This document shows positions 1 to 64,000 of a stretch of 64,000 bases of DNA, piece after piece. Every line of letters starts with the position of its first letter. The stretch's first letter is position 1. The DNA comes from Desulfuromonadales bacterium (GTDB lineage Bacteria; Desulfobacterota; Desulfuromonadia; Desulfuromonadales; BM103), in NCBI GenBank assembly GCA_030145205.1, contig JAQYVZ010000022.1:1-64000 (forward strand), written 5' to 3'. A model generated the notes under the pieces. That model had not been told where the DNA came from. It searched no databases and worked only from the letters and a program-made list of their open reading frames with translations. The position numbers and the translations under genes were made by a program.

Positions 1-699
1 CTCGTGCCTGATGCGTACATCGGCAGGCCGAATGACTGCTTCGTCGCAATCAACATGGGCGCAGAGCTGGGCATGGAGCCGTTTCAGGCTATCCAGTCCA
101 TCGCTGTGATCGACGGTAAGCCCTGCCTTTATGGTGACGGTCTCATTGGGGTGGTTAGGGCATCACCAAAGTGCAAGTGGATACAGGAAGAGCTATCGGA
201 AGATGGGTTGACTGCAACCTGTATTACACAGCGTGACGGTGATCCCAAGCCAATATCAGCCTCCTACTCCATGGACGACGCTGTAAAGGCAGGCATTAGC
301 CACAAGCCGAACTGGAAGAAGCACTCGAAGCGGATGCTCCAGATGCGTGCTCGTGCGTACTGCCTGCGCGATGCGTACCCTGACCTACTCAAGGGTCTGG
401 GTGTCGTTGAAGAGCGGCAGGATCATGACGACACGCCCCCACCAATCACTGACTACGAACTGCCCAAGCCACCGGCTGAACCAGAGGCTCTGACACAGGC
501 GAAGGAAGTGTTCGGTGACGGTGTGACACAGACAACAGTCACGCTGGCTGAAGTCGAGCGTGCCATGCACCAGTCGGACTCCATGGAAGAGCTGCTCAAG
601 GCGGCTGACATGGCGAAGCATCTCGATGAGCGGGATCAGGGTACAGCACGCATCACCTACAAGAAGATGCGTGACGCACTGAGGGACGATGGCTCATGA
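1..699 (+). CDS. RecT-family single-strand annealing protein (5' end outside window)
   Basis: The reading frame is open from the first base, so the gene probably begins upstream; the GTG at base 4 is only the first possible start in view. The visible part carries the conserved order of the RecT family: a segment on a chosen-by-experience pattern (MGAELGMEPFQAIQSIAVID), then GDGLIGVVRAS, then KRMLQMRARAYCLRDAYPDL. RecT proteins anneal complementary single strands in phage recombination and replication-linked repair. The last third is charged and probably flexible. The stop overlaps the next start in an ATGA. SSB lies two genes downstream, which fits a recombination operon. The family call is fairly secure; the missing N-terminus cannot be judged here. 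Confidence 0.8.
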   Translation, partial: LVPDAYIGRPNDCFVAINMGAELGMEPFQAIQSIAVIDGKPCLYGDGLIGVVRASPKCKWIQEELSEDGLTATCITQRDGDPKPISASYSMDDAVKAGISHKPNWKKHSKRMLQMRARAYCLRDAYPDLLKGLGVVEERQDHDDTPPPITDYELPKPPAEPEALTQAKEVFGDGVTQTTVTLAEVERAMHQSDSMEELLKAADMAKHLDERDQGTARITYKKMRDALRDDGS

Positions 700-959
700 G
701 TTCAACAACTATCGCACTCATCGCCTTCGCTGGTCTGGTAACAGGCTGGTCGATGGCAAAGATGTTCGCTGACAAGTATCGCAGGCACAGGATCATGAGA
801 CGCATTCATTGCCTCATGGGAGACCACTCACCCGGACCAATACGCGAAGTGGTGGGTGGACGCAGGCAGCAGCGCTGCGACTACTGCGACAAGCTGGTAC
901 ATGAGTATCGGGTCACGAAAGACGAATTGAAACGAGAACAGATTAGGAGAATCTACTAA
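696..959 (+). CDS. Small membrane-anchored protein with a Cys/His pair motif
   Basis: This 87-residue protein has an N-terminal hydrophobic helix (about residues 5-20), then a basic stretch, a GDHSPG segment and a CDYC motif near residues 62-65. The CxxC could be half of a metal site with the upstream Cys and His residues. The gene overlaps RecT by ATGA and SSB by TAATG, so the three are almost certainly co-translated. I do not recognise the family. A membrane-tethered partner of the recombination proteins is only a guess from position. Confidence 0.6.
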
Positions 960-1405
960 TGGCACGCGGAGTAAACAAAGTAATCGCAATCGGGAATCTC
1001 GGTGGTGACCCGGAGACACGCTACGTGCCTTCAGGTGCCGCTGTGACTAACTTCAATATCGCTGTCAGCGAGCAATGGAAAGACAAGCAGACAGGTGAGC
1101 AGAAGGAGCGCACTGAATGGATCAGCATTGAGGTATGGGGTAAGGCCGCTGAAGCCTGTGCCCAGTATCTGAGCAAGGGGTCACAGTGCTACGTCGAGGG
1201 TCGGCTCCAGACAGACAGCTGGGAAGACCAGAACTCAGGTCAGACCAAGTATCGCACCAAGGTGCGTGCTGACAACGTGCAGTTCCTCGGCGGCGGCAGG
1301 GACAACAGGAACCAGCGAGCTGGCGACTCCACCGATCAGGATGGTATGCCACCACGCGGTAGCTCTAACCCGAAGCCTGAGTTCGATGACGACATCCCGT
1401 TCTAA
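959..1405 (+). CDS. ssb: Single-stranded DNA-binding protein
   Basis: The 148-residue protein matches bacterial and phage SSB. An OB-fold begins with [17 protein letters not shown], followed by [14 protein letters not shown], then [15 protein letters not shown] and the beta-strand [12 protein letters not shown] flexible linker leads to the acidic tail DDDIPF, the partner-binding tip typical of SSB. It should coat single-stranded DNA and recruit repair or replication partners, in line with the RecT gene upstream. The start overlaps the stop of the preceding gene (TAATG). The ribosome site is the purine-rich stretch before it. Confidence 0.95.
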
Positions 1406-1417
1406 CTGACAAAGGCA

Positions 1418-1446
1418 TTGACTTCCCTTGGAGGTTCCACTATAAT
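1418..1446 (+). promoter_or_regulatory. Sigma-70 type promoter
   Basis: TTGACT at 1418-1423 and a perfect TATAAT at 1441-1446 are separated by exactly 17 bases. The site lies between the SSB stop and the next gene. Transcription would start near 1453, just ahead of the AAAGGAG ribosome site at 1455-1461, giving a leader of only about 16 bases. The nine bases TTGACTTCC recur in the promoters at 58567 and 60783. Confidence 0.8.
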
Positions 1447-1468
1447 GGGGCCTCAAAGGAGAAGTATC

Positions 1469-2314
1469 ATGAACAAGATTTTAGTAATACACCCGAAGGA
1501 CAAGTCCACGGACTTCCTGAAGCCGATCTACCACGGTCGCAGTGATGTCACTGTGATCACAGGCGGCTGCACGAAGGAAGATGTAGCCAAGGCCATTGAC
1601 GAGCATGACCACATCGTAATGATGGGGCACGGCACGCCACAGGGTCTTCTGGCTATGGGCAACTTCAATGGCAAGACGAAGACGTACAAGCCAAGCCATC
1701 AGGTTCGCGCCAGCGGCAAGCCGGTAACCCCAAGCCAGATCAAGAGCCTTTACAGCTCAACTGGTAAGGCACCCGGACTGCCAAATCGTGAACCCGGTAT
1801 CGATGATGAATGGGACGCTGACCTCAAAGAGCTGAACGAGCTGAAAGAAGATGACTGGTTCACCTCTCGCAAGGTCGGCAGCTACACCGGCTATAGTCAG
1901 TACGGTGGCTACAGTGGTAGCTACCAGAGCCTGAGCACTGGCTACGTGATTGATGACAGCAACGCTGATCAACTGCGCGGCAAGAAGCTGACGGCGATCT
2001 GGTGCAACGCTGACCAGTTCATCGAGTGGAACGATCTCGGTGGCTTCTACACCGGCATGTTCGTTTCGGAAGAGGCTGAAGCCAAGATGATTGGCTGCGC
2101 TGACACCGAGAAGTGGCAGGTGGAGCAGCAGAACTATGCGTTCGTTGAAGTGATCCGTCGATTCCTCGACCAAGACGCTGACACGATGTGCAAGGCTCTG
2201 GACTCTCGCTACGGTCCACTGGCTGAGCGTAACAGCATTGCGAAGTACAACCTGAAGCGGTTCTACTCTCGTAAGGCTGGTCAGGAGTCCGGCACCAAGC
2301 TGGCTGTCCTGTGA
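1469..2314 (+). CDS. Putative caspase-like (CHAT-type) cysteine peptidase
   Basis: I chose the ATG at 1469 because AAAGGAG at 1455-1461 is well placed; the frame is open further upstream but that part overlaps the promoter. The 281-residue protein has alternating strands (KILVIHPKD, DVTVITGG, DHIVMMGHGTPQG). A second block reads LTAIWCNADQF then GFYTGMFVSEEAEA. A His-Gly after one strand (H54) and a Cys after a later strand (C179) is the order of the catalytic dyad in caspase and CHAT folds. Between them lies an insert of about 80 residues, partly rich in Tyr, Gly and Ser. I infer the fold from this pattern only. The target is unknown. It is driven by its own promoter next to recombination genes. 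Confidence 0.45.
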   Translation: MNKILVIHPKDKSTDFLKPIYHGRSDVTVITGGCTKEDVAKAIDEHDHIVMMGHGTPQGLLAMGNFNGKTKTYKPSHQVRASGKPVTPSQIKSLYSSTGKAPGLPNREPGIDDEWDADLKELNELKEDDWFTSRKVGSYTGYSQYGGYSGSYQSLSTGYVIDDSNADQLRGKKLTAIWCNADQFIEWNDLGGFYTGMFVSEEAEAKMIGCADTEKWQVEQQNYAFVEVIRRFLDQDADTMCKALDSRYGPLAERNSIAKYNLKRFYSRKAGQESGTKLAVL

Positions 2315-2559
2315 GCACCAAGGCAATCATAACGATCTTGATCGCCAACTGCGTCACGTTGATCTCTGTCTCTGTGATAGTGATCAGCGTGGCGCACACC
2401 CACCACGAAGAGAAGCTGGATCGCATCTGTGCCCAGCTTGAACAACAACAATGGGGCTACCTCGCCCCACCAATGGAGAGAAATGATGTTTGGATGGCAA
2501 GAGAAAAGGCTAAGAGAGAAATGTGCTCAGCTCGAATCGAGGTGCGGCGACCTGATTGA
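2311..2559 (+). CDS. Small single-pass membrane protein
   Basis: The frame starts at a GTG that overlaps the upstream stop (GTGA). The first 28 residues include a strongly hydrophobic helix (ITILIANCVTLISVSVIVI), followed by a charged tail. Its last 74 bases overlap the next gene in another frame, an unusually long overlap here, so the C-terminal part may be less constrained. A short hairpin (TGGGGC-TACCTC-GCCCCA) lies inside it near 2452-2469. No family is recognised. Confidence 0.5.
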   Translation: MSTKAIITILIANCVTLISVSVIVISVAHTHHEEKLDRICAQLEQQQWGYLAPPMERNDVWMAREKAKREMCSARIEVRRPD

Positions 2560-2908
2560 ATCTGTGCGTGAGCTTCGGGATGAGCGCGATGAACTCACCG
2601 ATGAGAACAGTGATCTGAAAGCCGAGAACAAGCAGCTGCAACAGAAGCGTCAGATGGAAGACGAGATGGTTGCACACAGGCTGAAGATTCGTGAAGAGTC
2701 CGTCAAAATGGACGCTGATAAGCGCATCTCTGAGGCTGAGCGCAAGGCCGCAAAAGAGAAGGACGATGGCATCGCCAAGGTCAAGGACAAGTACCGCGAC
2801 AAACTGGAGAACCAGCTGGAGAAGCGCGGCGACGAGATGAAGGAAATGTACAGCGAAATCCTCACTCGCCTGCCTGACGTGAACATGGCGATCAAGCAGA
2901 AGAGCTAA
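2486..2908 (+). CDS. Coiled-coil protein of unknown function
   Basis: The likely start is the second of two adjacent ATGs, because GGAGAG at 2475-2480 is best spaced for 2486; the frame is open from 2429. From about residue 20 the roughly 140-residue protein is almost continuous coiled coil, with heptads rich in Glu, Lys, Leu and Arg and the RDERDELTDENSDLKAEN segment. It ends in a short non-charged tail. Structural or scaffolding roles are possible, but nothing specific can be assigned. Confidence 0.65.
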   Translation: MFGWQEKRLREKCAQLESRCGDLIESVRELRDERDELTDENSDLKAENKQLQQKRQMEDEMVAHRLKIREESVKMDADKRISEAERKAAKEKDDGIAKVKDKYRDKLENQLEKRGDEMKEMYSEILTRLPDVNMAIKQKS

Positions 2909-2909
2909 C

Positions 2910-3518
2910 GTGGCAACCCTCGGTAAACCCATGGACCCGGAGTCTTACAAACGTGAGCGCTCCGGGTTCTGGAAGCGCCATGTCGATTTAGCCCAAGACA
3001 TCGAGACATGGACCTGCGACAAGCGCAAGCTGAACGATGCGATCTCAAGGGCTATGCTAGACCCAATCTTTGCTCGCGAGTTCCACACCCAAGGGTCACG
3101 GATTCTCGACAAGCTGTGGGGCGAGGGCACAGCAGAAGCGTTCTCGTACCGCACCAAAGGCGATCAGGACAGGGTAAACATGAGGTTCGATATGGGCGCA
3201 ACGCGCAGAAGATACAACGATGACGGAGCAGACGCTATGGCTTACTTACTTGGCACCAACAGCACGAGTACCACCACCACTGGCACCAGCATTAACACGT
3301 GGACAACGGCGAGCACTAACGCCTACATCCGCGACGAGATTGAAGCGCGGGTGATGAGAGATAGGGTCAACAACACACCGCCACCGCAGTTCAAGCCAAA
3401 GAAGAAGGCGCTGGTCAGGAACATGCCGTTCGCCTGCGCACAGGGAACCCTGTTGGCTACCCTGCAACGTGACTTTGACTACTGGGCTAAGGACCAGATG
3501 GAGCTGATCAGTGGCTGA
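2910..3518 (+). CDS. Hypothetical protein with a threonine-rich linker
   Basis: A GTG at 2910 directly follows the upstream stop; an ATG at 2931 is an alternative and neither has a strong ribosome site. The 202-residue protein has a charged alpha-helical N-terminal half, a Thr/Ser/Asn-rich stretch near residues 115-138 that looks like a linker, and a basic proline-containing C-terminal part (about residues 155-170). No recognised motif. The following short gene overlaps its end by 8 bases. Confidence 0.55.
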   Translation: MATLGKPMDPESYKRERSGFWKRHVDLAQDIETWTCDKRKLNDAISRAMLDPIFAREFHTQGSRILDKLWGEGTAEAFSYRTKGDQDRVNMRFDMGATRRRYNDDGADAMAYLLGTNSTSTTTTGTSINTWTTASTNAYIRDEIEARVMRDRVNNTPPPQFKPKKKALVRNMPFACAQGTLLATLQRDFDYWAKDQMELISG

Positions 3519-3690
3519 CTTCGTACACATGAGGAACATCGTGCAGGGAGAAGTCATCAGGATCAGGGAGCGTAGGCCGCTGGAGCAGCAGCCTGAGCTG
3601 CTCTCAGAGCTGATTGAGTTCCTGCAAGGCGAGATTACGTCTGTGACGATCACCCGGCTGAAGGCAACTGAGGAACTCTCAGAGGGTTGA
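3511..3690 (+). CDS. 59-residue hypothetical protein
   Basis: A GTG at 3511, overlapping the end of the preceding gene, opens a 59-codon frame ending TGA at 3688-3690. The product is charged and helical (RIRERRPLEQQPELL, then LIEFLQGEITSVTI). It is included because the spacing and overlap match the rest of this operon. No function can be offered. Confidence 0.5.
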   Translation: MADFVHMRNIVQGEVIRIRERRPLEQQPELLSELIEFLQGEITSVTITRLKATEELSEG

Positions 3691-3700
3691 ACCGTCAGCG

Positions 3701-3723
3701 ATATTCACACATACTGTGAATAT
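3701..3723. promoter_or_regulatory. Perfect 9-bp inverted repeat (operator candidate)
   Basis: ATATTCACA at 3701-3709 and TGTGAATAT at 3715-3723 are exact reverse complements around a 5-base centre. The repeat touches the ATG at 3722 of the next gene, so a bound protein or RNA hairpin would block its translation or transcription. There is no T tract, so it is not a standard terminator. Confidence 0.55.
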
Positions 3724-3928
3724 GAACACGCTGACTGATAAAGTTTTGCCACTGCATGAGAAGGTTGTCCACATCGCCTTCGCCTGTGGCTGTGTGCGCA
3801 CGTTCCACGTGGATCATCAGATGACAGCCCAGCGCTGCCCACAGCACGGCGACCACATGGTCTCGTCTACTGAGGAATGGGTTCGTCGGGCGAGGTCAGC
3901 TGAGCTGCCTTCTCCCTGTCACTGTTAG
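3722..3928 (+). CDS. Small Cys/His-rich protein
   Basis: I take ATG 3722 rather than GTG 3716, which lies within the inverted repeat. The 68-residue product has a CGC motif, then CPQHGDH, and ends in CHC, giving enough Cys and His for a zinc site. It lacks a clear ribosome site. Its last 62 bases overlap the 3' end of the convergent o-spanin gene, so transcripts from the two sides would be antisense to each other here. Reality of the gene is moderately likely. Confidence 0.45.
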   Translation: MNTLTDKVLPLHEKVVHIAFACGCVRTFHVDHQMTAQRCPQHGDHMVSSTEEWVRRARSAELPSPCHC

Positions 3929-4202
3929 CCACGTCAACCACGTCGAACAGGTCAAAGACCAGATCGAGAAGATCGTTGACGGTGACATCCCCATCAAGCT
4001 GAGCGCTCTCTGGATAGTTCAGAGGGCGCGTCAGTGATTCCGGCAGGGGCTTGACTACCTCGATCGGGACTTCAACCGTCCGGGTCTGTGTCACCACTGA
4101 TACCGATGGATCGCTGGCGCAGCTGGTGAGTAGTAGCAGGGCAGGCAGCATCAATACTGAGCGCCATAAGGTCTGCACATTCGGGAATGGTGTCGATTTC
4201 AT
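3867..4202 (-). CDS. o-spanin, Rz1-like outer-membrane lipoprotein
   Basis: The start at 4202 has GGAGAGAG upstream; the frame is open further but overlaps deeper into the i-spanin gene. The 111-residue product has a signal sequence ending in the lipobox LLLTSC, so Cys becomes the lipid-bearing first residue of the mature protein. A proline-containing periplasmic domain follows (VEVPIEVVKPLPESLTRPL). Its first half is embedded in the i-spanin gene in another frame, the classical Rz/Rz1 arrangement, and it runs about 200 bases beyond it. Spanins join inner and outer membranes in the last step of lysis, which implies a Gram-negative host. Confidence 0.85.
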   Translation of the reverse strand: MKSTPFPNVQTLWRSVLMLPALLLLTSCASDPSVSVVTQTRTVEVPIEVVKPLPESLTRPLNYPESAQLDGDVTVNDLLDLVFDLFDVVDVANSDREKAAQLTSPDEPIPQ

Positions 4203-4509
4203 CTTGTCGTTCTCTCTCCAGTCTGTCAGCCAGCGCACGTGCCGCAGCAAGCTCCTGACTGCGCTCTACCAGCACAGCCTCACGTTCGGCAGCATCTGCC
4301 GCCCTACCTGCCGTCATCGCGTCCAGCGCCACCTCAAGCTCTGTGATGGCAGCATCGTTGGTCAGGTTTGCAGTCACGCACTCCTGCGTCTGCTCTACCT
4401 GAGTATCGAGCAGGGCTTCCAGCTCACCGTTACGCTCGTATGAGTTCTTTAGCAGAAAGCCCATAACGCCAAGCACCGCTACGCCCCCACCAATCAGATA
4501 TGGATTCAT
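4072..4509 (-). CDS. i-spanin, Rz-like inner-membrane protein
   Basis: The 145-residue protein has an N-terminal membrane helix (about residues 4-20) and a long periplasmic coiled coil rich in Ala, Glu and Arg. A Cys-containing segment (ECADLMALSIDAACP) near the C-terminus is typical of Rz-type proteins, where it mediates dimerisation. It overlaps the lipoprotein gene in another frame and follows the small membrane protein gene with an ATGA overlap. It should pair with the o-spanin to fuse the two membranes at lysis. Confidence 0.85.
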   Translation of the reverse strand: MNPYLIGGGVAVLGVMGFLLKNSYERNGELEALLDTQVEQTQECVTANLTNDAAITELEVALDAMTAGRAADAAEREAVLVERSQELAAARALADRLERERQDEIDTIPECADLMALSIDAACPATTHQLRQRSIGISGDTDPDG

Positions 4510-4790
4510 AAAACACCATCTCGCGCCTTTGATGGCGCAAATTTACAACGACCGTTACGAATCCTTGCCTCTTCCATGCCCTCAATGTGAGAGACGTGGC
4601 GACTGATGCCATCCACTTTGTCTACAAGACCAGCATGATCGTTATGAAGACCAGTTGCTGTGATCTGCAACTGTGTCACCATGCCACGCAGCTCAGCAAT
4701 GCGCTCCGCTAATCGTGAATGCGAACTAAACAGGCCAACCAAGATAATCAGCGCCTGCCCAGCCAAAAACAACATTATATTCTCGTTCAA
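4506..4790 (-). CDS. Small membrane protein of the lysis cassette
   Basis: This 94-residue protein has one N-terminal hydrophobic helix (residues 4-21) followed by a helical region with heptad-like spacing (SRLAERIAELRGMVTQLQ) and a polar tail. The gene sits between the holin candidate and the i-spanin and overlaps both by 4 bases. It may be a second holin, an anti-holin or a lysis accessory. The topology alone cannot decide. Confidence 0.7.
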   Translation of the reverse strand: MNENIMLFLAGQALIILVGLFSSHSRLAERIAELRGMVTQLQITATGLHNDHAGLVDKVDGISRHVSHIEGMEEARIRNGRCKFAPSKARDGVL

Positions 4791-5077
4791 TGTCCCGGTC
4801 CATTATGAGATGAAGAGCCGCCCCAGTAACTCTCGGTCAGGTCTTTCAGTATTTTCGATAAGATGCCCAGTATGACTGCGGGGAATCCAGCTGTAGCTGC
4901 CGCAGCTGCGGCACCAACAATCGGGTCTTTCGGCATTGCGTTCCAGTCAACACCAATAAACCAGTTCACCACGAAGTACCAAGCGTGAATGAAAAAAGCA
5001 TAGTAGGTAGCCAGCACCACCCTCGGAATGACCCGGTAACTGTTGAGCAGCTCGGCACCTCGGTCCCAGTTAATCAT
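4787..5077 (-). CDS. Holin candidate, two membrane helices
   Basis: The 96-residue protein has two hydrophobic stretches, about residues 16-42 (aromatic-rich, with YYAFFIHAWYFVVNWFIG) and 53-77 (Ala/Gly/Ile-rich), and a short polar His-containing tail. Size, topology and place directly after the endolysin gene fit a holin that forms the inner-membrane lesion releasing the endolysin. It overlaps both neighbours by 4 bases. Confidence 0.7.
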   Translation of the reverse strand: MINWDRGAELLNSYRVIPRVVLATYYAFFIHAWYFVVNWFIGVDWNAMPKDPIVGAAAAAATAGFPAVILGILSKILKDLTESYWGGSSSHNGPGH

Positions 5078-5514
5078 AGCGAGATCGGCCCCTTGTACTC
5101 AAAGTGTGGCAGGTCATCGAAGTTCTGGTCATCGAGAATCACCTGATCCTCATCCCAGTTGCCGCCCCAGCGTATATCAAAACCAAGCGTTCTCCCAATG
5201 CCAATCACCAGACCAGCCATGTAGATGAAGCGCTTCGCGTCTTTCCAGTCGATCGGGTAAGGCGCGACATCAACGGCAGTAGACAGCCAGCCTTCCATCT
5301 CGTTCCCGGCACGATCATGCGGTGGGTTGTGCTTCGACTCACCCGGCCCGACCTTCGTCTTATTCTGCCGCAGCAGCTCAGCCTGACGGTCCCACGAACG
5401 ACGACCTTCGAGAATCGAGATATCGAATTCCCTGACCACGATCTCCATGACCTTGCCCAGCTCAGGGCAGCACGTGTCCAGCTGCGCTCGTGAGGCTTCT
5501 CCAAATGATGGCAT
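5074..5514 (-). CDS. Endolysin, M15-type peptidoglycan peptidase
   Basis: The 146-residue protein shows the zinc-ligand pattern of the M15 (VanY/L-alanyl-D-glutamate peptidase) family: SKH at residues 60-62, AVDVAP with D82, and LPHFEY with H137. WGGNWD near residues 116-121 is the family's aromatic block. There is no signal peptide, so export would depend on the holin. It should cleave the peptide cross-links of the host wall. It opens the lysis cassette endolysin, holin, small membrane protein, i-spanin, o-spanin. Confidence 0.9.
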   Translation of the reverse strand: MPSFGEASRAQLDTCCPELGKVMEIVVREFDISILEGRRSWDRQAELLRQNKTKVGPGESKHNPPHDRAGNEMEGWLSTAVDVAPYPIDWKDAKRFIYMAGLVIGIGRTLGFDIRWGGNWDEDQVILDDQNFDDLPHFEYKGPISL

Positions 5515-5517
5515 TAG

Positions 5518-8500
5518 TTACTCCAAAGTTTTTGCAAGTGAATTAAGCTGCCGCTCACCCAAGTCGTTATTGACCATTTTCAGCAGCTGAAGAGTATTTG
5601 GAGCGTTATCTTCTAGGCGACGTAGGAACGCTGTTGAGTCGTCCACTCCGAAGTTGTCAATCATGTCGATCACCTGACTGGTCTCAAGAGGACGGTCAGG
5701 GTTGTACTCACCACCCGGTCGCAGCTTCCAACCTTCCTTGAACAGCGTGTTGCGTGTCTCTTCAAGGACATCGATCTCCTTCTGCTTGTCTTTCGGGTCC
5801 ATCTCTTCATCGAGGTGGATGTACTGGATCGCCCGGTTGATCTCCTGAATGTTTTCGCGCACACCCTCAAGCGCACCAGCTGCACGGATATATGGCTCGT
5901 GCTCCTTATGGGTTGCCAGATACTCATCGACATTGCCCAGCTTCTCGTGGAACGACAGCGATCCTTGAATCCTTGTCGTCTTATCGAGCAGCTCGTAGAC
6001 CTCAGTCTCGTACTTGGTCCTGCGCGGTGGGTTCTCACCGCGAACAAACCTGCCAAGCACTGGCACGTCCTGAACTTCCCATGCCGGTGGAGCTGGGTAA
6101 TCGAGCGCACGCTGCGTCACCATGTCTGCGGCTTGCAGCATGTAGCGACCGATGGTGCCGGTGTAGCCTGCGTACAGGTTCTGAAGGTGCAGCGGAGAAG
6201 CAATGTTGCCCTCGCCGTACTTCATCTCAGGCATGAACTTCGCCAGCTCAATCATGGTCGGGCTGGTTCGCGTCCGGTACTGATCCTGCGGCAGTCGCTT
6301 CTGCTCGTAGTAGCTGACGATCGGTCGATCCGTGAAGTAGTTGTGGTTGTTCCTCATCTCACGGACTGGCGCAAATGTCTGCGGGATAGGCGACATCGAG
6401 AAGGTCTGCGCGAGCATGTGCATGTACTCCCGCATCAGCGTCTTGCCAGCATCGCTCTCCTTGTCGTAGGCGTAGTTGAACATCATCTCTGGGATGGTGT
6501 TGAAGATAGCGCCAACCTCGAATGGCTTCGGCAGACGGTAATGCTTGTCGCCAATCCACCAGTGGAAGTAAGCATGACGATCCCACATCTCCAGCGCCTT
6601 GTAACGCTCGTCGTCCTTGAAGGCACCGTACAGTGCCAGCCCAGCCAGACCGATGATCAAGCCCTTCATGGTGAAGGCGACCGGGTGCTCGCGTGCGCCG
6701 CGACCAAGACGGTACATGCCCTGCGCTCGTGCGTTCATGAACGGCACTGTCTGGATCAGGAACTGAACGACAGGCCAGTCGCCACCCATGGAGAAGTCCA
6801 TTAGGTCCTTGGCTTCGTATGCGGCCTGCTTCTTCGACTTGCCAGCTGCAATGGCTGCGTTGTAGATCGCCATGCGGTTGGAGTTCTCGATCGATGAGCC
6901 AAGGTGCTTCCACGCCCTGATCAGTTTCATCGGGGAGTCGAGCACCGTGTTCGTGAAGCTCTTCTTCTTCATGGCAGCTTTCAGCAGCTTCTTCGTCTGA
7001 CGTGGGTCACCACCAGTGATGTACCCGTTCTCAAACGCAGCGCCTGCTCCCACCAAGGTGCGCATGGCTTCGTCTTCCACCAGCGCCTCAGTGAAGCCCT
7101 TGATCGCAGACAGTACCGGCAGGTTGCCATGGTCTCGACCGACAACGAACGCTGAGCCTGTGTCTCGAATGAAGTTGGCAATCATGAACGATGGGTCAAC
7201 CGTGATCAGCGTCGTCAGCAGTCGCTTCGGTGCGCGGAACAGGTTGATCCACTCACCGAAGTGCTTCTTATTGATCGATGACATCGATCGGTACAGAAGC
7301 ATGTCGTCGGTGTAGTAGTACTCACGCTTGCCGTCACGCATTACGCTGATCACACCGTCACCTGATGGTGCCTTCATAGCAAACATCTTCGACATGCCGG
7401 TAAGCGCCTCTTTCGGGATGTCGCTTAGGTGTATGCCTTTTTTGGTGTCTGGAACGATGATGCCCCTGTCGAGCATTACCTTCTTTAGCTGATTCATCGG
7501 AATCATCTCAGGCTTCCAGTCCATCGGCTTTTTGGAAACAATGCCTGAGCCACGTAGCGCATCAACGGCTTCGAGCGCTGCGTTGTTCTTCACAGAGGCA
7601 TCCACCAGCTTGGTGATGTTCATGAGGATGTTGCCCATGATGTCGCCTACCCGCTCATCCTTACCAGTGAGCCTGCGGATCGGAGCACGCTGGTTCGCAA
7701 TACCAGCTGTCGGTGACATGCCAGAACCAGCAAGCCGGTCATCGCCTACCCGATAGAACGGCACATAGTCTGCATTCTCCCAAGTGGGCCTCGACTCAGC
7801 GTCAATAATTCCAGATGACTCACCGAAATCGAGCATCTTCCTGTTGAACTCAGCATAGTCTTTCGCTACCCGCTCGAAGTGCGGGAACTTATCGCCAAGC
7901 CTGATCATCGCCTTGATTTCTTTTGGATCAAACAGGTGCTCCCTGCCCTTGCTGATCAAGTCATTGATCGCTTCAATCGCATCACCGACATCGTTGTTTC
8001 GCGTATTCGCAGCCTGTTTCTTTTCTTCGAGCCGCTTCTTCGCTTCATCGGCAAGGCTCTGGTCGGACATCGCGCTGTCAAGCACACGATCGATCGCAGC
8101 CTCAGCCTCTTCCTTGGTAGCGCCAGCCTCTTCCATCAGGCGCTTAACCCAGTTGTATTTAGTGCGAGCGTAGTTCTTCCCCAGCACCTCACGAGGATCG
8201 ATCTTGCGACCAGTCAGCTTCTTCTTGCGGCGCTTACCGGCACGCCCCGGAACGATAACCTCGTTGATGCGCTTGAGGATCATATCCTTGGCTTTCTTAT
8301 CGACAGCCGATACACCGCTCACTGGTGAGGCAGCAGCTGCTGCAACGGCACCTGTCATTTTCAGGAAGTCGCGACGATTTATGCCTCCACCTTCCTCACG
8401 GTAGCCGTCTAGGTAGGCGAGCAACTCGAACACGTCGCCACCGAAGTGCTTGGCGGCATTGGTAACTAAGCGCTGCTGCTCTGGGTTAAGCTCTGCAAAA

Positions 8501-11500
8501 CCTTCGAGCATCAACCCTTTGGCACGCTTGCCTGCCATGTATAGGCCCCACTGATCAGGGTCGCTCAGGATCGGCTGAAAGATGTCCATCAGTCCCTTGC
8601 CCTTATTCACGACAATGCCGTCTTCCCAGACCGGATAACCGTAGTACAGAACAGCCTTCATCATGGAGTCGAGCGATGTTGTTAGACGTGCGCTCATGTA
8701 TGCGCCCTGATCTTCGCCAGCCTGATTGAGGGCGCGACTCAGCCCATAGAACTGATCGACCATACCTTGAACCGCTTCCGCAGCAATACCTTCCCTGAAC
8801 TGATTGACACGCTTTCTCAGTGGGGTCTTCTTGTAGCCAACCTTCTTCGCTGCCGACTTGAGGTCTGGGTCGCTCTTCGGCTCATAGTGGAACGGCGCAA
8901 CTGGTCCGCTGAACTCTTCGCGCATCTTTTCGTTGATCGGGAAGTACATGACCTTCACGCCCTCGCGATCGCTGCCGTAGTGTTCCTCGATGTAGGTGTT
9001 CAGCCTGTTCTGAGCGTAAGTCTGGTCGGTGAACACATCTTGGATTACCGGACCATTCTTCTCGCTCATGATGACCCAGCCGTGCATCGAGCCGGTCATC
9101 TCAGCCACGTACAGGCGACCATGCTGTTCAGCGATCTGCTCATCACGCTTGGGTGTCTGCATGGTGGGCTGACCCTCTTCTTCCTGAGCCTTGCGCATGT
9201 TGTTAGCTGTGACGTAGGTGTCGGAAATCTGCACACCGTACTTCTTCAGCTCCTTGTTCCACATGCGGACAGTGATGTCCTCATAGGACTTACGAGCACC
9301 AGCGATGCGAGGATTGGTGAACGTCTCCTGATAGTTACCCGATATCCTGCCGCCAACGACAATACGAATCTTGCCACCAGCGAGCTTCTCATCAACCATG
9401 CCACTGGACAGGACATCACCAAGCGGCTCGCCCGTTGGTATCTGATCAGGGTCGGTCTGGGGCGACGGTCTTCCGGCATGACGCAGGTCATTATCGATGG
9501 TCTCATTTACAGCATCGTCGTCTCTGGCAAAGCCCAAGAACTCATTGTTCGACCTGCGGTAGACAGCCTGTACGCTGTCAGCCGTCCTGCCGATGATGTA
9601 GTTGTCGCGCAGGTTGGGTGGACCCATGCTGCCATCTTGCTGCTGGCGACCCATGGTCGGGACTTCGATCTTGCCCTTCTCCTGCATCATGATCGTGCGA
9701 GTAACGTCAGCACCAAGCACTGGCACCATGCTGTTCATGGAGACGACGATCGGCTTATCGGCTTCAGCCCAGCGAATGACGTAGACCTCCTGCTCTTGAC
9801 CGCGAACTCCAAGTGACTCCTTGCTCCATGTAATGCGAGACGTTTCAGTAACGTCCCTCATACCGAACCCACCACGAGTGGCTGATGCCGTTCCGTTGTT
9901 CCACATCACACCGCCGAGACCTCGACGCACTGCGTCTGAGATCAGGAACTTCAGTGCGAGTGGTCGCCACTGCTCATCTTTTGATACAGGGCTTTCGGCA
10001 TACACCCCACCAGTACTCAGTCGCTTCCCAAGCGTGACGCTCTGCTCAAACACCTTGTCCATCTTCTGCGACTCGTCGCTCATCATGGAGAGGTTTTCGA
10101 GGATGTTGCCCTTGACCAGTGCCCAGTTAGGACCTGCCTCAGCTGACTCTGCTGGTGCTACTGCTGCTGGTGCTTCTGCCGGACCAAACGGTGCGCCCGG
10201 TGGTGGCACGATGTTGTTTGAGTTGTAATACTCAACGATCTGGTCGTTCAGACCATCCTTCGCATCACTGAGATCGTACTCGTAGTCGAACTCATCGCCA
10301 TCAATGATAATGTCGTAAGCATCACCGGGATCAGCGGCCTTGATTTTTATCTCGACGTATGAGGTTGGCTCATTGTCTGAGTCCCACCTGATCGGCAGAC
10401 TACCCAAGATCAGTGCAGACTGACCCTTTTCGTGCCACATCTCACGAATCTGCGTGTACACGTCATCCATGAGCGCGTCATCGCTGTACATCTCCGTGCG
10501 GTAATCGTTGCGCTCGTCCTGAAGGGCTTCCTCAGCAGCGTCGTTATCGACTGTGCCGTCCTCATCAATAATCACATTGGCGCGGTAGGTGTCACCCTGT
10601 CGGCTAACACCATCGAAGCTGTCTTCAAGTGCGTCCCAGTCCGACTCGGACATGTTGGAAAATGCCTCATCGACTATCTGTGACTCGATGTCGCCGCGTT
10701 CGTTTTCCTCGAACTGGTAATACGACATCACACCTTCAGCTCGCATCGCATCGCTCTGGTCCTCATCAACATCCTCTTCTTCAAGGGAGTAGAAATCGAC
10801 CAGCTCGCTATAGCTGTAGCTGCCGCTTGCCTCAGTGCCGTCGCTGTCATCGCCACGGTTGAGTCTGTCCTGAGCGATACGACGCTTCTCATCAGCATGG
10901 TTGTCGAACCATGTGTTGATCAGTTTGGGTATCAGGTCCTTGGCTTTATCAACGTCAGCCTTACTGCCAACAACCTTCACATCGATGAAGTCATCACCAG
11001 CCCTCACCGCCCTCATACTCAGAGCGTTAGGCTCGATGTCACCGTGGCGACTGATGCGACTACCTGCGACAATCTCGTTCATCAGAGACGGCGCATCGAA
11101 GCCAGTCATCATTGCTGTGTTCGCGTCCTCAAGAACGGTTCGCGGGATACGAACCGTCGCCATCTCGCGAGTCTTCAGCCCAGACATCAGCTCCGCAATA
11201 CGGGTCTTGTCAGCGCCCATCCTGCCGTATGCCACCTCCAACATCGGAGTCAGCTGGTACTCAAGCATGGGCATACGCAGACCCTCACCGTAGTCAGCGT
11301 TGCTTGCTACTGATTGCAGGTTCCTGCCGATCTCGCGCTGCATCTCATTTACATTTGCAAGCAGCTGTGTCCGGGTTTCTGCATAACGAAGCGTGTTGTG
11401 AATTGAACTTATAGCTCGATCAAGGTCACTGATTAGTGCGTTGGCAACCACTCTCGAAGCCATGGCATCGAGAATCTCGAAGCCGCGAATATCCAGCGTT

Positions 11501-14500
11501 CCCGGTGCAGAGAGTGAACTCGGCAGGTTGTCGCGGAACTCGATCACTCCGTCACGTGCGTCCTGAATCAGTTCGCGTACATTGTCCAGCTTCCTAACCG
11601 TGAATGACTTCCATGACTCACGCTTCTGGTCAAGCGTCAGGTCTGCCCATAGCTGCCCACGATCCTCGCGTACCCAGTTCTCCATCTCACCCTGCATTGA
11701 CCCACCAGACGGTGTATCTGGCGTGCCATCGGTGAGGTTCAGGATTGGCTTGAACTCTTTCTCAAGTACGTTCCAGATGTCAGCTGCGACACCCTTACCG
11801 AAGCTATCTCCCACCATGGAGAGCAGGCGACGATTCTCTTTGTACTGCTTGTCAGCTGCATCCTTTTCGTCGCGTGAAGAGAAACCCTTGCGGAGCGCCT
11901 GCAACCAGTCTGACTGCAACTCAATGAGCGAGAGCATCTTGCCCTGCATTTCCGGGTTCGGGAACTCAAGCTCTGGCATCCCGCTCCAGTCGAGCAGCTC
12001 AGCCATGCCTGTGCGGATGTGCATGACGTTCTGGTCGTAGTGACCTGTGTAGCCCATGTCACCGTCGCGCCCCTCGCTCTTGATGAGCATGACGCGGAAG
12101 TCCTGATTAACCCTTGATCCCTGCGGCGACCACTCCGAGTACTCGGTCGTGTGCCCTGCCCAGTCGAACCATCGATCCATTGCCTTGTCGTAGCCGATGT
12201 CGTAGCCACGCTTAGCAGTCTTCGCGACCTCATCCTTGATCATCTGCTTCTGAAGGTCAGTGAGGTTGTCTATCTCTTCCTGAGTCAGGTCACCAAACAG
12301 TCTCTTCCGCGCCTGCGTGTTGTTCAGTGCCGGGTTCCGACCCTGCTTCTCAACGAAGATGCGGTAGGCATTCTCTGACAGCATGTGTGCCATCATCAGC
12401 TCTTTCGTCAACTTCGTTTTCTTCTGGTCCATCTTCTGCGACATGATCTCTGCGATGCGTGCTCGCATGAGTTCTTCGCTGACCTTGTTCTTTGATGGTC
12501 GAGATGGGAATGTCCACCGCTGATCCTCGCCATAACCATCTACAGCGGTCGGCTTCAGCGGACCTGCGATGAAGTTTGCCTCCATCGCATCATTGATCTG
12601 GTCAAGCTCTGCTGCAATGTGCGCAGGCAGGATGCCCTGATACCAGCGAGACGGCATGAAGTTGCCGTGCATCTGGTTCATGTAGCGTTCGAGCGTGCCG
12701 TAGGTGCCATCAGTGAACAGGTTGAAGCCTGACTTGTCACTCAGGCCGGACAGCTCAGCCTCGCGAGCCGTCATGTACTTCTCTTTCTGCGCCTTGATGA
12801 TCAGCTGCTTCCAACCGTTCGGCGTAGTCGAGTCAGGGAACATCGGCACTTCGTCCGGCACGTTCTCCTTGCCACCGTACTGCTTCGCCAGCTCATTCTT
12901 CTCGCGGTTGTTCGGCTTGTAGGTTGCCGTCTGCATCGCCGTGATAAACCCAGCTTGGAAGATGTCGCGGTCGCGCATCCACGGCTTAGTGGTGTCCTCA
13001 AGTGGGTTCCACTCGAAGCCATCACCATGGCGCACGAAGTCTCGCGATCTTGACAGCAGGTCCTGCACGCGATCATCGTTCCAGAACTGCTCGCGGCTCT
13101 CATGCAGCGTGATCATCTTCTTGACCGGCGCGAAGCGATCCATCTTGCGACGAACCATGATGCTCTTAATCCATGCGACGAACCTTGCCCATGCGCTGCG
13201 CTGCTTCGGTGTGGTGAACTTGTATTCGCCGGACTTCACCTTACCAGCGATGTACGCAACCATCTCTTCACCGAGTAGCTGCTTCTGGTCAGGCTTGGTC
13301 TTGTCGAGTCCCAGCTGCACCGCATAATTGTCAGCGAGCCGTGGGAAAGCATCGACCAGATTGTGCATCTCTACACGCAGGTCAGCCTCATAACCGAACA
13401 TGCCACGCACGCCGTAGTGACCGATCATCTCGTGCCAGATGGTCTCGACTACGTTGCTCTCGAAGCCACCGCTCTTCACGTTACCCGGAATGTTGGCTGG
13501 GAAGATGAAGATGCCGTTCTCAGGGTTGATGTGGTCCATGTAGCCACGCACACCATTCATGATTCCGTTGCCGCCCATGGCTATCAGCTCGTCCCTGATC
13601 TGCTGAGCGACCTCTGGGAAGTCACGCTTCAGCTCTTCGACGCTCTCCACAATGTGAATGTCGGGCAGGTTGTCCATATCCTTGGTCAGCTGCGCCCTGA
13701 CGTACTCAGTCTTGAGCAGCTCGTCCACGGTTGCCGATGCCTCGATCTGCGGCATGAACGGCATCGATGGGCTGTAGTTCAGCTCTGGGTTGTCCTGTAC
13801 CCACCAAGGATTGACAGGCTCGTACTCGAAGTCATCAGCGAGGTCTGCGTACCACTGACCGTTCTTACCAAGGTGACCGATGTTGATGTCGATCAGCGTC
13901 TGCGGGAACGTCTCTCGACCCGGCTGCGCGTACTCAGCATCACCTGTCAGCCAAGCAAGGTCGGCTGGGTTCAGCGTCTTCTCGACAATCAGGTGATTAC
14001 TCTTCGGGTTGAACAGGAAGCTGCGGCCCTGAATGTTCGCCCTGATGCGCGGACGACCGCGCCTGTTCGAGACATTGGTAACCACACCCTGCGCTGCACC
14101 GTCAGGTGTCAGTATCTCGATGCTGTCGCCACGCTCAACCATGTCCTTGACGCGGCTCCAGTAGCGCGGCAGGTTGCCGCCCTCACCGCTGTCCATGTTG
14201 AACAAGCCCTGCTGGGCACGGTGACGATAGGTTGCTGCCTTCTTCTTACGGCTGGCGACGATACCTCGTTGCTGCCGATCCTGCTTCATCTCCAGCGACT
14301 GAGCATCGGCCTGCTCGTAGGTCTCACCCTTGCCCCATGTGATCTGCGGCGTGACAACATCCTCGCCTGCAACAATCTCGGTCTCGCTCAGTTCAGCTGC
14401 CGCTGCCTGCAATGCAGCCTCCAGCGCCTCCTGAGAGGCTCCAGTTACCGCGAACTCATCGCCGCCCAACCGGAAGACCTCTACGCCCTTCTGTTTCGCC

Positions 14501-17500
14501 AGAGCGTCTGAGACAGCCACCAGCAGCCGATCACCAGCTGAGTGGGACATGTTGTCGTTGACCCATGCCAGAGAGTCCACGTCGATCGCTGCGACGGCTG
14601 GCTGTGCCGTTTCCGGGGCAGGTCTCTTTTCTACTGCTACCGATCCCGGCGGCGGCGGCGGTCCTCTGCCATCCTCGTCCTCTGTCCATGGCGGCTTGCC
14701 ATATCGGTCGCGAACATCGATGTTCTCCTGACGCTCATTGAATGCCCTGCGGTTCTGTGCGCCAGTCAGGTTATCTTGGAACAGCATCTGCTCCCTCTCG
14801 ACCGGACCAGCTGATTCAATCAGGTCTCGCTTCACGAGGTTCTCAGGCTGACGACGCTCCTTGCCGGTGTAACCCTTGTCGAGACGGCCCTGTAGTCCAC
14901 GTGCCTGACGATTGAGTTCCTTGATGGCACGTCTACCCTTCGGGGTGACCACGAGCTTGTCAGTCGTCTTGGTGCGTCTGGCGTAGCCCTCCTTGATCAG
15001 CGTCTCTTCCATCGCTGGGTCAACAGCCTCAAGGTTCTGCACTGCCTCAATTCCACCGCTCATGGCGTTCAGGTCTTCGAGCTTGACGATCTCTTCGTTG
15101 ACCTTCCGTTGCAGTTCGGCGCGGTCCTGTAGTACCTGCTTCTCAGCCTGCTGAAGTTTGGTTGCTGTAGTGCGCTTCGACCTCGCTACAGCAATATCGG
15201 TCTTCATCGCGTTAGCACGCATCACCAAGCGGTTGAGCATCTTGATCTCAGTCTCTGCGGTACGACCGCCCTGCTTCTCAAGAAACGCACGCATTGCTGG
15301 TTCGGCTTTCAGGATGGCATCAGCTTCAGCCTTTTGCTTTTGTTCGAGCTGATTCAGCTCCTTGAGTCGGTCCATCGGTGTCGTGTTAGCGATGTGCTCA
15401 GGGTCTGAAATCTTGGCCTCAAACTTGAAGCGCTCATTGGTCTTCTCCATGAAGTCCGCTGTCGCTCTGGCAGCTGCTACGTCTTCCTTCTTCACGCCAA
15501 CCGGCGCGTCAGGCTCAAGCGCAGCCATCATGCCGAACGGACCAGAGATCAGGGCACCACCACCGAACGCCTCGATGTATCGGTTGGGGTCATCGTAGAT
15601 TGGATTATCAGGATCAATCGGGCGCACTGCCGCTTCGGTCTGCATCATCTCCATGACTTCTTGCAGACCCTCAGTGACCGGCTCACCGACCGCACCAACG
15701 GTACGACGCATCCCGGTATTTGACTGCACCATGCGACCAGCTGCGCTCTTACCCATCAGCCTGTTCATGGGACCGCCAGTCAGCATGGTGACTACGGCTG
15801 CGGTGTTACCGGCGTGACTCGCCTTCTCCTGTGACATGACCTGCTTCGCATCTTCTGGTGTCATGCCAGCCTCAACCATCTGGTTGAAGGTGTCGTTTTT
15901 CTCCCAGATTTCCAGCGGGATTTGTTCGAGCACACCGCGAGTTTCCTGCTCAAGGTGTTCCTTGACAAGGATGCCCTCGGTTGCACCGCCAGCCAACATA
16001 CCGCCACGACCAGCTGCTGCCGTGCGTGCTTTATCCATAGCAGACACAGTGAGTCCGTATGACTCCCTCGCAGACGCACGAGCGGCCCAGCCGCCAGCGC
16101 CACGAGTAACCGCAAAGCTCAAGCCAAGCTCAGGCGCGTTCTCTGCGAACATCAGGAACAGTGACTCAGGATTGTTGAGCTTTGTGTTTGGGTCGCTGAT
16201 TGATTCTTTCACCAACGGGTACAAGTCGAGCAGGTTCTTCATCTCGACGTTCTCGGTAAAGATAGGCATCTCGCGCTCAGCCAGCTGCTCTTCGTCGTAG
16301 TACTTATCGATGAAGCCTTTCGAGAACTCGGTCGCATGTGTCGCTGGAGACTTACCTGTCATCCGCTGCGCGAGCGGCAAGATAAAGCCCTCATACAAAC
16401 CATTACCCCTCTTCGCGTCTGACTCCCAATCACGCATCGCTACCGATGCGCCGGGAAATGCAGGCTCACGCTTTCCGGCGTAATCAATTCCTTCATAAGA
16501 ACCCGGACCAGTAAGCGCACCACCGGGGTCGTCTGCGCCAAATGGATTGAGCATGTGACCACCGGGTGTCCACGCTCCACCAACCCTGTTGAGCAGTCGA
16601 GCGCCAAACTCCTTGCGTTCTTCCCACCACTCATCGCCTGCGATATCCCTGAACGCCAGATCGTTTTCTGGGTTCATGTCGATCCACTCTTTGAGCTTGC
16701 GTGAATCGATGTCGCCGGGGTCAATGTCCCTTCCGTACTCTTCGCGAGCGAGCTGCATGATGCGATTTTGCTCTGCTTCAGGCAGGCCCTTATCACCGGT
16801 CAGAAGGAATCGCTGGAAGTTGTTGTTGCGCTCAATGTCAGCTTCAGCACTGGAGAGCGCGGCACCAGCAATGCGTGTTGATCCGTAGCCAGTCGCACCA
16901 ACCGTGGCACGTGTGGTCGAGCCACGCTTATCCATTCGGTCCATCTGCTCAGGCGACATCGCTGACCAGCGGACCCTACCTGTCTTAGGATCAACTAGCG
17001 CCTGCTGCTGCAAGCTGTTTACCGCACTGGCACCGTACTTGGTGTTCTCGTTTCTGGATATGAACTCGTTCCACTGCTCTCGGTTCGGCCTGTTTGCCGG
17101 GTCCTTGAGTAGCTCCATGTCATGTTCGTACTGACGCTGAGCCATATCGCGCTCACGAGCCATCTGCTGTTCACCAGCTTGTGCGTACTCTTCTGGGGTC
17201 CACGGCTTATCCGCTGACGGCTTCCTCACCTTTGGCTGCGCGAACGACCCATTCCTGTTGCTCAGGGCGCGATCGATCTCAGCGTCAGTAGACGGCTCAG
17301 CAAGAGCAGGACCGCCCATCTGAATGGGGTCCTGATCCATGTGTTGTGGCAATGCTGCGTTGGTCGGTCGAAGCCCCTCTTGCTCCAAGCTGGAGTCGAG
17401 CTGTGCTCTGATTTCGTCTTGTCTCGCCTTTAATACATCAACAGCTTGCTGGTCGCCTGCGGCATTGGCACCATCTATCGCTCGCTGGATTTCCTCGATT

Positions 17501-17514
17501 GTGGGTGTTGACAT
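5518..17514 (-). CDS. Giant polyvalent virion protein (3998 aa) with GGDEF and metallopeptidase domains
   Basis: Parts seen in order: an N-terminal helical region; hydrophobic Gly/Ala-rich segments around residues 450-660; coiled coil (about 720-800); a winged-helix-like stretch just before 900; a GGDEF domain from about 910 (DNLTGAQNRRAF, IDVDSLAWVND, then GGDEF at 1017-1021) with a proline-rich insert near 950; a zinc metallopeptidase (HEMIGH at 1361-1366 with GEE at 1415-1417); an LIELQSDW block near 1862; a very acidic stretch (about 2220-2360); WRPLALKF near 2514 and ELKKYGVQI near 2755; a Tat-like RRDFLK at 3047-3052; and an LPD38-like segment (about 3425-3800) with KPFEVGAIFNTIPE and a membrane helix near 3620. 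Such proteins travel in the virion and are injected, acting on the host at once. No N4-type virion RNA polymerase motifs were seen. Virion location is inferred from family and position among tail genes. Confidence 0.85.
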   Translation of the reverse strand: MSTPTIEEIQRAIDGANAAGDQQAVDVLKARQDEIRAQLDSSLEQEGLRPTNAALPQHMDQDPIQMGGPALAEPSTDAEIDRALSNRNGSFAQPKVRKPSADKPWTPEEYAQAGEQQMARERDMAQRQYEHDMELLKDPANRPNREQWNEFISRNENTKYGASAVNSLQQQALVDPKTGRVRWSAMSPEQMDRMDKRGSTTRATVGATGYGSTRIAGAALSSAEADIERNNNFQRFLLTGDKGLPEAEQNRIMQLAREEYGRDIDPGDIDSRKLKEWIDMNPENDLAFRDIAGDEWWEERKEFGARLLNRVGGAWTPGGHMLNPFGADDPGGALTGPGSYEGIDYAGKREPAFPGASVAMRDWESDAKRGNGLYEGFILPLAQRMTGKSPATHATEFSKGFIDKYYDEEQLAEREMPIFTENVEMKNLLDLYPLVKESISDPNTKLNNPESLFLMFAENAPELGLSFAVTRGAGGWAARASARESYGLTVSAMDKARTAAAGRGGMLAGGATEGILVKEHLEQETRGVLEQIPLEIWEKNDTFNQMVEAGMTPEDAKQVMSQEKASHAGNTAAVVTMLTGGPMNRLMGKSAAGRMVQSNTGMRRTVGAVGEPVTEGLQEVMEMMQTEAAVRPIDPDNPIYDDPNRYIEAFGGGALISGPFGMMAALEPDAPVGVKKEDVAAARATADFMEKTNERFKFEAKISDPEHIANTTPMDRLKELNQLEQKQKAEADAILKAEPAMRAFLEKQGGRTAETEIKMLNRLVMRANAMKTDIAVARSKRTTATKLQQAEKQVLQDRAELQRKVNEEIVKLEDLNAMSGGIEAVQNLEAVDPAMEETLIKEGYARRTKTTDKLVVTPKGRRAIKELNRQARGLQGRLDKGYTGKERRQPENLVKRDLIESAGPVEREQMLFQDNLTGAQNRRAFNERQENIDVRDRYGKPPWTEDEDGRGPPPPPGSVAVEKRPAPETAQPAVAAIDVDSLAWVNDNMSHSAGDRLLVAVSDALAKQKGVEVFRLGGDEFAVTGASQEALEAALQAAAAELSETEIVAGEDVVTPQITWGKGETYEQADAQSLEMKQDRQQRGIVASRKKKAATYRHRAQQGLFNMDSGEGGNLPRYWSRVKDMVERGDSIEILTPDGAAQGVVTNVSNRRGRPRIRANIQGRSFLFNPKSNHLIVEKTLNPADLAWLTGDAEYAQPGRETFPQTLIDINIGHLGKNGQWYADLADDFEYEPVNPWWVQDNPELNYSPSMPFMPQIEASATVDELLKTEYVRAQLTKDMDNLPDIHIVESVEELKRDFPEVAQQIRDELIAMGGNGIMNGVRGYMDHINPENGIFIFPANIPGNVKSGGFESNVVETIWHEMIGHYGVRGMFGYEADLRVEMHNLVDAFPRLADNYAVQLGLDKTKPDQKQLLGEEMVAYIAGKVKSGEYKFTTPKQRSAWARFVAWIKSIMVRRKMDRFAPVKKMITLHESREQFWNDDRVQDLLSRSRDFVRHGDGFEWNPLEDTTKPWMRDRDIFQAGFITAMQTATYKPNNREKNELAKQYGGKENVPDEVPMFPDSTTPNGWKQLIIKAQKEKYMTAREAELSGLSDKSGFNLFTDGTYGTLERYMNQMHGNFMPSRWYQGILPAHIAAELDQINDAMEANFIAGPLKPTAVDGYGEDQRWTFPSRPSKNKVSEELMRARIAEIMSQKMDQKKTKLTKELMMAHMLSENAYRIFVEKQGRNPALNNTQARKRLFGDLTQEEIDNLTDLQKQMIKDEVAKTAKRGYDIGYDKAMDRWFDWAGHTTEYSEWSPQGSRVNQDFRVMLIKSEGRDGDMGYTGHYDQNVMHIRTGMAELLDWSGMPELEFPNPEMQGKMLSLIELQSDWLQALRKGFSSRDEKDAADKQYKENRRLLSMVGDSFGKGVAADIWNVLEKEFKPILNLTDGTPDTPSGGSMQGEMENWVREDRGQLWADLTLDQKRESWKSFTVRKLDNVRELIQDARDGVIEFRDNLPSSLSAPGTLDIRGFEILDAMASRVVANALISDLDRAISSIHNTLRYAETRTQLLANVNEMQREIGRNLQSVASNADYGEGLRMPMLEYQLTPMLEVAYGRMGADKTRIAELMSGLKTREMATVRIPRTVLEDANTAMMTGFDAPSLMNEIVAGSRISRHGDIEPNALSMRAVRAGDDFIDVKVVGSKADVDKAKDLIPKLINTWFDNHADEKRRIAQDRLNRGDDSDGTEASGSYSYSELVDFYSLEEEDVDEDQSDAMRAEGVMSYYQFEENERGDIESQIVDEAFSNMSESDWDALEDSFDGVSRQGDTYRANVIIDEDGTVDNDAAEEALQDERNDYRTEMYSDDALMDDVYTQIREMWHEKGQSALILGSLPIRWDSDNEPTSYVEIKIKAADPGDAYDIIIDGDEFDYEYDLSDAKDGLNDQIVEYYNSNNIVPPPGAPFGPAEAPAAVAPAESAEAGPNWALVKGNILENLSMMSDESQKMDKVFEQSVTLGKRLSTGGVYAESPVSKDEQWRPLALKFLISDAVRRGLGGVMWNNGTASATRGGFGMRDVTETSRITWSKESLGVRGQEQEVYVIRWAEADKPIVVSMNSMVPVLGADVTRTIMMQEKGKIEVPTMGRQQQDGSMGPPNLRDNYIIGRTADSVQAVYRRSNNEFLGFARDDDAVNETIDNDLRHAGRPSPQTDPDQIPTGEPLGDVLSSGMVDEKLAGGKIRIVVGGRISGNYQETFTNPRIAGARKSYEDITVRMWNKELKKYGVQISDTYVTANNMRKAQEEEGQPTMQTPKRDEQIAEQHGRLYVAEMTGSMHGWVIMSEKNGPVIQDVFTDQTYAQNRLNTYIEEHYGSDREGVKVMYFPINEKMREEFSGPVAPFHYEPKSDPDLKSAAKKVGYKKTPLRKRVNQFREGIAAEAVQGMVDQFYGLSRALNQAGEDQGAYMSARLTTSLDSMMKAVLYYGYPVWEDGIVVNKGKGLMDIFQPILSDPDQWGLYMAGKRAKGLMLEGFAELNPEQQRLVTNAAKHFGGDVFELLAYLDGYREEGGGINRRDFLKMTGAVAAAAASPVSGVSAVDKKAKDMILKRINEVIVPGRAGKRRKKKLTGRKIDPREVLGKNYARTKYNWVKRLMEEAGATKEEAEAAIDRVLDSAMSDQSLADEAKKRLEEKKQAANTRNNDVGDAIEAINDLISKGREHLFDPKEIKAMIRLGDKFPHFERVAKDYAEFNRKMLDFGESSGIIDAESRPTWENADYVPFYRVGDDRLAGSGMSPTAGIANQRAPIRRLTGKDERVGDIMGNILMNITKLVDASVKNNAALEAVDALRGSGIVSKKPMDWKPEMIPMNQLKKVMLDRGIIVPDTKKGIHLSDIPKEALTGMSKMFAMKAPSGDGVISVMRDGKREYYYTDDMLLYRSMSSINKKHFGEWINLFRAPKRLLTTLITVDPSFMIANFIRDTGSAFVVGRDHGNLPVLSAIKGFTEALVEDEAMRTLVGAGAAFENGYITGGDPRQTKKLLKAAMKKKSFTNTVLDSPMKLIRAWKHLGSSIENSNRMAIYNAAIAAGKSKKQAAYEAKDLMDFSMGGDWPVVQFLIQTVPFMNARAQGMYRLGRGAREHPVAFTMKGLIIGLAGLALYGAFKDDERYKALEMWDRHAYFHWWIGDKHYRLPKPFEVGAIFNTIPEMMFNYAYDKESDAGKTLMREYMHMLAQTFSMSPIPQTFAPVREMRNNHNYFTDRPIVSYYEQKRLPQDQYRTRTSPTMIELAKFMPEMKYGEGNIASPLHLQNLYAGYTGTIGRYMLQAADMVTQRALDYPAPPAWEVQDVPVLGRFVRGENPPRRTKYETEVYELLDKTTRIQGSLSFHEKLGNVDEYLATHKEHEPYIRAAGALEGVRENIQEINRAIQYIHLDEEMDPKDKQKEIDVLEETRNTLFKEGWKLRPGGEYNPDRPLETSQVIDMIDNFGVDDSTAFLRRLEDNAPNTLQLLKMVNNDLGERQLNSLAKTLE

Positions 17515-17526
17515 TTCGCTCTCATG

Positions 17527-18516
17527 TTATGGGTTGGAGCCGTACTGATCCATTGCGTTACTGAACGCATCTTCAGCGCTTGGTGCTTGTGGTTTCGGTG
17601 ACAGAGCACCGCGTGCTTCGACCTGCTTTTTCGATGCCTCACCTGCCAGCATGAGAATCTGATCCTCAGTCAGCTGTGCCGTGGGAACCTTCGTGCCATC
17701 TGGGAGCGTTGTCTTTGCTCTCATGTTATCCGGCAGGCTCATGGTCTCTTTGCTCGCAGCGTCTGCCTTCTCTTTGCGAAGTGCGCTTGAAACCTCATCG
17801 AATATCTGCTCAGTCGTCAGGATGCCCTCAGCTGCCTGCGCGATCTTCTCATCAGACCAGCCGATCGAACGGTAGAATTCGCGCTTCCATTCACCGACAC
17901 CACCGCGTGGCTCATTGAGTCCCTTGGCATACGCATCCGCACGTGTGGTCGCAGCGATAGACTGCTGCGTCATCGCGTCAGCCTTCTGCTGGTTCATCTG
18001 GTTCTCGATGTTCTGCTGCGCCATGGAGTCTTCTCTCTCCTGCGATGCCAGTCGTCTGCCAGTATGCCCAGCTTCCGCATCCAGAGCTGACTGACCGAAT
18101 GCCCCACCAAGTCCTTTGTCGGCATTGACCATCATCGACGCGCCCCACTGGAACACGAATGTCGCCAGCTCTTGGCGAGTCATACCGCCCATGAAGCCGG
18201 TGACCTGATAGTCAGGACTACCCTCGTCCACCTCAGCTGTGGTCGGGTCGTCGCCACCTTCCTTACCCTTCTTCCACCAGCCCTTGAACTGCTTCCATAC
18301 GTTGTCTTTCTTGCCGTCAAGATCGATGTCGCCGGTCCTGTCCTTGTAGTCAGCAACGTCTTGGCTGAGCCTCTCTGGATTAACAGCTGGCGGTCCAGAG
18401 ACCATGCGATCAGGTCCGCTCATCTGGGCGATCATTGGGTCAACTCGTTGGGTCAGTGCGCCGCCGCCTTCAACCTCTTCTACAGGCTCGTCAGGTGTTA
18501 GTGCTCCGTTACTCAT
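17527..18516 (-). CDS. Putative internal virion protein
   Basis: The 329-residue protein has an acidic, disordered-looking N-terminus and a Gly/Met/Ala-rich hydrophobic segment near residues 110-135 (TGFMGGMTRQELATF, GASMMVNADKG). Then come Gln-rich helices and a polar C-terminal part containing IGWSDEKIAQAAEGIL. It lies between the giant protein and two similar genes, overlapping the next by 4 bases. I read it as an ejected or tail-internal protein by position. No family is recognised. Confidence 0.65.
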   Translation of the reverse strand: MSNGALTPDEPVEEVEGGGALTQRVDPMIAQMSGPDRMVSGPPAVNPERLSQDVADYKDRTGDIDLDGKKDNVWKQFKGWWKKGKEGGDDPTTAEVDEGSPDYQVTGFMGGMTRQELATFVFQWGASMMVNADKGLGGAFGQSALDAEAGHTGRRLASQEREDSMAQQNIENQMNQQKADAMTQQSIAATTRADAYAKGLNEPRGGVGEWKREFYRSIGWSDEKIAQAAEGILTTEQIFDEVSSALRKEKADAASKETMSLPDNMRAKTTLPDGTKVPTAQLTEDQILMLAGEASKKQVEARGALSPKPQAPSAEDAFSNAMDQYGSNP

Positions 18517-19277
18517 TTGTCACCTCCAGCTGGTGCTGGTATGCGTTCAACTTCCTGTGGCTGGCTTTCCATTTTCTTCATCTTCTTGTTGCCACGGTAC
18601 TCCATGAGCTTCTCGCCTTCATACGTCTCCAGTGAGATGCGCTTCCGGGCCTTTGCCAGAATCTTCGCCAAGTCATCTTGGCTCTCCGCGCCCTGCACCT
18701 GAGCCATAGTCATTGCCATGCGCATGGTCGCAGTGTCTTCGTCAGTGATCCCGGTCCTTACCTCTTCTTGCAGCTGCTGCTGCATGGGCTTGTACACGAT
18801 GCCCTCGACAGCCCTGTCTTGTTCCTCACGAGTGTTACCGATACCCAACGCCTCATTCATTTTCACACCGATACGACGAACCTCTTCCGGGTCCATTTTC
18901 GCTTGACTGCCGGTCCTGTGTGACGCTGCATTCGCGGCCCTGCCGATCATATCGAGGCTCTTCATGGAGCCAAGCTCCTTGATGTTCTTGCTCCAGTATT
19001 CGGTAGGCGTGCCACGGTCCTGCACAAGGTCCATTTTGTTTTGAGAATCAGCACCCGCACCAGCCTGTTGATCTGGTGCTGCATTGGACAGGGGTGCGCC
19101 AATGTTCGCACTACCACTACCGGGTGATGCGGGTGCCAAAGCTGGACCCTGCCCCTGCGATTGAGGGACAGGAGTAGTCGGTGGAGCACCAGTGATCGAC
19201 TGTGGTTGCCCAGCCAAGGCTGGTGATCCGGTTTCGTTCGGTACTGCTGGCAGTGTGCCGATCAGTGGGTCTTTCAT
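18513..19277 (-). CDS. Putative virion protein with a Pro/Ala/Gly-rich N-terminus
   Basis: The first 90 of 254 residues are low-complexity Pro, Ala, Gly, Ser and Gln. The rest is helical, with Met/Gln-rich stretches (TATMRMAMTMAQVQGAES) and a charged C-terminus. It overlaps both neighbours by 4 bases, so it is co-translated with the other putative internal proteins. A structural or ejected role is inferred from position only. Confidence 0.6.
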   Translation of the reverse strand: MKDPLIGTLPAVPNETGSPALAGQPQSITGAPPTTPVPQSQGQGPALAPASPGSGSANIGAPLSNAAPDQQAGAGADSQNKMDLVQDRGTPTEYWSKNIKELGSMKSLDMIGRAANAASHRTGSQAKMDPEEVRRIGVKMNEALGIGNTREEQDRAVEGIVYKPMQQQLQEEVRTGITDEDTATMRMAMTMAQVQGAESQDDLAKILAKARKRISLETYEGEKLMEYRGNKKMKKMESQPQEVERIPAPAGGDK

Positions 19278-20353
19278 GAGTCACCTCCAAAGAGGCTGGG
19301 GTAATCGACAATCAGGAAGCCGTCTGGACCGACAGTACTGATGTCAGGGTTCTCTTGAGCAATGACACCGAAGTTCGGACCAGCGATGCCAAGCGCGATT
19401 GCAATCGGCTTCCACGTCCACGTGTAGAAGCGTCTGCCCATTCCGGTGAACAGGTACGTGATGTTGTCTTTCAGATTCTCATCACTACCGTATGCCGATG
19501 CCACAATGCTGGCGATAGCGCCGACCACCTCAGCGGTGTTGTCCTTCTTGACCACCGTCTCGCCTGTCTGCGTAGTCGTGTAGGAACCCTTTGTTCCCTC
19601 AAGCGCGGACACGACCCCCATCAGCTGTCGGAAATCCCAGTCTCGCTCTTCTACGAACTGCTGCCAGTTAAAGTCGAGCATCGCCTGCTGCACGCCACGA
19701 TCTGTAGCGCCGGTTGTCATCAGCGTGGAGATGTCGGTCTGGGATGCGTCGATCGCTGCCCCACCAAGCTGTTGGAATCGACCGGCTGCTTCCATGTCGC
19801 GTGCCCGTTCTTGTCCGAACTGGTTCGCGCTCCACTCGTAGGCTTGGGCGTAGCCCTTGCCATACAGGTCACTGATGCCCTGAAGCGTCTTCTCGGTGTT
19901 CTCAGAGCGCATGAGAGCCGCCCTACTGCCGCCGAAAGCATCCATGGATGAAGCCCTGCTATCGAGTGCGTTTGCACCCATAGCGCCTGCCTCTCGTATC
20001 TCTCGCGCCGCAGGATCGAGTGCGCCCTTGATATACGGGTTCATCCACTTTTCTTGGTCCGCATCGGCCCATGAAGTTGCGCCACGATCCGCGTACATCT
20101 CAGCCTTGTCGAAATACGGCTGACCAATACCTACATTGTCACGAGCCATGGACACGCCCATCTGCTCGTTCTCAGATAGACCTGCGACACGATCACCTGT
20201 GTACTGCTCGTGCTCTGTTGTTCCAATGCGACGACCAATCTGGTTCGCTAGTTGAGCATTACTCTCAACCCACTTTGGCGGTGTGTAGGTGTTCTTGGTC
20301 GTCTTCTTTTGCTTGCCTCCCACTGGCTTCACTCCTGATGAAGTCACCTCCAA
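19274..20353 (-). CDS. Putative virion protein with an S74-like C-terminal motif
   Basis: The frame opens with TTG at 20353, and GTG codons at 20332 or 20323 are possible starts; the last has AGGAG eight bases upstream. The body is polar and helical. The final 70 residues begin SDENLKDNI, then YTWTWKP, then NFGVIAQE and a closing VDYPSL. That order resembles the Peptidase S74 chaperone domain (SDxxLKxNI ... AQE). It is shorter than usual. In S74 proteins this part folds a trimer and cuts itself off. Here it may be a remnant. The 5' end overlaps the acetyltransferase gene by up to 89 bases. Confidence 0.65.
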   Translation of the reverse strand: MEVTSSGVKPVGGKQKKTTKNTYTPPKWVESNAQLANQIGRRIGTTEHEQYTGDRVAGLSENEQMGVSMARDNVGIGQPYFDKAEMYADRGATSWADADQEKWMNPYIKGALDPAAREIREAGAMGANALDSRASSMDAFGGSRAALMRSENTEKTLQGISDLYGKGYAQAYEWSANQFGQERARDMEAAGRFQQLGGAAIDASQTDISTLMTTGATDRGVQQAMLDFNWQQFVEERDWDFRQLMGVVSALEGTKGSYTTTQTGETVVKKDNTAEVVGAIASIVASAYGSDENLKDNITYLFTGMGRRFYTWTWKPIAIALGIAGPNFGVIAQENPDISTVGPDGFLIVDYPSLFGGDS

Positions 20354-20774
20354 GGTATTGGTAGCCGTGCTGCTTGAATAGTCTATCCTTCAGGAAGACA
20401 TCAGCATCAGCCGCCGAAACCCCGGCAACTATTGGTGCATCTCTTTCGTCAGCATGAGCGTGAGTGGCTTTCATAAGCGCCTCGAATGCCCCACCTTTCC
20501 GAAATTTCTTCTGCACATACAGCCATTCCAAGTACATGTACCACTTGGGTGACCACGGAAATTGATAGTTGGTGAGAGCCAGCGTCCCCACCAGTCTGCC
20601 AGACACATCGGCTACGAGAACGAAGCCTTCAGAAAGGGTCTGTGTTATCCAGTTGATTCCAACTGTGTGATCGACTGGTGGGTAAGCGCTACCCTCGTCA
20701 TGGCACTCAATAAGCAAGCGTGCAATGTTCGAGGCATCTAAGGGCTTAGCCGGTCTGATCTTGATCGTTGTCAT
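20265..20774 (-). CDS. GNAT-family N-acetyltransferase
   Basis: The 169-residue protein has the GNAT strand order: VLVADVSGRLVGTLAL, then YLEWLYVQKKFRKGGAFEALM (residues 81-101). In the second, the basic RKGG turn stands where acetyl-CoA is bound, although the usual RxxGxG/A is altered. LFKQHGYQYLGGDFIR matches the closing motif. It should move an acetyl group from acetyl-CoA to an amine; the substrate is unknown. Its start is 2 bases after the stop of the preceding tiny gene (TAAAATG). It sits among virion genes, which suggests a virion or early host protein as the target. Confidence 0.75.
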   Translation of the reverse strand: MTTIKIRPAKPLDASNIARLLIECHDEGSAYPPVDHTVGINWITQTLSEGFVLVADVSGRLVGTLALTNYQFPWSPKWYMYLEWLYVQKKFRKGGAFEALMKATHAHADERDAPIVAGVSAADADVFLKDRLFKQHGYQYLGGDFIRSEASGRQAKEDDQEHLHTAKVG

Positions 20775-20775
20775 T

Positions 20776-20901
20776 TTACCCCCGATTGGTAAGATTTTTC
20801 CACTGCGTGATAATCCAGACCCGCAGCCGGTCTTCGATTTCAGGTGGAGTCAGGGCAACAATTAGCCCTCCAGCCACCATTCCAAGCACAAAAGTCAGCA
20901 T
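20776..20901 (-). CDS. 41-residue membrane peptide
   Basis: ATG at 20901 follows GGGGAAG and opens a 41-codon frame ending TAA at 20776-20778, two bases before the acetyltransferase start. The first 16 residues are hydrophobic (MLTFVLGMVAGGLIVAL), then a short charged tail. The ribosome site and exact packing between its neighbours support it as a real gene. Function unknown. Confidence 0.65.
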   Translation of the reverse strand: MLTFVLGMVAGGLIVALTPPEIEDRLRVWIITQWKNLTNRG

Positions 20902-20910
20902 GATCTTCCC

Positions 20911-21081
20911 CTATTTCCGATGCGTCTCGCCACCAGTGCCGCCACCACCACCACCGCCACCGCTGCCTTTCGGCTTGCGATTGCTCTTGACGAATCGGCT
21001 GACGATAAAAATAACGAAGACAGCCACAGCGCCAACCGCGACCCACTCTCCAGTACCCATGTTTGCGATCATTTCACTCAT
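20911..21081 (-). CDS. 56-residue membrane protein with a polyglycine tail
   Basis: ATG at 21081 has a strong AGGAGAA site. The 56-residue product has one membrane helix (WVAVGAVAVFVIFIVSRF) followed by a basic segment and a run of eight glycines. Another minus-strand frame here is open but Trp-rich and is a by-product of the glycine codons. A role in the membrane or virion is unknown. Confidence 0.7.
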   Translation of the reverse strand: MSEMIANMGTGEWVAVGAVAVFVIFIVSRFVKSNRKPKGSGGGGGGGGTGGETHRK

Positions 21082-21090
21082 ATTCTTCTC

Positions 21091-21594
21091 CTATGGTTCC
21101 CGCTCAGATTGCGCTCTGGACTCGCCAGAGAGCGTGAGGTGGTCCATGCGGATTGCTGGTGGACCACTCGTAATCAACGCCATGCGCGTACCCGCATGAA
21201 CCGGCTTCACGCCATGCCATGTGACAGCATCCATCAGGACGGTAAGCCCCGGCACTGGGTCAATGAACTCGTAAGGATCATCCTCGCTGGTCCCACCAAT
21301 GCCGAACTCGCCACCTGAATCAGCTACCGACAGGTAGGTCACCGCTGTCGTTGTCTCAGGGTGCCAGTTGACGGACTCGACGTGCGCGTGCGGATAGCCT
21401 CGAACCCAGCCGTTAAGAACTGGACTTTCAGGCGTTATCACGCCAACCCAGTAACCGAGCGCTCCACGGCAGTTCTCTGGCATCAGCCCTCTGACCCATG
21501 AGCGATACGGCTCTGGTGGGGCTTCATCATTGCGCCTGTTCACCGCCCATTTTCTGAGCTTGTGCAGGTCGCCTTCGTATGTGTGTGTCTCCAT
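21091..21594 (-). CDS. Putative 2-oxoglutarate/Fe(II)-dependent oxygenase
   Basis: The 167-residue protein has a jelly-roll-like strand pattern ending in GLTVLMDAVTWHGVKPVHAGTR split over two strands. The likely iron ligands are H71 and E73 (HVE) with H127 in TWHGV, and R137 would hold 2-oxoglutarate. TTAVTYLSVADSGGEFGI matches the family's central strands. It would hydroxylate a residue or base; phage prolyl-hydroxylase-like enzymes are known. HxE instead of HxD is less common and could change activity. It overlaps the Hint gene by TGATG and lies beside fibre and acetyltransferase genes. Confidence 0.65.
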   Translation of the reverse strand: METHTYEGDLHKLRKWAVNRRNDEAPPEPYRSWVRGLMPENCRGALGYWVGVITPESPVLNGWVRGYPHAHVESVNWHPETTTAVTYLSVADSGGEFGIGGTSEDDPYEFIDPVPGLTVLMDAVTWHGVKPVHAGTRMALITSGPPAIRMDHLTLSGESRAQSEREP

Positions 21595-22466
21595 CAGTAC
21601 ACCAGCACCCCATTTGCAAAGAACCTTGAGTTCTCAAACGTGTACACCGTGTCTGGGTATTCTATCTGCTCAATGCTTTCGACCTTGACGAGAGCGCTGT
21701 TTATCGTCACAACCGGATCACCAATCTCAAGAACCTTAGCCATGCCAAGGTCTTTGTATTCGATAACAGGGTTGATAGCTGCGTAACCCTTACCTTCTAC
21801 ATAGATTGGGTGATCGTCAGACATCCTCAAAATGCGATCATCGGAGAACCGTACTTCATACATGGCGCGGCGCTCACGAGTAAGCACTTCTGTTACAGGC
21901 TCAATGCCATTCTCAACCCGAATTAGGTCACCTTCCATGATATTGCCAATAGCCATTTGCTTACCATCAGCCATTGTAATGAGCGTATCGGGCGTGAAAC
22001 AGCAGAGAGGACAGGGACCGCCACCACCAGTGTACTCAGCGGTCCACGTGGCAGAGCTTGTGGTATCGAGTGTGTTGCCGCCCGACGCTGCGTCGTAGAA
22101 CGTGAAGTAACTGTTGTTGGTTCTGAAGTCCAGAATGGTCGTCGCCGTGAAGTAGAAGTTCTGAATGGCATTAAGCTGATAGCGGGTGCCTGCGCTCTTA
22201 CCTACGAAGGAGGTGCCAGAATTCAGGGTGTAAGCCACCCAGACCTCGGAAGAACTGCCTGAAGTAAGCCATGTGTTGACAGCCGAGCCAACCCCACCAG
22301 CAGCAGTGTATTCGTACTCTGCACCGTTGGTGTGGAACCGGATGCCAACGTAGACTGGTGATGATGCTGACGAGTTGTAGTCGCCGTTAGCAAGTGCCGA
22401 CACTGTTGGACCCCCAGCACCGGCTGCTGCCGCCGTGCCATGCGGAAATACGCCAACTGATGTCAT
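21594..22466 (-). CDS. Fibre-associated protein with C-terminal Hint (hedgehog/intein) domain
   Basis: I start at ATG 22466, overlapping the fibre stop (ATGA); a longer open frame runs into the fibre gene. The 290-residue product has a Gly/Ser/Ala-rich beta N-terminal half, then a Hint domain from about residue 155. Block A reads CCFTPDTLITM, block B SDDHPIYVEGKGY, and the closing strands end FFANGVLVY. The first Cys of CFTPDT would be the nucleophile for an N-to-S acyl shift that releases or transfers the N-terminal part. The terminal His-Asn of inteins is absent, so splicing is unlikely and cleavage or ligation to another group is more likely. Confidence 0.8.
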   Translation of the reverse strand: MTSVGVFPHGTAAAAGAGGPTVSALANGDYNSSASSPVYVGIRFHTNGAEYEYTAAGGVGSAVNTWLTSGSSSEVWVAYTLNSGTSFVGKSAGTRYQLNAIQNFYFTATTILDFRTNNSYFTFYDAASGGNTLDTTSSATWTAEYTGGGGPCPLCCFTPDTLITMADGKQMAIGNIMEGDLIRVENGIEPVTEVLTRERRAMYEVRFSDDRILRMSDDHPIYVEGKGYAAINPVIEYKDLGMAKVLEIGDPVVTINSALVKVESIEQIEYPDTVYTFENSRFFANGVLVY

Positions 22467-25400
22467 GAGATACCGCTGCCCCACATGTAATAAGTCGTCG
22501 TTGAATGTCTGCGAATAGTCATAACACCACCCGGCCCAAGCGTTCTGTTCGTACTGGCACCACCTTGGCGAGTCGAACCGTCCAGCCAATATAGCGTAGC
22601 TGAGTTCGTGCTGGCGTTGATAGTCACATTACCTGATGTGAACGCATTAAGGTACGTGAACACACCGTCAATAGGAAAATCGGTGTTGGTGCCAGCAAAC
22701 AGCGTAACTGTACGAGCAGTCGAGGATGTCTTCAGTGAGCAGTGACCGCAGTTGACCGCAGTCAAGTTAAACGATGCGTCATTACTGTTATCTGGCAGTA
22801 CGTTGAATCCGACATCATAGAGACTCTGGTTGTGATGCCTGACTTTCGCGCCAGAGGTTTGCCCTGTACCGAGCGAGGACTGTGTTTGGAACTCCAGATT
22901 GTTGTTGTAATACAGGGCAACATCAGCATTCGTCGTAGCGAGTAGTGCAGTGTCTGCTCCAGCAGTAACACTCAGCTCAAGGTTGGTGTCCGCTCGCAAC
23001 TCAGTCGTGCTGTCGGGGTCAGCAAGCAAAATAGTGCGAGCCGTGCCACCCGCATCCTCTGCTAGGATTTGCATGGCTGCGCCATGACTATAACTACGCC
23101 AGTAGGGTCCACCAGTATTCCAGCCAAAGCGAGAAATTAGTGATCCTACTGAGGACGTGTAAAGGTCCATGTGGGAAGCTGTGCCTGTGCCATCTACACG
23201 GATACCCCCAGTGATATCCTGAGCATTTGCCAAAATGCCAGAGATAGCCGCCCATGTACTGTCACCACGCAAGTACGTGGATGAGCTGGCAGTACCAGAA
23301 CCTAAGCGAGCAGTCGCCATCGTGCCGGTTGTGATGTCACCAGTGTCCAAAGCTGAGATTGAAGTACCTGTGTGCGTGTGTCCGGGGTTAGACCCAGAAG
23401 TTACATTCGCACCAGTGATAGTAGTGCCTGCCACAGTCCCAGTGACGGTTACATTGCCGGGGAACGTAGATGCTCCACCTGCTGCGCAAATAGTAGCCGT
23501 GTCACGACCAGCCCAAAGAGAAGCCCAGTTGTCGGGTGACGAGTTGACTTGAAGCCCACCCTCAGCATTGACGTAGAGTTGTTCTCCTGTCTGTCCTGTA
23601 GCGTAACTGACTGACTCACCTGCATTGATGATTAGGTAGTTGCCGTTGATGTTGCCCAGCGTGTTTACGTTGAGCAGGGGTGCCGATACTGTCCCTGTGA
23701 AAGTCGGGGATGCGCTCAGAACGACGCTACCTGTACCAGTCTTAGTTGTGACTCCAGTACCACCACGAAGGACAGCAAGTGTTCCAGTTGTAATATCACC
23801 AGCATCGAGTGATGAAATAGAGGAACCAGTGTGGGTGTGTCCGGGGTTTGCCCCAGTTGTTACGTTCGCCCCTGTTACAGTTGTTGCAGCTACAGTTCCA
23901 GTGACAGTGAGCGTTCCAGTGAACGTATCGGTTGTGTCCAGCAAATAGTTGCCAGCTGCTTGGTATGCGGTGTGCGTGTGTCCGGGGTCAGAGCCACTGG
24001 TTACGTTCGCGCCTGTTACAGTTGTAGCCGTGATTGCATCGAAGTCTGCATCGACCGTGCCAGCATCAATCCTTGTCAGGCCAGTTATGTTCCAGTCAGA
24101 ATTGCCGTTGAACTCGCTGTTGAAGTTAGTGCCATCAGACCAGTCATTTTTAAGTTGCCGGGTAGCTGCTGCTGTACGACCGACTTCAGATGTCGATAGG
24201 GCTATTGTCCACCCATCAATAAGGTTTTCGTTATCCTGACCTTGGAAGGTAGCTGTGACTGACTCGATCCATATCTGTGGATACTCTTGCGTGTCTGTGG
24301 TCTCACCCAACTGAATATACATCTGGGCTGTTGTGTCGTCCGTCATGAACTTCACAACACCGAACGGTGGATTGCCTGTAGCTACCGCATTAGCAGAAAT
24401 CCAAGTATCAGTGGTGGGATAATCATAGCCACCGATATTCAGTGTCCATGCTGAAGAAGCCGTCGTGTAGTCGAAGCCACGAATAACATAGTGGGCCATG
24501 TTATTGATACCGGCAGTGTTCGGCAGCGTAATCAGGAAGGCACCAGTCTGCCCACTTGTATCAACCTTAAACGAGCCACCCTTCGGGTACATGATGTGGC
24601 GAATCTGGTCAGAACCTTGAACGCCACCGTGCCAATGATCGAGCGGATTGTTGTTTATGACTATTGCTCGATCCAGATATTGTCCCGCTACTCCTATATT
24701 CCAGTCAGTAGTGCCGACAAAACCCTGCTCGAAATGGGTGCCAGTATGACGCATGTTCATTTCGTCAGCGTTAGTACCGTCATACAGGGCAAAGCCAGCG
24801 CCACCCAAAAACTTGAACCACGTCAAGCCCTGAAGAATAAAGTCATCTGTATTAACGCCAACCCAATTTACGTCTGTCCCATCATGGTTGATATACAACC
24901 AACTGAGATCAGTTGAATCGTAGATTTCAAGCTGCGCACCATCACGGAAACGGTAGGCATCTGGAGCGCCCATGTTGGTGAAGTCAACGTAATCCGTGGT
25001 AGAAAAATCAAAAGTAAAGACCCTGTTCGGCGCAGTACCACCAGAGTGCGACATGACAGCTTCAGAGGTCGCATCGCCATAAACCGTTATTGATCCATCC
25101 ACCAACAGGGTGCTTGCATCCCACGTAAGAAGTGCGCTGCCCTCGATGCTGTTTGCTGTGGTTGCGCCGACAGCGATCTGGTTGTCGGTGATCGAACCAC
25201 CAATTGTTCCACCGGCGGTCAAGACGGTGTTCGCGCCAGCCTCGTCGGTGAAGTTCAGCGAGTTATCAGTGCCTGCCCATAGCTGCCCATAGCCAGTTAT
25301 ATTTGCATGTGCGCTTGCTCGCTCAGCGAAGTAGGTGCCCTTCTCGAACATCGCGTAGTCGTTCGCACCCTCGACAATTCGCATGATCTCAACGCTGCCA

Positions 25401-25876
25401 GCGATGAGGGACATCTCACTCGCCGCAGCAGAACCAAGACCTGTTGTCAGGTCGCGGCGAGGACCAAGCGTTGGATTTGTTCTGGATGTAGCCTCGTTAG
25501 CCAGATAGAACGACGCGCTGGTCACTCCTGAGAAATGGGTCGCTGACATCTGGTACTTCTCTACTCCAGAAAACGTGTAGCGAAGGTTGTTACTCGGGTA
25601 CTCATAGATGCCAGTATCGCCGTCACCGAAACCAATAGTAGGGGCTGTTGGTACACTTACGCCACCGGGGAATACTGTTACCGATGCGGCATCCATCGTG
25701 CCACCAGCAAGTGGGAGAAAGTCTCCACCGTTGCCAATCTCAAAGATCGCATCACTGGAGTTCTTCGAGTACAGCTTCTCATCGAGCAAGTTGATTGCAA
25801 GCTCGCCCTGCTCAAGCTGCCCAGCCGTTGGAGCGCCAGTCGTTGACTTGCGTTTTATCCGAATGACATTAGCCAT
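22463..25876 (-). CDS. Large tail fibre protein
   Basis: The 1137-residue protein begins MANVIRIKRKSTTGAP, shared in form with the fibre gene at 26383-27705, so the N-terminus is probably the virion attachment part. It continues as Gly/Thr/Asn-rich beta sequence typical of trimeric fibres. Three near-identical modules of the type TGANVTSGSNPGHTHTG occur in the middle. The C-terminus is Ser/Thr/Asn-rich and ends WGSGIS, with no chaperone domain visible. AAAGGATG precedes the start. It should recognise the host surface. Confidence 0.85.
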   Translation of the reverse strand: MANVIRIKRKSTTGAPTAGQLEQGELAINLLDEKLYSKNSSDAIFEIGNGGDFLPLAGGTMDAASVTVFPGGVSVPTAPTIGFGDGDTGIYEYPSNNLRYTFSGVEKYQMSATHFSGVTSASFYLANEATSRTNPTLGPRRDLTTGLGSAAASEMSLIAGSVEIMRIVEGANDYAMFEKGTYFAERASAHANITGYGQLWAGTDNSLNFTDEAGANTVLTAGGTIGGSITDNQIAVGATTANSIEGSALLTWDASTLLVDGSITVYGDATSEAVMSHSGGTAPNRVFTFDFSTTDYVDFTNMGAPDAYRFRDGAQLEIYDSTDLSWLYINHDGTDVNWVGVNTDDFILQGLTWFKFLGGAGFALYDGTNADEMNMRHTGTHFEQGFVGTTDWNIGVAGQYLDRAIVINNNPLDHWHGGVQGSDQIRHIMYPKGGSFKVDTSGQTGAFLITLPNTAGINNMAHYVIRGFDYTTASSAWTLNIGGYDYPTTDTWISANAVATGNPPFGVVKFMTDDTTAQMYIQLGETTDTQEYPQIWIESVTATFQGQDNENLIDGWTIALSTSEVGRTAAATRQLKNDWSDGTNFNSEFNGNSDWNITGLTRIDAGTVDADFDAITATTVTGANVTSGSDPGHTHTAYQAAGNYLLDTTDTFTGTLTVTGTVAATTVTGANVTTGANPGHTHTGSSISSLDAGDITTGTLAVLRGGTGVTTKTGTGSVVLSASPTFTGTVSAPLLNVNTLGNINGNYLIINAGESVSYATGQTGEQLYVNAEGGLQVNSSPDNWASLWAGRDTATICAAGGASTFPGNVTVTGTVAGTTITGANVTSGSNPGHTHTGTSISALDTGDITTGTMATARLGSGTASSSTYLRGDSTWAAISGILANAQDITGGIRVDGTGTASHMDLYTSSVGSLISRFGWNTGGPYWRSYSHGAAMQILAEDAGGTARTILLADPDSTTELRADTNLELSVTAGADTALLATTNADVALYYNNNLEFQTQSSLGTGQTSGAKVRHHNQSLYDVGFNVLPDNSNDASFNLTAVNCGHCSLKTSSTARTVTLFAGTNTDFPIDGVFTYLNAFTSGNVTINASTNSATLYWLDGSTRQGGASTNRTLGPGGVMTIRRHSTTTYYMWGSGIS
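23369..24030. repeat. Three imperfect repeats inside the fibre gene
   Basis: Copies begin near 23369, 23828 and 23968 and share the core GTGTGTCCGGGG followed by related 50-60 base stretches. They encode GHTHTG-containing modules with the consensus TGANVT-G-PGHTHT. Such repeats are common in fibres and allow length change by recombination. Confidence 0.7.
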
Positions 25877-25882
25877 TTGCCA

Positions 25883-26383
25883 TCATCCTTTGGCGAACCG
25901 GATTGGTCGTCGCATTTCTTCCCGGTCCTTCCGGTTGTAAGGGTTGTACGGTACTGCCTCACCAGACGGCCCATAGTGACGCTTCACGATTGGCAGCTCA
26001 TACAGAGACCGAAGGTCGCACCTGATTAGCTTCCAGTTCGCGCAGTTGCCGTCAGCGCTGCCTACGCTGGTCCAGTCATCGATGCGCGGGTCTTCCTTCT
26101 TATCCACGCAGATGACATCCAGCTCCATCATCTGGTCCAGCGCATGAAGCTGACCCCAGCCCAAGAAGAACTCCCCGTAAGGGAACGTCTCTGCCTTGTT
26201 CCTGCGGCACCATGAGCGCCACACCTGAACTGGATCACGCAGCGGAACGATCGGTGTTTCATGTGGCAGCTCATCGAGTAGCTCCCATATCAGACCCCAC
26301 TCCCACGTGGTGTGGGCGTACTTCTTCTCACCGAAGCGATTCATCAGGAAGCGTGTCCCGCTATGTGGAACCGACAGGATCAT
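25883..26383 (-). CDS. Putative sulfotransferase
   Basis: The 166-residue protein opens with LSVPHSGTRFLMNRF, matching the 5'-phosphosulfate-binding loop of sulfotransferases (PxSGTxxL). VPLRDPVQVWRSWCRRN at residues 47-62 matches the 3'-phosphate site (RDPxxxxxS). These two motifs bind PAPS, the sulfate donor. The protein is shorter than typical sulfotransferases, and the substrate pocket cannot be judged. The gene lies between two fibre genes and overlaps the upstream stop (TAATG), so a fibre or a host glycan is a plausible acceptor. Confidence 0.65.
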   Translation of the reverse strand: MILSVPHSGTRFLMNRFGEKKYAHTTWEWGLIWELLDELPHETPIVPLRDPVQVWRSWCRRNKAETFPYGEFFLGWGQLHALDQMMELDVICVDKKEDPRIDDWTSVGSADGNCANWKLIRCDLRSLYELPIVKRHYGPSGEAVPYNPYNRKDREEMRRPIRFAKG

Positions 26384-27705
26384 TAGAATGAACCACCATC
26401 GATGACGAATGAGTCCAGTGTCGCAGCTACGTCCGTACCAGCGATATCCTCAAATGTCTTCGTGCCGCCGAACGTCTGTGCGCCAACCGAGACGTAACCC
26501 GGTGTCGTCTGAGTAGCCGCACTCAGGTTGTTCTGCACGATGGTCCAGCTTGCGACATTGTTCAGAACACCATCAGCTTCAGCGATCAGTACATCACCAA
26601 CCTCAAGGATAGCTGAGCCGGTCGTCCAGTTGTAAGTACCGGCAACCGTAACCGTGTACATATCACCAGTCGTTGAGGTGATCGTATCAAGGTCCGGGCT
26701 ACCAGCACCAGCGCCTGCGGTTGGATCGAACGCACCCTGATAGGTAACACCAGAGGTAACTGCTGTATCGACATAGGCTTTAACTGACTCAGATGTTGGC
26801 AGAGTCGTAGCAGAAGCTGTTGCCATGGTGTCGTCGTCAATGACGAACGTCCATCCAGCAGAGGCTGCATCGGTTGTCGAGACGAGATTGGCAATCGTCT
26901 TGCCGTTCAGCGTGCCCATGCCGGTAACATCGTTTGTGGTATCAGCAATGACAATGCCGGTCGATTGAATCGTCAGGCCACCAGTGCCATCGAACCGGGC
27001 AATGGTATTATCAGTGACCGTAGGACCCGGACCAACAACATCACCACCGCCTGCCGGTACAGACCAAGTGCCTGAGCCGTCAAGGAAGTAGGTTGCGCCA
27101 AGGTTGTTCGAGCCGGGTACGAGACCCTGAACCGTACTGGTTGTCGCGAACAAACTGAGCAGCGCTGTCGCTTCAGTGCCGGTAAGCTCGTCAACGATAC
27201 CACCTGCGCCTGCGTTGTTGCCGAGGAATACGTTGTTTGCAACCACGTTCTGCATCTTTGCGTAGGTGACAGCATCAGCCGCAATGGTCGCTGCGAATGA
27301 TCCTGTGCCCGTACCTGTGACATCGCCTGTCAGGGTGATGGTCTGGTCACCAGTGTTCGACCCTGTGAGTGTTGCTGTCGCGCCTATGGTTGTGGTCAGC
27401 AAGTCAGTGTCAATGCCCAGTGTCGTGAGCACCGCGCTTGCATCTGCGTCGTCGATAATGGTCGCGCCGAACGCTGAGATCGTCGTGCTGGCTGGCAGCG
27501 CGAACGTCGCAAGGTCAGCGTCGTATGAGTTGAGCAAATCGACGTAGAACTTGCCGCCAATTTCCTCAATGCCTGCGCCGCCCACACCGATATACAGGCG
27601 ACCGTCTCCAGTTCCTTGTTGCTCAACATGCGCCAGCTCACCCTGAGCCAAGCCACTGGGAGCAGCCGCTCCCGTTGAGCGTTTGATTCTAATTACGTTA
27701 GCCAT
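26383..27705 (-). CDS. Tail fibre protein, paralogous N-terminus
   Basis: The 440-residue protein starts MANVIRIKRSTGAAAPSG and a QGELA motif, nearly the same plan as the 1137-residue fibre. The body is Thr/Gly/Ala-rich beta sequence with repeated TLTGDVTGTGTGSFA-like strands, and ends in a short FVIDGGSF tail. Presumably the common N-terminus docks both fibres on the same virion part or on each other. The stop overlaps the sulfotransferase start. Confidence 0.8.
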   Translation of the reverse strand: MANVIRIKRSTGAAAPSGLAQGELAHVEQQGTGDGRLYIGVGGAGIEEIGGKFYVDLLNSYDADLATFALPASTTISAFGATIIDDADASAVLTTLGIDTDLLTTTIGATATLTGSNTGDQTITLTGDVTGTGTGSFAATIAADAVTYAKMQNVVANNVFLGNNAGAGGIVDELTGTEATALLSLFATTSTVQGLVPGSNNLGATYFLDGSGTWSVPAGGGDVVGPGPTVTDNTIARFDGTGGLTIQSTGIVIADTTNDVTGMGTLNGKTIANLVSTTDAASAGWTFVIDDDTMATASATTLPTSESVKAYVDTAVTSGVTYQGAFDPTAGAGAGSPDLDTITSTTGDMYTVTVAGTYNWTTGSAILEVGDVLIAEADGVLNNVASWTIVQNNLSAATQTTPGYVSVGAQTFGGTKTFEDIAGTDVAATLDSFVIDGGSF

Positions 27706-27725
27706 CTATATACCCTCGTTGGCGG

Positions 27726-29009
27726 TCAAAAGAAGCCACCGTCTGTTATCGAACTTAGGTTGACCCTTTTCAGGTTGCCTGCGTCGTCATCGTCGGAGAT
27801 CAGCGCATCATCAGCCGCATCAGCTACGACATCCGTTTTGTTTGTGATCGCCAGTGGATCGACCGCTAGTGTGGTCGCTCCGGTTACTTCCCCTGTATGT
27901 GTCGCATTCGTGACCTTAGCATTGTTTGCCGTCACGTCTGTGAAGATGTCTATTCCATCAACCGTACCAGTGACGGTGATATTGCCTGTAACGTCGAGAC
28001 CGTTGTCCATCTCGACATTACCTGCTGACCTGATTCGCATTCTCTCAACGGGTGTCTCAGTGCCGTCAGCTGAGGTCATGAAGGTAATCTGCCCCGGCAT
28101 ATCATCCTGACCGGGCGTGCCATCAACCTCCATCCTGATCTCTGAGGACAGTGAGTAGCTGTCTACACCATCCCAGCCAGCTGCAAGAAACGTCATCAGC
28201 ACATCGTTGTCAGCCATTACCGCGTGCGTTGCATCATCACTCTTTGCACGAGCGCCAATCATCAAGGCTGGAAGCGTCGTAGAGTGCCGGTGAAGAATAA
28301 ACTCAGCAGCATTCACCGCACCAATATCAGATACCTTCAGCTCACTTTCGTAGTTGGTTCCGTTGACCGTGATGCCGGTGCCCTCTGTGCCCGGATCACC
28401 AGCAATCATCTTTATCGCGACCAGAGCGCCAAGCGTGGCATCCCATGACAGCTCACCAGCAGTGTGCGTCCAGTTCGTGCCATCCACGTTGTACAGCAAA
28501 TCATACTGCTGCTGCCCAGTGAGGTTGGTGTCGGTCAGCGAGCTGAGCGTCGTGGATGCGCCAGCAGCAGGTGATGCCACCCACTGGTTGGTGCCAGTAT
28601 CGAATGTGAGTACATCCTCATCCGATGGCGATGCAGCGCTGACGTTGGTCAGATCATTGAGTGCGAGCGATGCAGCGCCCTGAGCCTGCGGCGTAAAAGC
28701 CGCACCATTCCAGACCAGTATCTGCCCTGTGCTTGGCGTGCCGGACACATCAGACAGGTCGAAGATCGACTCACCTGAGATGTCTGTCAGGTAAATACCA
28801 AGGTCGGTGATTTCGCTTTCAGTGTGGGTGTGATCGAGCGGAGCGTACTCGCCAGTGCCTGCACCGTCGAGTGGGTCGGTATTGAACAGACTGCGGCTAT
28901 CTATCTCAAGCTGGTTGAATCGCAATTCGAGCGCGGAGACCAACTGCCGCATATCTGCGGAAGTAACCTCTTGCTTTGAGAATGATGGAAGTGCAATTCT
29001 GTTAGCCAC
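27726..29009 (-). CDS. Tail fibre-like protein
   Basis: I place the start at GTG 29009, eight bases inside the upstream gene's end, giving 427 residues; the frame is open to 29093 but that part overlaps the tail hub. The first residues (V)ANRIALPSFSKQEV fit a short attachment arm, then a helix. The rest is beta-rich Ser/Thr/Gly/Asp sequence, including an LDHTHTESEITDL module like those in other fibres and a repeat-like VTGNITVTGTVDG. It ends SSITDGGFF, reminiscent of the 440-residue fibre's GGSF end. Confidence 0.7.
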   Translation of the reverse strand: MANRIALPSFSKQEVTSADMRQLVSALELRFNQLEIDSRSLFNTDPLDGAGTGEYAPLDHTHTESEITDLGIYLTDISGESIFDLSDVSGTPSTGQILVWNGAAFTPQAQGAASLALNDLTNVSAASPSDEDVLTFDTGTNQWVASPAAGASTTLSSLTDTNLTGQQQYDLLYNVDGTNWTHTAGELSWDATLGALVAIKMIAGDPGTEGTGITVNGTNYESELKVSDIGAVNAAEFILHRHSTTLPALMIGARAKSDDATHAVMADNDVLMTFLAAGWDGVDSYSLSSEIRMEVDGTPGQDDMPGQITFMTSADGTETPVERMRIRSAGNVEMDNGLDVTGNITVTGTVDGIDIFTDVTANNAKVTNATHTGEVTGATTLAVDPLAITNKTDVVADAADDALISDDDDAGNLKRVNLSSITDGGFF

Positions 29010-32000
29010 GTTTTCCGTGCGCCCCTGCTCGTCCTCTCCATTGGCCCATGCGCCATTTATCGCCAGTGCCGGTTGACCTGACCTCCAGCGCAATCTGTCG
29101 CGCCCTGATTCGCGTCGAGACCTTACGTGTTCCCTGAGACACCGTGTAAGGACCCTTCTCGATTCTAGTTGCTGCCTGCGGATATTTCAGCCCAGACAGG
29201 TAAACGTCAACCGATCCCTCAAGGGTCAGGAAGTCTGGGATCAACTGATCAACGTGCATCAGCTCTTCACCAGCTTCTGGGATTTCCATATCGAACGATC
29301 GGGCGTAGCTCTCCATCGCTGCGCCATTATCGTCTGTGCCTGTTTCGTGCTGATACAGGTATCCATCTGCGCCTGCCGCATACGCTTTCTCCAGCAGGGG
29401 CGATCTATCTGCCCATGCTGTTCGAGCCAGCTTGCCCGTTGCCCACGATCCCTCTTCATAGTTGAACATCACATATCGATTTACCTCGACCGGGCTGATG
29501 TCGAAATCAGAGGCAGTCAGTGAGCCGACCGGACCTATCGCGAAGTTGTAGAAGCGGTATAGGTCGTTGGTGACACCCGGTGCCTGATGAAGCCCTGCCG
29601 TACCAGTGGCGAACTGAGTCAGCTCAGTTGCGTCCAGCGCGAACTGGAACGCCTGCGTGCCGTCCACATACAGCGTCAGTGTCGGTGTATCGAACTGCGC
29701 CGTCAGGATGTACTTCGTGCCAGTCGCCATGGCAGAGCCTGTCAGCGTCGTGAAGTCCACCGTGTTGGCTCCCTGATTGACTGGCGCTGCAACACCGGCT
29801 GCGGTTTTCTTCCAGACCTCAACCCGATTGTCTGCATAGTTCAGCTCGAACATCAGCTGCTGGCAGTCATCAGCATCAGTCTCAGAAGCGCCTGTCAGGT
29901 CAGTTCTCAAGAAGCACAAACCTGCCCTACCAACACCAGCGCCGATCGATGGGTTCACGTCAAGCTCGATCGCGTACTCGCTCTCTTCCGGCGTGAGAAT
30001 CGGCTCATCGTTGGTCAGGAAGTAATCGTGTTCGTAGTTGTTGTCAGCTGATGCGACGACCTCAGTGAAGCCAGTCGAGTCGAAGCCGTAATAGTAACCA
30101 GTGTCGCCGGGACCACCCGGATCGTAACTGGTCGCATACGGGTCATCGATGGTGACCGTGCTGGCAGTGCCATAGCGACCAGTGGTCGAATTAGTGATAC
30201 GCACATGATCAACAGTAGCGTCCGTGCCAAACAGACCAGCATCGCCGCCGAACCTTATTTCTTGCGTAACTCCGGTCGGGTCTTTGGCTGTCAGGCTGGT
30301 TGTCGTGTCGATCAAAGAAACTGTGCCAGCTTGAGGACCGAACCAGACACGCTCGACACCATTGCCAGCGCCAGCTGTGTAGTCACCCTCAACGATGACA
30401 ACGTAATTGACACCTTGAGTGAGCGTGACCACCGGAGTCAGGCTACCTGAAGTGGTGAATCCAGCGCGAAGCCGGTACTGCCCACCTGAGTAATACACAC
30501 CCATATTGAGCAACTGGAAGTCAGAGTCACCGACTTGCATGACGTACTTCGTGCCAAAGGTGTGCAGCGTATCCAGACGAAAGATGATCTCGTAGGTCAG
30601 GAAACGACCAGTGCCGTCCCAGTCAGGAACGTCAGCAAGTTGAATCGGGAACTCAATGTATTCAGTTGCTGCCGCTGACCCCAAGTCACCCGAAGAGGTA
30701 TTCAAGATCGGAGATGTGGTGCTGATCTGAGTAGCGCCATTGAAGGTCGCCGCCGCTGCATAGCTCGATTCTTCCGTGTACGTGGTTGCCCCGTTAGCTC
30801 CCTCGAAGTCAGCCTGAAAGAGGACATCGTTGTATAGATTGGCAACACCATCTGAACTGTTTGCCACCTCGTAGCCCGGTGGAATGGTCAGGGAGAAGTC
30901 ATCCTGCACCCATGAGTTCGGATCGTAGGACGGATAGAACCACCAGATTTCATTGAACTCGCGATTCAGACCACCGTAAATCTTGTCCTTCTGCTGCACG
31001 TTGAGATTGTCGTACACGAGGTTGCGCACATCGCATGGCAGCACCTTCACGATGCCGTCATAGATGTGGAAGTCGGCCTCAGCCATGAAGATGACCCGGT
31101 GATCGATCGATACAGCACAGTTCGGCCCAAGGATCGAGACGTTCTCACCCACGATATTCAGGCCGAAGACATCGAAGCCGCCCACGAACGGCAGCGTGTG
31201 GACGCTGACATCGGTGAATACGATTGTCTCAAGCCGTGAGCGCACGCCTGCAACGATTTTGGACCCTGAGTAGAGCCGCAGGTCACCTGACGTGTTCGTG
31301 CTCGTAGGCACCCAGTCATTCAGGTCCTCAGTCGAGCACCACCTGATGAGCATCGGATCGAAGGAGGTGTTGAAGTAATCGTAGGCCCCCAGAGCCAGCA
31401 CGTGCCTGTCTCGCTGTGATACCAGCATGTACTCGTTGTTCGGTGGCGCATCGCCTCCCAGAGCGACAGCACGCTGTCCTGTGCCCTTGGATCGATCCCA
31501 CCAGTAGATAGCTCCACCGCGTGGGCTGGCAAGTAGGTCCTCACCCCATGTGTCGAGCGACCATGTACGGATGCCCAGAACGAGCGTAGAGCCTGTCCTC
31601 GCGTTTCCGTAGCCTTCACGCCCGTATGGTCCGGTTCCATAGCCTATCGCTGTCACAGCGCTCTCAGCGCCTGCTGAGATGTCGTACTGGTAGTCCACGC
31701 TGCCACCGCCACCAGAGACCGTTGAGGTCGCGGCTGCGGTGTGCAGGATGCGGTACGAGTTGTTGTCCACGATGCTGTTGACTTGGTACTCGCCATCGAT
31801 GGTGATGCCGCCCACTGCCGTGGCGTTCGAGTAGCGCACGTAATCACCAATCTGAGCGCCGTGGTTGGTGTGATTGACCACCACGATGTCTGACGAGATG
31901 GTCGTGTCGAACGGGTTCGTGAGCGTCCCTGAGTCCCTCAGCGGCGTGATGTCGAACAGTATGCCGTCCTGCCACAGGTAGAGCTTCGTGTCGGTCGCTA

Positions 32001-32223
32001 CAGCTGACCACTTCTTCGAGTCCAGTGAGGTCCAGTCTCGCAGGCGACGACACGTTCCCATGAACTGACCTTGCAGCCGCACCCATCCACCGATCTTCTC
32101 AGCCAGCCCCTTGCGGAAGCGAACCTTGTCCATTGTGTACCAGCGCCCTACAGCGCCGCGCTCAGACTGTTCCGTGTACTGCCCCGGACCAATCGGTAGA
32201 TCGAATATCCTTTTCTGCGTCAT
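29002..32223 (-). CDS. Tail hub (nozzle-like) protein with inserted lectin-like domains
   Basis: The 1073-residue protein begins with a conserved KVRFRKGLAEKIGGW block and continues with repeated beta-blades (KLYLWQDG, HVLALGAYDYF, IRWCSTEDLNDW). This is typical of the propeller-like tail hub of short-tailed marine phages. About residues 530-900 are different. They contain two LamG/concanavalin-like stretches (FLTYEIIFRLDTLHTFGTKY and TKYILTAQFDTPTLTLYVDG). The C-terminus returns to the hub type (RQIALEVRSTGTGDKWRMG). I read it as a tail nozzle carrying glycan-binding inserts. Confidence 0.75.
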   Translation of the reverse strand: MTQKRIFDLPIGPGQYTEQSERGAVGRWYTMDKVRFRKGLAEKIGGWVRLQGQFMGTCRRLRDWTSLDSKKWSAVATDTKLYLWQDGILFDITPLRDSGTLTNPFDTTISSDIVVVNHTNHGAQIGDYVRYSNATAVGGITIDGEYQVNSIVDNNSYRILHTAAATSTVSGGGGSVDYQYDISAGAESAVTAIGYGTGPYGREGYGNARTGSTLVLGIRTWSLDTWGEDLLASPRGGAIYWWDRSKGTGQRAVALGGDAPPNNEYMLVSQRDRHVLALGAYDYFNTSFDPMLIRWCSTEDLNDWVPTSTNTSGDLRLYSGSKIVAGVRSRLETIVFTDVSVHTLPFVGGFDVFGLNIVGENVSILGPNCAVSIDHRVIFMAEADFHIYDGIVKVLPCDVRNLVYDNLNVQQKDKIYGGLNREFNEIWWFYPSYDPNSWVQDDFSLTIPPGYEVANSSDGVANLYNDVLFQADFEGANGATTYTEESSYAAAATFNGATQISTTSPILNTSSGDLGSAAATEYIEFPIQLADVPDWDGTGRFLTYEIIFRLDTLHTFGTKYVMQVGDSDFQLLNMGVYYSGGQYRLRAGFTTSGSLTPVVTLTQGVNYVVIVEGDYTAGAGNGVERVWFGPQAGTVSLIDTTTSLTAKDPTGVTQEIRFGGDAGLFGTDATVDHVRITNSTTGRYGTASTVTIDDPYATSYDPGGPGDTGYYYGFDSTGFTEVVASADNNYEHDYFLTNDEPILTPEESEYAIELDVNPSIGAGVGRAGLCFLRTDLTGASETDADDCQQLMFELNYADNRVEVWKKTAAGVAAPVNQGANTVDFTTLTGSAMATGTKYILTAQFDTPTLTLYVDGTQAFQFALDATELTQFATGTAGLHQAPGVTNDLYRFYNFAIGPVGSLTASDFDISPVEVNRYVMFNYEEGSWATGKLARTAWADRSPLLEKAYAAGADGYLYQHETGTDDNGAAMESYARSFDMEIPEAGEELMHVDQLIPDFLTLEGSVDVYLSGLKYPQAATRIEKGPYTVSQGTRKVSTRIRARQIALEVRSTGTGDKWRMGQWRGRAGAHGKRG

Positions 32224-33428
32224 TACGGCTCATACTCCACACCAGCTGAAAGCAGGCCGGATGCTGCCGGTAGTGTTTCGTCATCTCGCCTGATCTCGAA
32301 AATAGCCTGAGCGTAGCCAGACGCGGTTGACCGTATGACCAGCCACTGTCGTAGCGCGCTGAGCTGGAACCAGTCGCCCGGAGTGCCCGTAGGCTCGTTG
32401 GTCCAGTTACCACCCTCAGTGGTTGGAGAGACGCGCACGAAATAATCACCTGCCGTGATCGCATTGCCGACATACCAAGCCGTGGTGAGGTCTACGCTGC
32501 CTGAGTCGGTGTCGGTCTTCTGAAGTGTGCCGCCAGTATTGTTCTCGAACTCCCAGCCGTAAGATCGCTGCGGATGGCCGATGCCGACATGGAAGCCAAT
32601 AACTTCGTCAATTGGTGGGATATTCAGGTAACCGTCAACCTCGCCCTTGACCCTGTTTTCAGAGCGCAGTGTGGTCTCGCCCTTCACGCCGTTGAACGTA
32701 ATCGTAGCTGCACCAGCTGGACGGAATGCACTGCCTGCGTCACCGCCAGCGCCACCGTTACCTGATACCGGACCGAACACAGCGCTCTTCGGGCTGGCAA
32801 ACTGACCATGCGTTCCAGCAAAGCCGTAGCTTGCACCATCGCCACCATCATTCGTGAGTGACGTGCCGCCAGCACCACCACTGCCAGCTGCTGTCTGACT
32901 ACCTGCTGTGCCAGCCTGCGCTACTGGAGTGCCTGTCGGATTACCCGCAGCACCACCCGCAGCATTGCCCCAGCCAGCACCGCCGCCGCCGCCGCCACCC
33001 GGAGTACCACCAGTGCCAGTGTCATTGTAGCTGCCACCACCACCGCCACCGCCGCCGCCGAGTAGGTAGCCATTATCAACATTAACATTGACATTGAAGG
33101 TATTTGAGTAGATTGCGTGACCGCCATCGGAACCTGAGTTGCCTCTCGTACCTGACGCACCATTGTCATTGCCACCGCTGCCACCTGAGCCACCAGTGCC
33201 GATAATGCGACCGCCATTGATCGCCGTGAACTGGAAGGTGCTGGAAGGATGGAAATTCTGCGAGATGATGATCTCTGCTGCATCAGCATTGTCCACCACA
33301 AAGGTCACTTCGACCGGACCTGCCGGACTGCCCAAGTACGTGAACAGGTCGCCAATGTACTCGTCTGAGGTGATCTCGACGTTCGTCGTTACGCCACCTG
33401 CAATTAGCGATGGTGGAAATCCAAACAT
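32223..33428 (-). CDS. Polyglycine-rich tail adhesin
   Basis: ATG 33428 overlaps the upstream stop (TAATG), giving 401 residues; the longer frame reaches into the neighbour. The protein has an N-terminal beta part with a LTYLGSPAGPVEV-like strand and a central region from about residue 75 to 245 rich in glycine. That region has runs such as GGGGGGGGG and repeated GGAGG/GGSGG patterns. The C-terminal beta domain ends LSAGVEYEP. Long glycine runs of this sort form the polyglycine type-II helix bundles known in some phage tip adhesins. Binding target unknown. Confidence 0.75.
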   Translation of the reverse strand: MFGFPPSLIAGGVTTNVEITSDEYIGDLFTYLGSPAGPVEVTFVVDNADAAEIIISQNFHPSSTFQFTAINGGRIIGTGGSGGSGGNDNGASGTRGNSGSDGGHAIYSNTFNVNVNVDNGYLLGGGGGGGGGSYNDTGTGGTPGGGGGGGAGWGNAAGGAAGNPTGTPVAQAGTAGSQTAAGSGGAGGTSLTNDGGDGASYGFAGTHGQFASPKSAVFGPVSGNGGAGGDAGSAFRPAGAATITFNGVKGETTLRSENRVKGEVDGYLNIPPIDEVIGFHVGIGHPQRSYGWEFENNTGGTLQKTDTDSGSVDLTTAWYVGNAITAGDYFVRVSPTTEGGNWTNEPTGTPGDWFQLSALRQWLVIRSTASGYAQAIFEIRRDDETLPAASGLLSAGVEYEP

Positions 33429-34291
33429 TAAGCGACACCTTTCAGGATTGAGCCAATCCACCTCGCGCCAGTTACGGCAAGATTCGTACAGTACTCGAAG
33501 GCGAGATAGTCAACCGCATTGATTGCCGTCGAGAGCACTGGCGCATTGCCGCCCTCGAAGATGTAGGTGTTCGACTGGAATGAGATTGTGCGACTGCCAG
33601 TGCCATCCTGCTGGATGACGATGCTGAAGCGCTGACCGTTCTGTGGTGAGCCTGACGGTGCGTTCAGCTGATAGTTGCCAGCCCACACTGCGTAGAACGA
33701 ATCAGAGTCCGCGATGTTCGGCGTGATCTGCCCTGTGACTTCAGTAAGCGCAGCTGCACGTGTAATGACCTGACCAGCTGTCCATGTTTGCTGGAGCGCC
33801 TTCTGTGCGTACTCAGCGCCTGCTACACCGATGAGTGCGTCCGCGTCGGTCGCCGTGGTTGCAGTACCTGCCGTGGTCGCTGTCGCTGCCGATGCAGCCA
33901 GCACATCAGTGCCATTGCAGAATATCCACTGACCCTCGCCATCTGGGATGGTTGGGCCTGTGCCTGCTACCGTCTTGAACGTGAGGTTCTCACCGCTGTT
34001 GTTGACGGCGAGATACACCTTGCTGCGCGTTGGTACGATGATGTTGGTCGCGCCGCCCGGAGTGCCGCCTACCGCAAGGATCATGTAGCGAGAACCATCG
34101 GCTGCGGTTGGTCCACCAGCCGTGTCATCGAGCGTGTAGTCGGTTGCTGCAACCAGAGTGATGGTCGCTGCACCAGCGATAGCGTCTTCGAGAAGCTGGA
34201 TCGCGCTATCGTTGAGAATCTGACCCCATGTATCGGGGTTCTCATCCAGTGCCTGCAAGGTGAGCTTGAGTAGCGGAGAGTCAGTTGACAT
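33428..34291 (-). CDS. Tail fibre/structural protein
   Basis: The 287-residue protein has a polar helical N-terminus (LLKLTLQALDENPDTWGQILN) typical of the start of fibre genes in short-tailed phages. It continues as Ala/Thr/Gly-rich beta sequence and closes with a strand-rich end (YLAFEYCTNLAVTGARWIGS) similar to pyocin/fibre knobs. It overlaps the polyglycine adhesin gene, suggesting the two products are made together. Confidence 0.7.
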   Translation of the reverse strand: MSTDSPLLKLTLQALDENPDTWGQILNDSAIQLLEDAIAGAATITLVAATDYTLDDTAGGPTAADGSRYMILAVGGTPGGATNIIVPTRSKVYLAVNNSGENLTFKTVAGTGPTIPDGEGQWIFCNGTDVLAASAATATTAGTATTATDADALIGVAGAEYAQKALQQTWTAGQVITRAAALTEVTGQITPNIADSDSFYAVWAGNYQLNAPSGSPQNGQRFSIVIQQDGTGSRTISFQSNTYIFEGGNAPVLSTAINAVDYLAFEYCTNLAVTGARWIGSILKGVA

Positions 34292-34294
34292 GTC

Positions 34295-34966
34295 TTACCT
34301 CTGGTTTGTAGGCACCGCTGGCACTTCCAGAGGTGTCAAGTTGTATCTCTGATTGAGTAGCTCGTAGGTCTCCCGTTTCGCGAGCGGCAATGCCGCAACG
34401 TACTGTTCAGTCCACATCGGCAAGCGATCGTCCGACTTCAGGAAGCCCTCTGCTTCAGCCAGACATGCCTTGAACAGCACGTCATCCTGATGCAGGGACA
34501 ACCACGTAGTCGTATTACCAGCCGATAGTCGCGTTGGACGAGTCACGCCACGTGCATTCAGCGTGTAAATTACGTCAGGGATCGGAGACAGGAGCCAATC
34601 AGTCTCAGTCTGTTCAGAGTAGTATTTAGGTGGAGCTGTTGCCCCTATCACTTGGTGATCCCTGACGAAATCGGTTGACCTCAGCTCCAGCCACGTGCGT
34701 ACCGTGCCTGCGCCAAAGTCATAGTCGTAGTAAATCGATTGTGTTGCTACCAGCTCGGTGTCAGTGACCGGCTTGGTAACCGTCGCCACACCGATAGCTG
34801 TGTTTGCCGTGTCCTCACTGGTGAAGATCGACAGGTCGAGATCACGCCACAGGCGCATCTCTCCGAGGTTGATCACTTCATCGATCGACCCGGTGAACTC
34901 AGCATCATCATCCTCAAGCCATGCTTGCAGGTTGGCACTCAGTTCAGCGTATGTCTTGTTGCTCAT
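34295..34966 (-). CDS. Head-tail adaptor-like protein
   Basis: The 223-residue protein carries TGSIDEVINLGEMRLWRDLDL at its start and a tail of helices (DVLFKACLAEAEGFLKSDDRL). Both are typical of adaptor proteins in short-tailed phages that sit between portal and tail hub. Between them is a beta segment (YYSEQTETDWLLSPIPD). The gene is followed at 3 bases by the fibre gene and overlaps the upstream gene by 4 bases. Confidence 0.65.
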   Translation of the reverse strand: MSNKTYAELSANLQAWLEDDDAEFTGSIDEVINLGEMRLWRDLDLSIFTSEDTANTAIGVATVTKPVTDTELVATQSIYYDYDFGAGTVRTWLELRSTDFVRDHQVIGATAPPKYYSEQTETDWLLSPIPDVIYTLNARGVTRPTRLSAGNTTTWLSLHQDDVLFKACLAEAEGFLKSDDRLPMWTEQYVAALPLAKRETYELLNQRYNLTPLEVPAVPTNQR

Positions 34967-35982
34967 GGAATAAACCTAATGGTGTAGGTGTTGCCAACAT
35001 CACTGTCGAACCAAATAGTTGATTTTCCTTCAGACAGAAACGGAAAAACAAACTGTAGCCCTCCAGCACCATTGTCAGAGTCGGTGCTACTCCCTTGATC
35101 CATGTCGCCTCCACTGCCTATATCTGAGGTAAGTAGAATCTGTGTACCAAGATCATGATCCACCTCTATTCTTGAGTACGTCTCAAATAATATCCTTGCT
35201 CCTGCATAGACTGGTGGTATGTAAAACTCAACTATGAAAATAAACTGAGCGAGCTGAAAGACTCCCTCTATTGCTATGGGTATGCCGTTATCCCCAACAA
35301 TGGAATAAAACCCATTTTCATCAACATTAGTTATGCTGCTAACGTGAGGGTTTGGGCCAGTAGGCAAGTGACCATCATCGCTTGGCTGAATGTGGTATCC
35401 AACATAAGAGAAAGTATTATTAAGATAGTTTCCAACAGTCACATCAAAGTTTTTTTGTGCTATAGGCAAGGGGAAAAATCCTTCGCTAATATAAACCTGA
35501 TTACCAGCTGTAGCCACACCAGAAAATGGAGTAGTAAATGGCACAGTTATGCTCGGAGAATCAGCTGTTGAACGAATCAATGAAACAAACCACCCACCGC
35601 CATCAAGCTCGATAAAAACATATAATCCGATGTAGTAGGTCAGCGCTTCATCGAGAACAACCTGCGTATCACCAGCAGTCATGCTAACGAAAATCGTTGT
35701 ATTAGGGTCACTTAACGCAGGTTCAGCGGGTATAGGGGTCGGAGCTTCCGGGTTTCCGTAGTCAGCCTCTATACTAATCTCAGGGGCAGGTCGATACAGC
35801 GCAACAGGGTCAGTCATGTCCGGTGGGATTTCCTGCGGGTGTTTCGGCTCCCACCAATCAGGATGCACAAGCAAGCCGGGGATGTGACCGTCCTCAACGA
35901 GGTCCCGGTACATCATCTTTTGGCCTGAACGCTGGCATTCTGCTACAGCGTTGCGCCCCTTCGCGTATTGCCGCTTACTCAT
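34963..35982 (-). CDS. Chimeric protein: degenerate zinc-ribbon-like head plus AT-rich beta domain
   Basis: The first 60 of 339 residues resemble a small phage domain usually holding paired Cys (CxxC ... CPxC), here reduced to AECQRSG and LLVHPDWWEPKHPQE, so most zinc ligands are lost. From about residue 80 the protein is Asp/Ser/Thr/Phe-rich beta sequence. The DNA of this second part is markedly AT-rich (for example 17 of 60 G+C at 35401-35460) against 38 of 60 at 36001-36060. I infer that the C-terminal part was acquired. It may be a tail-associated surface domain. ATGA overlaps join it to both neighbours. Confidence 0.6.
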   Translation of the reverse strand: MSKRQYAKGRNAVAECQRSGQKMMYRDLVEDGHIPGLLVHPDWWEPKHPQEIPPDMTDPVALYRPAPEISIEADYGNPEAPTPIPAEPALSDPNTTIFVSMTAGDTQVVLDEALTYYIGLYVFIELDGGGWFVSLIRSTADSPSITVPFTTPFSGVATAGNQVYISEGFFPLPIAQKNFDVTVGNYLNNTFSYVGYHIQPSDDGHLPTGPNPHVSSITNVDENGFYSIVGDNGIPIAIEGVFQLAQFIFIVEFYIPPVYAGARILFETYSRIEVDHDLGTQILLTSDIGSGGDMDQGSSTDSDNGAGGLQFVFPFLSEGKSTIWFDSDVGNTYTIRFIP

Positions 35983-36707
35983 CGGTAGCTACTCGCCCTC
36001 CCTCTGCGTCGTCTCGAACCAGATGTCGGTACGAGCCGTACATCGCCACGCTCGCGCACAGCGTTACTGCCGGTCCTGAAGGCGTTCTCAGCCTTCTGGT
36101 ATAGCGCCGCTTCAAGGTCAGGGATTGCGTACTTCTCAGCCAGCCTGAACGCTAGACCGTAAGCAAAAGCATCGTGCATGTAGTACGGGATATCAGCGTT
36201 GTCAGAAGCCGTGTCACTGTCCTCGAACTTGAGCACAGCATCGAAGTGAATCTCGTCAGTGGAATTCTCTGGTGAGGTCCAGAACGTCAGCGTGAGGCCA
36301 TCGCGTGCCTTGTCAACGAACACACGATCAGGTCTGCCCTCGATGCCCTTATCAGGGATGTTGAGCAGCTCATCTCTGGACATGAACTCAACAGGCGTGT
36401 CTACACCGTTGCGGCGCAGCACCACGTTGAGGATGTCGAGTATGGCTACCCCACCAGCATCGAGATCGAAGTCAGTGCCAGCCACGTACTCAGTTTGTGA
36501 CTGCACAAGAGTGAAAGACTGCCGCTTGATGCGGAAGTCGTGGTAGTCCTTCGTTGCCCAGTCAGCCAGCATAAAACGCATGGAGCGTCGTGCGGACAGT
36601 ACGTGCCTTGATGTGATCTTGGCAGGGTCTATCCGACAGCGCTCCAGCGCTTCATCGACCATCTCGGCAAGATCGGGATTAAAGATATAAGTCCCTGATG
36701 TTGCCAT
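35979..36707 (-). CDS. Tail adaptor / head-completion-like protein
   Basis: The 242-residue protein begins IFNPDLAEMVDEALERCRIDP and has ARRSMRFMLADWATKDYHDF. These match a widespread short-tail-phage family often described as P22 gp4-like head-tail adaptors. The C-terminus is Arg-rich (RRRRGRAS), suited to nucleic-acid contact near the portal. Position between the head genes and the adaptor fits. Confidence 0.65.
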   Translation of the reverse strand: MATSGTYIFNPDLAEMVDEALERCRIDPAKITSRHVLSARRSMRFMLADWATKDYHDFRIKRQSFTLVQSQTEYVAGTDFDLDAGGVAILDILNVVLRRNGVDTPVEFMSRDELLNIPDKGIEGRPDRVFVDKARDGLTLTFWTSPENSTDEIHFDAVLKFEDSDTASDNADIPYYMHDAFAYGLAFRLAEKYAIPDLEAALYQKAENAFRTGSNAVRERGDVRLVPTSGSRRRRGRASSYR

Positions 36708-36711
36708 GTGG

Positions 36712-37074
36712 TCATCCTTGGTTGACGGTGTACGTTACGGAACCAGTACCGGCTGTGATGTTGATGCGAACGGCGAACACAGGCTTGTCGGATATCACTA
36801 CCGATGCGTCCACGCCGCCACTCACAATCTCATTATCCCAGTCCGCACTGGCTGGATCGACATACCTGTCGTTTGGGTTACCCACGTTCACTGCTGCCTG
36901 AGCAGCTGCGTCGTACAGGACGTTCTGCGAGGTAGAGTCAACCGTAAAGGTGACCGTGCCATTCGCAACGACATGTATCCTCATGTCAGTGAGGAAGGTC
37001 TCAGTAACGATGTAGGTCGCGCCCACACCAGCCGCTGTCGTACCTGTAATCGGTCGTCTACGAGAGTGTCCCAT
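36712..37074 (-). CDS. Small virion protein, beta-rich
   Basis: The 120-residue protein has a basic start (MGHSRRRP) and beta-rich Thr/Val sequence ending SVTYTVNQG. It lies between head and tail-adaptor genes, so it is probably a head-associated or decoration protein. No family is recognised. Confidence 0.6.
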   Translation of the reverse strand: MGHSRRRPITGTTAAGVGATYIVTETFLTDMRIHVVANGTVTFTVDSTSQNVLYDAAAQAAVNVGNPNDRYVDPASADWDNEIVSGGVDASVVISDKPVFAVRINITAGTGSVTYTVNQG

Positions 37075-37085
37075 AGGTCACCCCC

Positions 37086-37526
37086 TTAGCTGTTGATCGC
37101 GCCATCGTCAACGATGATATAGCTCACCAGAAAACCAGTAATACCACCTGTTGCTGGCGAAGCACCAACACCAGCTTCGATTTCAGTATCAGCCGTAAGG
37201 ACTGCACCAAGCTCTGCGCCTGTTTGTACTTCAGCCGCAGCAGCAGCATCAGCGGGAAGCTCGTTAGCCAAGCCACCAGCTGCACCACCTGCGAGTGATA
37301 CGTCGATTGTTGGTGATACGCCACCCGTTGCCCCACCAAGCGTAGTAACGCCAAGCGGAAGAGCGCCAGCAGGCAGGTAAACGCCCGTAGGACCAAGAAC
37401 TGCTGTCGGATCAATAGCCGCTGATACGAATGTCTTGAATGTGCCGGGAGTTCCCTTGCCGTTACCGGAAGGATTGCCCATGCCTCGTTGCCGAATATAC
37501 CCGGCGAATGTACTTCTCTTACCCAT
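37086..37526 (-). CDS. Small Gly/Ala-rich virion protein
   Basis: The 146-residue product has a basic N-terminus and long Ala/Gly/Val stretches, without charged clusters. It follows the capsid gene and a hairpin, so it may be a head decoration or joining protein. Nothing more can be said from the sequence. Confidence 0.6.
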   Translation of the reverse strand: MGKRSTFAGYIRQRGMGNPSGNGKGTPGTFKTFVSAAIDPTAVLGPTGVYLPAGALPLGVTTLGGATGGVSPTIDVSLAGGAAGGLANELPADAAAAAEVQTGAELGAVLTADTEIEAGVGASPATGGITGFLVSYIIVDDGAINS

Positions 37527-37565
37527 CTGTCTGTCTCCAGTCTCTTTCGAGTCTTCAGGGTGAGA

Positions 37566-37585
37566 GAGGGGACCGAAGTCCCCTC
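37566..37585 (-). terminator. Stable UUCG hairpin after the capsid gene
   Basis: Read on the minus strand, GAGGGGAC-TTCG-GTCCCCTC is a perfect 8-bp stem closed by a C(UUCG)G tetraloop, 12 bases after the capsid stop. No T tract follows, so it is more likely an mRNA-stability or partial attenuation element that sets capsid mRNA apart than a full terminator. Confidence 0.6.
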
Positions 37586-37597
37586 ACTCAGGTTGGC

Positions 37598-38512
37598 TTA
37601 CGTGCTGCCAGAGCTTCCGAATGCACCTCGGTAGTCAGACCAGCCGAACGAGTAGCGTTCACGCGCCTTGTAGCGCATGTTGCCTGTCTCAAAGTCACCT
37701 TCGAGACCACGTTGGATGTTCTTCCTGACCATGTGCTTCAGACCGTCCTGCTGGTCCGTGATCAGCGTCCACTGATTCGGGTCCGTCAGGCGATGGTTCT
37801 TGTGGCAACCACCGGGGATCATGCCCATCTTCTTCATGGCATTGATGTCGTTGTCAGCCGTGCCGGGACGGTACGGAGACATCAACAGACGTTCTGCCAC
37901 AAACATCAGATCGGGCGGCACGATCAGCTTCTGCGCACGTACAGCAATCGGGATAGACCGCTCGTCCACGAACTTGCTGATTGCAATCATCGCTTCCTCA
38001 AGGGAAGTTTCAGACAGGTCAGCCTGTGTCGTAAACGTATTGGCCTGCGTCCCACCACCGTAAAGCGGATGAGCAGTACTGAACAGCTCGACACCATCAC
38101 CACCCGGATAGGCAGCGGTGAAGCCGTTGTTCAGGATTGCCGCACCTTTCACTTCTTTGGTGTGCTGCATAGAGCGAGCAAGAGCCTTGGAGTACTTCGA
38201 GCCGATGGAGCCGTAGAGGTTGTCCTCTTCAGCTTCTTCCGTCAGCGAGAAGGCCAGTGCGATAGTCTCGTGGACATACCGGCTGACGAACGCTTCGCCA
38301 CCCTGATCATAAGTGACCGGGGCACCTTCAGCCTTGACTGGAGCACCAGCCAGACCAGCGAGCAGTACGTCTTCCTCGTATGCTTTCTGAGAGTTTTCGA
38401 CTGCGAAAATAGGTCTCCATTCCTGCTCGTAGCGCTTGTATTCCAAGCCGAACACGGTGTTGAGACCTTCCTGTAGCTGCTTTCTAAAGCGAGCGCGATT
38501 CATGATAGCCAT
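37598..38512 (-). CDS. Major capsid protein
   Basis: The 304-residue protein resembles the Mu gpT/HK97-fold head subunit family: FSLTEEAEEDNLYGSIG, then FSTAHPLYGGGTQANT, and a C-terminal region with IAVRAQKLIVPPDLMFVAERLL and TLITDQQDGLKH. Position also fits: a scaffold-like gene and a decoration-like gene lie upstream, and portal and terminase further up the same transcript. No protease domain is fused. The downstream hairpin may keep its transcript abundant. Confidence 0.8.
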   Translation of the reverse strand: MAIMNRARFRKQLQEGLNTVFGLEYKRYEQEWRPIFAVENSQKAYEEDVLLAGLAGAPVKAEGAPVTYDQGGEAFVSRYVHETIALAFSLTEEAEEDNLYGSIGSKYSKALARSMQHTKEVKGAAILNNGFTAAYPGGDGVELFSTAHPLYGGGTQANTFTTQADLSETSLEEAMIAISKFVDERSIPIAVRAQKLIVPPDLMFVAERLLMSPYRPGTADNDINAMKKMGMIPGGCHKNHRLTDPNQWTLITDQQDGLKHMVRKNIQRGLEGDFETGNMRYKARERYSFGWSDYRGAFGSSGST

Positions 38513-38527
38513 TAGTCAATCACTCCT

Positions 38528-39118
38528 TTAGGCATCCCAGACGTAGTATTCGCCCTCAGCGATCATGACATTAACGCGAGCGTTAGCAGTCAGTGGATCA
38601 GCCGGGTTGATACCGTCTGGAGCTGCGGCGAAACCAAGCAGCTTGAGTTGAAGAATGGTTGCCGCAGCGGACGCTGCATCAACTTCCATTCCAGAGACTC
38701 CAGTTGCCGCATTACCTGCGACCGTCTGGACCGAATCGGCATAACCGAAGACTTCATCTTGAGTGATGATGCCATCGAGCTGTGCCGTGTACACGATATT
38801 CTGGTCCGTGTACACAAAAGCCTCAGCAGCTTCAGCTCCCTTTGTGGCAGTACCTGATGCCCACTGGTTCTGCCAGACCACATCGCCATTGGCGGCTGTG
38901 TACTGGCATCCAGCAAACACACCAAGCAGGCGCGTGCTTGCAGCAGCACCTACGTCAATGTGCGTGCCGTCAGCGGCAGCATCAATTATTACCAAATCAC
39001 CAGCAAAGATGTCGGATGCCAGACCAGAGGCGATTAAAAAGCCGCCGTCGTATCTGATTACTCCACCGTTACGATGATAGCTGGGAGAGAAGCCGTTTGG
39101 CGCGTCTAAATTTGCCAT
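38528..39118 (-). CDS. Head decoration or capsid-associated protein
   Basis: The 196-residue protein begins MANLDAPNGFSPSYHRNGG, a form common in marine phage genes adjacent to the capsid gene. It continues as beta sequence with SGLASDIFAGDLVIIDAAADG and an SGTATKGAEAAEAF stretch. It probably sits on or stabilises the head; the function is inferred from position and this N-terminal pattern. Confidence 0.65.
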   Translation of the reverse strand: MANLDAPNGFSPSYHRNGGVIRYDGGFLIASGLASDIFAGDLVIIDAAADGTHIDVGAAASTRLLGVFAGCQYTAANGDVVWQNQWASGTATKGAEAAEAFVYTDQNIVYTAQLDGIITQDEVFGYADSVQTVAGNAATGVSGMEVDAASAAATILQLKLLGFAAAPDGINPADPLTANARVNVMIAEGEYYVWDA

Positions 39119-39132
39119 AGAACTTGACCTCG

Positions 39133-39684
39133 TTATTCATCGTCAGCCACCTTCAATCCGGGGTGGGTCACCGATGATTTATGCTCCTTCACAATCGGAT
39201 GACCGGCTATCTGAGTCGATTCGAGATCATGTTCAACAGCACGGATTTGGTTCCGTGTTTGCTGTTCAATTGCAGCCTTGCGACGTGCGAGAATCTCGGA
39301 GTCGATCTCCATCAAGATGAGATCATCCACCACAATCATCCCGTTTTCCTTGTCCGCGAAGTTAGCGAATACGCGCCAATCTTCTGGCAGCGTTGAGGGA
39401 TCGCGTGGTCGCCATCCTTCTCGCCATGTTCGGTTCAAGTTTTTGGGATCGTCCGCACCACGGATTGATTTCCTGACCCATCGCTGGGTCATTCCTTCCT
39501 GAGCTGGTGGGGCATCCAATGAACTTGGACGGACCCAACCTGCTGCTTCCGGTTGGTGGGTGGCATCGTACTCCGACATCTCGTCCACACGAGACTCGTG
39601 TCCATGGTCTACGCCATGGTTAGTGACAGCTGGCTTAGGTGCCACTTTCTTGCTTATTTTCTTTCTGGGTGCAGTCATGTTCAT
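39133..39684 (-). CDS. Head-module hypothetical protein
   Basis: The 183-residue protein has a basic disordered N-terminus, then a conserved-looking centre (LDAPPAQEGMTQRWVRKSIRG, GADDPKNLNRTWREGWRPRDP) and an acidic helical end. I have the impression this centre is widespread among head modules of short-tailed phages, without known function. It overlaps the scaffold candidate by 4 bases. Confidence 0.55.
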   Translation of the reverse strand: MNMTAPRKKISKKVAPKPAVTNHGVDHGHESRVDEMSEYDATHQPEAAGWVRPSSLDAPPAQEGMTQRWVRKSIRGADDPKNLNRTWREGWRPRDPSTLPEDWRVFANFADKENGMIVVDDLILMEIDSEILARRKAAIEQQTRNQIRAVEHDLESTQIAGHPIVKEHKSSVTHPGLKVADDE

Positions 39685-40721
39685 GCTCCTTGGGCTTTGT
39701 TACGGGCGAATTCCTTCAAGACCTCTGGATCGTTCGGGTCAAGATTGAACTCCCTCATCGTTGCAAAGTCCTCCTTATCGAGCTGAACCTTACTGCTGCT
39801 TGTCCGCTGGCGACGTGTTTCATTACCACCGACTGGAGCGACGACCTGTTTGCCACGTCTTTTATCTGGCTTGTCGTCAGTCGTGTCGGCATCACCGGCA
39901 GCATCCAAGTCCTCGTACAGTGACGGCTCTTTTTCCTTCAGTCGCCTGTCTAGTTCCGTGAAGTAGTCAGGCGAATCAGGACGATAACCGTCCGCGTACA
40001 CTTCCTTATCTAAGCGATTGGCAAGGCGCGTCTGGCGCTCAAAGCCTCGCGCACCGTACCAATCTCCCCGGTCATCCATCCATTGGGTCGCAAGCGACTT
40101 GTCGGATTTCCTACCTTCTGGGGTAACTTTATCATCAAACGGTTGCACATTACCATCCGGTGATAAGTCATCAAGGCGCGACTGTGCCATAACCCGGTCA
40201 GCTTTCAGATCAGAGAGCTGCGTCGTGAGACGCACCTGATCGTCCGTATTACCGTCCTCAATAGCTCGTTTGAGGTCGGCCTGCACCTGCTTATAACTGT
40301 TGTCGGCCTGTTCGACTTCCCTCGCCAAAGACTTCTTGTCTCGCTCGTAGGAATCCTTCGCCATGGCCTTGGCTTGGTTCTCCCAGTAATCAGCACGATC
40401 ACGCTCCTTTGCTTTGGCGCGTTGTTCGCGTGCTATGCGAGCTTTCACCTTCTTCGAGTACTCGTCATCCTCACCGCCCTTACTTGCGTCATCCTTGTCG
40501 TCGGGCTTCACATCGGCTGCTGACTCATCGTCAGCGTCTGCGGAGCGAAGCTCGTCAATTCGGATGTCGTCGTCGTCTCTGTCATCATCGCCTGCCGCTT
40601 GATCAGCGGGAGTGCGCGTAATGCCATCGTCTTTCGTGGCAGCGTCCAAATCTACTGTCATCTCTTCGTCTTCATGCACACCGTGCAGGTCCTCGAAGAC
40701 AATTTCATTTTCATGTCCCAT
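39681..40721 (-). CDS. Scaffolding protein candidate
   Basis: The 346-residue protein is highly charged: Asp/Glu-rich N-terminal third, then coiled-coil helices (SLAREVEQADNSYKQVQADLK). The Lys/Arg-rich C-terminal third (KPDKRRGKQV, VQLDKEDFATMREF) would contact the capsid. Such an acidic-coil-basic layout and a place two genes before the capsid gene fit a scaffold, which guides head assembly and is lost on maturation. Confidence 0.65.
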   Translation of the reverse strand: MGHENEIVFEDLHGVHEDEEMTVDLDAATKDDGITRTPADQAAGDDDRDDDDIRIDELRSADADDESAADVKPDDKDDASKGGEDDEYSKKVKARIAREQRAKAKERDRADYWENQAKAMAKDSYERDKKSLAREVEQADNSYKQVQADLKRAIEDGNTDDQVRLTTQLSDLKADRVMAQSRLDDLSPDGNVQPFDDKVTPEGRKSDKSLATQWMDDRGDWYGARGFERQTRLANRLDKEVYADGYRPDSPDYFTELDRRLKEKEPSLYEDLDAAGDADTTDDKPDKRRGKQVVAPVGGNETRRQRTSSSKVQLDKEDFATMREFNLDPNDPEVLKEFARNKAQGA

Positions 40722-40733
40722 GACTGTCCCCTG

Positions 40734-41129
40734 TTATAGATAGGCCCGGAAACTTGCCGGGTCTTTTACGATCCCCATGATGCCGTCATCATTCATCATG
40801 AGGTACTTGGTGCCAGCCTTGGTGATCACTTTCTGACCACCGTAGGTGCCGTACATGATCCAGTCGCCAACCTTTGGCTTCGGGTCCATGTCTGCCAGAC
40901 TGATGCCTGAGCGAGTGACTGCCCTGTAGCACAGGTCACCCATGGCTACGATCTGACCAACATAGGTCAGGTGCTCTTCTGACTCGCGTGCTTCGTCTGG
41001 CAATGCGATACCACCGGCAGACTGCTTCGGTGGCTCGAACGGGCGCACCAGTATGCGCCAGCCGACCGGTATGACCGGCAGCTCAACTGCAACGTCATTG
41101 GTAGGCTTTATGAATCCAACCTCACTCAT
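40734..41129 (-). CDS. GroES-like co-chaperonin
   Basis: The 131-residue protein matches Cpn10/GroES by pattern. GWRILVRPFEPPK opens the first strand, SAGGIALPDEARE (residues 37-49) is the mobile loop, GQIVAMGD follows, and PKVGDWIMYGTYGGQKV and MNDDGIMGIV form the roof and C-terminal strands. GroES caps GroEL; phage versions (for example T4 gp31) help fold the capsid. Its place between scaffold and portal genes suggests a capsid-folding role with the host GroEL. It carries an extra N-terminal segment of about 22 residues and an insert of about 15 residues. Confidence 0.85.
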   Translation of the reverse strand: MSEVGFIKPTNDVAVELPVIPVGWRILVRPFEPPKQSAGGIALPDEARESEEHLTYVGQIVAMGDLCYRAVTRSGISLADMDPKPKVGDWIMYGTYGGQKVITKAGTKYLMMNDDGIMGIVKDPASFRAYL

Positions 41130-41401
41130 TTGTCAGCTCCCGGCGCAGGCCCCGGTGACGGTGGCGCTACTGGCATCTCAGGAAGACTGTTTTCAGCCTC
41201 ATGTGCAGCGTCCTCGATCTGTCGCAGGAAGTTGTTTGCCATCTCATTCGCTGCCTCAAGCCCCTTGATGAAGCCGACCTTGGTCTTGTATTCCTCGAAG
41301 TTCGCACACTGCCCCTTACCAAGCTGCAATGAGTTTGCGCCGATGGCCTGATTGAGACCGCCCTGAAGTTCTTTCACGTATTGCCTAAGTGTCATTTGCA
41401 T
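41126..41401 (-). CDS. Hypothetical helical protein
   Basis: The 91-residue protein has a helical body (KTKVGFIKGLEAANEMANNFL) with a Pro/Ala-rich tail (VAPPSPGPAPGAD). It overlaps the GroES-like gene start by 4 bases and the next gene by 17 bases. Similar small genes lie between the portal and scaffold genes in some phages, but no function is known to me. Confidence 0.55.
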   Translation of the reverse strand: MQMTLRQYVKELQGGLNQAIGANSLQLGKGQCANFEEYKTKVGFIKGLEAANEMANNFLRQIEDAAHEAENSLPEMPVAPPSPGPAPGADK

Positions 41402-41570
41402 TTTTCAGTTTCCTTGTTGCTACGCCTGCCAGTTTATCGAGCAGTGTTGAGTAGGTTGCGCCGGTCTCCTGTGCGGAACGGGCGAATTGTCGAGGGGATA
41501 CACCACGAACTCCCCGCTTACGCAGGAACTCGCGTGCTGCACGCACATCTTTCGGTTTAATTTGTGCCAC
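41385..41570 (-). CDS. Small basic protein overlapping the portal gene
   Basis: I prefer the GTG at 41570 with AAAGG upstream, giving 61 residues; the frame is open to 41657 inside the portal gene. The product is basic (RAAREFLRKRGVRGVSPRQFARSAQ) with a helix-turn-helix-like spacing in its second half, not convincing enough to name. Its end overlaps the next gene. Confidence 0.45.
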   Translation of the reverse strand: MAQIKPKDVRAAREFLRKRGVRGVSPRQFARSAQETGATYSTLLDKLAGVATRKLKNANDT

Positions 41571-43977
41571 TCGGTCGTGCCTTTTTCGTTTGCGCAGCTT
41601 TTGCCGCTGCCAGCTTGTTGTCTCGTTCGATCTTGGCTTGGTTGGCTCGTTCTTCACGAATCTCCTTCCGCTTCGCCATGAAATCGTTGCGCTGCTCTGA
41701 ACTCATCGCAGCCATCTCCTGACGCTCAATGTCAGCCAGTGTTGCCTCGTCCTTGCGTGCCTGCTCGCGCATGTGCGCGTCGTCCTTCCTGCGCTCATCA
41801 GCCTCGAAGCCTTCCTCCATCTCATTCATGGACATGCTTGGGTCCATGATCTCTATCTGCGGCACCTGAGCTGCGGCCTGTGCGATCTGCATCTCCATCT
41901 GCGGATCAAGCGGCTGCTCTGGTGAGAACGATCCCGGTGGCGGCAACTGCCCACCCATCTGCTTGTTCATCTCGACCCAGTACTTGAAGCTAAGGTGCTG
42001 AGCGATATGCGCCTGCATGATCGGCCCCAGCTGCTCCAGTGCTTCCGGCAGCAAGCCGTTGACGAAGTTCATGTGGACCTGAATGTGTGCGTCGTGATCC
42101 TGATCTGGGAACGCATTCGCTGACTGACCCTGCATCATCTGCATGTTCTCAGTGATCGGGTCGAGACGCATCGGCTCTTCTTTCTGCAAGCACTGCTCGT
42201 AGTCAGGGATGCGGATGGCTCGCAGGAAGCGCTCATGGCACTCCATCTGGTTGTAGAGCTGCGGGTGCGAGTCAGCCAGCTCGATCAGTGCCTGACCCTG
42301 AGCGATCCTCTGCGTCGAGCTGAAGATGTTCGGGTCACTGATCGGGATGATATCGACACGTCCGTCATAGTCCTGCCTGAGCACGACTGATTCAGCGTCT
42401 TGTACCTTGTAAGGGTACTGGTCCGGCAGGAACTCATAGTTGAGTTCAGCGCGGAGCTTGAACTCTTCTGCCGCCGCCATGTGAAGGCGACGATGGATGG
42501 CAGAGAACGGTTTGGAGCCTTGTTCTATGAGAGCGATGGTTGTACCCACCGGACCAGTATTTGATGCCTCGCCTGTCAACACTTCGGTTGAAGCCGAGAA
42601 TGATTTGCCTGCCTCAAGTAGCACCTCGAACAGCTTGGCAAGTGCTGGGCTTGGGTCCTTGAACGGTGGCGTGTAGAAGGCGCGGTTCAGCTCTTCTGCC
42701 GTCATGTTCACTTCTTTGTACAGTCCCGGCTCGATGTGCTCGTCACCCGGCTTCATCTTCGCGTCACTGGACACGTAGCCGCCCTGCATGTTGGCGAAGG
42801 CAGCTGAGTCCAGCAGCGCCCTGATCGTGCCTGACGTAGCCTCAGCTACACTGCCGACGAGATGCAGCAGACCGAAGCCGTAGAAGCCAAGACCCGGCAG
42901 GTACTTGTAGTGCGTAAACCAGATGCGCTTCTGCATCCTCTCATCGTCTTCTTTCCAGTTGCGCCTGATGGAAAGAATCTCTCGCGTGCTGCGCTCGATG
43001 GTGACGATGTATGGCAGTGGTGAGTTGCGACTGTAGCGCTCCTGATCAGCATCCAGCATCAGGTCACAATGACACTCGTAGACGGTGTACACGTTGTCAT
43101 CGCTGTGCATCTCAGGCTGACGTGAGTCCGCTTGGTCACGGTCCTGATGTTCACGATCGTCCGCTGCATCTGAGGTGTACGGTGTGGAGTCAGGTAGCTC
43201 GATCTCTTCCCAGAAGCCTGTCTCGAACAGCTTCCTCATCTCGCTGTTGTTCTTGAACATGCGATGCGTGTAGCGCGGCGCACTGGCAAGGTCGGTCGCA
43301 ATGTACGGCACGATGAAGTCAGGTGACTGGATGTAGCGACTAACCACCATGTCACTCACTGAGTCGTAGTAGGTCTTCTTGAATGCCGAACCAGCCAGCG
43401 GCAAGTAGAACAACATCTGGTCCACCTGCCAGAAGTAGGACCTATCCTGATCCAGTATCTGGTAGTTCATGTGATTCTTGATGCGCTCGGCCTGCTCTTC
43501 CTTCTCGCGAGTCATCTCACCAACGATCTTGGTCTTGACCGGACCTTCACTGGGAAATACCTCTTCGATGGCACGCGCTTGGAATTGCACGACCGCCTCC
43601 CCGATGAGTGGATACGTCACTGCACTCGCACCATCGAAGGGTAGTTCTTCACCGGGTATGTTACGCAGGCCCAATAGCTCCATGGCTTGGTCCATGCGAG
43701 CTTCCCAATCCTTACGAGCCTCAAGGTCAACGTCCACCCACTCACAGATGTTGTTCGCTAAGTCAGCCTGCTCCTGCCTGCTGAGGTCGAACATGATGTT
43801 GGCTGCGTGCTCATCGCTGTCATCCTGTGACATACGGTTCGCGCCGGGGTTGAAGTCAACCACCGCCCTCTCGCCGCGCCGCTGCACGCTGGCATCGCCC
43901 ACCATGCCAGTGAATCCCTCGTCCTCGACCGGCATCTCAGCTGCTCGTGGTGCGTCATCCTCAAATCGTTTTGCCAT
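41557..43977 (-). CDS. Portal protein
   Basis: The 806-residue protein has the hallmarks of the large portal family of short-tailed phages: ELPFDGASAVTYPLIGEAVVQF, then QMLFYLPLAGSAFKKTYYD, the conserved long helix region, TGPVGTTIALIEQGSK and VVLRQDYDGRVDIIPISDPN. A long charged C-terminal helix (about residues 700-800) forms the barrel expected for DNA entry. The portal is the dodecameric channel at the capsid vertex. It overlaps terminase by one base. Confidence 0.85.
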   Translation of the reverse strand: MAKRFEDDAPRAAEMPVEDEGFTGMVGDASVQRRGERAVVDFNPGANRMSQDDSDEHAANIMFDLSRQEQADLANNICEWVDVDLEARKDWEARMDQAMELLGLRNIPGEELPFDGASAVTYPLIGEAVVQFQARAIEEVFPSEGPVKTKIVGEMTREKEEQAERIKNHMNYQILDQDRSYFWQVDQMLFYLPLAGSAFKKTYYDSVSDMVVSRYIQSPDFIVPYIATDLASAPRYTHRMFKNNSEMRKLFETGFWEEIELPDSTPYTSDAADDREHQDRDQADSRQPEMHSDDNVYTVYECHCDLMLDADQERYSRNSPLPYIVTIERSTREILSIRRNWKEDDERMQKRIWFTHYKYLPGLGFYGFGLLHLVGSVAEATSGTIRALLDSAAFANMQGGYVSSDAKMKPGDEHIEPGLYKEVNMTAEELNRAFYTPPFKDPSPALAKLFEVLLEAGKSFSASTEVLTGEASNTGPVGTTIALIEQGSKPFSAIHRRLHMAAAEEFKLRAELNYEFLPDQYPYKVQDAESVVLRQDYDGRVDIIPISDPNIFSSTQRIAQGQALIELADSHPQLYNQMECHERFLRAIRIPDYEQCLQKEEPMRLDPITENMQMMQGQSANAFPDQDHDAHIQVHMNFVNGLLPEALEQLGPIMQAHIAQHLSFKYWVEMNKQMGGQLPPPGSFSPEQPLDPQMEMQIAQAAAQVPQIEIMDPSMSMNEMEEGFEADERRKDDAHMREQARKDEATLADIERQEMAAMSSEQRNDFMAKRKEIREERANQAKIERDNKLAAAKAAQTKKARPSGTN

Positions 43978-45641
43978 CAGTTAGCCCCTCTAATGCCGCC
44001 ATAAGTGCGCACTGGCTTGTTGACATGGCGCATTAGGTTGTCGTTGTCGTCGTCGTCGTCGTCAAGGAAGTCAGCTGACCACTTCTTACGCAGCCACAGC
44101 ATTGCCATGGTGCAGGTGTCAACCAAGTCATCGTGATCGTCTGCCGGGAAGTTACCGCACTGGGTGATGACCTCATTCGCCCAGTTGCGCTTTACATAGA
44201 ACACGCAACCACGCTCAAGCACAAGAGATGCGGCGTGCGCTCGCACGAACTTCGAGTCAGTGACCTTGATTCGTGCGACTGGCAGGTTTGCACGTCGCAG
44301 CTCCTGCGCCAGAGAGTGTCCAGATGCTTTCTTCTCGATCAGCACCTTGTCCGGCTTCCAGAGCTGTGCTGCTTCAATCGCGTTATCCCTCAGCTCTGGG
44401 AACTCCATGCGCAGGTTCATGCGCTCCAGCAAGATCAGGCACAGTCGTGTCTGACCCTTGTACTTGGCAGTCCATGGCAGCTTCGGGTCGAGATACTCTT
44501 CATGCTCGAACACACCCCACGTGGTCCGGGCACTGAAGTCGCTCTCTTCGTCTTCCTCGAATGCGGTGTCGTAGCTCTGGATGATCATGCTGATGTTCGG
44601 CAGTCCCTCATCAGTCCACTCACGCCAGTGCTCTTCCTTCATGATGTTGCCACCACGAGCCGATGGGTTCTGCTGAATCTGTGCCTCGAAGCCACGCTCG
44701 GTCAGTTCCATGGACAGCTTAGCCATCTCATTGGGACCGAAGCGATCTTCCTGTAACAGGTCATTCTCTTTGTTGCGCGGGTCAACGAAGATCACCTGAT
44801 CCTTCTTCAGCGGCTCTACATGGTCACCCATGGTGAAGATGCCATCGTCTCTCGCTGGTACAGTTCTCAGGCTGTCCTTCTTCGCCTTGGTAATGCAGCG
44901 CGTCTTGGGCATGAAGTAACCCGGCAGATTGAGATGCACCCACCCACCAGTAGCGATGCAGTGACCCGGCAGGTCCTGATGATGACCACGCTGAGCAATG
45001 ATGACTCGGCCCAGCTTCTTCATGTCGTTGCCACGAGTGGACATGGTGTCACGCCACCAGTCGATCACGCCCTTACGCACGGTGTCGGAGTTGATCTCCT
45101 TCATGTTGTGCGCATCATCAACTACGATCCTGTCGCCGCCCTCTCCGGTAGCCGTACCACCGACAGATGTCGCCAGCCTGTAGCCGTAGTAGTTGTTGTC
45201 GAAGCGGCCCTTCTGGTTCAGGTCGCTCGACAACTGGTAGCAGTCTCCGAAGTGTTCCTGATACCACGGTGACTGTATGAGTCGTCGGCACTTCACACTG
45301 TCGCGGATCGTCAGACTGGAAGCATAGGTCGCAAAGAGCCACTGAGTAGACGGTCGCCATATCCATTCCCAAGCAGGCCACATGACGGCAACGACTGTGG
45401 ACTTCGAGTGTCGTGGTGGGATGTTGATCACGAGGTCATCGATATCACCCAGTGATACATACGTGAGGTGGTCACAGATGGCATCGATGTGCCAGCCAGT
45501 CTTGAAGGGCTTACCCGGCTCTACCACGTGCCACGCATCAGCAACGAACTTGCGCATGTTGTTGCGCATCTCGACGGCTTGCATGTAGGTCCACGTTGCT
45601 GCGGCCTCATGCGTTCCGAATTGTGCTGCTGGCATGTTCAT
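43977..45641 (-). CDS. Terminase large subunit
   Basis: The start at ATG 45641 overlaps the upstream stop (ATGA), giving 554 residues. The ATPase part shows a Walker A-like PPRHSKST at 75-82 and Walker B IVVDD at 172-176, with STRGNDMKKLGRVIIAQRGH as coupling motif. The nuclease part has QSYDTAF (D358), VLIEKKASG (E436) and DHDDLVDT (D505). It packages DNA into the head, driven by ATP, and cuts it. A run of Asp codons near the end gives a seven-Asp stretch beside a simple DNA repeat. Confidence 0.92.
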   Translation of the reverse strand: MNMPAAQFGTHEAAATWTYMQAVEMRNNMRKFVADAWHVVEPGKPFKTGWHIDAICDHLTYVSLGDIDDLVINIPPRHSKSTVVAVMWPAWEWIWRPSTQWLFATYASSLTIRDSVKCRRLIQSPWYQEHFGDCYQLSSDLNQKGRFDNNYYGYRLATSVGGTATGEGGDRIVVDDAHNMKEINSDTVRKGVIDWWRDTMSTRGNDMKKLGRVIIAQRGHHQDLPGHCIATGGWVHLNLPGYFMPKTRCITKAKKDSLRTVPARDDGIFTMGDHVEPLKKDQVIFVDPRNKENDLLQEDRFGPNEMAKLSMELTERGFEAQIQQNPSARGGNIMKEEHWREWTDEGLPNISMIIQSYDTAFEEDEESDFSARTTWGVFEHEEYLDPKLPWTAKYKGQTRLCLILLERMNLRMEFPELRDNAIEAAQLWKPDKVLIEKKASGHSLAQELRRANLPVARIKVTDSKFVRAHAASLVLERGCVFYVKRNWANEVITQCGNFPADDHDDLVDTCTMAMLWLRKKWSADFLDDDDDDNDNLMRHVNKPVRTYGGIRGAN

Positions 45642-46315
45642 GAGAGACCTAAGTACTTCGCGACGGTGAGAACCTTGTTCTTCAGCCACGACCCTGTGCT
45701 GCCTGCGGCGAGGTGATCATCGATCGGCTCATCCCACACAGCGTCTGCGTTGTCGGCAGCTGTCGGCAGTGCATCAACATTCGTGTCGATGATGTCGATC
45801 TTGCCTTCAATGCTGGTCGTGTCTGCTTCGATGTCGATGATTGCCTTACCAAGCGTGCCTGCTGTTGTGTGCCCTGCCAGTGCCTCGTCTGCGACGGCAT
45901 CAGCGATGTTGTCCAAGTCTGCCTGACCCAGTGACTGCCCCTCATTCACGATGAGACCAGCCGAGTTAGTTGGGATCACCTGCACCTGATTCTGATTCAG
46001 GAAGCCTGCCTCGATGTCCCAGAAGTCGTTGTTGCTACCCTCCAGCCTGACTGACCACTGCGCGTCAGGGCTGAAGGTGTAGCTGTATCCGTTGAGCGTG
46101 GTCAGCGTGCGTGCATACGTCACGCCAGCCACGACTACCTCGGTGTTGTGATTGAACGAGTCCGGCATCCAGATGTACGGCTCGCTCGCCAGCAATAACA
46201 TCATCTCTTTCCGCAACGCATCCGTATCAGCAGAGTACAGTGTGCCCTGCACAAGCGTGAGGTCCGCTTGATTGATAGTGAATACCTTCGTTGCTGGGTC
46301 GAGTGTCATTGCCAT
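45638..46315 (-). CDS. Fibre or baseplate-like structural protein
   Basis: The 225-residue protein begins with beta-rich sequence (VFTINQADLTLVQGTLYSADTD, TYARTLTTLNGYSYTFSPDAQ) and ends in a helical stretch (LGKAIIDIEADTTSIEGKIDI) and a basic tail. Such a two-part layout is common in virion accessory proteins. It overlaps terminase by 4 bases. Function not recognised. Confidence 0.55.
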   Translation of the reverse strand: MAMTLDPATKVFTINQADLTLVQGTLYSADTDALRKEMMLLLASEPYIWMPDSFNHNTEVVVAGVTYARTLTTLNGYSYTFSPDAQWSVRLEGSNNDFWDIEAGFLNQNQVQVIPTNSAGLIVNEGQSLGQADLDNIADAVADEALAGHTTAGTLGKAIIDIEADTTSIEGKIDIIDTNVDALPTAADNADAVWDEPIDDHLAAGSTGSWLKNKVLTVAKYLGLS

Positions 46316-46675
46316 TTAGTTGTCCTCTGGCGTAGTGCTCCCTCCACGCTTGGCAAGCCATGACTGGCGCTCGATGTTCCACTGCGACTTGAACTGCTCC
46401 AGCTCATTGCGCATCGTGCCAATCATCCCGATCATCTTGTTGTGCTGCTCAGTCAGGTCATCCATCATCGCCTTGAGAACCAAGTTCTCTTCGCGAATGC
46501 CTTGCACCGTGGCGATCTCACCCATGCTCAGCTTAGCCGCGCTGATTGCCTGCATGTCACCACGCAGCTCAGCCTCGGTCATGCGCATCTCTTCTGGTGG
46601 TCCACGATTGATGCCGTCACCCGAACCAATCGGTACACCGTCTGCATCTTCTGTTGTGCTGCCAAATGTCGTCAT
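46316..46675 (-). CDS. Small coiled-coil protein
   Basis: The 119-residue protein has a polar start and a coiled-coil half (LTEQHNKMIGMIGTMRNELEQF). It lies between two virion genes with little space; it is probably a structural accessory. No family is recognised. Confidence 0.55.
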   Translation of the reverse strand: MTTFGSTTEDADGVPIGSGDGINRGPPEEMRMTEAELRGDMQAISAAKLSMGEIATVQGIREENLVLKAMMDDLTEQHNKMIGMIGTMRNELEQFKSQWNIERQSWLAKRGGSTTPEDN

Positions 46676-46687
46676 GCCTTACCCCTG

Positions 46688-48553
46688 TTATTCGTCCAGA
46701 ATCATCTGGACCGTTACGTCAGACCCACCGCTCGCGTCAGTGATGGTGAATCGTCCTGTCTTGTAGTACGGGCTGCTTGTGCTCTTCCTGCATCGACCAC
46801 TTACACCCTGAGCCGCAGGCCATGTCTTCGATGACTGGATCACGCCCAGCGAGTTGCTCAGCCCACTCAACGGTGCATACGTGACCGTTGGTGATCCTGT
46901 CGCTGGTGAGGTCAGCCCAGTGGTTACCGGGTAGGTGAACGTGGTCGTGTTCGTCACTGTGATCTGCGTCTGCTTGTTGTAGTCATCAGGCTGTGCTCCA
47001 CGCACCACTGCATAGTCACCAGTGACCAGACCATGCGCTGCTGAACACACGAAGGTCGCTGTCGTGCCCGTTGATGTCAGTCCTGATGCTGTCGCTGCCA
47101 GACGATATGGGAAGCCTGCGCCACCACCTGTGTCTGATGTCTCAGCCAGCACCCTGACGTTCTCGATCGGGTCACCTGCTGCGTCCACCACTGTCACCTT
47201 GGTCGTGACCGGGTTGACCACCAGTGTCACTGTAATGCCTGCTGCGTCGTCCACACCCACATTCGATGTGGTTGCCGGGTTACCGTCTACCGTGCAGTCA
47301 ATCAGGTTGACGTTCATGGTGCCTGTCGTAGCATCGAAGCGCAGCGTTGCGCCGTTGGAGTCAGCTACCGATGAGAAGCCATCGAAGGCGATACCAGTCA
47401 GCGTGATGTCATCGTCCACGTTGGCACCGAAGCGAATTGCATGGTGCGCGTTGGTGCCTTGACTGAAGGTGCAGTTGTCCAGCTCAGAGATGTTGACTGC
47501 ACCTGTCGTGGTGCGGTTGTCGTACACAGCGCCCTCATCAGCAGCCACCGTCGAGGTGAGGATGCTGGAGCCTGAGATGTCAGCCTCACCCAGTACGATC
47601 TGTCCACAGGATGTCCACTTGCTATCAATCATTGAGCCGGTGCTGGCAAACGTGCTTGTAGCCGCACCAGTGAACGAACAGCCAGAGCCTGTGAATGTGC
47701 CTACGTTCAGCGTCAGCACGAACGGTGAGGTCGTACCCAGCGCAGCAATAGTAATCGCAGTCCACTCTACGTTAGACGATGCGTTCCTGATCTCGAACTC
47801 ATTAAAGCCTGCTGGCAGGAATGGATCATCAAGCACACTGATAACCCGGTCGCTGTCACGAAAGTCAACCGCTGTCGCAGTCAACCCCATGACAAATGCA
47901 CCATGGAACAGATAGCCGCCCTGTACCGGCGTGAGAATGCCCCAACGATTGGTGTTGGTTTCATCAGCCGCGCCAGCCCCCAAGAAGGTAGCGTAACCAT
48001 TACCAAGGTCACCATCAGTAATCTGAAGCTCTCGCCCATGACGCTGTACGTCGATAGCGTTCGGGTTGCCCTTCAGTGATCCTGAGCCGAGAATCTTCCA
48101 CAGGAACCCAACAAGGTTGGTGCCTGCTGCACCACCACCGGTTGTAGTTGATGGTGTCTGCGTCGGGTCCACTGCGTAGTTACGCCAGCCAGCAAGATCA
48201 GAGCCTGAGCTGTTCGAGCCATCAACGTAGAAGTGGTCGTAAGCCGATGTCGTATTGCCAATGACTATCTGCATACCACCATTGGCTACCGTGTCCATCA
48301 GGTTACGGTTGTTCTGCTTGCCCCACACAAAGATGGCATCACCCGCTGCCACCGTGCGTGAGCCACCGTCATCGAGCATGATGCCCTTGGTGGTCGCCGT
48401 GAAACCTGCCTTGGAAACACACTGCGGGGTTTCGATGAAATAGTCGGTCTCATCAGCCAGCGCAGACGCACCACCACCAAGCGCCGAGTAGTTGCCTACC
48501 GCATCCGCTTGGTCGTAGTCCGTCAGGTCAGTTGCATAGACTGGTGCTGCCAT
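46688..48553 (-). CDS. Beta-helix-like fibre protein with C-terminal Ig-like part
   Basis: The 621-residue protein is Thr/Ser/Gly/Asp-rich. Residues about 270-430 repeat short strands (SGSSILTSTVAADEGAVY, DDITLTGIAFDGF) in a way that suggests a right-handed beta-helix. The last third reads like a carboxypeptidase-regulatory or Ig fold (KVTVVDAAGDPIENVRVLAE). It probably binds the host surface or other fibre parts. It is 12 bases from the next gene on the same transcript. Confidence 0.6.
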   Translation of the reverse strand: MAAPVYATDLTDYDQADAVGNYSALGGGASALADETDYFIETPQCVSKAGFTATTKGIMLDDGGSRTVAAGDAIFVWGKQNNRNLMDTVANGGMQIVIGNTTSAYDHFYVDGSNSSGSDLAGWRNYAVDPTQTPSTTTGGGAAGTNLVGFLWKILGSGSLKGNPNAIDVQRHGRELQITDGDLGNGYATFLGAGAADETNTNRWGILTPVQGGYLFHGAFVMGLTATAVDFRDSDRVISVLDDPFLPAGFNEFEIRNASSNVEWTAITIAALGTTSPFVLTLNVGTFTGSGCSFTGAATSTFASTGSMIDSKWTSCGQIVLGEADISGSSILTSTVAADEGAVYDNRTTTGAVNISELDNCTFSQGTNAHHAIRFGANVDDDITLTGIAFDGFSSVADSNGATLRFDATTGTMNVNLIDCTVDGNPATTSNVGVDDAAGITVTLVVNPVTTKVTVVDAAGDPIENVRVLAETSDTGGGAGFPYRLAATASGLTSTGTTATFVCSAAHGLVTGDYAVVRGAQPDDYNKQTQITVTNTTTFTYPVTTGLTSPATGSPTVTYAPLSGLSNSLGVIQSSKTWPAAQGVSGRCRKSTSSPYYKTGRFTITDASGGSDVTVQMILDE

Positions 48554-48555
48554 GG

Positions 48556-50886
48556 TTACAGATCGCTAATCCTGTTGATTGAGATCGTGCCACCAGTGCT
48601 GGTCATCGTACCAGTACCCTCAGCCGTCTTGATCGGTGTCGCCCCACCATCACGCACGCGCATGAAGTGGTCGCGATCCGCGCTGTAGACGTAGCTGAAG
48701 GAATCAGACGTGCCAGTCGCAATGTAGTCGAGGTAGCCCACGAAGACGTTGTTACCTGTCGTGGCGTTGTTGGTGCTGAAGTCTGTCACCGGGATGGTGA
48801 AGTCATCAGTACCCGTATCGAATGCCGTGTACCGATGCAGGGACCATAGACCATCATCACGCTCGATGCGGATACTGCCCTTGGTGCCAGCCGTTGATGG
48901 CGTGTCACTGGGGATAGCACTCACCGAGATGGTCGTGACATTGGTTGCTGAGTACGTTGCATTCAGCGCCATCTGCGTGAAGTTGATGTTGTTCTGACCA
49001 GCATCCTTCTCGGTCACCAGCACGTAGTCACCACTGATGAAGCCGGAAGCTACCATGGTGACGTTGTTCGGTGGCGAGATCGGGCTGTTGCTGAGATCGA
49101 AGAACGTATCAGCTGCTGCCGTATCACCAGAGACCATGCCAAGACCGTAAGCACCAATGAGCGCCGAACCAGTGGATGCACCAACGAACGGTGTAGACAC
49201 TGGACGCTCAGTTGCATCAGCACTCAACGTGTAGAAGTCAGTGTGATCGGTCGCGTCATACACGATGGTGTTGTCCACCGGGATAACGCCCTTGGTCACC
49301 TGCGCATAGAACACACCGTTGGCACCCTGATCATCGAACGCCAGCACCTTCATCTCACCAGCAGACAGCTGCAAGTCACCACCTGTCGGTGCTACTGCGG
49401 TTGCCTGTGCGCCAGAGGTCTGTCCTGTGAACGTCTCAGTACCAATCGTGCCAAACTCAAGGTCAATGATCAGCGACAGACCTGTCGGGTCAACACCAAG
49501 CACTCGACCCTTCCAGACCGGGATGGCTGTGTCCTCATGGACTGCCTCACCCACTGTGAACGGACCACCTGTTACTGCACCATGATCAAGGAACGTGCCG
49601 TACACGTGCTTATCGTTGGTGGCTGTCGTCGGTGCGCCTGTCTCCAGATCGTAGGGAACGGAGATGTTCGGGCCGCGATGCAGCTCACCGTTCTCACCCT
49701 GTAGCGTCTCAGCCGTGGTGTCAGCCGATGCGTGCTTCAGGTACTCGAAGAACGTGTTGATGGTCTGCGCACCACGAGTCCACTCCGAGTAGTACTGCTC
49801 GGTTGCGCCATCGCCACTGATGTCGATCAGTCGCAGACCTTCAGTGTTGGTGATATCAACGATAGCATCGATGGTTGCCCATGCCGTGGTGTTGTTCAGG
49901 TCATTCGAGTCCGACAGTGCCAGTACGTTGTTACCGGGGTTGGTGCCGTTGATCGGGAACTCGCCATAGGTCTTGTTGAAGCGACGGTTCTGACCAAGCA
50001 GTCGCCTGCGACCGATGTCCACACCGTCTTCCCTGACCTTGATCATGAAGCGATGCGAGATACCCTGAGCTGCGTCTGCGTTGATGCCCTTCTGGATGAA
50101 GTACGCATCCGAGATATCCCAGTCGTTGTCGGTGCCACCGTACAGCACACCAGTGATGGTCGTTGCGGTGTTCTCCGTGATCAGCGCAACCGAACCATCA
50201 GTATCATTCTTGATCCAGTAGTTGACCCACTGATCTGTAGTCCAGCTGGCTGTCGTGTCAGTGAGGACTGAGGCATTGGCTGCACCATCATGTGCGCCAG
50301 CCTGCCAGCCTTGGTTCCAGTAGTCATCAGCAAGGATCGCACCATTACGCCACACCTGAATGTGTACGTCTTGGTTACCGAAGTTCACGATGCCGTCCCA
50401 ACGCTCTTCAGTTGGTCCGCTGCCCTGCGTGATCGTGCCATCGTATAGATGCTCGATTGCAGTAGCGTCCACGTTGTACTTCACACCACTTGTCGCAGTG
50501 TAATCCTTCAGCGTGATGATGTTATCGGTGGAGCGATCGGTGGCTTCCTGATCGATGATATCGTGCTCATCATCACCAGCGAACTCTGCGTCGTCAGCGA
50601 GTGCTGCTACCCATCTGTGGAATTGAATGACAGTCGCGTAAGACGCTGCCTGTGTAGCTACACCAGTGCCAGTACCTGCACCTGTGGCCTCAAACCGTAG
50701 CCCCACCGTATTCGATGCTGCTCCTACCAGAGTGAAGTCAGTCGTGCCGACGCTCCTGATCTGATAGTAGTCACCAGTCACAAAGCTGCCAGCAGTGACA
50801 GTCGTGGTTGGGCTGTGGTCGAAGCCGATGTAGCGAATGTTGCCAGTAGCTCTATCTACTGACCAGTCGCCGTCTACCATTGGCAT
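48556..50886 (-). CDS. Large fibre-like structural protein
   Basis: The 776-residue protein has an N-terminal module (GSFVTGDYYQIRSVGTTDF ... FEATGAGTGTGVA) of a sort frequent in marine phage fibres, then long beta-rich Asp/Thr-rich domains. It lies next to the beta-helix protein and may form part of the same fibre. No enzymatic motif is seen. Confidence 0.65.
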   Translation of the reverse strand: MPMVDGDWSVDRATGNIRYIGFDHSPTTTVTAGSFVTGDYYQIRSVGTTDFTLVGAASNTVGLRFEATGAGTGTGVATQAASYATVIQFHRWVAALADDAEFAGDDEHDIIDQEATDRSTDNIITLKDYTATSGVKYNVDATAIEHLYDGTITQGSGPTEERWDGIVNFGNQDVHIQVWRNGAILADDYWNQGWQAGAHDGAANASVLTDTTASWTTDQWVNYWIKNDTDGSVALITENTATTITGVLYGGTDNDWDISDAYFIQKGINADAAQGISHRFMIKVREDGVDIGRRRLLGQNRRFNKTYGEFPINGTNPGNNVLALSDSNDLNNTTAWATIDAIVDITNTEGLRLIDISGDGATEQYYSEWTRGAQTINTFFEYLKHASADTTAETLQGENGELHRGPNISVPYDLETGAPTTATNDKHVYGTFLDHGAVTGGPFTVGEAVHEDTAIPVWKGRVLGVDPTGLSLIIDLEFGTIGTETFTGQTSGAQATAVAPTGGDLQLSAGEMKVLAFDDQGANGVFYAQVTKGVIPVDNTIVYDATDHTDFYTLSADATERPVSTPFVGASTGSALIGAYGLGMVSGDTAAADTFFDLSNSPISPPNNVTMVASGFISGDYVLVTEKDAGQNNINFTQMALNATYSATNVTTISVSAIPSDTPSTAGTKGSIRIERDDGLWSLHRYTAFDTGTDDFTIPVTDFSTNNATTGNNVFVGYLDYIATGTSDSFSYVYSADRDHFMRVRDGGATPIKTAEGTGTMTSTGGTISINRISDL

Positions 50887-50930
50887 GATTTAAGTCCTCA
50901 TTGCTCGTTTAGCCCCTGTGATTGAATTGG

Positions 50931-51209
50931 TTACTTCGCCGCCTTCTTAGCCTTGTACGTCTGCACCATGGATGCACCTGCCTTACCAATGGTGTCCCAG
51001 CCTGCGTCCGCTTCCATCATGTCTGCGTCTGCCTTCTGCTGCCCCTCGGTCTTGGCTGGCGCTGCCTTGCTCTGATGAGCCTTGGCTCGCTTCATGCTGT
51101 CTGACTCTTCACTCTTAGGAGCGACCTTGTTCCTCTTCAGGCCACCATGACCGGTGTCGATGGTATAGCCAGAATGAGTTAGCCGTGCTTCTTTGTTTGA
51201 TCTGCCCAT
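50931..51209 (-). CDS. Small basic protein, MGRS family copy 1
   Basis: The 92-residue product begins MGRSNKEARL and is Lys/Ala/Glu-rich, mostly disordered, with a C-terminal helix. Its N-terminus resembles that of the next gene (MGRSAKEYCR), so the two may be duplicates that diverged. Function unknown. Confidence 0.55.
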   Translation of the reverse strand: MGRSNKEARLTHSGYTIDTGHGGLKRNKVAPKSEESDSMKRAKAHQSKAAPAKTEGQQKADADMMEADAGWDTIGKAGASMVQTYKAKKAAK

Positions 51210-51427
51210 TAGTCGTCTCCCTCGTCGCTATCTAAGCCCTTGCCAATACCCTCGCCAAACTCACCAGCGATCTCCTTCTGTGCGTAGAATGTCGCTGCCG
51301 CTTTCACTGCCTGATTGAGCCAAGGCTCTTCGTCGTCGTCACCATAGTCAACCTTGCTCTGGTTGACCTGTCCACCACCGTCTACTGCCTGCGGTGGCCT
51401 GCAATACTCCTTTGCTGATCTGCCCAT
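51209..51427 (-). CDS. Small acidic protein, MGRS family copy 2
   Basis: Start ATG 51427 follows AGGAGT, giving 72 residues; the frame is open further to 51532 but that part overlaps the neighbour. MGRSAKEYCRPP leads into an acidic tail (DSDEGDD). It overlaps copy 1 by one base. Function unknown. Confidence 0.55.
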   Translation of the reverse strand: MGRSAKEYCRPPQAVDGGGQVNQSKVDYGDDDEEPWLNQAVKAAATFYAQKEIAGEFGEGIGKGLDSDEGDD

Positions 51428-51437
51428 CTCGTTACTC

Positions 51438-51638
51438 CTATGGTGTTGGCTCTGAGTCAACCTGCCCAGCCCAAACATCAAACCCAGAGCCAAGCCGAGT
51501 GCGTACCTCAGCCTCTGTGTCGTAATGCTCACTGATGGCGGTCACCATGTTGTCTACTGTGAACTTACCCCTGACGAGATAGCCCTGCCCAGCGTCCAAC
51601 GCTTCTACCTCGACCTTAAAATGATTGCCGTTTGCCAT
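51438..51638 (-). CDS. Hypothetical 66-residue protein
   Basis: The short protein (KVEVEALDAGQGYLVRGKFTVD, then a helical middle and SEPTP end) may be a small beta/alpha fold. It lies between the MGRS pair and a collagen-like gene with gaps of about 10 bases. Nothing else is known. Confidence 0.5.
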   Translation of the reverse strand: MANGNHFKVEVEALDAGQGYLVRGKFTVDNMVTAISEHYDTEAEVRTRLGSGFDVWAGQVDSEPTP

Positions 51639-51647
51639 GCCCCGCTC

Positions 51648-52292
51648 CTATGAGTAGCTCAGGGACGCTCTGTTGTCCCATACGTTGTCGTAGCTGTCGT
51701 TGCCGTCCGCGAACAGGATGCTCACGTCGCCGTCTGCTGCGATGGTGATGCGTTCACACCTCCACGCTGCTGTGCTGGTTACTGTGCCGGGTAGCGCCTT
51801 GCCTCGATAGATGGTCTCAGGGGTAGCGCCGTCTGTGTCTGTGCGGATCGTCTGTGCCACTTCGCTCATATTCCCTTGCAGGTTCCAGATACCACCGACC
51901 TTGGTGTAGATGTCACCGTTGTCGCTGTCGATGTATTGGTCGCCATTGTTGCCAAGGCCGCTGCCGGGTGTGCCACTCCCCACCAGTACGGCGTTGCCAT
52001 CGATACCGTCGAGTCCATTAGCACCGTTGGCACCGGGAGAGCCTGTGTCTCCCTTCTCGCCTTGCTCGCCTTGAGGTCCTCGTGGCGGCGTGTCTGAGAT
52101 CAGACCAAGCTCATACCCTTCCTCATAGGCTTGCCATGAGCCACCGACGACTGACTGGTTGTAGGGGTTATCGCGGTCGCGACCGAAGAGGGCATCATTG
52201 AAGCCGTGGTCAAATGCGATCCTGCGTTGTCCCGAATATGCCATACAGCGTCCCAATACAAACAGGGCTGCATCAACGCAGCCCCTGTACAT
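51648..52292 (-). CDS. Collagen-like protein, probable fibre
   Basis: ATG 52292 has AAGGTGG nearby. The 214-residue protein has a Cys/Met-rich start, then a collagen-like block (GPQGEQGEKGDTGSPGANG) of Gly-X-Y triplets around residues 75-97. A beta C-terminal part with NNGDQYIDSDNGDIYTKVGG follows, typical of phage fibre tips. It follows a candidate promoter at 52333-52360. Confidence 0.65.
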   Translation of the reverse strand: MYRGCVDAALFVLGRCMAYSGQRRIAFDHGFNDALFGRDRDNPYNQSVVGGSWQAYEEGYELGLISDTPPRGPQGEQGEKGDTGSPGANGANGLDGIDGNAVLVGSGTPGSGLGNNGDQYIDSDNGDIYTKVGGIWNLQGNMSEVAQTIRTDTDGATPETIYRGKALPGTVTSTAAWRCERITIAADGDVSILFADGNDSYDNVWDNRASLSYS

Positions 52293-52332
52293 TGAGTCGC
52301 CACCTTGGGCAGGGACATCAAACAGTGTGAAT

Positions 52333-52360
52333 CTTATACCACTTGGTGAGTTAGTTCCAA
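52333..52360 (-). promoter_or_regulatory. Candidate promoter with extended -10
   Basis: On the minus strand, TTGGAA (52360-52355) and TATAAG (52338-52333) are 16 bases apart, with TGG just before the -10, an extended -10 form. It lies in the 58-base gap upstream of the collagen-like gene. CAAGTGGTATA is shared exactly with 57661-57671. Confidence 0.4.
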
Positions 52361-52674
52361 GTTATCTGACCACGCCTCAGCCTCTCGATATCTTCGTCGG
52401 TCAGCAGTAGTGGTGGCAGGTCCCAATGATGGTGACGCACCTCGTAGTGTGTTCCGCAGTTGACGATCATGATGCTGTCACCCTTCTCAGGGCACAGCTT
52501 GTACACGTCAACCTTGCCTGTCACCTCATCGATACCATCGCCTGCCATGGGGCACTCCATCATTTTGCGCACCCCTGCAACACCGACTTTACGTGCCTCA
52601 TGGGGCATTGCAACCGTCTCTGTTTTGTAGCACCCATCAAACACCCACCTCACTAAGTGTGAAAGTTTTATCAC
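52351..52674 (-). CDS. Hypothetical Cys-containing protein
   Basis: The GTG at 52674 overlaps the upstream stop (GTGA), in keeping with this operon, though later starts (GTG 52644, ATG 52608) are possible. The 107-residue protein has several Cys (VFDGCYK, MMECPMAG, KLCPEKGD, IVNCG) and an LTDEDIERLRRGQ helical end. A metal-binding role is possible. No family is recognised. Confidence 0.5.
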   Translation of the reverse strand: MIKLSHLVRWVFDGCYKTETVAMPHEARKVGVAGVRKMMECPMAGDGIDEVTGKVDVYKLCPEKGDSIMIVNCGTHYEVRHHHWDLPPLLLTDEDIERLRRGQITWN

Positions 52675-52889
52675 TCGCTGATAACTATGGGCAGGTCATA
52701 CCAGTCGAAGGCGCTCAGCTCAGAACACCACTGGTACTGCTGGAGTATGCGCTGTATCTGCTCAATATCTGTGCGTTGCACGAAGCGCAGCGTCCCCGGC
52801 TGTGGTGGCATGTGCCGCCAGTCCTTCCTGAACTCATCCCTGCCTTGCGGTCCAAGTCCTATGATGTACTTGTTGTCTGGGTTTTCCAT
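52671..52889 (-). CDS. Hypothetical 72-residue protein
   Basis: Start ATG 52889 has AGAGAGG about ten bases upstream; the frame extends further but overlaps the Cys-rich gene in another frame. MENPDNKYIIGLGPQGRDEF is followed by aromatic-rich sequence with QRTDIEQIQRILQQYQW. Its stop overlaps the next gene. Function unknown. Confidence 0.5.
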   Translation of the reverse strand: MENPDNKYIIGLGPQGRDEFRKDWRHMPPQPGTLRFVQRTDIEQIQRILQQYQWCSELSAFDWYDLPIVISE

Positions 52890-53062
52890 GACGGTACTGC
52901 CTCTCTCTTCATGCCTGTGTTGATACAGTGACCTATGCTCTTGTCTGCTCTCTTGCCATTGGAGCAACACCAAGGGCCGTAGACCCCACCAAGATGTAGG
53001 GCCTTGCACCCATTGCAGTGCTTCGGTGTCTTGATCTTCTGCTTGACGTGGACCAGTGGCAT
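52859..53062 (-). CDS. Small Cys-rich (zinc-binding) protein
   Basis: GAGGACT precedes ATG 53062, whose start overlaps the upstream stop (TGATG). The 67-residue product has HCNGCKALHL, then PWCCSN and HCIN, a Cys spacing frequent in small phage zinc proteins of unknown role. The gene overlaps the one after it by 31 bases. Confidence 0.6.
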   Translation of the reverse strand: MPLVHVKQKIKTPKHCNGCKALHLGGVYGPWCCSNGKRADKSIGHCINTGMKREAVPSWKTQTTSTS

Positions 53063-53310
53063 CAGTGAGTCCTCGTGATGTCCATCTGGTCTTGCTCAAG
53101 GCCGAATGCCTCAAGCAGGTTGCAGATAGCCTTGCTCAGCTGCTCACTCATCCAGTTAGCCTCGTCCTCTGTCTCATAGCGCGGACCCACGTCGAAGTGC
53201 TGTACTCCTACGTTGAGTGTGACCTGCCATTCCTCGCCACGCTGTTTGACAGCGACTACTACGGCATCGTCGTGGGTATCTGTGGCATCAGCCATCCCTT
53301 CTGTATCCAT
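53062..53310 (-). CDS. Hypothetical acidic protein
   Basis: The 82-residue product has an acidic start, a beta strand pair (EWQVTLNVGVQHFDVG) and a C-terminal helix (LSKAICNLLEAFGLEQDQ). ATG 53295 with AGAAGGG is an alternative start. It shares TGATG with the Cys-rich gene downstream. Confidence 0.55.
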   Translation of the reverse strand: MDTEGMADATDTHDDAVVVAVKQRGEEWQVTLNVGVQHFDVGPRYETEDEANWMSEQLSKAICNLLEAFGLEQDQMDITRTH

Positions 53311-53420
53311 TGTCCGTTAATCCACCAATGCACAGGACGGCGACCATCTGCGGTCTTCGGCCCCATGTGCGTCTGTTTGTGCGTGCTGATTACCATGAAG
53401 TCGCCATTGGGTAGCGACAC
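53259..53420 (-). CDS. Hypothetical 53-residue protein
   Basis: A GTG at 53420 has a good GAGG site and gives 53 residues rich in Trp, Pro and His (PVHWWINGQWIQKGWLMPQ). It overlaps the next gene by up to 52 bases. The ribosome site and packing favour it, but it is weakly supported. Confidence 0.4.
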   Translation of the reverse strand: MSLPNGDFMVISTHKQTHMGPKTADGRRPVHWWINGQWIQKGWLMPQIPTTMP

Positions 53421-53427
53421 GATATCC

Positions 53428-53838
53428 TCATTCAATCGTGACGGTAAGGTCAGCAATCGCTGATGGTGCATCCAGCACACTTCCTGTTGCCTCTGCGTGG
53501 TCCGATACACGCCCTGCGGTGTCTACTACGATAGCCCTGAACAGATAGCTACCGGCTGTCAGGTTCTCTACTACGAACGCCTGCGGTTCAGTTGGCAGTA
53601 CAGATGCCGGTGGGCTGAAGTTTGCCCCACCATCGGCTGACATCACGATGTCCGTGCGATCGATCTCGCTTGGGTCTAGTGTTACGCCATCCACGCGAGT
53701 CGTGGGCAGTGTCCAGTTCAGTGTCGCTCTTGCCATATCTATCTCCAAATTGATGTTCGTTACAGACTTGGGTGTCATCCCATGCCCAATCAGTTCATAC
53801 CAGAACCACTTCCATAATCTCTTCAGCCACTCAATCAT
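53428..53838 (-). CDS. FN3-like protein with hydrophobic N-terminus
   Basis: The 136-residue frame starts MIEWLKRLWKWFWYELIG, an amphipathic aromatic segment. The rest is a fibronectin III-like fold (MARATLNWTLP, VVENLTAGSYLFRAIVVDTAGR). A strong TTGGAG site lies before the internal ATG 53736, so a shorter 102-residue form without the hydrophobic segment may also be made. It may be a virion-associated or membrane-tethered domain. Its neighbour is an exported FN3-like protein. Confidence 0.55.
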   Translation of the reverse strand: MIEWLKRLWKWFWYELIGHGMTPKSVTNINLEIDMARATLNWTLPTTRVDGVTLDPSEIDRTDIVMSADGGANFSPPASVLPTEPQAFVVENLTAGSYLFRAIVVDTAGRVSDHAEATGSVLDAPSAIADLTVTIE

Positions 53839-53847
53839 TCTTCCGCA

Positions 53848-54381
53848 TCAACCACAGTCGCTCACCACGAGTACAGGACGTGCTGTCGCCCCCGGTGACC
53901 AGCTCACGCTTGATGTGGGTATTGCATACTTGCCATTCACTGACTGGTTCACGATGCACTCGGTGTCTGCGCTGACCGTACCAATGGGTAGTAGCCAGAA
54001 TCCATTGTTGATCGTGACCACCTGATAGGCGGTCGCCCCAGCCACTGCCATGAACTCGGTAACCGTCTTGGTCGTCTTGCCTGATACCCGGCTCTCTTCG
54101 CCATCTGTCGTGTAGGACGTTGCCACGTACTGGTATTCACCCGGCAGTTTTCCATTTAAGGTCACTGTCGTGGCTGCTGGGTCATCAATCTCAGCCACCA
54201 GCTCCCATATCCGTGTGCCTGCCAGTGTGGTCAGTGGTCCTGCTTCAGTGCATTGCTCCTGCCCTGTGGGGTTGGTCCATGTGAGTGTCACATCGTCAGC
54301 CCGGACCAGCTCAGCGCCAGCCAGCCACGCCAGCACGCCAAACGTGATCGCAATGAACAGGTACTTGATTCGCTTACTCAT
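53848..54381 (-). CDS. Exported FN3-like protein
   Basis: I use ATG 54381, eight bases into the upstream cupin gene, which gives 177 residues with a clear signal peptide: basic start MSKRIKYLF, hydrophobic core (FIAITFGVLAWLAGA) and LVRA-DD as cleavage site. The mature part has FN3-like strands (VTLTWTNPTGQ, GEYQYVATSYTTDGEESRV) and two or more Cys that could form disulphides in the periplasm. An exported protein in a phage gene string suggests action at the host envelope. The adjoining gene also has an FN3-like fold. Confidence 0.65.
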   Translation of the reverse strand: MSKRIKYLFIAITFGVLAWLAGAELVRADDVTLTWTNPTGQEQCTEAGPLTTLAGTRIWELVAEIDDPAATTVTLNGKLPGEYQYVATSYTTDGEESRVSGKTTKTVTEFMAVAGATAYQVVTINNGFWLLPIGTVSADTECIVNQSVNGKYAIPTSSVSWSPGATARPVLVVSDCG

Positions 54382-54931
54382 CTTCGAGGTACATCCAGTC
54401 CTTGTCGCACTCCATCGTTTCGATGGTCTCACCGTGCATGAACGGCAGCAGCACCCGGCTGTACTTATTGACTTCTTGACCCTCGAAAAAGATTACCTGC
54501 GTGTCCTTGCCGAACATGATCGAGTGATACTCGTCGGCCTTCATGGTGTACCAGTCGCCGGTCTTGTAGGTGGTTGCGGTCGAAGTGAAGTTTGCCTGAC
54601 TGTCATCAGTCAGACGCTCGTATTCGCCAAATGCCTCATTGATATCACGAACCAGAGTGCGCACCGTAAAGATGTCGCCATCCAGTTTATCGCCAGTACC
54701 ATCACCGAATGGTGAGACCGGGTGGTATAGCCTGTTGCTCACGATACCGTTGAGCACGTAGCACGCAAAGTCGAAGCGGTGGCTGTGCGGCGTAATTGTG
54801 CCAGAGAACTCCCGCGTGCTATCGAACATCCGCACCTTACCGTTGTCGAGCATGTAGCTATTCAGTCCGGGGATGATGTAGTTCCTCACCCTACTGGTCT
54901 GCATTGATTCAATTATTTTTTTGTGGTCCAT
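54374..54931 (-). CDS. Cupin-fold protein
   Basis: The 185-residue protein has a cupin core: TITPHSHRFDFACYVLNG with H49 and H51, then a second motif DWYTMKADEYHSIMF with H136, and the strand QVIFFEGQEV. These His would hold a metal. The rest is unlike any enzyme I know. AGGGG precedes the start. It could be a dioxygenase-like or sugar-modifying enzyme; the substrate is unknown. Its place between exported proteins hints at an envelope or surface-modification role, by position only. Confidence 0.65.
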   Translation of the reverse strand: MDHKKIIESMQTSRVRNYIIPGLNSYMLDNGKVRMFDSTREFSGTITPHSHRFDFACYVLNGIVSNRLYHPVSPFGDGTGDKLDGDIFTVRTLVRDINEAFGEYERLTDDSQANFTSTATTYKTGDWYTMKADEYHSIMFGKDTQVIFFEGQEVNKYSRVLLPFMHGETIETMECDKDWMYLEDE

Positions 54932-54974
54932 TGTTTGCCCCTGTTGTACGTGGGCATTTCACCCACCCGGACGT

Positions 54975-55004
54975 TCTATATTTTTCTCGGAGCTAAACGT
55001 CTAA
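54975..55004 (-). promoter_or_regulatory. Weak promoter candidate before the cupin gene
   Basis: On the minus strand TTAGAC (55004-54999) and TATAGA (54980-54975) are 18 bases apart in the 104-base gap ahead of the cupin gene, one of the few gaps in this operon. The match is imperfect, so confidence is low. Confidence 0.3.
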
Positions 55005-55035
55005 GGCGCTCCATGTCCATCGTGAGACGCTAAAT

Positions 55036-55335
55036 CTATTGTGCCAATGCCCTCACTGCGTTGCGGATATCTGAGATGTCATCTTCCACACCGTCTACCT
55101 TGGTATCAATTCGCGTTAATGACTCACTGATCTCGACCAGTAGCTGAGCCTGCGTCTTACCTGAGTCAGTCACCATCTCTTCAGCGATCACCTCTTTGGC
55201 AATGGTCTCGATCTGGTCCCGCACAAGCGCCTCGCTGCCCTGACTCCATACGCCCGTAACCCACCCAACCATGCCGGTGACCACGATAGCGACGAACGTC
55301 GAGACAACGGTAGCGATTATCGCTTTCCTGTCCAT
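55036..55335 (-). CDS. Small membrane/coiled-coil protein
   Basis: The 99-residue protein has an N-terminal membrane helix (IIATVVSTFVAIVVTGMVG) and a coiled-coil C-terminal half (LVEISESLTRIDTKVDGVEDDI). The start shares TGATG with the collagen-like gene. The layout matches small holin-like or membrane-anchoring proteins, but its distance from the lysis cassette makes a lysis role uncertain. Confidence 0.6.
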   Translation of the reverse strand: MDRKAIIATVVSTFVAIVVTGMVGWVTGVWSQGSEALVRDQIETIAKEVIAEEMVTDSGKTQAQLLVEISESLTRIDTKVDGVEDDISDIRNAVRALAQ

Positions 55336-56255
55336 CAGCTGCCCTCTTTATCCTTCGATATGGCTTTCAGTGCGGCAGCTCTGCGTGCGGCATCAAGTTC
55401 CTCCTGCTTTTTTTGCTCGGCCCGGAGTCGTGCCGCTTCCCGCTTTAGTCGCTCGATCTCAGCATCCTTGTCTTCATGGTCTGCCTTGAGGGACTCAATT
55501 TGGTTCTGCTGTTGTGCGTATCGGTATTCTGATTGCTCGGCTATCTCTTCCAGCTCTTCCTTGGATACCTGAGCCATCATCAGCTCATCGTATTCAGCGT
55601 CTGATAACTGGACACCATCAGGTGCTGCTGCTGGCGCGAGGTGAGCCATGTCAATCTTCATCGGCCTGTCACCACCAAACTCGAAGCCGAAGCTGGCGCG
55701 TGCCGCTGTCTCGCTGCCTGCGAAGCCCATGGAGAATGTCAGCCCTGCATTGTTCTCATCATTCAGCATGTACGCATAGCCGAAACCGATGCCGGTCCTG
55801 CCTTCTACGTGTGCTGCGTTGAAGTGAAGTCGCTGGTTGGAATACTGCGGCAAGTGCGTACCCATCGCTGCCTGTGCAGCGGCTGCGTCTCTCGCCTCGT
55901 CATACCAGTTGTTGACAGTGCTGTAATAGTTACGGGTCTCTTCGATCCAGTCTGTAGGAACCTCGCCCGGTGGTCCTTGCGGCCCCGGTGGACCAGCAGG
56001 CCCCGGTGGTCCCTCTGGTCCCGGTGGACCGGCTGGTCCCGGTGGTCCAGTAGGTCCCGGCTCACCCGGTGGACCCGGTGGACCCGGTGGACCCGGTGGA
56101 CCCGGAACCTCGCATCCAACCTCAACGAATCGTGGGTGGTCGCACTCGCCGTCGCCGGTAGCGTATGCGGGTGCAGTTGCAAACATGAACCACGCAAGAA
56201 GCAGTATAGCGCCGAAGCTAATCTGCATCGTTATCTTCAACCTCGTCATCTTCAT
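55335..56255 (-). CDS. Exported collagen-like protein with a YadA-like anchor region
   Basis: A signal peptide of about 32 residues (core [16 protein letters not shown], cut after PAYA) leads to a Gly-X-Y tract at residues 52-97, mostly Gly-Pro-Pro. Residues about 120-195 ([15 protein letters not shown], then [16 protein letters not shown] and [19 protein letters not shown]) resemble the membrane anchor of YadA-type trimeric autotransporters. Unlike those, about 110 coiled-coil residues follow. ATG 56249 is better spaced from GAGG than 56255. The protein probably reaches the host outer membrane or acts as an exported stalk. Whether it is also part of the virion cannot be told. Confidence 0.7.
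55970..56106. repeat. Gly-Pro-Pro repeat DNA
   Basis: The tract contains tandem nine-base units GGACCCGGT in its last part (about 56068-56106) and related units before. It encodes the collagen-like triplets. Unit loss or gain would lengthen or shorten the protein stalk. Confidence 0.7.
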
Positions 56256-56376
56256 TTTCCTCTAATAGTGTAGGTCTCAGTGTCGCATCGTATGTGTCCT
56301 CCATGACGATCACGAAACGCTCCAGTAGATCAACCACACGATCCGGCACATCAATAACGAGCCGAACCTCTCTCAC
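56218..56376 (-). CDS. 52-residue acidic protein
   Basis: GTG at 56376 overlaps the stop of the HTH gene (GTGA) and opens 52 codons ending TAG at 56218. The product has [21 protein letters not shown] and a very acidic tail ([14 protein letters not shown]). It overlaps the start of the collagen-like gene by 38 bases. Supported by overlap style; function unknown. Confidence 0.6.
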
Positions 56377-56573
56377 ACCAATCGCTCTTGCTTACCTTCG
56401 TACTCAAGTCGCCCACCGATGCGCATGTGACGCTTCACGAAGTCATGTCTCCACAACTTCCTCAACGCTCTCTGCGCTGTCGAGTACGCTACCTGATACC
56501 GACTCATTGCTCCCCGTATGGTCAACTTCATACCGGGCGTTAAGTCCTGAATAATCTGATCCTCGATCGCCAT
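56373..56573 (-). CDS. Small winged-helix DNA-binding protein
   Basis: AGGTGG lies eight bases before ATG 56573, giving 66 residues; an earlier ATG at 56585 is less well placed. The sequence GMKLTIRGAMSRYQVAYSTAQRALRKLWRHDFV fits a GntR-like winged helix, with the recognition helix around YSTAQRALRKL. It may regulate the late operon in which it lies. Its first 131 bases are shared with the end of the 119-residue gene in another frame. Confidence 0.6.
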   Translation of the reverse strand: MAIEDQIIQDLTPGMKLTIRGAMSRYQVAYSTAQRALRKLWRHDFVKRHMRIGGRLEYEGKQERLV

Positions 56574-56802
56574 CTGTCCATCCACCTATGGATGACTCTG
56601 GCAGCTCCACGTATCTGTAGAAGTCCACCAGAGGAAGTGTAACGAATTTGCGGTCGCCGCTCGACAATTCAACCCGTATCCACAACAGCATTGAATTGGG
56701 CACCGCGCCCTTTGGTATTACCAGCTCTGAGGATACCACTTCCGCTGGCTTAAATCTCCTGTTACGACAGAGATATTCAAGGTTTATTTCGTAGCCCTGC
56801 AT
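56443..56802 (-). CDS. Hypothetical 119-residue protein
   Basis: The start is fixed by its overlap with the tiny membrane gene's stop (TGATG). The protein has beta-strand-rich sequence (EVVSSELVIPKGAVPNSMLLW, FVTLPLVDFYRYVEL) and a Ser/Glu-rich disordered C-terminus that overlaps the HTH gene. The long overlap means that C-terminal part may have been added by a stop-codon loss. Confidence 0.5.
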   Translation of the reverse strand: MQGYEINLEYLCRNRRFKPAEVVSSELVIPKGAVPNSMLLWIRVELSSGDRKFVTLPLVDFYRYVELPESSIGGWTDGDRGSDYSGLNARYEVDHTGSNESVSGSVLDSAESVEEVVET

Positions 56803-56900
56803 CACATCATGTGGAACCAGCCGTACACCGCAGGTACGACCGCCAGTCCAATTACGGTCAGGATCAGGATGGCGATCAGCCACTTGAACCCGGTCCTCAT
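56802..56900 (-). CDS. 32-residue membrane peptide
   Basis: ATG 56900 overlaps the upstream stop (ATGA) and the frame ends at 56802, overlapping the next start (TGATG). The product is one membrane helix, KWLIAILILTVIGLAVVPAV flanked by short polar ends. The double overlap is strong support for translation. Function unknown. Confidence 0.7.
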   Translation of the reverse strand: MRTGFKWLIAILILTVIGLAVVPAVYGWFHMM

Positions 56901-57544
56901 CGGCCCTGCTGCGCCTCAGCGATTGCCTGCATCGCCTCGATGTCAGTGTCGTCTTGGAACATGGCCTCGTGAGCCTGATCTCTGGTGTCGTCCATGGCTG
57001 CGATATCCTGACCAAGCTGGGCTGCACCAGCTTGCTGCATACCGCCCATACCGCCGCCACTGCCTTCGCCGCCACCGCCCATGGAAAAGCCGCCACCGCC
57101 TTCGCCGCCTTCGTAGCTCATGTTGACGTTAATGTTTGTGCCGCCACCGCCAGCTGGTTCGCCGTCACCGTAGCTGGCTTGTGTGCCGCCGCCCGGAGTT
57201 GGTGGTAGGTACTGACCAGCATCGATGCGTGCTGCTGCTTCCTGCGTTGCCTTGCCGCCTGACTTTTGCAGCTCTTGTGCGATGTCTTTGTTCTTCCGCG
57301 CAGGCGCAGACATCACTGGCTCATTAGGTCCAATTCTATCGGTCACTGCCTTTGAGTCCTGATTGGATTGAGAGACTGCTGCCTGCTTCGCCATCGAGCG
57401 AGCTTTCTCAGAGTCAGTCACGCCATTGCGATCCATTGGATCGACTTTCATCTTTGCGGCGCTGTCGCGGTTCTTATGCACACCTCCCGAACGATAGGTC
57501 GTGTCGGGTGGGTCCATGTCGTCAGTCCAGTCCATATATGCCAT
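56897..57544 (-). CDS. Gly-rich low-complexity protein
   Basis: The 215-residue protein has a charged start, Gln/Lys-rich middle and a glycine-rich part near residues 115-170 (GGGGTNINVNMSYEGG, GGGFSMGGGGEGS). An acidic helical end follows. It resembles a disordered structural or scaffold-type protein. It is the first gene after the small terminase pair and follows a candidate promoter. Confidence 0.55.
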   Translation of the reverse strand: MAYMDWTDDMDPPDTTYRSGGVHKNRDSAAKMKVDPMDRNGVTDSEKARSMAKQAAVSQSNQDSKAVTDRIGPNEPVMSAPARKNKDIAQELQKSGGKATQEAAARIDAGQYLPPTPGGGTQASYGDGEPAGGGGTNINVNMSYEGGEGGGGFSMGGGGEGSGGGMGGMQQAGAAQLGQDIAAMDDTRDQAHEAMFQDDTDIEAMQAIAEAQQGR

Positions 57545-57645
57545 CGGTTCGCTCCATTGTTGTGGTAGTGGGCGTGATGGCTGGGCGAGTCAAGGGTTGC
57601 CATACACGCTATCTCATGTCAGCACCCCTGATCTGACCAGTCTAC

Positions 57646-57894
57646 TCAATCAGGCAGCACTATACCACTTGCTTTCTCACCCATGATTACCTTGGCACCA
57701 GCGTCCTCGAATGTCCCCTTGAGGATCATCATCATCTGGTAAATCGTGAATTGCGCTTCGGTCAGGTCCTCTACGTCAGTTGGTAGCTCTTCACCCTCGT
57801 CAAGGTCCCAGTTTACACCCCACTCCAGCGCAGCCTCGTTCTCCTGCCCCTCAGCGTCCTTGACCATGAAATATACGGTTCTGGGTCTGCTCAC
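57646..57894 (-). CDS. Hypothetical acidic protein
   Basis: GTG 57894 overlaps the small-terminase stop (GTGA) and has GAGGTGAAG nearby. The 82-residue product has a beta strand pair (RTVYFMVKDAEGQE) and an acidic helical middle (LTEAQFTIYQMMMILKGTF). Coupled with the terminase gene. Function unknown. Confidence 0.55.
   Translation of the reverse strand: MSRPRTVYFMVKDAEGQENEAALEWGVNWDLDEGEELPTDVEDLTEAQFTIYQMMMILKGTFEDAGAKVIMGEKASGIVLPD
57659..57687 (-). promoter_or_regulatory. Candidate extended -10 promoter
   Basis: On the minus strand TATAGT (57664-57659) is preceded by TGG, an extended -10 form; the -35 region (around 57682-57687, ATCATG) is poor. The 11 bases CAAGTGGTATA are identical to the site at 52335-52345. 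The element lies at the end of one gene and before the Gly-rich gene. Confidence 0.35.
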
Positions 57895-58505
57895 TTCTTC
57901 ACCTCTTTGTATTCTCCCTCGACCGCAGCAGGCTGGTGCATGATGCCGACGAATGATTGCTTCAGCTGCTTGAGCTGCTCTGGTGTTGCGTTCTTGAATG
58001 GGTTCTGCCCACCAGTGGTGAGCTTGAGCTTGTCATCGAAGATGCCGAAGTGCCTGCCCATCTGTTGCAGTGCGCCTGCCTTCTCCGCGAGCTTATACCT
58101 GTAGTTCTTGACCCAGACTTTCTCTACCTGACCATCTCGAATGACGGTCACCTCGTGCAGCGTGTAGCTGACATCCTCAACGATGTCGCGCTGCTCCTGC
58201 GTCAGCTCATCTGGTGACTTGTAGACGAACTCGCCGGGGTTATATTCATCCTCTTTCAGGAAGCCAACCCGGTCGGTGAAGGCGATCTTTGCGTACTCAT
58301 TCACCACGTCCGTGGCTGACTTGTCGGCTGTCTGGTTCAGCCTCTCCCTGAAGCGCTTGATCTCAGCGATCACGTCCGGCTTATTCAGCAGCTGGTGTGC
58401 GTTACCGTCCGCATATTTGTTTGAGTACCCTGCCCCACGAGCAGCTTCCTTGATGGAGCCACCTTGGGCATATAGCTGGGCAAATTCGCGCTGTCTTGGT
58501 GTCAT
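57891..58505 (-). CDS. Terminase small subunit
   Basis: The 204-residue protein opens MTPRQREFAQLYAQGGSIKEAARGAGYS, the helix-turn-helix start of the Terminase_2-type small subunit, which recognises packaging sites on DNA. An extended helical domain follows (KPDVIAEIKRFRERLNQTADK). The C-terminal third is charged and would meet the large subunit. It lies about 12 kb from the large subunit gene on the same strand, an uncommon separation. Confidence 0.85.
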   Translation of the reverse strand: MTPRQREFAQLYAQGGSIKEAARGAGYSNKYADGNAHQLLNKPDVIAEIKRFRERLNQTADKSATDVVNEYAKIAFTDRVGFLKEDEYNPGEFVYKSPDELTQEQRDIVEDVSYTLHEVTVIRDGQVEKVWVKNYRYKLAEKAGALQQMGRHFGIFDDKLKLTTGGQNPFKNATPEQLKQLKQSFVGIMHQPAAVEGEYKEVKK

Positions 58506-58566
58506 GCCGTGAGTGTACCTAACCCACTGACAGAGATAAAGTTACCACTGAGTGTGAAAATAGGTG

Positions 58567-58594
58567 TTGACTTCCTATGTCAGTTATTTATAAT
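58567..58594 (+). promoter_or_regulatory. Sigma-70 type promoter before the tRNA genes
   Basis: TTGACT at 58567-58572 and TATAAT at 58589-58594 are 16 bases apart; the first tRNA begins 12 bases after the -10. The bases TTGACTTCC match the promoters at 1418 and 60783. The minus-strand terminase operon starts about 60 bases away on the other side, so this is a divergent control region. Confidence 0.75.
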
Positions 58595-58606
58595 GCTCCG
58601 CAGATC

Positions 58607-58683
58607 GCCCTTGTAGCTCAGTTGGATAGAGCGCCGGTTTCCTAAACCAGAGGTCGCAGGTTCAACTCCTGCCAAGGGCACCA
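58607..58683 (+). tRNA. tRNA-Arg (anticodon CCT)
   Basis: Cloverleaf: acceptor GCCCTTG pairs CAAGGGC, D-arm GCTC/GAGC, TPsiC arm GCAGG/CCTGC. The anticodon arm is CCGGT/ACCAG with a C-A mismatch. Loop TTCCTAA gives anticodon CCT, reading AGG (Arg). The CCA end is encoded. It shares its whole 3' half, apart from two loop bases and the acceptor, with the next tRNA. Confidence 0.9.
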
Positions 58684-58689
58684 AACAGC

Positions 58690-58766
58690 GAGACGCTGGT
58701 AGCAGTCGGATGACTGGGTTACCAGAACGAAACGAAAGGGCAACCAACCCAGCGTCTCACTTTTTT
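58690..58766 (+). ncRNA. Structured RNA between the tRNAs, ending in a terminator-like stem
   Basis: GAGACGCTGG at 58690-58699 pairs perfectly with CCAGCGTCTC at 58749-58758, followed by TTTTTT at 58761-58766. Inside are a 5-bp hairpin (CAGTC-GGAT-GACTG, 58703-58716) and a competing pairing, GGTA with TACC, that would break the outer stem. It looks like an attenuating or processing element between the two tRNAs rather than filler. Confidence 0.55.
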
Positions 58767-58843
58767 GCGGTTGTAACTCAGATGGATAGAGTAGCTGCCT
58801 TCTAAGCAGCCTGTCGCAGGTTCGAGTCCTGCCAACCGCGCCA
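58767..58843 (+). tRNA. tRNA-Arg (anticodon TCT)
   Basis: Acceptor GCGGTTG pairs CAACCGC; the anticodon arm GCTGC/GCAGC is perfect. Loop CTTCTAA gives anticodon TCT, reading AGA (Arg). TPsiC loop TTCGAGT is typical, and CCA is encoded. Together with the first tRNA it covers both AGA and AGG codons, which are rare in many Gram-negative hosts. Confidence 0.92.
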
Positions 58844-58867
58844 AATAAAGAAAAGATGGAGAAGACA

Positions 58868-59461
58868 ATGTTGACAACCGAAGAACGAGAAGAACGGCGA
58901 GTTCATTTTATTAACCGCTTCCGCGAGCGTAGCTTCAGTGAGTCCCTTGAACGTGAGTTCACGGACACAAAAGAAGCTGTGCGCATGAGCGGCAAAATCA
59001 AGAGCCTTGAGGATGAGCTTAGCGACATCAAGCGAGAGCTGTACATTGCCCGAACCGCTCACAGCGCAATCATCAATGAACAGCGCGTCCGAATCGACAA
59101 GAAAAGCCTTGGCATTCGTGATGATGTTGACGCTCTGCTTGTAGAGGTCTACGAGCGTGCTCAGCAGGTGAAGAAACTGCGCGGCGAAAACTTGAGCTGG
59201 CGAAGCCGACGAGGTGGCTCATATCCTGCCATTCGTCATTACATAAAAGCCGGTAAGTTCGGCAACGGCTACGACAACTGTCGCGACTTTCATCCCATGT
59301 TTGTGGAGCAGTCGTTACTTGGTGATGCCCTTGGCGTTCTTGCTGAAGATAGCGCAAAGAAGGGTCAGGAGCTGTACCAACGAGTTCATGATCGCTACAT
59401 GAAGGTCCGCAAAGAATGGACCGCAATTGATCAACCTGTTGACCGCAAGGAGGCAGAGTAA
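58868..59461 (+). CDS. Hypothetical charged helical protein
   Basis: I start at ATG 58868, six bases after GGAG; an ATG at 58856 forms part of that site. The 197-residue product has a coiled-coil segment (SGKIKSLEDELSDIKRELYIA) and a folded-looking C-terminal half with GYDNCRDFHPMFVEQ. It is the first protein gene of the early operon and couples to the next by TAATG. Function unknown. Confidence 0.6.
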   Translation: MLTTEEREERRVHFINRFRERSFSESLEREFTDTKEAVRMSGKIKSLEDELSDIKRELYIARTAHSAIINEQRVRIDKKSLGIRDDVDALLVEVYERAQQVKKLRGENLSWRSRRGGSYPAIRHYIKAGKFGNGYDNCRDFHPMFVEQSLLGDALGVLAEDSAKKGQELYQRVHDRYMKVRKEWTAIDQPVDRKEAE

Positions 59462-59682
59462 TGACTACCGAATATGCACAGCGTAAAAGGACGCTGAGGT
59501 GGTTCATCGCAGAACGCGGCATCAATGGGCTTCTCGAAGACATTGGTGATGTGTGCGATGACATCGCAGAGGATAAGCACAACCTCGACAACAATTATGG
59601 CGCGATCTGGACAGACCGTGCTGATGAGCTAAGGACACTTGGCGATCAGTACAACATCGGCAGACGTGCCGACAGGAGATAA
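59461..59682 (+). CDS. Hypothetical 73-residue protein
   Basis: AAGGAGG precedes ATG 59461, which overlaps the upstream stop. The product has a basic helix (KRTLRWFIAERGINGLLED) and acidic middle. Probably a small helical bundle. Function unknown. Confidence 0.6.
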   Translation: MTTEYAQRKRTLRWFIAERGINGLLEDIGDVCDDIAEDKHNLDNNYGAIWTDRADELRTLGDQYNIGRRADRR

Positions 59683-59684
59683 CG

Positions 59685-59870
59685 ATGAAGGAAGGAATCA
59701 CATTCACGCCTGAAGTACGCGACCAGTTACGGGTCGCGTATGACAAGGCTGTAAAGGAAGGTGTTGATACGTTCGATTTCGAGTGCGATGGCGTTGAGGT
59801 TGAGTTAGTAGTTGACTATGCCAAGTACTTGCTGGAGTTCCTCGATATGAGGCTCCAAACGGTTCACTGA
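59685..59870 (+). CDS. Hypothetical 61-residue protein
   Basis: AGGAG precedes the start. The product (TPEVRDQLRVAYDKAVKEG, then VEVELVVDYAKYLLEFLDM) is a short alpha/beta protein. It is the last gene before the next promoter. Function unknown. Confidence 0.55.
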   Translation: MKEGITFTPEVRDQLRVAYDKAVKEGVDTFDFECDGVEVELVVDYAKYLLEFLDMRLQTVH

Positions 59871-59884
59871 CACCGGAGTGCTGT

Positions 59885-59913
59885 TTGACATCACCTCCAT
59901 AGTCATGTATAAT
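59885..59913 (+). promoter_or_regulatory. Full-consensus sigma-70 promoter
   Basis: TTGACA at 59885-59890 and TATAAT at 59908-59913 are 17 bases apart, an exact consensus match. The start site would fall near 59920. A perfect 16-bp palindrome at 59911-59926 overlaps the -10 and the start region. Confidence 0.85.
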
Positions 59914-59926
59914 GAACTTGTTCATT
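59911..59926. promoter_or_regulatory. Operator candidate over the strong promoter
   Basis: AATGAACTTGTTCATT is a perfect 16-bp palindrome covering the end of the -10 and the transcription start, so a dimeric repressor bound here would block RNA polymerase. The only HTH gene nearby (60552) is downstream on the same strand and may supply the repressor; no other copy of the palindrome was noticed. Confidence 0.6.
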
Positions 59927-59937
59927 TGGAGAAAGCA

Positions 59938-60204
59938 ATGTCAATCGAACTGATGATGTACCACACGGAGCACGGTCAGAAGACTGTCCTCGTTGATGAC
60001 TCAGGCCACAAGTGGCTGCAAGTATTGATGATGGATGGCACCCTCGTGGTCCGTAAGGTGCCTAAGACTGATGCGCGATACATGCGCCCAGTTGATGGCA
60101 AGCAGAAAGCAATGTCTACTCGCGTCCGGCAGTTTCGGGCATACGGTCGGCGTAATGGAATGACTAAAGCCGCAAAGTCGTTCCTATCAAAAGCAGCGGC
60201 ATAG
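59938..60204 (+). CDS. Small basic protein from the strong promoter
   Basis: TTTGGAG precedes ATG 59938, giving 88 residues. Strands in the first half (KTVLVDDSGHKWLQVLMMDG) and a basic C-terminal part (RVRQFRAYGRRNGMTKAAKSF) suggest a nucleic-acid or host-protein binding small protein. Strong early expression fits a host-takeover role, by inference only. Confidence 0.6.
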   Translation: MSIELMMYHTEHGQKTVLVDDSGHKWLQVLMMDGTLVVRKVPKTDARYMRPVDGKQKAMSTRVRQFRAYGRRNGMTKAAKSFLSKAAA

Positions 60205-60213
60205 GAGAAAACG

Positions 60214-60495
60214 ATGAATATCAATTTGGAAGCACTGGGCATCACGAAGCAAGCTGTCGTGAATGCCGTTTTGGAAGAGACTGGACTGTCGGCAGAAGAG
60301 GCAGTCATAGCTCTGGCAAACGAGCTTGGCGTTCGCATCATGAATGCTGATGACTATAAGCCTGAGTCTAATGCCATCTCGAATGGCGCTGAGGTCCTGA
60401 CCACTGAAGGTACGGCACGAGCTGCTGTCCTCTCAGAGGGTGAGATCAACACGCTGCGTGAGGCCGCTGCCATCAGCTCTCGTCTCTTCGGTTAA
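60214..60495 (+). CDS. Hypothetical 93-residue protein
   Basis: AGGAG precedes the start. The product begins NINLEALGITKQAVVNAVLEE with an HTH-like spacing and ends in a helix (LREAAAISSRLFG). The rest is acidic. No family is recognised. A hairpin follows. Confidence 0.6.
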   Translation: MNINLEALGITKQAVVNAVLEETGLSAEEAVIALANELGVRIMNADDYKPESNAISNGAEVLTTEGTARAAVLSEGEINTLREAAAISSRLFG

Positions 60496-60501
60496 TACAA
60501 A

Positions 60502-60531
60502 CGCCCTGCCCACAATCCTGTGGGTGGGGCG
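60502..60531 (+). terminator. GC-rich hairpin after the 93-residue gene
   Basis: CGCCCTGCCCACA and TGTGGGTGGGGCG form a 13-bp stem with two G-T pairs and an ATCC loop. It is followed by TAACTTT, only a weak T tract. It may terminate or attenuate before the HTH gene, which starts 20 bases later. Confidence 0.6.
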
Positions 60532-60551
60532 TAACTTTAGGGAGAGATGAA

Positions 60552-60782
60552 ATGAGTAGCTGGTATGGAATGCACCAGCGTGATAACAGAATTTGGCTGA
60601 AGCGGTTCATGAAGCACTTCGGGCTGACGCGACCTCAAGTCGCCAAGCTGTGCAGCGTGAACCTCAGCACTGTTGACCGCTGGCTTGTACCTCCAGACAG
60701 ATCAAGCCACAGGAAGATGCCGAACATGGCACGCGACCTGTTGATCTGTTTGGAAGGAAAAGGAACTATCGAGAAAAAGTAG
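60552..60782 (+). CDS. Small HTH DNA-binding protein
   Basis: AGGGAGAG precedes the start. The 76-residue product has an HTH core, KHFGLTRPQVAKLCSVNLSTVDRW, with the recognition helix NLSTVDRWL and a basic tail. It resembles Cro/CI-type or plasmid regulators that bind DNA as dimers. Its own stop is directly followed by the next -35 element, so it may control that promoter or the palindrome at 59911. Confidence 0.7.
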   Translation: MSSWYGMHQRDNRIWLKRFMKHFGLTRPQVAKLCSVNLSTVDRWLVPPDRSSHRKMPNMARDLLICLEGKGTIEKK

Positions 60783-60811
60783 TTGACTTCCGATGGAAGC
60801 GACTGTAGAGT
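60783..60811 (+). promoter_or_regulatory. Sigma-70 type promoter for the DUF932 gene
   Basis: TTGACT at 60783-60788 and TAGAGT at 60806-60811 are 17 bases apart. The -35 begins at the base after the HTH gene's stop. The shared TTGACTTCC block is kept although the -10 is poorer than at the other sites. Confidence 0.65.
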
Positions 60812-60821
60812 TAGCAATATC

Positions 60822-60840
60822 AGGGGTGGTTGTCACCCCT
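60822..60840 (+). other. Leader hairpin of the DUF932 transcript
   Basis: AGGGGTG and CACCCCT form a 7-bp stem with a 5-base loop, starting about four bases after the expected transcription start. A 5' hairpin of this sort can protect phage mRNA from decay, or it may be part of an attenuator. Confidence 0.5.
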
Positions 60841-60858
60841 TCACTTGAGAGAAAGCAA

Positions 60859-61968
60859 ATGAAATCTATCAATAACAGTAAGACCAAAGGCATGTCCCTC
60901 GAAGAGATGGCTGTAGAGCTGACTCGCCAGAAGGACGCGAAGCGCGACTTCGTTGCCACTACGACAGACATCAAAGTATCGGCTGACTCCGAGTCTCCGA
61001 CTAACCTGATGCTCCACCTTGGTGACATGACCGATCGGTTCCCTGTCCGCAAGCACGCGATCCGTCAGATCGGAACGCAGCTGAAGATTCCGGCACCGTT
61101 CGTGGATCGTCTGGCAAAGGATCACCCGGACATGTTGGCATGGAATGTCAACAAGCTGTTCGAGCGTGAGCCTGCTGATCGCATGATCCGCACGCTGGAT
61201 GGTCAGGTCCGGGCTTACATGTCTGACAAGTACCGTCCGCTTGACAACTTCGACTTCGCGAACGCTGTGTTGCCGAAGCTGATCGAGTTCAAGGCCGAAG
61301 TAACGTCTTGCGACATCACGGAGACTCGCCTGTACATCAAGGGCAAGATTCCCGGTGTCGAGAAGATCGTAGCCAAGGCTGGCACGTTCCACGGTGATGG
61401 TGGTCACAACCCGATCCACCGCTTCTCACCGGGTATCTGCCTCTCGAACTCTGAGGTAGGCGCAGGCTCACTGGCTGTCGAACCCGGCATCCACGAGCGT
61501 GACTGCTCCAACCTGCTGATCATCGGAAGCAACGCGATGCGCAAGTATCACGTTGGCAAGAAACTCTCCGACGAGCAGTTGTTCGAGCTGTACACGGACG
61601 CTACGAAGACGGCTGCTGATCGAGCCTTCTGGATGCAGGTCGCTGACCTCGTGCAGGCTGGCTTGGACGGCACCATGTTCGAGCGAATGGTTGCAGAGTG
61701 TGAGGCAAAGATGAACGGCACTGAGATCGAGAAGCCTTCGATCGCCGTGAAGGAATTGCCTAACCTTACCGAATCTGAGCAGGAAGGCGTTCTTGCCTCA
61801 CTGATCAAGGGTGGCGATCTGTCACAGTTCGGTATGCAGTGGGCACTGACGCACTACGCCCAGAACGATGAGGTCTCTTACGAGCGCCAAGTTGAGCTGG
61901 AGCGCATGGGCGGCAACGTCATCGAACTGCCTACGTCGCAGTGGGAACGCATCGCGACAGCGGCATAA
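60859..61968 (+). CDS. DUF932 family protein
   Basis: The start at 60859 follows GAGAGAAAG; 369 residues. The order SDKYRPLDNFDFANAVLPKL, then ITETRLYIKGKIPG, then FSPGICLSNSEVGAGSLAVEPG matches DUF932, a family found on phages and plasmids. In that family a central beta fold with the NSEVG-type block is typical. The role is unknown, though association with early phage or plasmid functions has been noted. It is transcribed from its own promoter with a hairpin leader. Confidence 0.8.
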   Translation: MKSINNSKTKGMSLEEMAVELTRQKDAKRDFVATTTDIKVSADSESPTNLMLHLGDMTDRFPVRKHAIRQIGTQLKIPAPFVDRLAKDHPDMLAWNVNKLFEREPADRMIRTLDGQVRAYMSDKYRPLDNFDFANAVLPKLIEFKAEVTSCDITETRLYIKGKIPGVEKIVAKAGTFHGDGGHNPIHRFSPGICLSNSEVGAGSLAVEPGIHERDCSNLLIIGSNAMRKYHVGKKLSDEQLFELYTDATKTAADRAFWMQVADLVQAGLDGTMFERMVAECEAKMNGTEIEKPSIAVKELPNLTESEQEGVLASLIKGGDLSQFGMQWALTHYAQNDEVSYERQVELERMGGNVIELPTSQWERIATAA

Positions 61969-61975
61969 CCCGAAT

Positions 61976-61991
61976 GGGGGCGCAAGCCCCC
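61976..61991 (+). terminator. GNRA-loop hairpin after DUF932
   Basis: GGGGGC-GCAA-GCCCCC is a perfect 6-bp stem with a GNRA tetraloop, 8 bases after the stop. Followed by TTCACTTC, not a full T tract, so termination would be partial and the next gene may be read through. Confidence 0.55.
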
Positions 61992-62015
61992 TTCACTTCA
62001 TGAAGGAAGGAAACA

Positions 62016-62450
62016 ATGACAATGAAACAAGTGACAAGAGAGGACTTCGAGGTCCTCAGTAAGTATCACCCCACCGAGATTCGGTACTTTGCCGACACTG
62101 GTGTGGAGATCAACAAGCGCAAGCCTGTACGAGTGATCGTGCGGCGACCACCTGCAAGCACCAATGGTGCCAAGAGTCCGCAGGCCGGGATTCCCAAGAA
62201 CCGTCACGTCCAACTGACGACCAAGGGAGCTGGCAACATGTCGCCCGGTACTCTCAAGTACAAGGTGTTCACTGCTACCTGTCGCATCATGCAGAAGGAC
62301 CCAACCAAGGTGTTGACCCGGCCTGAGCTGACAGACGCACTGGTCAAGGCGCTGCCTAACTTGGACAAGAAGAGCAACATCGTGCCCTCGGTGTCCTCGC
62401 TCATCAAGTCAGGCAATCTCCGCTACGTTGGGGAAGAAGCCAGCTCATAA
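62016..62450 (+). CDS. Hypothetical basic protein with possible winged-helix end
   Basis: AAGGAAGG precedes ATG 62016. The 144-residue protein has an acidic-to-basic N-terminal half and a C-terminal part (LTRPELTDALVKALPNLDKKSN, then SSLIKSGNLRYV) like a wing-helix. It might bind DNA. It ends just before the bidirectional hairpin. No family is recognised. Confidence 0.6.
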   Translation: MTMKQVTREDFEVLSKYHPTEIRYFADTGVEINKRKPVRVIVRRPPASTNGAKSPQAGIPKNRHVQLTTKGAGNMSPGTLKYKVFTATCRIMQKDPTKVLTRPELTDALVKALPNLDKKSNIVPSVSSLIKSGNLRYVGEEASS

Positions 62451-62457
62451 GACTGGC

Positions 62458-62491
62458 AAAAAAATGGGGCGCTGCCGTGAGGTAGCGCCCC
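62458..62491 (-). terminator. Rho-independent terminator for the minus-strand nuclease genes
   Basis: The plus strand reads AAAAAAAT then an 11-bp GGGGCGCTGCC/GGTAGCGCCCC stem (62466-62491) with a GTGA loop. On the minus strand the stem is followed by ATTTTTTT, a classical terminator for the nuclease gene ending at 62530. The plus-strand side lacks a T tract, so it serves both sides only partly. Confidence 0.8.
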
Positions 62492-62529
62492 TAATAGGTT
62501 CTTGAAGAAAACAATGGTTTGCCCAGAGA

Positions 62530-62895
62530 CTATCTCACGATCTCAACCTCAGTTCCAGTCTCAGCCTCAAGGATCGCGATCTTGAACACACTCAGCGGCG
62601 TGAAGTAGCCCTTCACGTCCTCGATCCTAACCCTGTCCTGCTCGTTGTCGTAGTACCTGAAGTCGGCCCGGTACTCATACTGGTGACCCTTGCGGCGCTT
62701 CGACATGACTGGCCTGCCGCCGACCGTAATCTTGAACACCGGCTGACACTCCAGCTTAGAGATCACCCCGGCTGTCTCCAGCAGCTTCAGTTCCTGATAG
62801 CGCTCGAACTCCCTGATGGAGTCGAACTTCATGCCACCCCATTCGACCTTTTTGTTGCGGTACTTGGCTGGCTTTTTCTGTTTGCCTCTTCCCAC
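62530..62895 (-). CDS. PD-(D/E)XK nuclease of DUF1064 type
   Basis: GTG 62895 is preceded by AGAGG; the frame is open further but overlaps the HNH gene. The 121-residue protein matches the phage DUF1064 family: PAKYRNKKVEWGGMKFDS, EFERYQELKLLETAGVI, then YRADFRYYDN with the D of the active site and RIEDVKGYF with ExK-like E and K. Such proteins are suspected Holliday-junction or branched-DNA nucleases. The call rests on the family pattern. It ends at the terminator. Confidence 0.75.
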   Translation of the reverse strand: MGRGKQKKPAKYRNKKVEWGGMKFDSIREFERYQELKLLETAGVISKLECQPVFKITVGGRPVMSKRRKGHQYEYRADFRYYDNEQDRVRIEDVKGYFTPLSVFKIAILEAETGTEVEIVR

Positions 62896-63215
62896 CTCAC
62901 CGCCTCTGCGAAAATGTTGTATGGAAGTTGGTCGTTTACCCATATCAGATGATCCCACTGTCTGCCGAACCGCTCTTCCCACGTCTCCACACCCATGCCT
63001 GAGTCGATGCCCATGTCACCGATGTGGTAGTCGTCCTTCAGTGGTATCTGTAGGAACGGGTTCTGTTTCTGTCCTACACCAACGTGCCAGCCCATGTCTT
63101 TCATGGACCCACCATGGCAGTGATGCAGCGTGATGAATGGACTGCGGCTGACGCAACAGCGCAGCTGCCGCAGGTTCTTCTCGTGCTTACTTATTGCGAG
63201 CGTGCCACGAGACAT
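62829..63215 (-). CDS. HNH-type nuclease (DUF968/Ref-like)
   Basis: ATG 63215 gives 128 residues. HEKNLRQLRCCVSRSP, then HHCHGGSMKDMGWHVG and FLQIPLKDDYHIGDMGID follow the order of Ref/DUF968-type nucleases, with paired His and a second His for the metal. Ref of phage P1 is a RecA-dependent nuclease; a similar role here is inference. The usual second Cys is changed (CCVS), which may alter zinc binding. It overlaps both neighbours. Confidence 0.65.
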   Translation of the reverse strand: MSRGTLAISKHEKNLRQLRCCVSRSPFITLHHCHGGSMKDMGWHVGVGQKQNPFLQIPLKDDYHIGDMGIDSGMGVETWEERFGRQWDHLIWVNDQLPYNIFAEAVRWEEANRKSQPSTATKRSNGVA

Positions 63216-63663
63216 AGTGTGGATCGACAATGTAAAACTCCGACTTCAGCCCACCCACGTCAGCGTAGTTGCCGCAGGTCTTTTCCTCAGTGTACCAGTG
63301 ACACATCGTCTCGCGCACATTGAGGACCGCATAGTGTGTCTTCGCCTTGTTCACGTAGATGTACTGCCACGGCTTCCTCAGTTTCTCATCGAACGTGTTC
63401 TTCGAGTCAACGATGAACTTATTGCCGAAAGGCCAATCCCTGCGACAGGTGAAGTCAGCGCTCAGCGCCTTCACCTCGATAGGAAGACACACCTCGAAGT
63501 CGGCATCGTCCTTGTAGGTTTCCCTTTCCTCGACGGTGGGCGCTACCTTGGTTGGTTCCTTACGGACGCTGAAGCCCTTCTCAGTAAGCCAGCGCATCAC
63601 ATCCCACACTGAGTCTTCGGACGCTCCCAGTAGGGCTTGAAATCTCTCGTGCTTGTCACTCAT
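63187..63663 (-). CDS. Putative PD-(D/E)XK nuclease
   Basis: ATG 63663 overlaps the upstream stop by 8 bases, giving 158 residues. The core DDADFEVCLPIEVKALSADF contains Asp, then Glu-x-Lys on adjacent strands. It is followed by CRRDWPFGNKFIVDSKN and PWQYIYVNKAKTHYAVLN, as in restriction-endonuclease-like phage proteins. It is part of the three-nuclease string at the right end, probably for recombination or host DNA breakdown. Confidence 0.65.
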   Translation of the reverse strand: MSDKHERFQALLGASEDSVWDVMRWLTEKGFSVRKEPTKVAPTVEERETYKDDADFEVCLPIEVKALSADFTCRRDWPFGNKFIVDSKNTFDEKLRKPWQYIYVNKAKTHYAVLNVRETMCHWYTEEKTCGNYADVGGLKSEFYIVDPHYVSWHARNK

Positions 63664-64000
63664 GCGACCACTCCACAAACGGAACCCTGACGCGAGCATG
63701 GAAGCGGCGCTCCTGATGCTCGATCTTATCGAGGATGCTGCGAGACTCGCCAACAAGGTTGAGGATTGCCATCATCGCTATACGGGCATCGTCCTCGTTG
63801 TTTACTGCGTAGTCATGTACTGACCGCAGCCACTCCCAGAACCTTTCGTTCTTGCACAGCATGGCGGCAACGTAGCTGGGGCGCTCTGAGGGGCGCTTCT
63901 TCGCCCTCTCCACCTTGTCCCTCATCTTCTGGTCGATCGTCTCCTGATCGTCGTCCAGCTCAACCAGAGCGACAACGAAGCGGTCCTTCTTGCGATCGTA
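63656..64000 (-). CDS. Hypothetical protein, cut by the window end
   Basis: The frame is open to the last base, so the gene starts outside the window. The visible part has LVELDDDQETIDQKMRDK, then NERFWEWLRSV and LVGESRSILDKIEHQE, and ends PFVEWSHE. This resembles a small phage protein seen next to recombination nucleases in other phages, but I cannot name it. Its end overlaps the nuclease gene. Confidence 0.5.
   Translation of the reverse strand, partial: YDRKKDRFVVALVELDDDQETIDQKMRDKVERAKKRPSERPSYVAAMLCKNERFWEWLRSVHDYAVNNEDDARIAMMAILNLVGESRSILDKIEHQERRFHARVRVPFVEWSHE

Follow-up and report, generated by a model that had tools for sequence, protein, structure and literature searches.

A conserved GGDEF domain and a zincin-like domain in a giant phage-type polyvalent protein

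What is a domain of second-messenger signaling doing inside a phage protein of 3998 residues, and what is it doing there next to a peptidase? The question is raised by an open reading frame (positions 17514 to 5518, minus strand; ATG start, no internal stop) in the window, by which we mean the whole analyzed stretch of 64,000 nucleotides, nearly all of a 64,954-base contig (C134) in an assembly of 3.7 Mb and 317 contigs. An earlier note on this DNA read the product as an injected protein with a diguanylate cyclase that might raise or lower cyclic di-GMP (c-di-GMP) in the host, or sense it, and a zinc protease acting on host proteins. The motifs from which that reading set out are in place: DNLTGAQNRRAF at residue 914, IDVDSLAWVND at 977, GGDEF at 1017, HEMIGH at 1361 and GEE at 1415.

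A giant protein at the end of a virion gene block

The contig is that of a tailed phage. Its minus strand carries genes for the terminase large subunit (43977..45689), portal protein (41557..43977) and major capsid protein (37598..38512), and the contig also has an endolysin gene, tail-fiber-family matches and two tRNA-Arg genes. The giant gene lies at the end of this virion block, directly before the endolysin gene (5074..5514, minus strand; phrog_465, E 7.2e-29). Upstream of it, still within the block, the product of 19274..20353 (minus strand) matches PHROG 4287, named "DNA ejection protein"; it also has a weak C-terminal match, under the Pfam cut-off, to the S74 chaperone, and is therefore possibly a tail or fiber protein. 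No exact terminal repeat of 16 to 1000 bases was found in the contig, and the phage collection holds no DNA-level relative of positions 5000-25000.

(Three side observations on the neighborhood: a GNAT acetyltransferase gene sits amid the virion genes at 20265-20774; the tRNA-Arg pair, at 58607-58683 and 58767-58843 with anticodons CCT and TCT, adjoins the terminase small subunit gene; and two proteins encoded at 51651-52292 and 55338-56255, upstream of the terminase and portal genes, match tail-fiber/collagen-like PHROG families.)

The protein itself is a very long multidomain chain of unrelated activities. All of its modules being encoded on the minus strand, they are, from the N-terminus: a segment matching positions 370-743 of PHROG 10089, DarB-like antirestriction (14947..16122, residues 465-856; E 6.5e-14); the GGDEF domain (14257..14799, residues about 906-1086), identified by Pfam, by a model with its fold match, and by alignment; a zincin-like metallopeptidase domain (13105..13737, residues about 1260-1470), identified by alignment, a model and weak zincin fold matches; and LPD38, a large polyvalent protein associated domain (6055..6612, residues 3635-3820; Pfam E 3.2e-40). 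Pfam finds in it no EAL or HD-GYP domain, no SWI2/SNF2 ATPase, adenine methylase, ART or inorganic pyrophosphatase (InPase) domain, and no match to a known sensor or receiver domain. The chain, LPD38 and the location in the virion block support its assignment to the phage-type polyvalent proteins, which are packaged and injected; its own packaging is presumed.

The LPD38 region belongs to a C-terminal block that recurs in giant proteins of other phages. Those of Escherichia phage PTXU04 (Xuquatrovirus), Vibrio phage 1.232.O and Aeromonas phage phiARM81mr, which are about 2200-3300 aa long, are 31-35% identical to the window protein over the C-terminal 740 or so residues; each has an HEXXXH motif and is encoded late in the virion block. 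They differ in lacking a GGDEF motif and in giving no BLAST match before residue 2882 of the window protein at E 1e-4. One of the C-terminal homologs is annotated as a putative virion structural protein, and the 1.232.O protein as an adenine methylase.

A stretch resembling a twin-arginine signal, NRRDFLKMTGAVAAAAASP, is also found inside the giant protein (8329-8382, residues 3045-3062; Pfam E 2.7e-6). As a functional part it was set aside because it is missing from four aligned orthologs; the region is otherwise very variable.

The GGDEF domain: fold and conservation

The GGDEF domain is genuine, by sequence family and by fold. Pfam GGDEF (PF00990) matches residues 970-1065 (E 1.4e-7; 31.9 bits against a curated cut-off of 23.8), the motif lying at 14452..14466 on the minus strand (residues 1017-1021), and forty-seven solved sequences match the region at E up to 1, headed by the diguanylate cyclase DosC (E 9.3e-7). 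Fold prediction, set beforehand as the test of the assignment, returned a GGDEF fold: the AlphaFold2 model of residues 885-1110, built on 18 sequences, has a mean pLDDT of 85.5 (at least 93 in every ten-residue block from model residue 91 to 200) and matches solved diguanylate cyclases at Foldseek E 1.3e-10. The best solved match is DgcR (6zxb; Z 18.0, rmsd 2.0 Å over 145 residues); solved GGDEF proteins score Z 15-18, PleD with GTP-alpha-S (2v0n) standing at 16.4. The GGDEF domains of FimX and DosP are not known to be cyclases, and these proteins are in the same list at Z 16.8 and 16.0, so the fold alone does not show activity. A proline-rich insertion of 24 residues within the domain (14632..14703, minus strand; about residues 938-961) is missing from two orthologs (L009 and L011) in the alignment.

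Few regions are as well conserved as the core of this domain in five full-length orthologs (the window protein, L009, L011, L053 and L054; L010, identical to L009, was dropped), which share 54-66% pairwise identity. Invariant columns make up 60.7% of the core (residues 974-1095), a level equalled by 1.3% of 122-residue stretches, against 34.4% of the whole; they make up 51.1% of residues 3200-3950, which include LPD38, and 30.8% of the zincin region (residues 1260-1470), slightly below the overall value. Invariance so far above the average of the protein marks the domain, as read from these aligned sequences, as one kept by strong selection and no relic.

The active site

Are the residues of a diguanylate cyclase there? 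They can be followed through 21 aligned domains, that of the window among them; four (L033 to L036) are from contigs of bacterial assemblies and not from viral ones, and two of the 21, L031 and L035, are 91% alike. (A technical note: L019, the same as L018, L026, a copy of L027, and L032, which ends before the motif, were dropped, and L053, L054 and L056 were added.) D978, N986, G1018, E1020, F1021, K1077 and R1080 are the same in every row, and Asp stands at 995 in 20 of 21. We take D978 and E1020 to be the counterparts of the metal residues D327 and E371 of PleD, N986 and D995 those of its guanine contacts N335 and D344, and K1077 that of the phosphate-contacting K442; on this numbering the metal and guanine positions are all matched. 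PleD R446 would, by simple counting, presumably fall at residue 1081, so that the second phosphate contact is at best shifted by one residue, to the invariant Arg at 1080.

The earlier note had claimed all key residues for this domain. That holds for most of the GTP site, which is intact and conserved, and fails at two places: residue 983, where DxDxxK usually has its Lys, is Ala in the window protein and in two of its orthologs (Lys in 17, Ala in three and Gly in one of the 21), and residue 1081 is Gln. At the start of the motif, G is replaced by Ser in 14 of the 21 rows and by Ala in two, the five orthologs of the window clade keeping GGDEF; one row (L036) has Ala at the third position. One other row, L034, is alone among the 21 in having Asn for the second guanine-contacting Asp (GN for GD), and a change of substrate is possible there.

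Part of this invariance was selected for. Two of the searches that supplied loci used patterns covering parts of D-x-D-S-L-x-W-x-N-D, and the constancy of D978 and D980 (and, for one search, of N986 and D987) is consequently in part built in; E1020, G1018, K1077, R1080 and D995 lie outside the patterns, and L053, L054 and L056 came from the zincin search instead.

Set beside the diguanylate cyclases DgcR, SiaD and PleD, the window domain shares the fold and most catalytic residues; it differs in its Ala at 983, in having no match to a known sensor or receiver domain, and in lacking the RxxD inhibitory site before the motif, Q1008 and V1011 standing at the expected places (located by counting). 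The absence of RxxD makes sensing of c-di-GMP through an I-site less likely, and the absence of EAL and HD-GYP matches does the same for the proposal that c-di-GMP is lowered.

Judged by its residues, the domain has been retained and is probably catalytic. The alternative that survives best is that it binds GTP or c-di-GMP, or only dimerizes, and serves the ejected protein in regulation or structure without catalysis. Ala at 983 and Gln where R446 would fall are what one might expect in that case; strong conservation by itself is no proof of catalysis, and non-catalytic GGDEF domains have the same fold. Against this, the metal-binding Asp and Glu, invariant in all 21 rows, go beyond the usual need of binding alone (the search patterns account in part for the constancy of D978 and D980, but not for that of E1020 and K1077), and a domain meant to bind the product would be doing so without RxxD. 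We consider the alternative unlikely, though to be reckoned with.

Relatives, and the company they keep

Where does this domain come from? In a tree of 19 phage-type and eight host GGDEF domains, a single branch, supported at 100/100, separates the phage-type domains from the host ones, and a smaller tree with three host rows splits identically (99/98); the phage rows were gathered for mutual resemblance, and the host rows are the eight best-scoring of 18 other GGDEFs in the assembly (L034 and L036, with long branches, were left out). Recent capture from the host is unlikely in view of this separation from eight of the 18. The host domains have a DxDxFK-like stretch where the phage family has DSLKW. 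The 18 other GGDEF matches and four EAL matches mean that a c-di-GMP network is present in the assembly, if the contig belongs there. A link to plasmids was also considered: 83 plasmid records match the domain, and among the matches listed, the best 25 of the 83, most are annotated as ordinary GGDEF, EAL or HD proteins.

Fourteen further ORFs with a GGDEF domain, drawn from viral contigs and genome contigs, were compared, the window clade and three proteins of standalone type being set aside. All have the Pfam GGDEF match by which they were selected, and nine also have InPase (eight of 13 if L026, the copy of L027, is left out), which precedes GGDEF in L022, L024, L029, L032 and L033 and follows it in L025, L026, L027 and L028. 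(In L056, InPase, GGDEF and zincin are joined in a single chain.) A pyrophosphatase would suit an enzyme with pyrophosphate as a by-product, yet it is common in phages anyway and absent from the window protein: InPase is found in 449 phage records and GGDEF of this type in 53, of 50,697 (each list counted by itself). As proof of catalysis the pairing was accordingly downgraded. In the phylum, InPase was found in five of 395 genomes; ten loci from pyrophosphatase searches, five of them under 3.5 kb, yielded GGDEF only in L040, the contig of the query itself.

The domain also exists by itself. In the phage collection it is matched by 47 records (39 from Pseudomonas phages and eight from Bordetella phages, totals that include GenBank and RefSeq duplicates). 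In the four that were opened, three of Yuavirus and one of Vojvodinavirus, it is a separate reading frame, annotated in three (MP1412, PaSz-4 and FP1) as a gene of 156 aa. These compact homologs are 36-39% identical to the window domain and have the same metal, guanine and Lys positions; they differ from it in their motif (SGDEF or AGDEF) and in being free-standing genes outside the virion genes, whereas the window domain is part of a giant protein. The standalone gene adjoins an antirestriction gene, in one case named KlcA, in three of the four records, but not in the fourth.

One compact phage-type lineage occurs in three settings: upstream of HEXXXH zincins; beside a pyrophosphatase, which may come before or after it; and, in Yuavirus, as a lone gene neighboring antirestriction genes. 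The description of this lineage is apparently new in the literature searched; in open-licence papers, among the matches listed, neither a pyrophosphatase pairing nor an antirestriction neighborhood of GGDEF was found, nor a test of a polyvalent-protein GGDEF. Such settings point to a function in phage-host conflict.

A lineage so set apart might have acquired a chemistry of its own, the domain being an active nucleotidyltransferase with a substrate or product peculiar to the phage family, for example a linear or mixed dinucleotide. The split from the eight host domains, DSLKW in place of DxDxFK-like stretches, the antirestriction neighbors of standalone relatives and SGDEF in 14 of the 21 aligned domains, on account of which the family could have drifted to another product, can all be read that way. 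The GGDEF enzymes known to make mixed products change the second guanine-contacting residue. Here both guanine contacts are kept, N986 in every row and D995 in all but one, and we think another product rather improbable.

The zincin-like domain

The elements of the note's zinc protease motif are present: HEMIGH (13417..13434, minus strand; residues 1361-1366) and a downstream GEE (13264..13272, minus strand; residues 1415-1417), a candidate for the third zinc ligand. The spacing is HEXXXH, with three residues between E and H, not HEXXH. The sequence runs from HEXXXH through YGVRG to LGEEMVAY. Across seven aligned proteins, H, E, H, G, R and EE do not vary. The model (mean pLDDT 81.9) has a helix, three short strands and C-terminal helices, in the order described for the HEXXXH group. 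Its top solved matches are zincins, but weak ones (Foldseek E 0.41 and Z 8.6 at best; Z 6.7 to PPEP-3 and 3.8 to ArdC of plasmid R388). In the highest-Z rows the model aligns to the N-terminal part of the top protein, and in the next rows to its C-terminal part, which we take to be the catalytic one. No relative of residues 1139-1505 was found in the phage collection at E 1e-5.

Elsewhere, 23 zincin loci were found (L051 and L052 being the same). Eight of them carry GGDEF, always upstream of the zincin: the orthologs L009-L011, the contigs of L024 and L029, and the new L053, L054 and L056. The other 15 have no GGDEF match in the DNA examined; within this set, then, the two domains often go together but need not.

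The pairing has a precedent. A giant Acetonema longum prophage protein (WP_004096050.1) with GGDEF, zincin, ATPase, methylase and ART domains is described in the parts of Iyer et al. 2017 (PMC5512222) available to us; likened by its described domains, it has in common with the window protein a GGDEF domain and a zincin-like metallopeptidase in a giant phage-type chain, and differs in its SWI2/SNF2 ATPase, adenine methylase and ART, none of which Pfam finds here. The same source sets out an HEXXXH subset of zincins in polyvalent proteins, to which the window domain can be likened by description (HEXXXH, a downstream Glu, N-terminal helix, three strands, C-terminal helices), and proposes that they cut the giant chain; of the GGDEF it suggests interference with host nucleotide responses or action against rival elements. 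The combination is therefore not unprecedented, and the giant GGDEF-zincin prophage protein, the HEXXXH subset and both proposed roles, nucleotide signaling and self-processing, are already known. As to the notion of a protease directed at host proteins, autoprocessing is favored there and is the simpler reading, host targets being left possible. A Bordetella siphovirus study (PMC8471281) reports the phage GGDEF gene and lysogens with more biofilm, the parts seen containing no test of the gene itself; in the parts seen of a jumbo-phage survey (PMC7824862), the one point touching GGDEF is a citation of that 2017 paper.

How the protein might work

The activity, delivery and purpose of the window protein we infer. 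The explanation that we prefer, an injected polyvalent protein with a self-cleaving zincin and a c-di-GMP-making GGDEF domain, is offered tentatively: taken as a whole, it falls somewhat short of an even chance. The protein would be a late product that is loaded into the capsid and expelled from it together with the DNA. Whether still in the head or once inside the cell, the HEXXXH zincin would most probably cut the giant chain and thereby release its N-terminal part. The GGDEF domain, to judge from its conserved residues, would pair with a second copy and form c-di-GMP from two GTP in the freshly infected host, as a cyclase that, lacking RxxD, would be without the usual self-shutoff. The rise of c-di-GMP would precede phage transcription; low motility and fewer exposed pili might follow, which could limit superinfection, or, alternatively, a nucleotide-signaling defense might be disturbed.

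Some things count against this explanation: cyclase activity takes two domains together, and of so large a protein (~440 kDa) perhaps only a handful of molecules get into each cell; and the window protein is without the pyrophosphatase that accompanies GGDEF in nine of the 14 relatives. That the protein is not injected at all, working late in the producing cell, or that its GGDEF part is removed ahead of packaging and stays behind, would have a parallel in phage P1, whose DdrB undergoes processing before it is packaged (Iyer et al. 2017, PMC5512222, in the parts available); but LPD38, the DarB-like module and the gene's place closing the virion block make this very improbable.

If a second-messenger synthase is indeed delivered by the virion, host signaling would be changed before any phage gene is transcribed. 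A signaling role for the GGDEF of polyvalent proteins was suggested in 2017 (Iyer et al., PMC5512222, again in the parts available); with the strong conservation, and with standalone relatives of 156 aa in phages that can be cultured on Pseudomonas aeruginosa PAO1, the idea can be put to a direct test. One can extend it, doubtfully, to the phages at large: tailed phages may own a compact, feedback-free lineage of diguanylate cyclases, delivered by the virion in self-cleaving giant proteins and often accompanied by a pyrophosphatase that drives the reaction, which would set the host's second messenger in the first minutes of infection as an anti-defense or superinfection-exclusion device.
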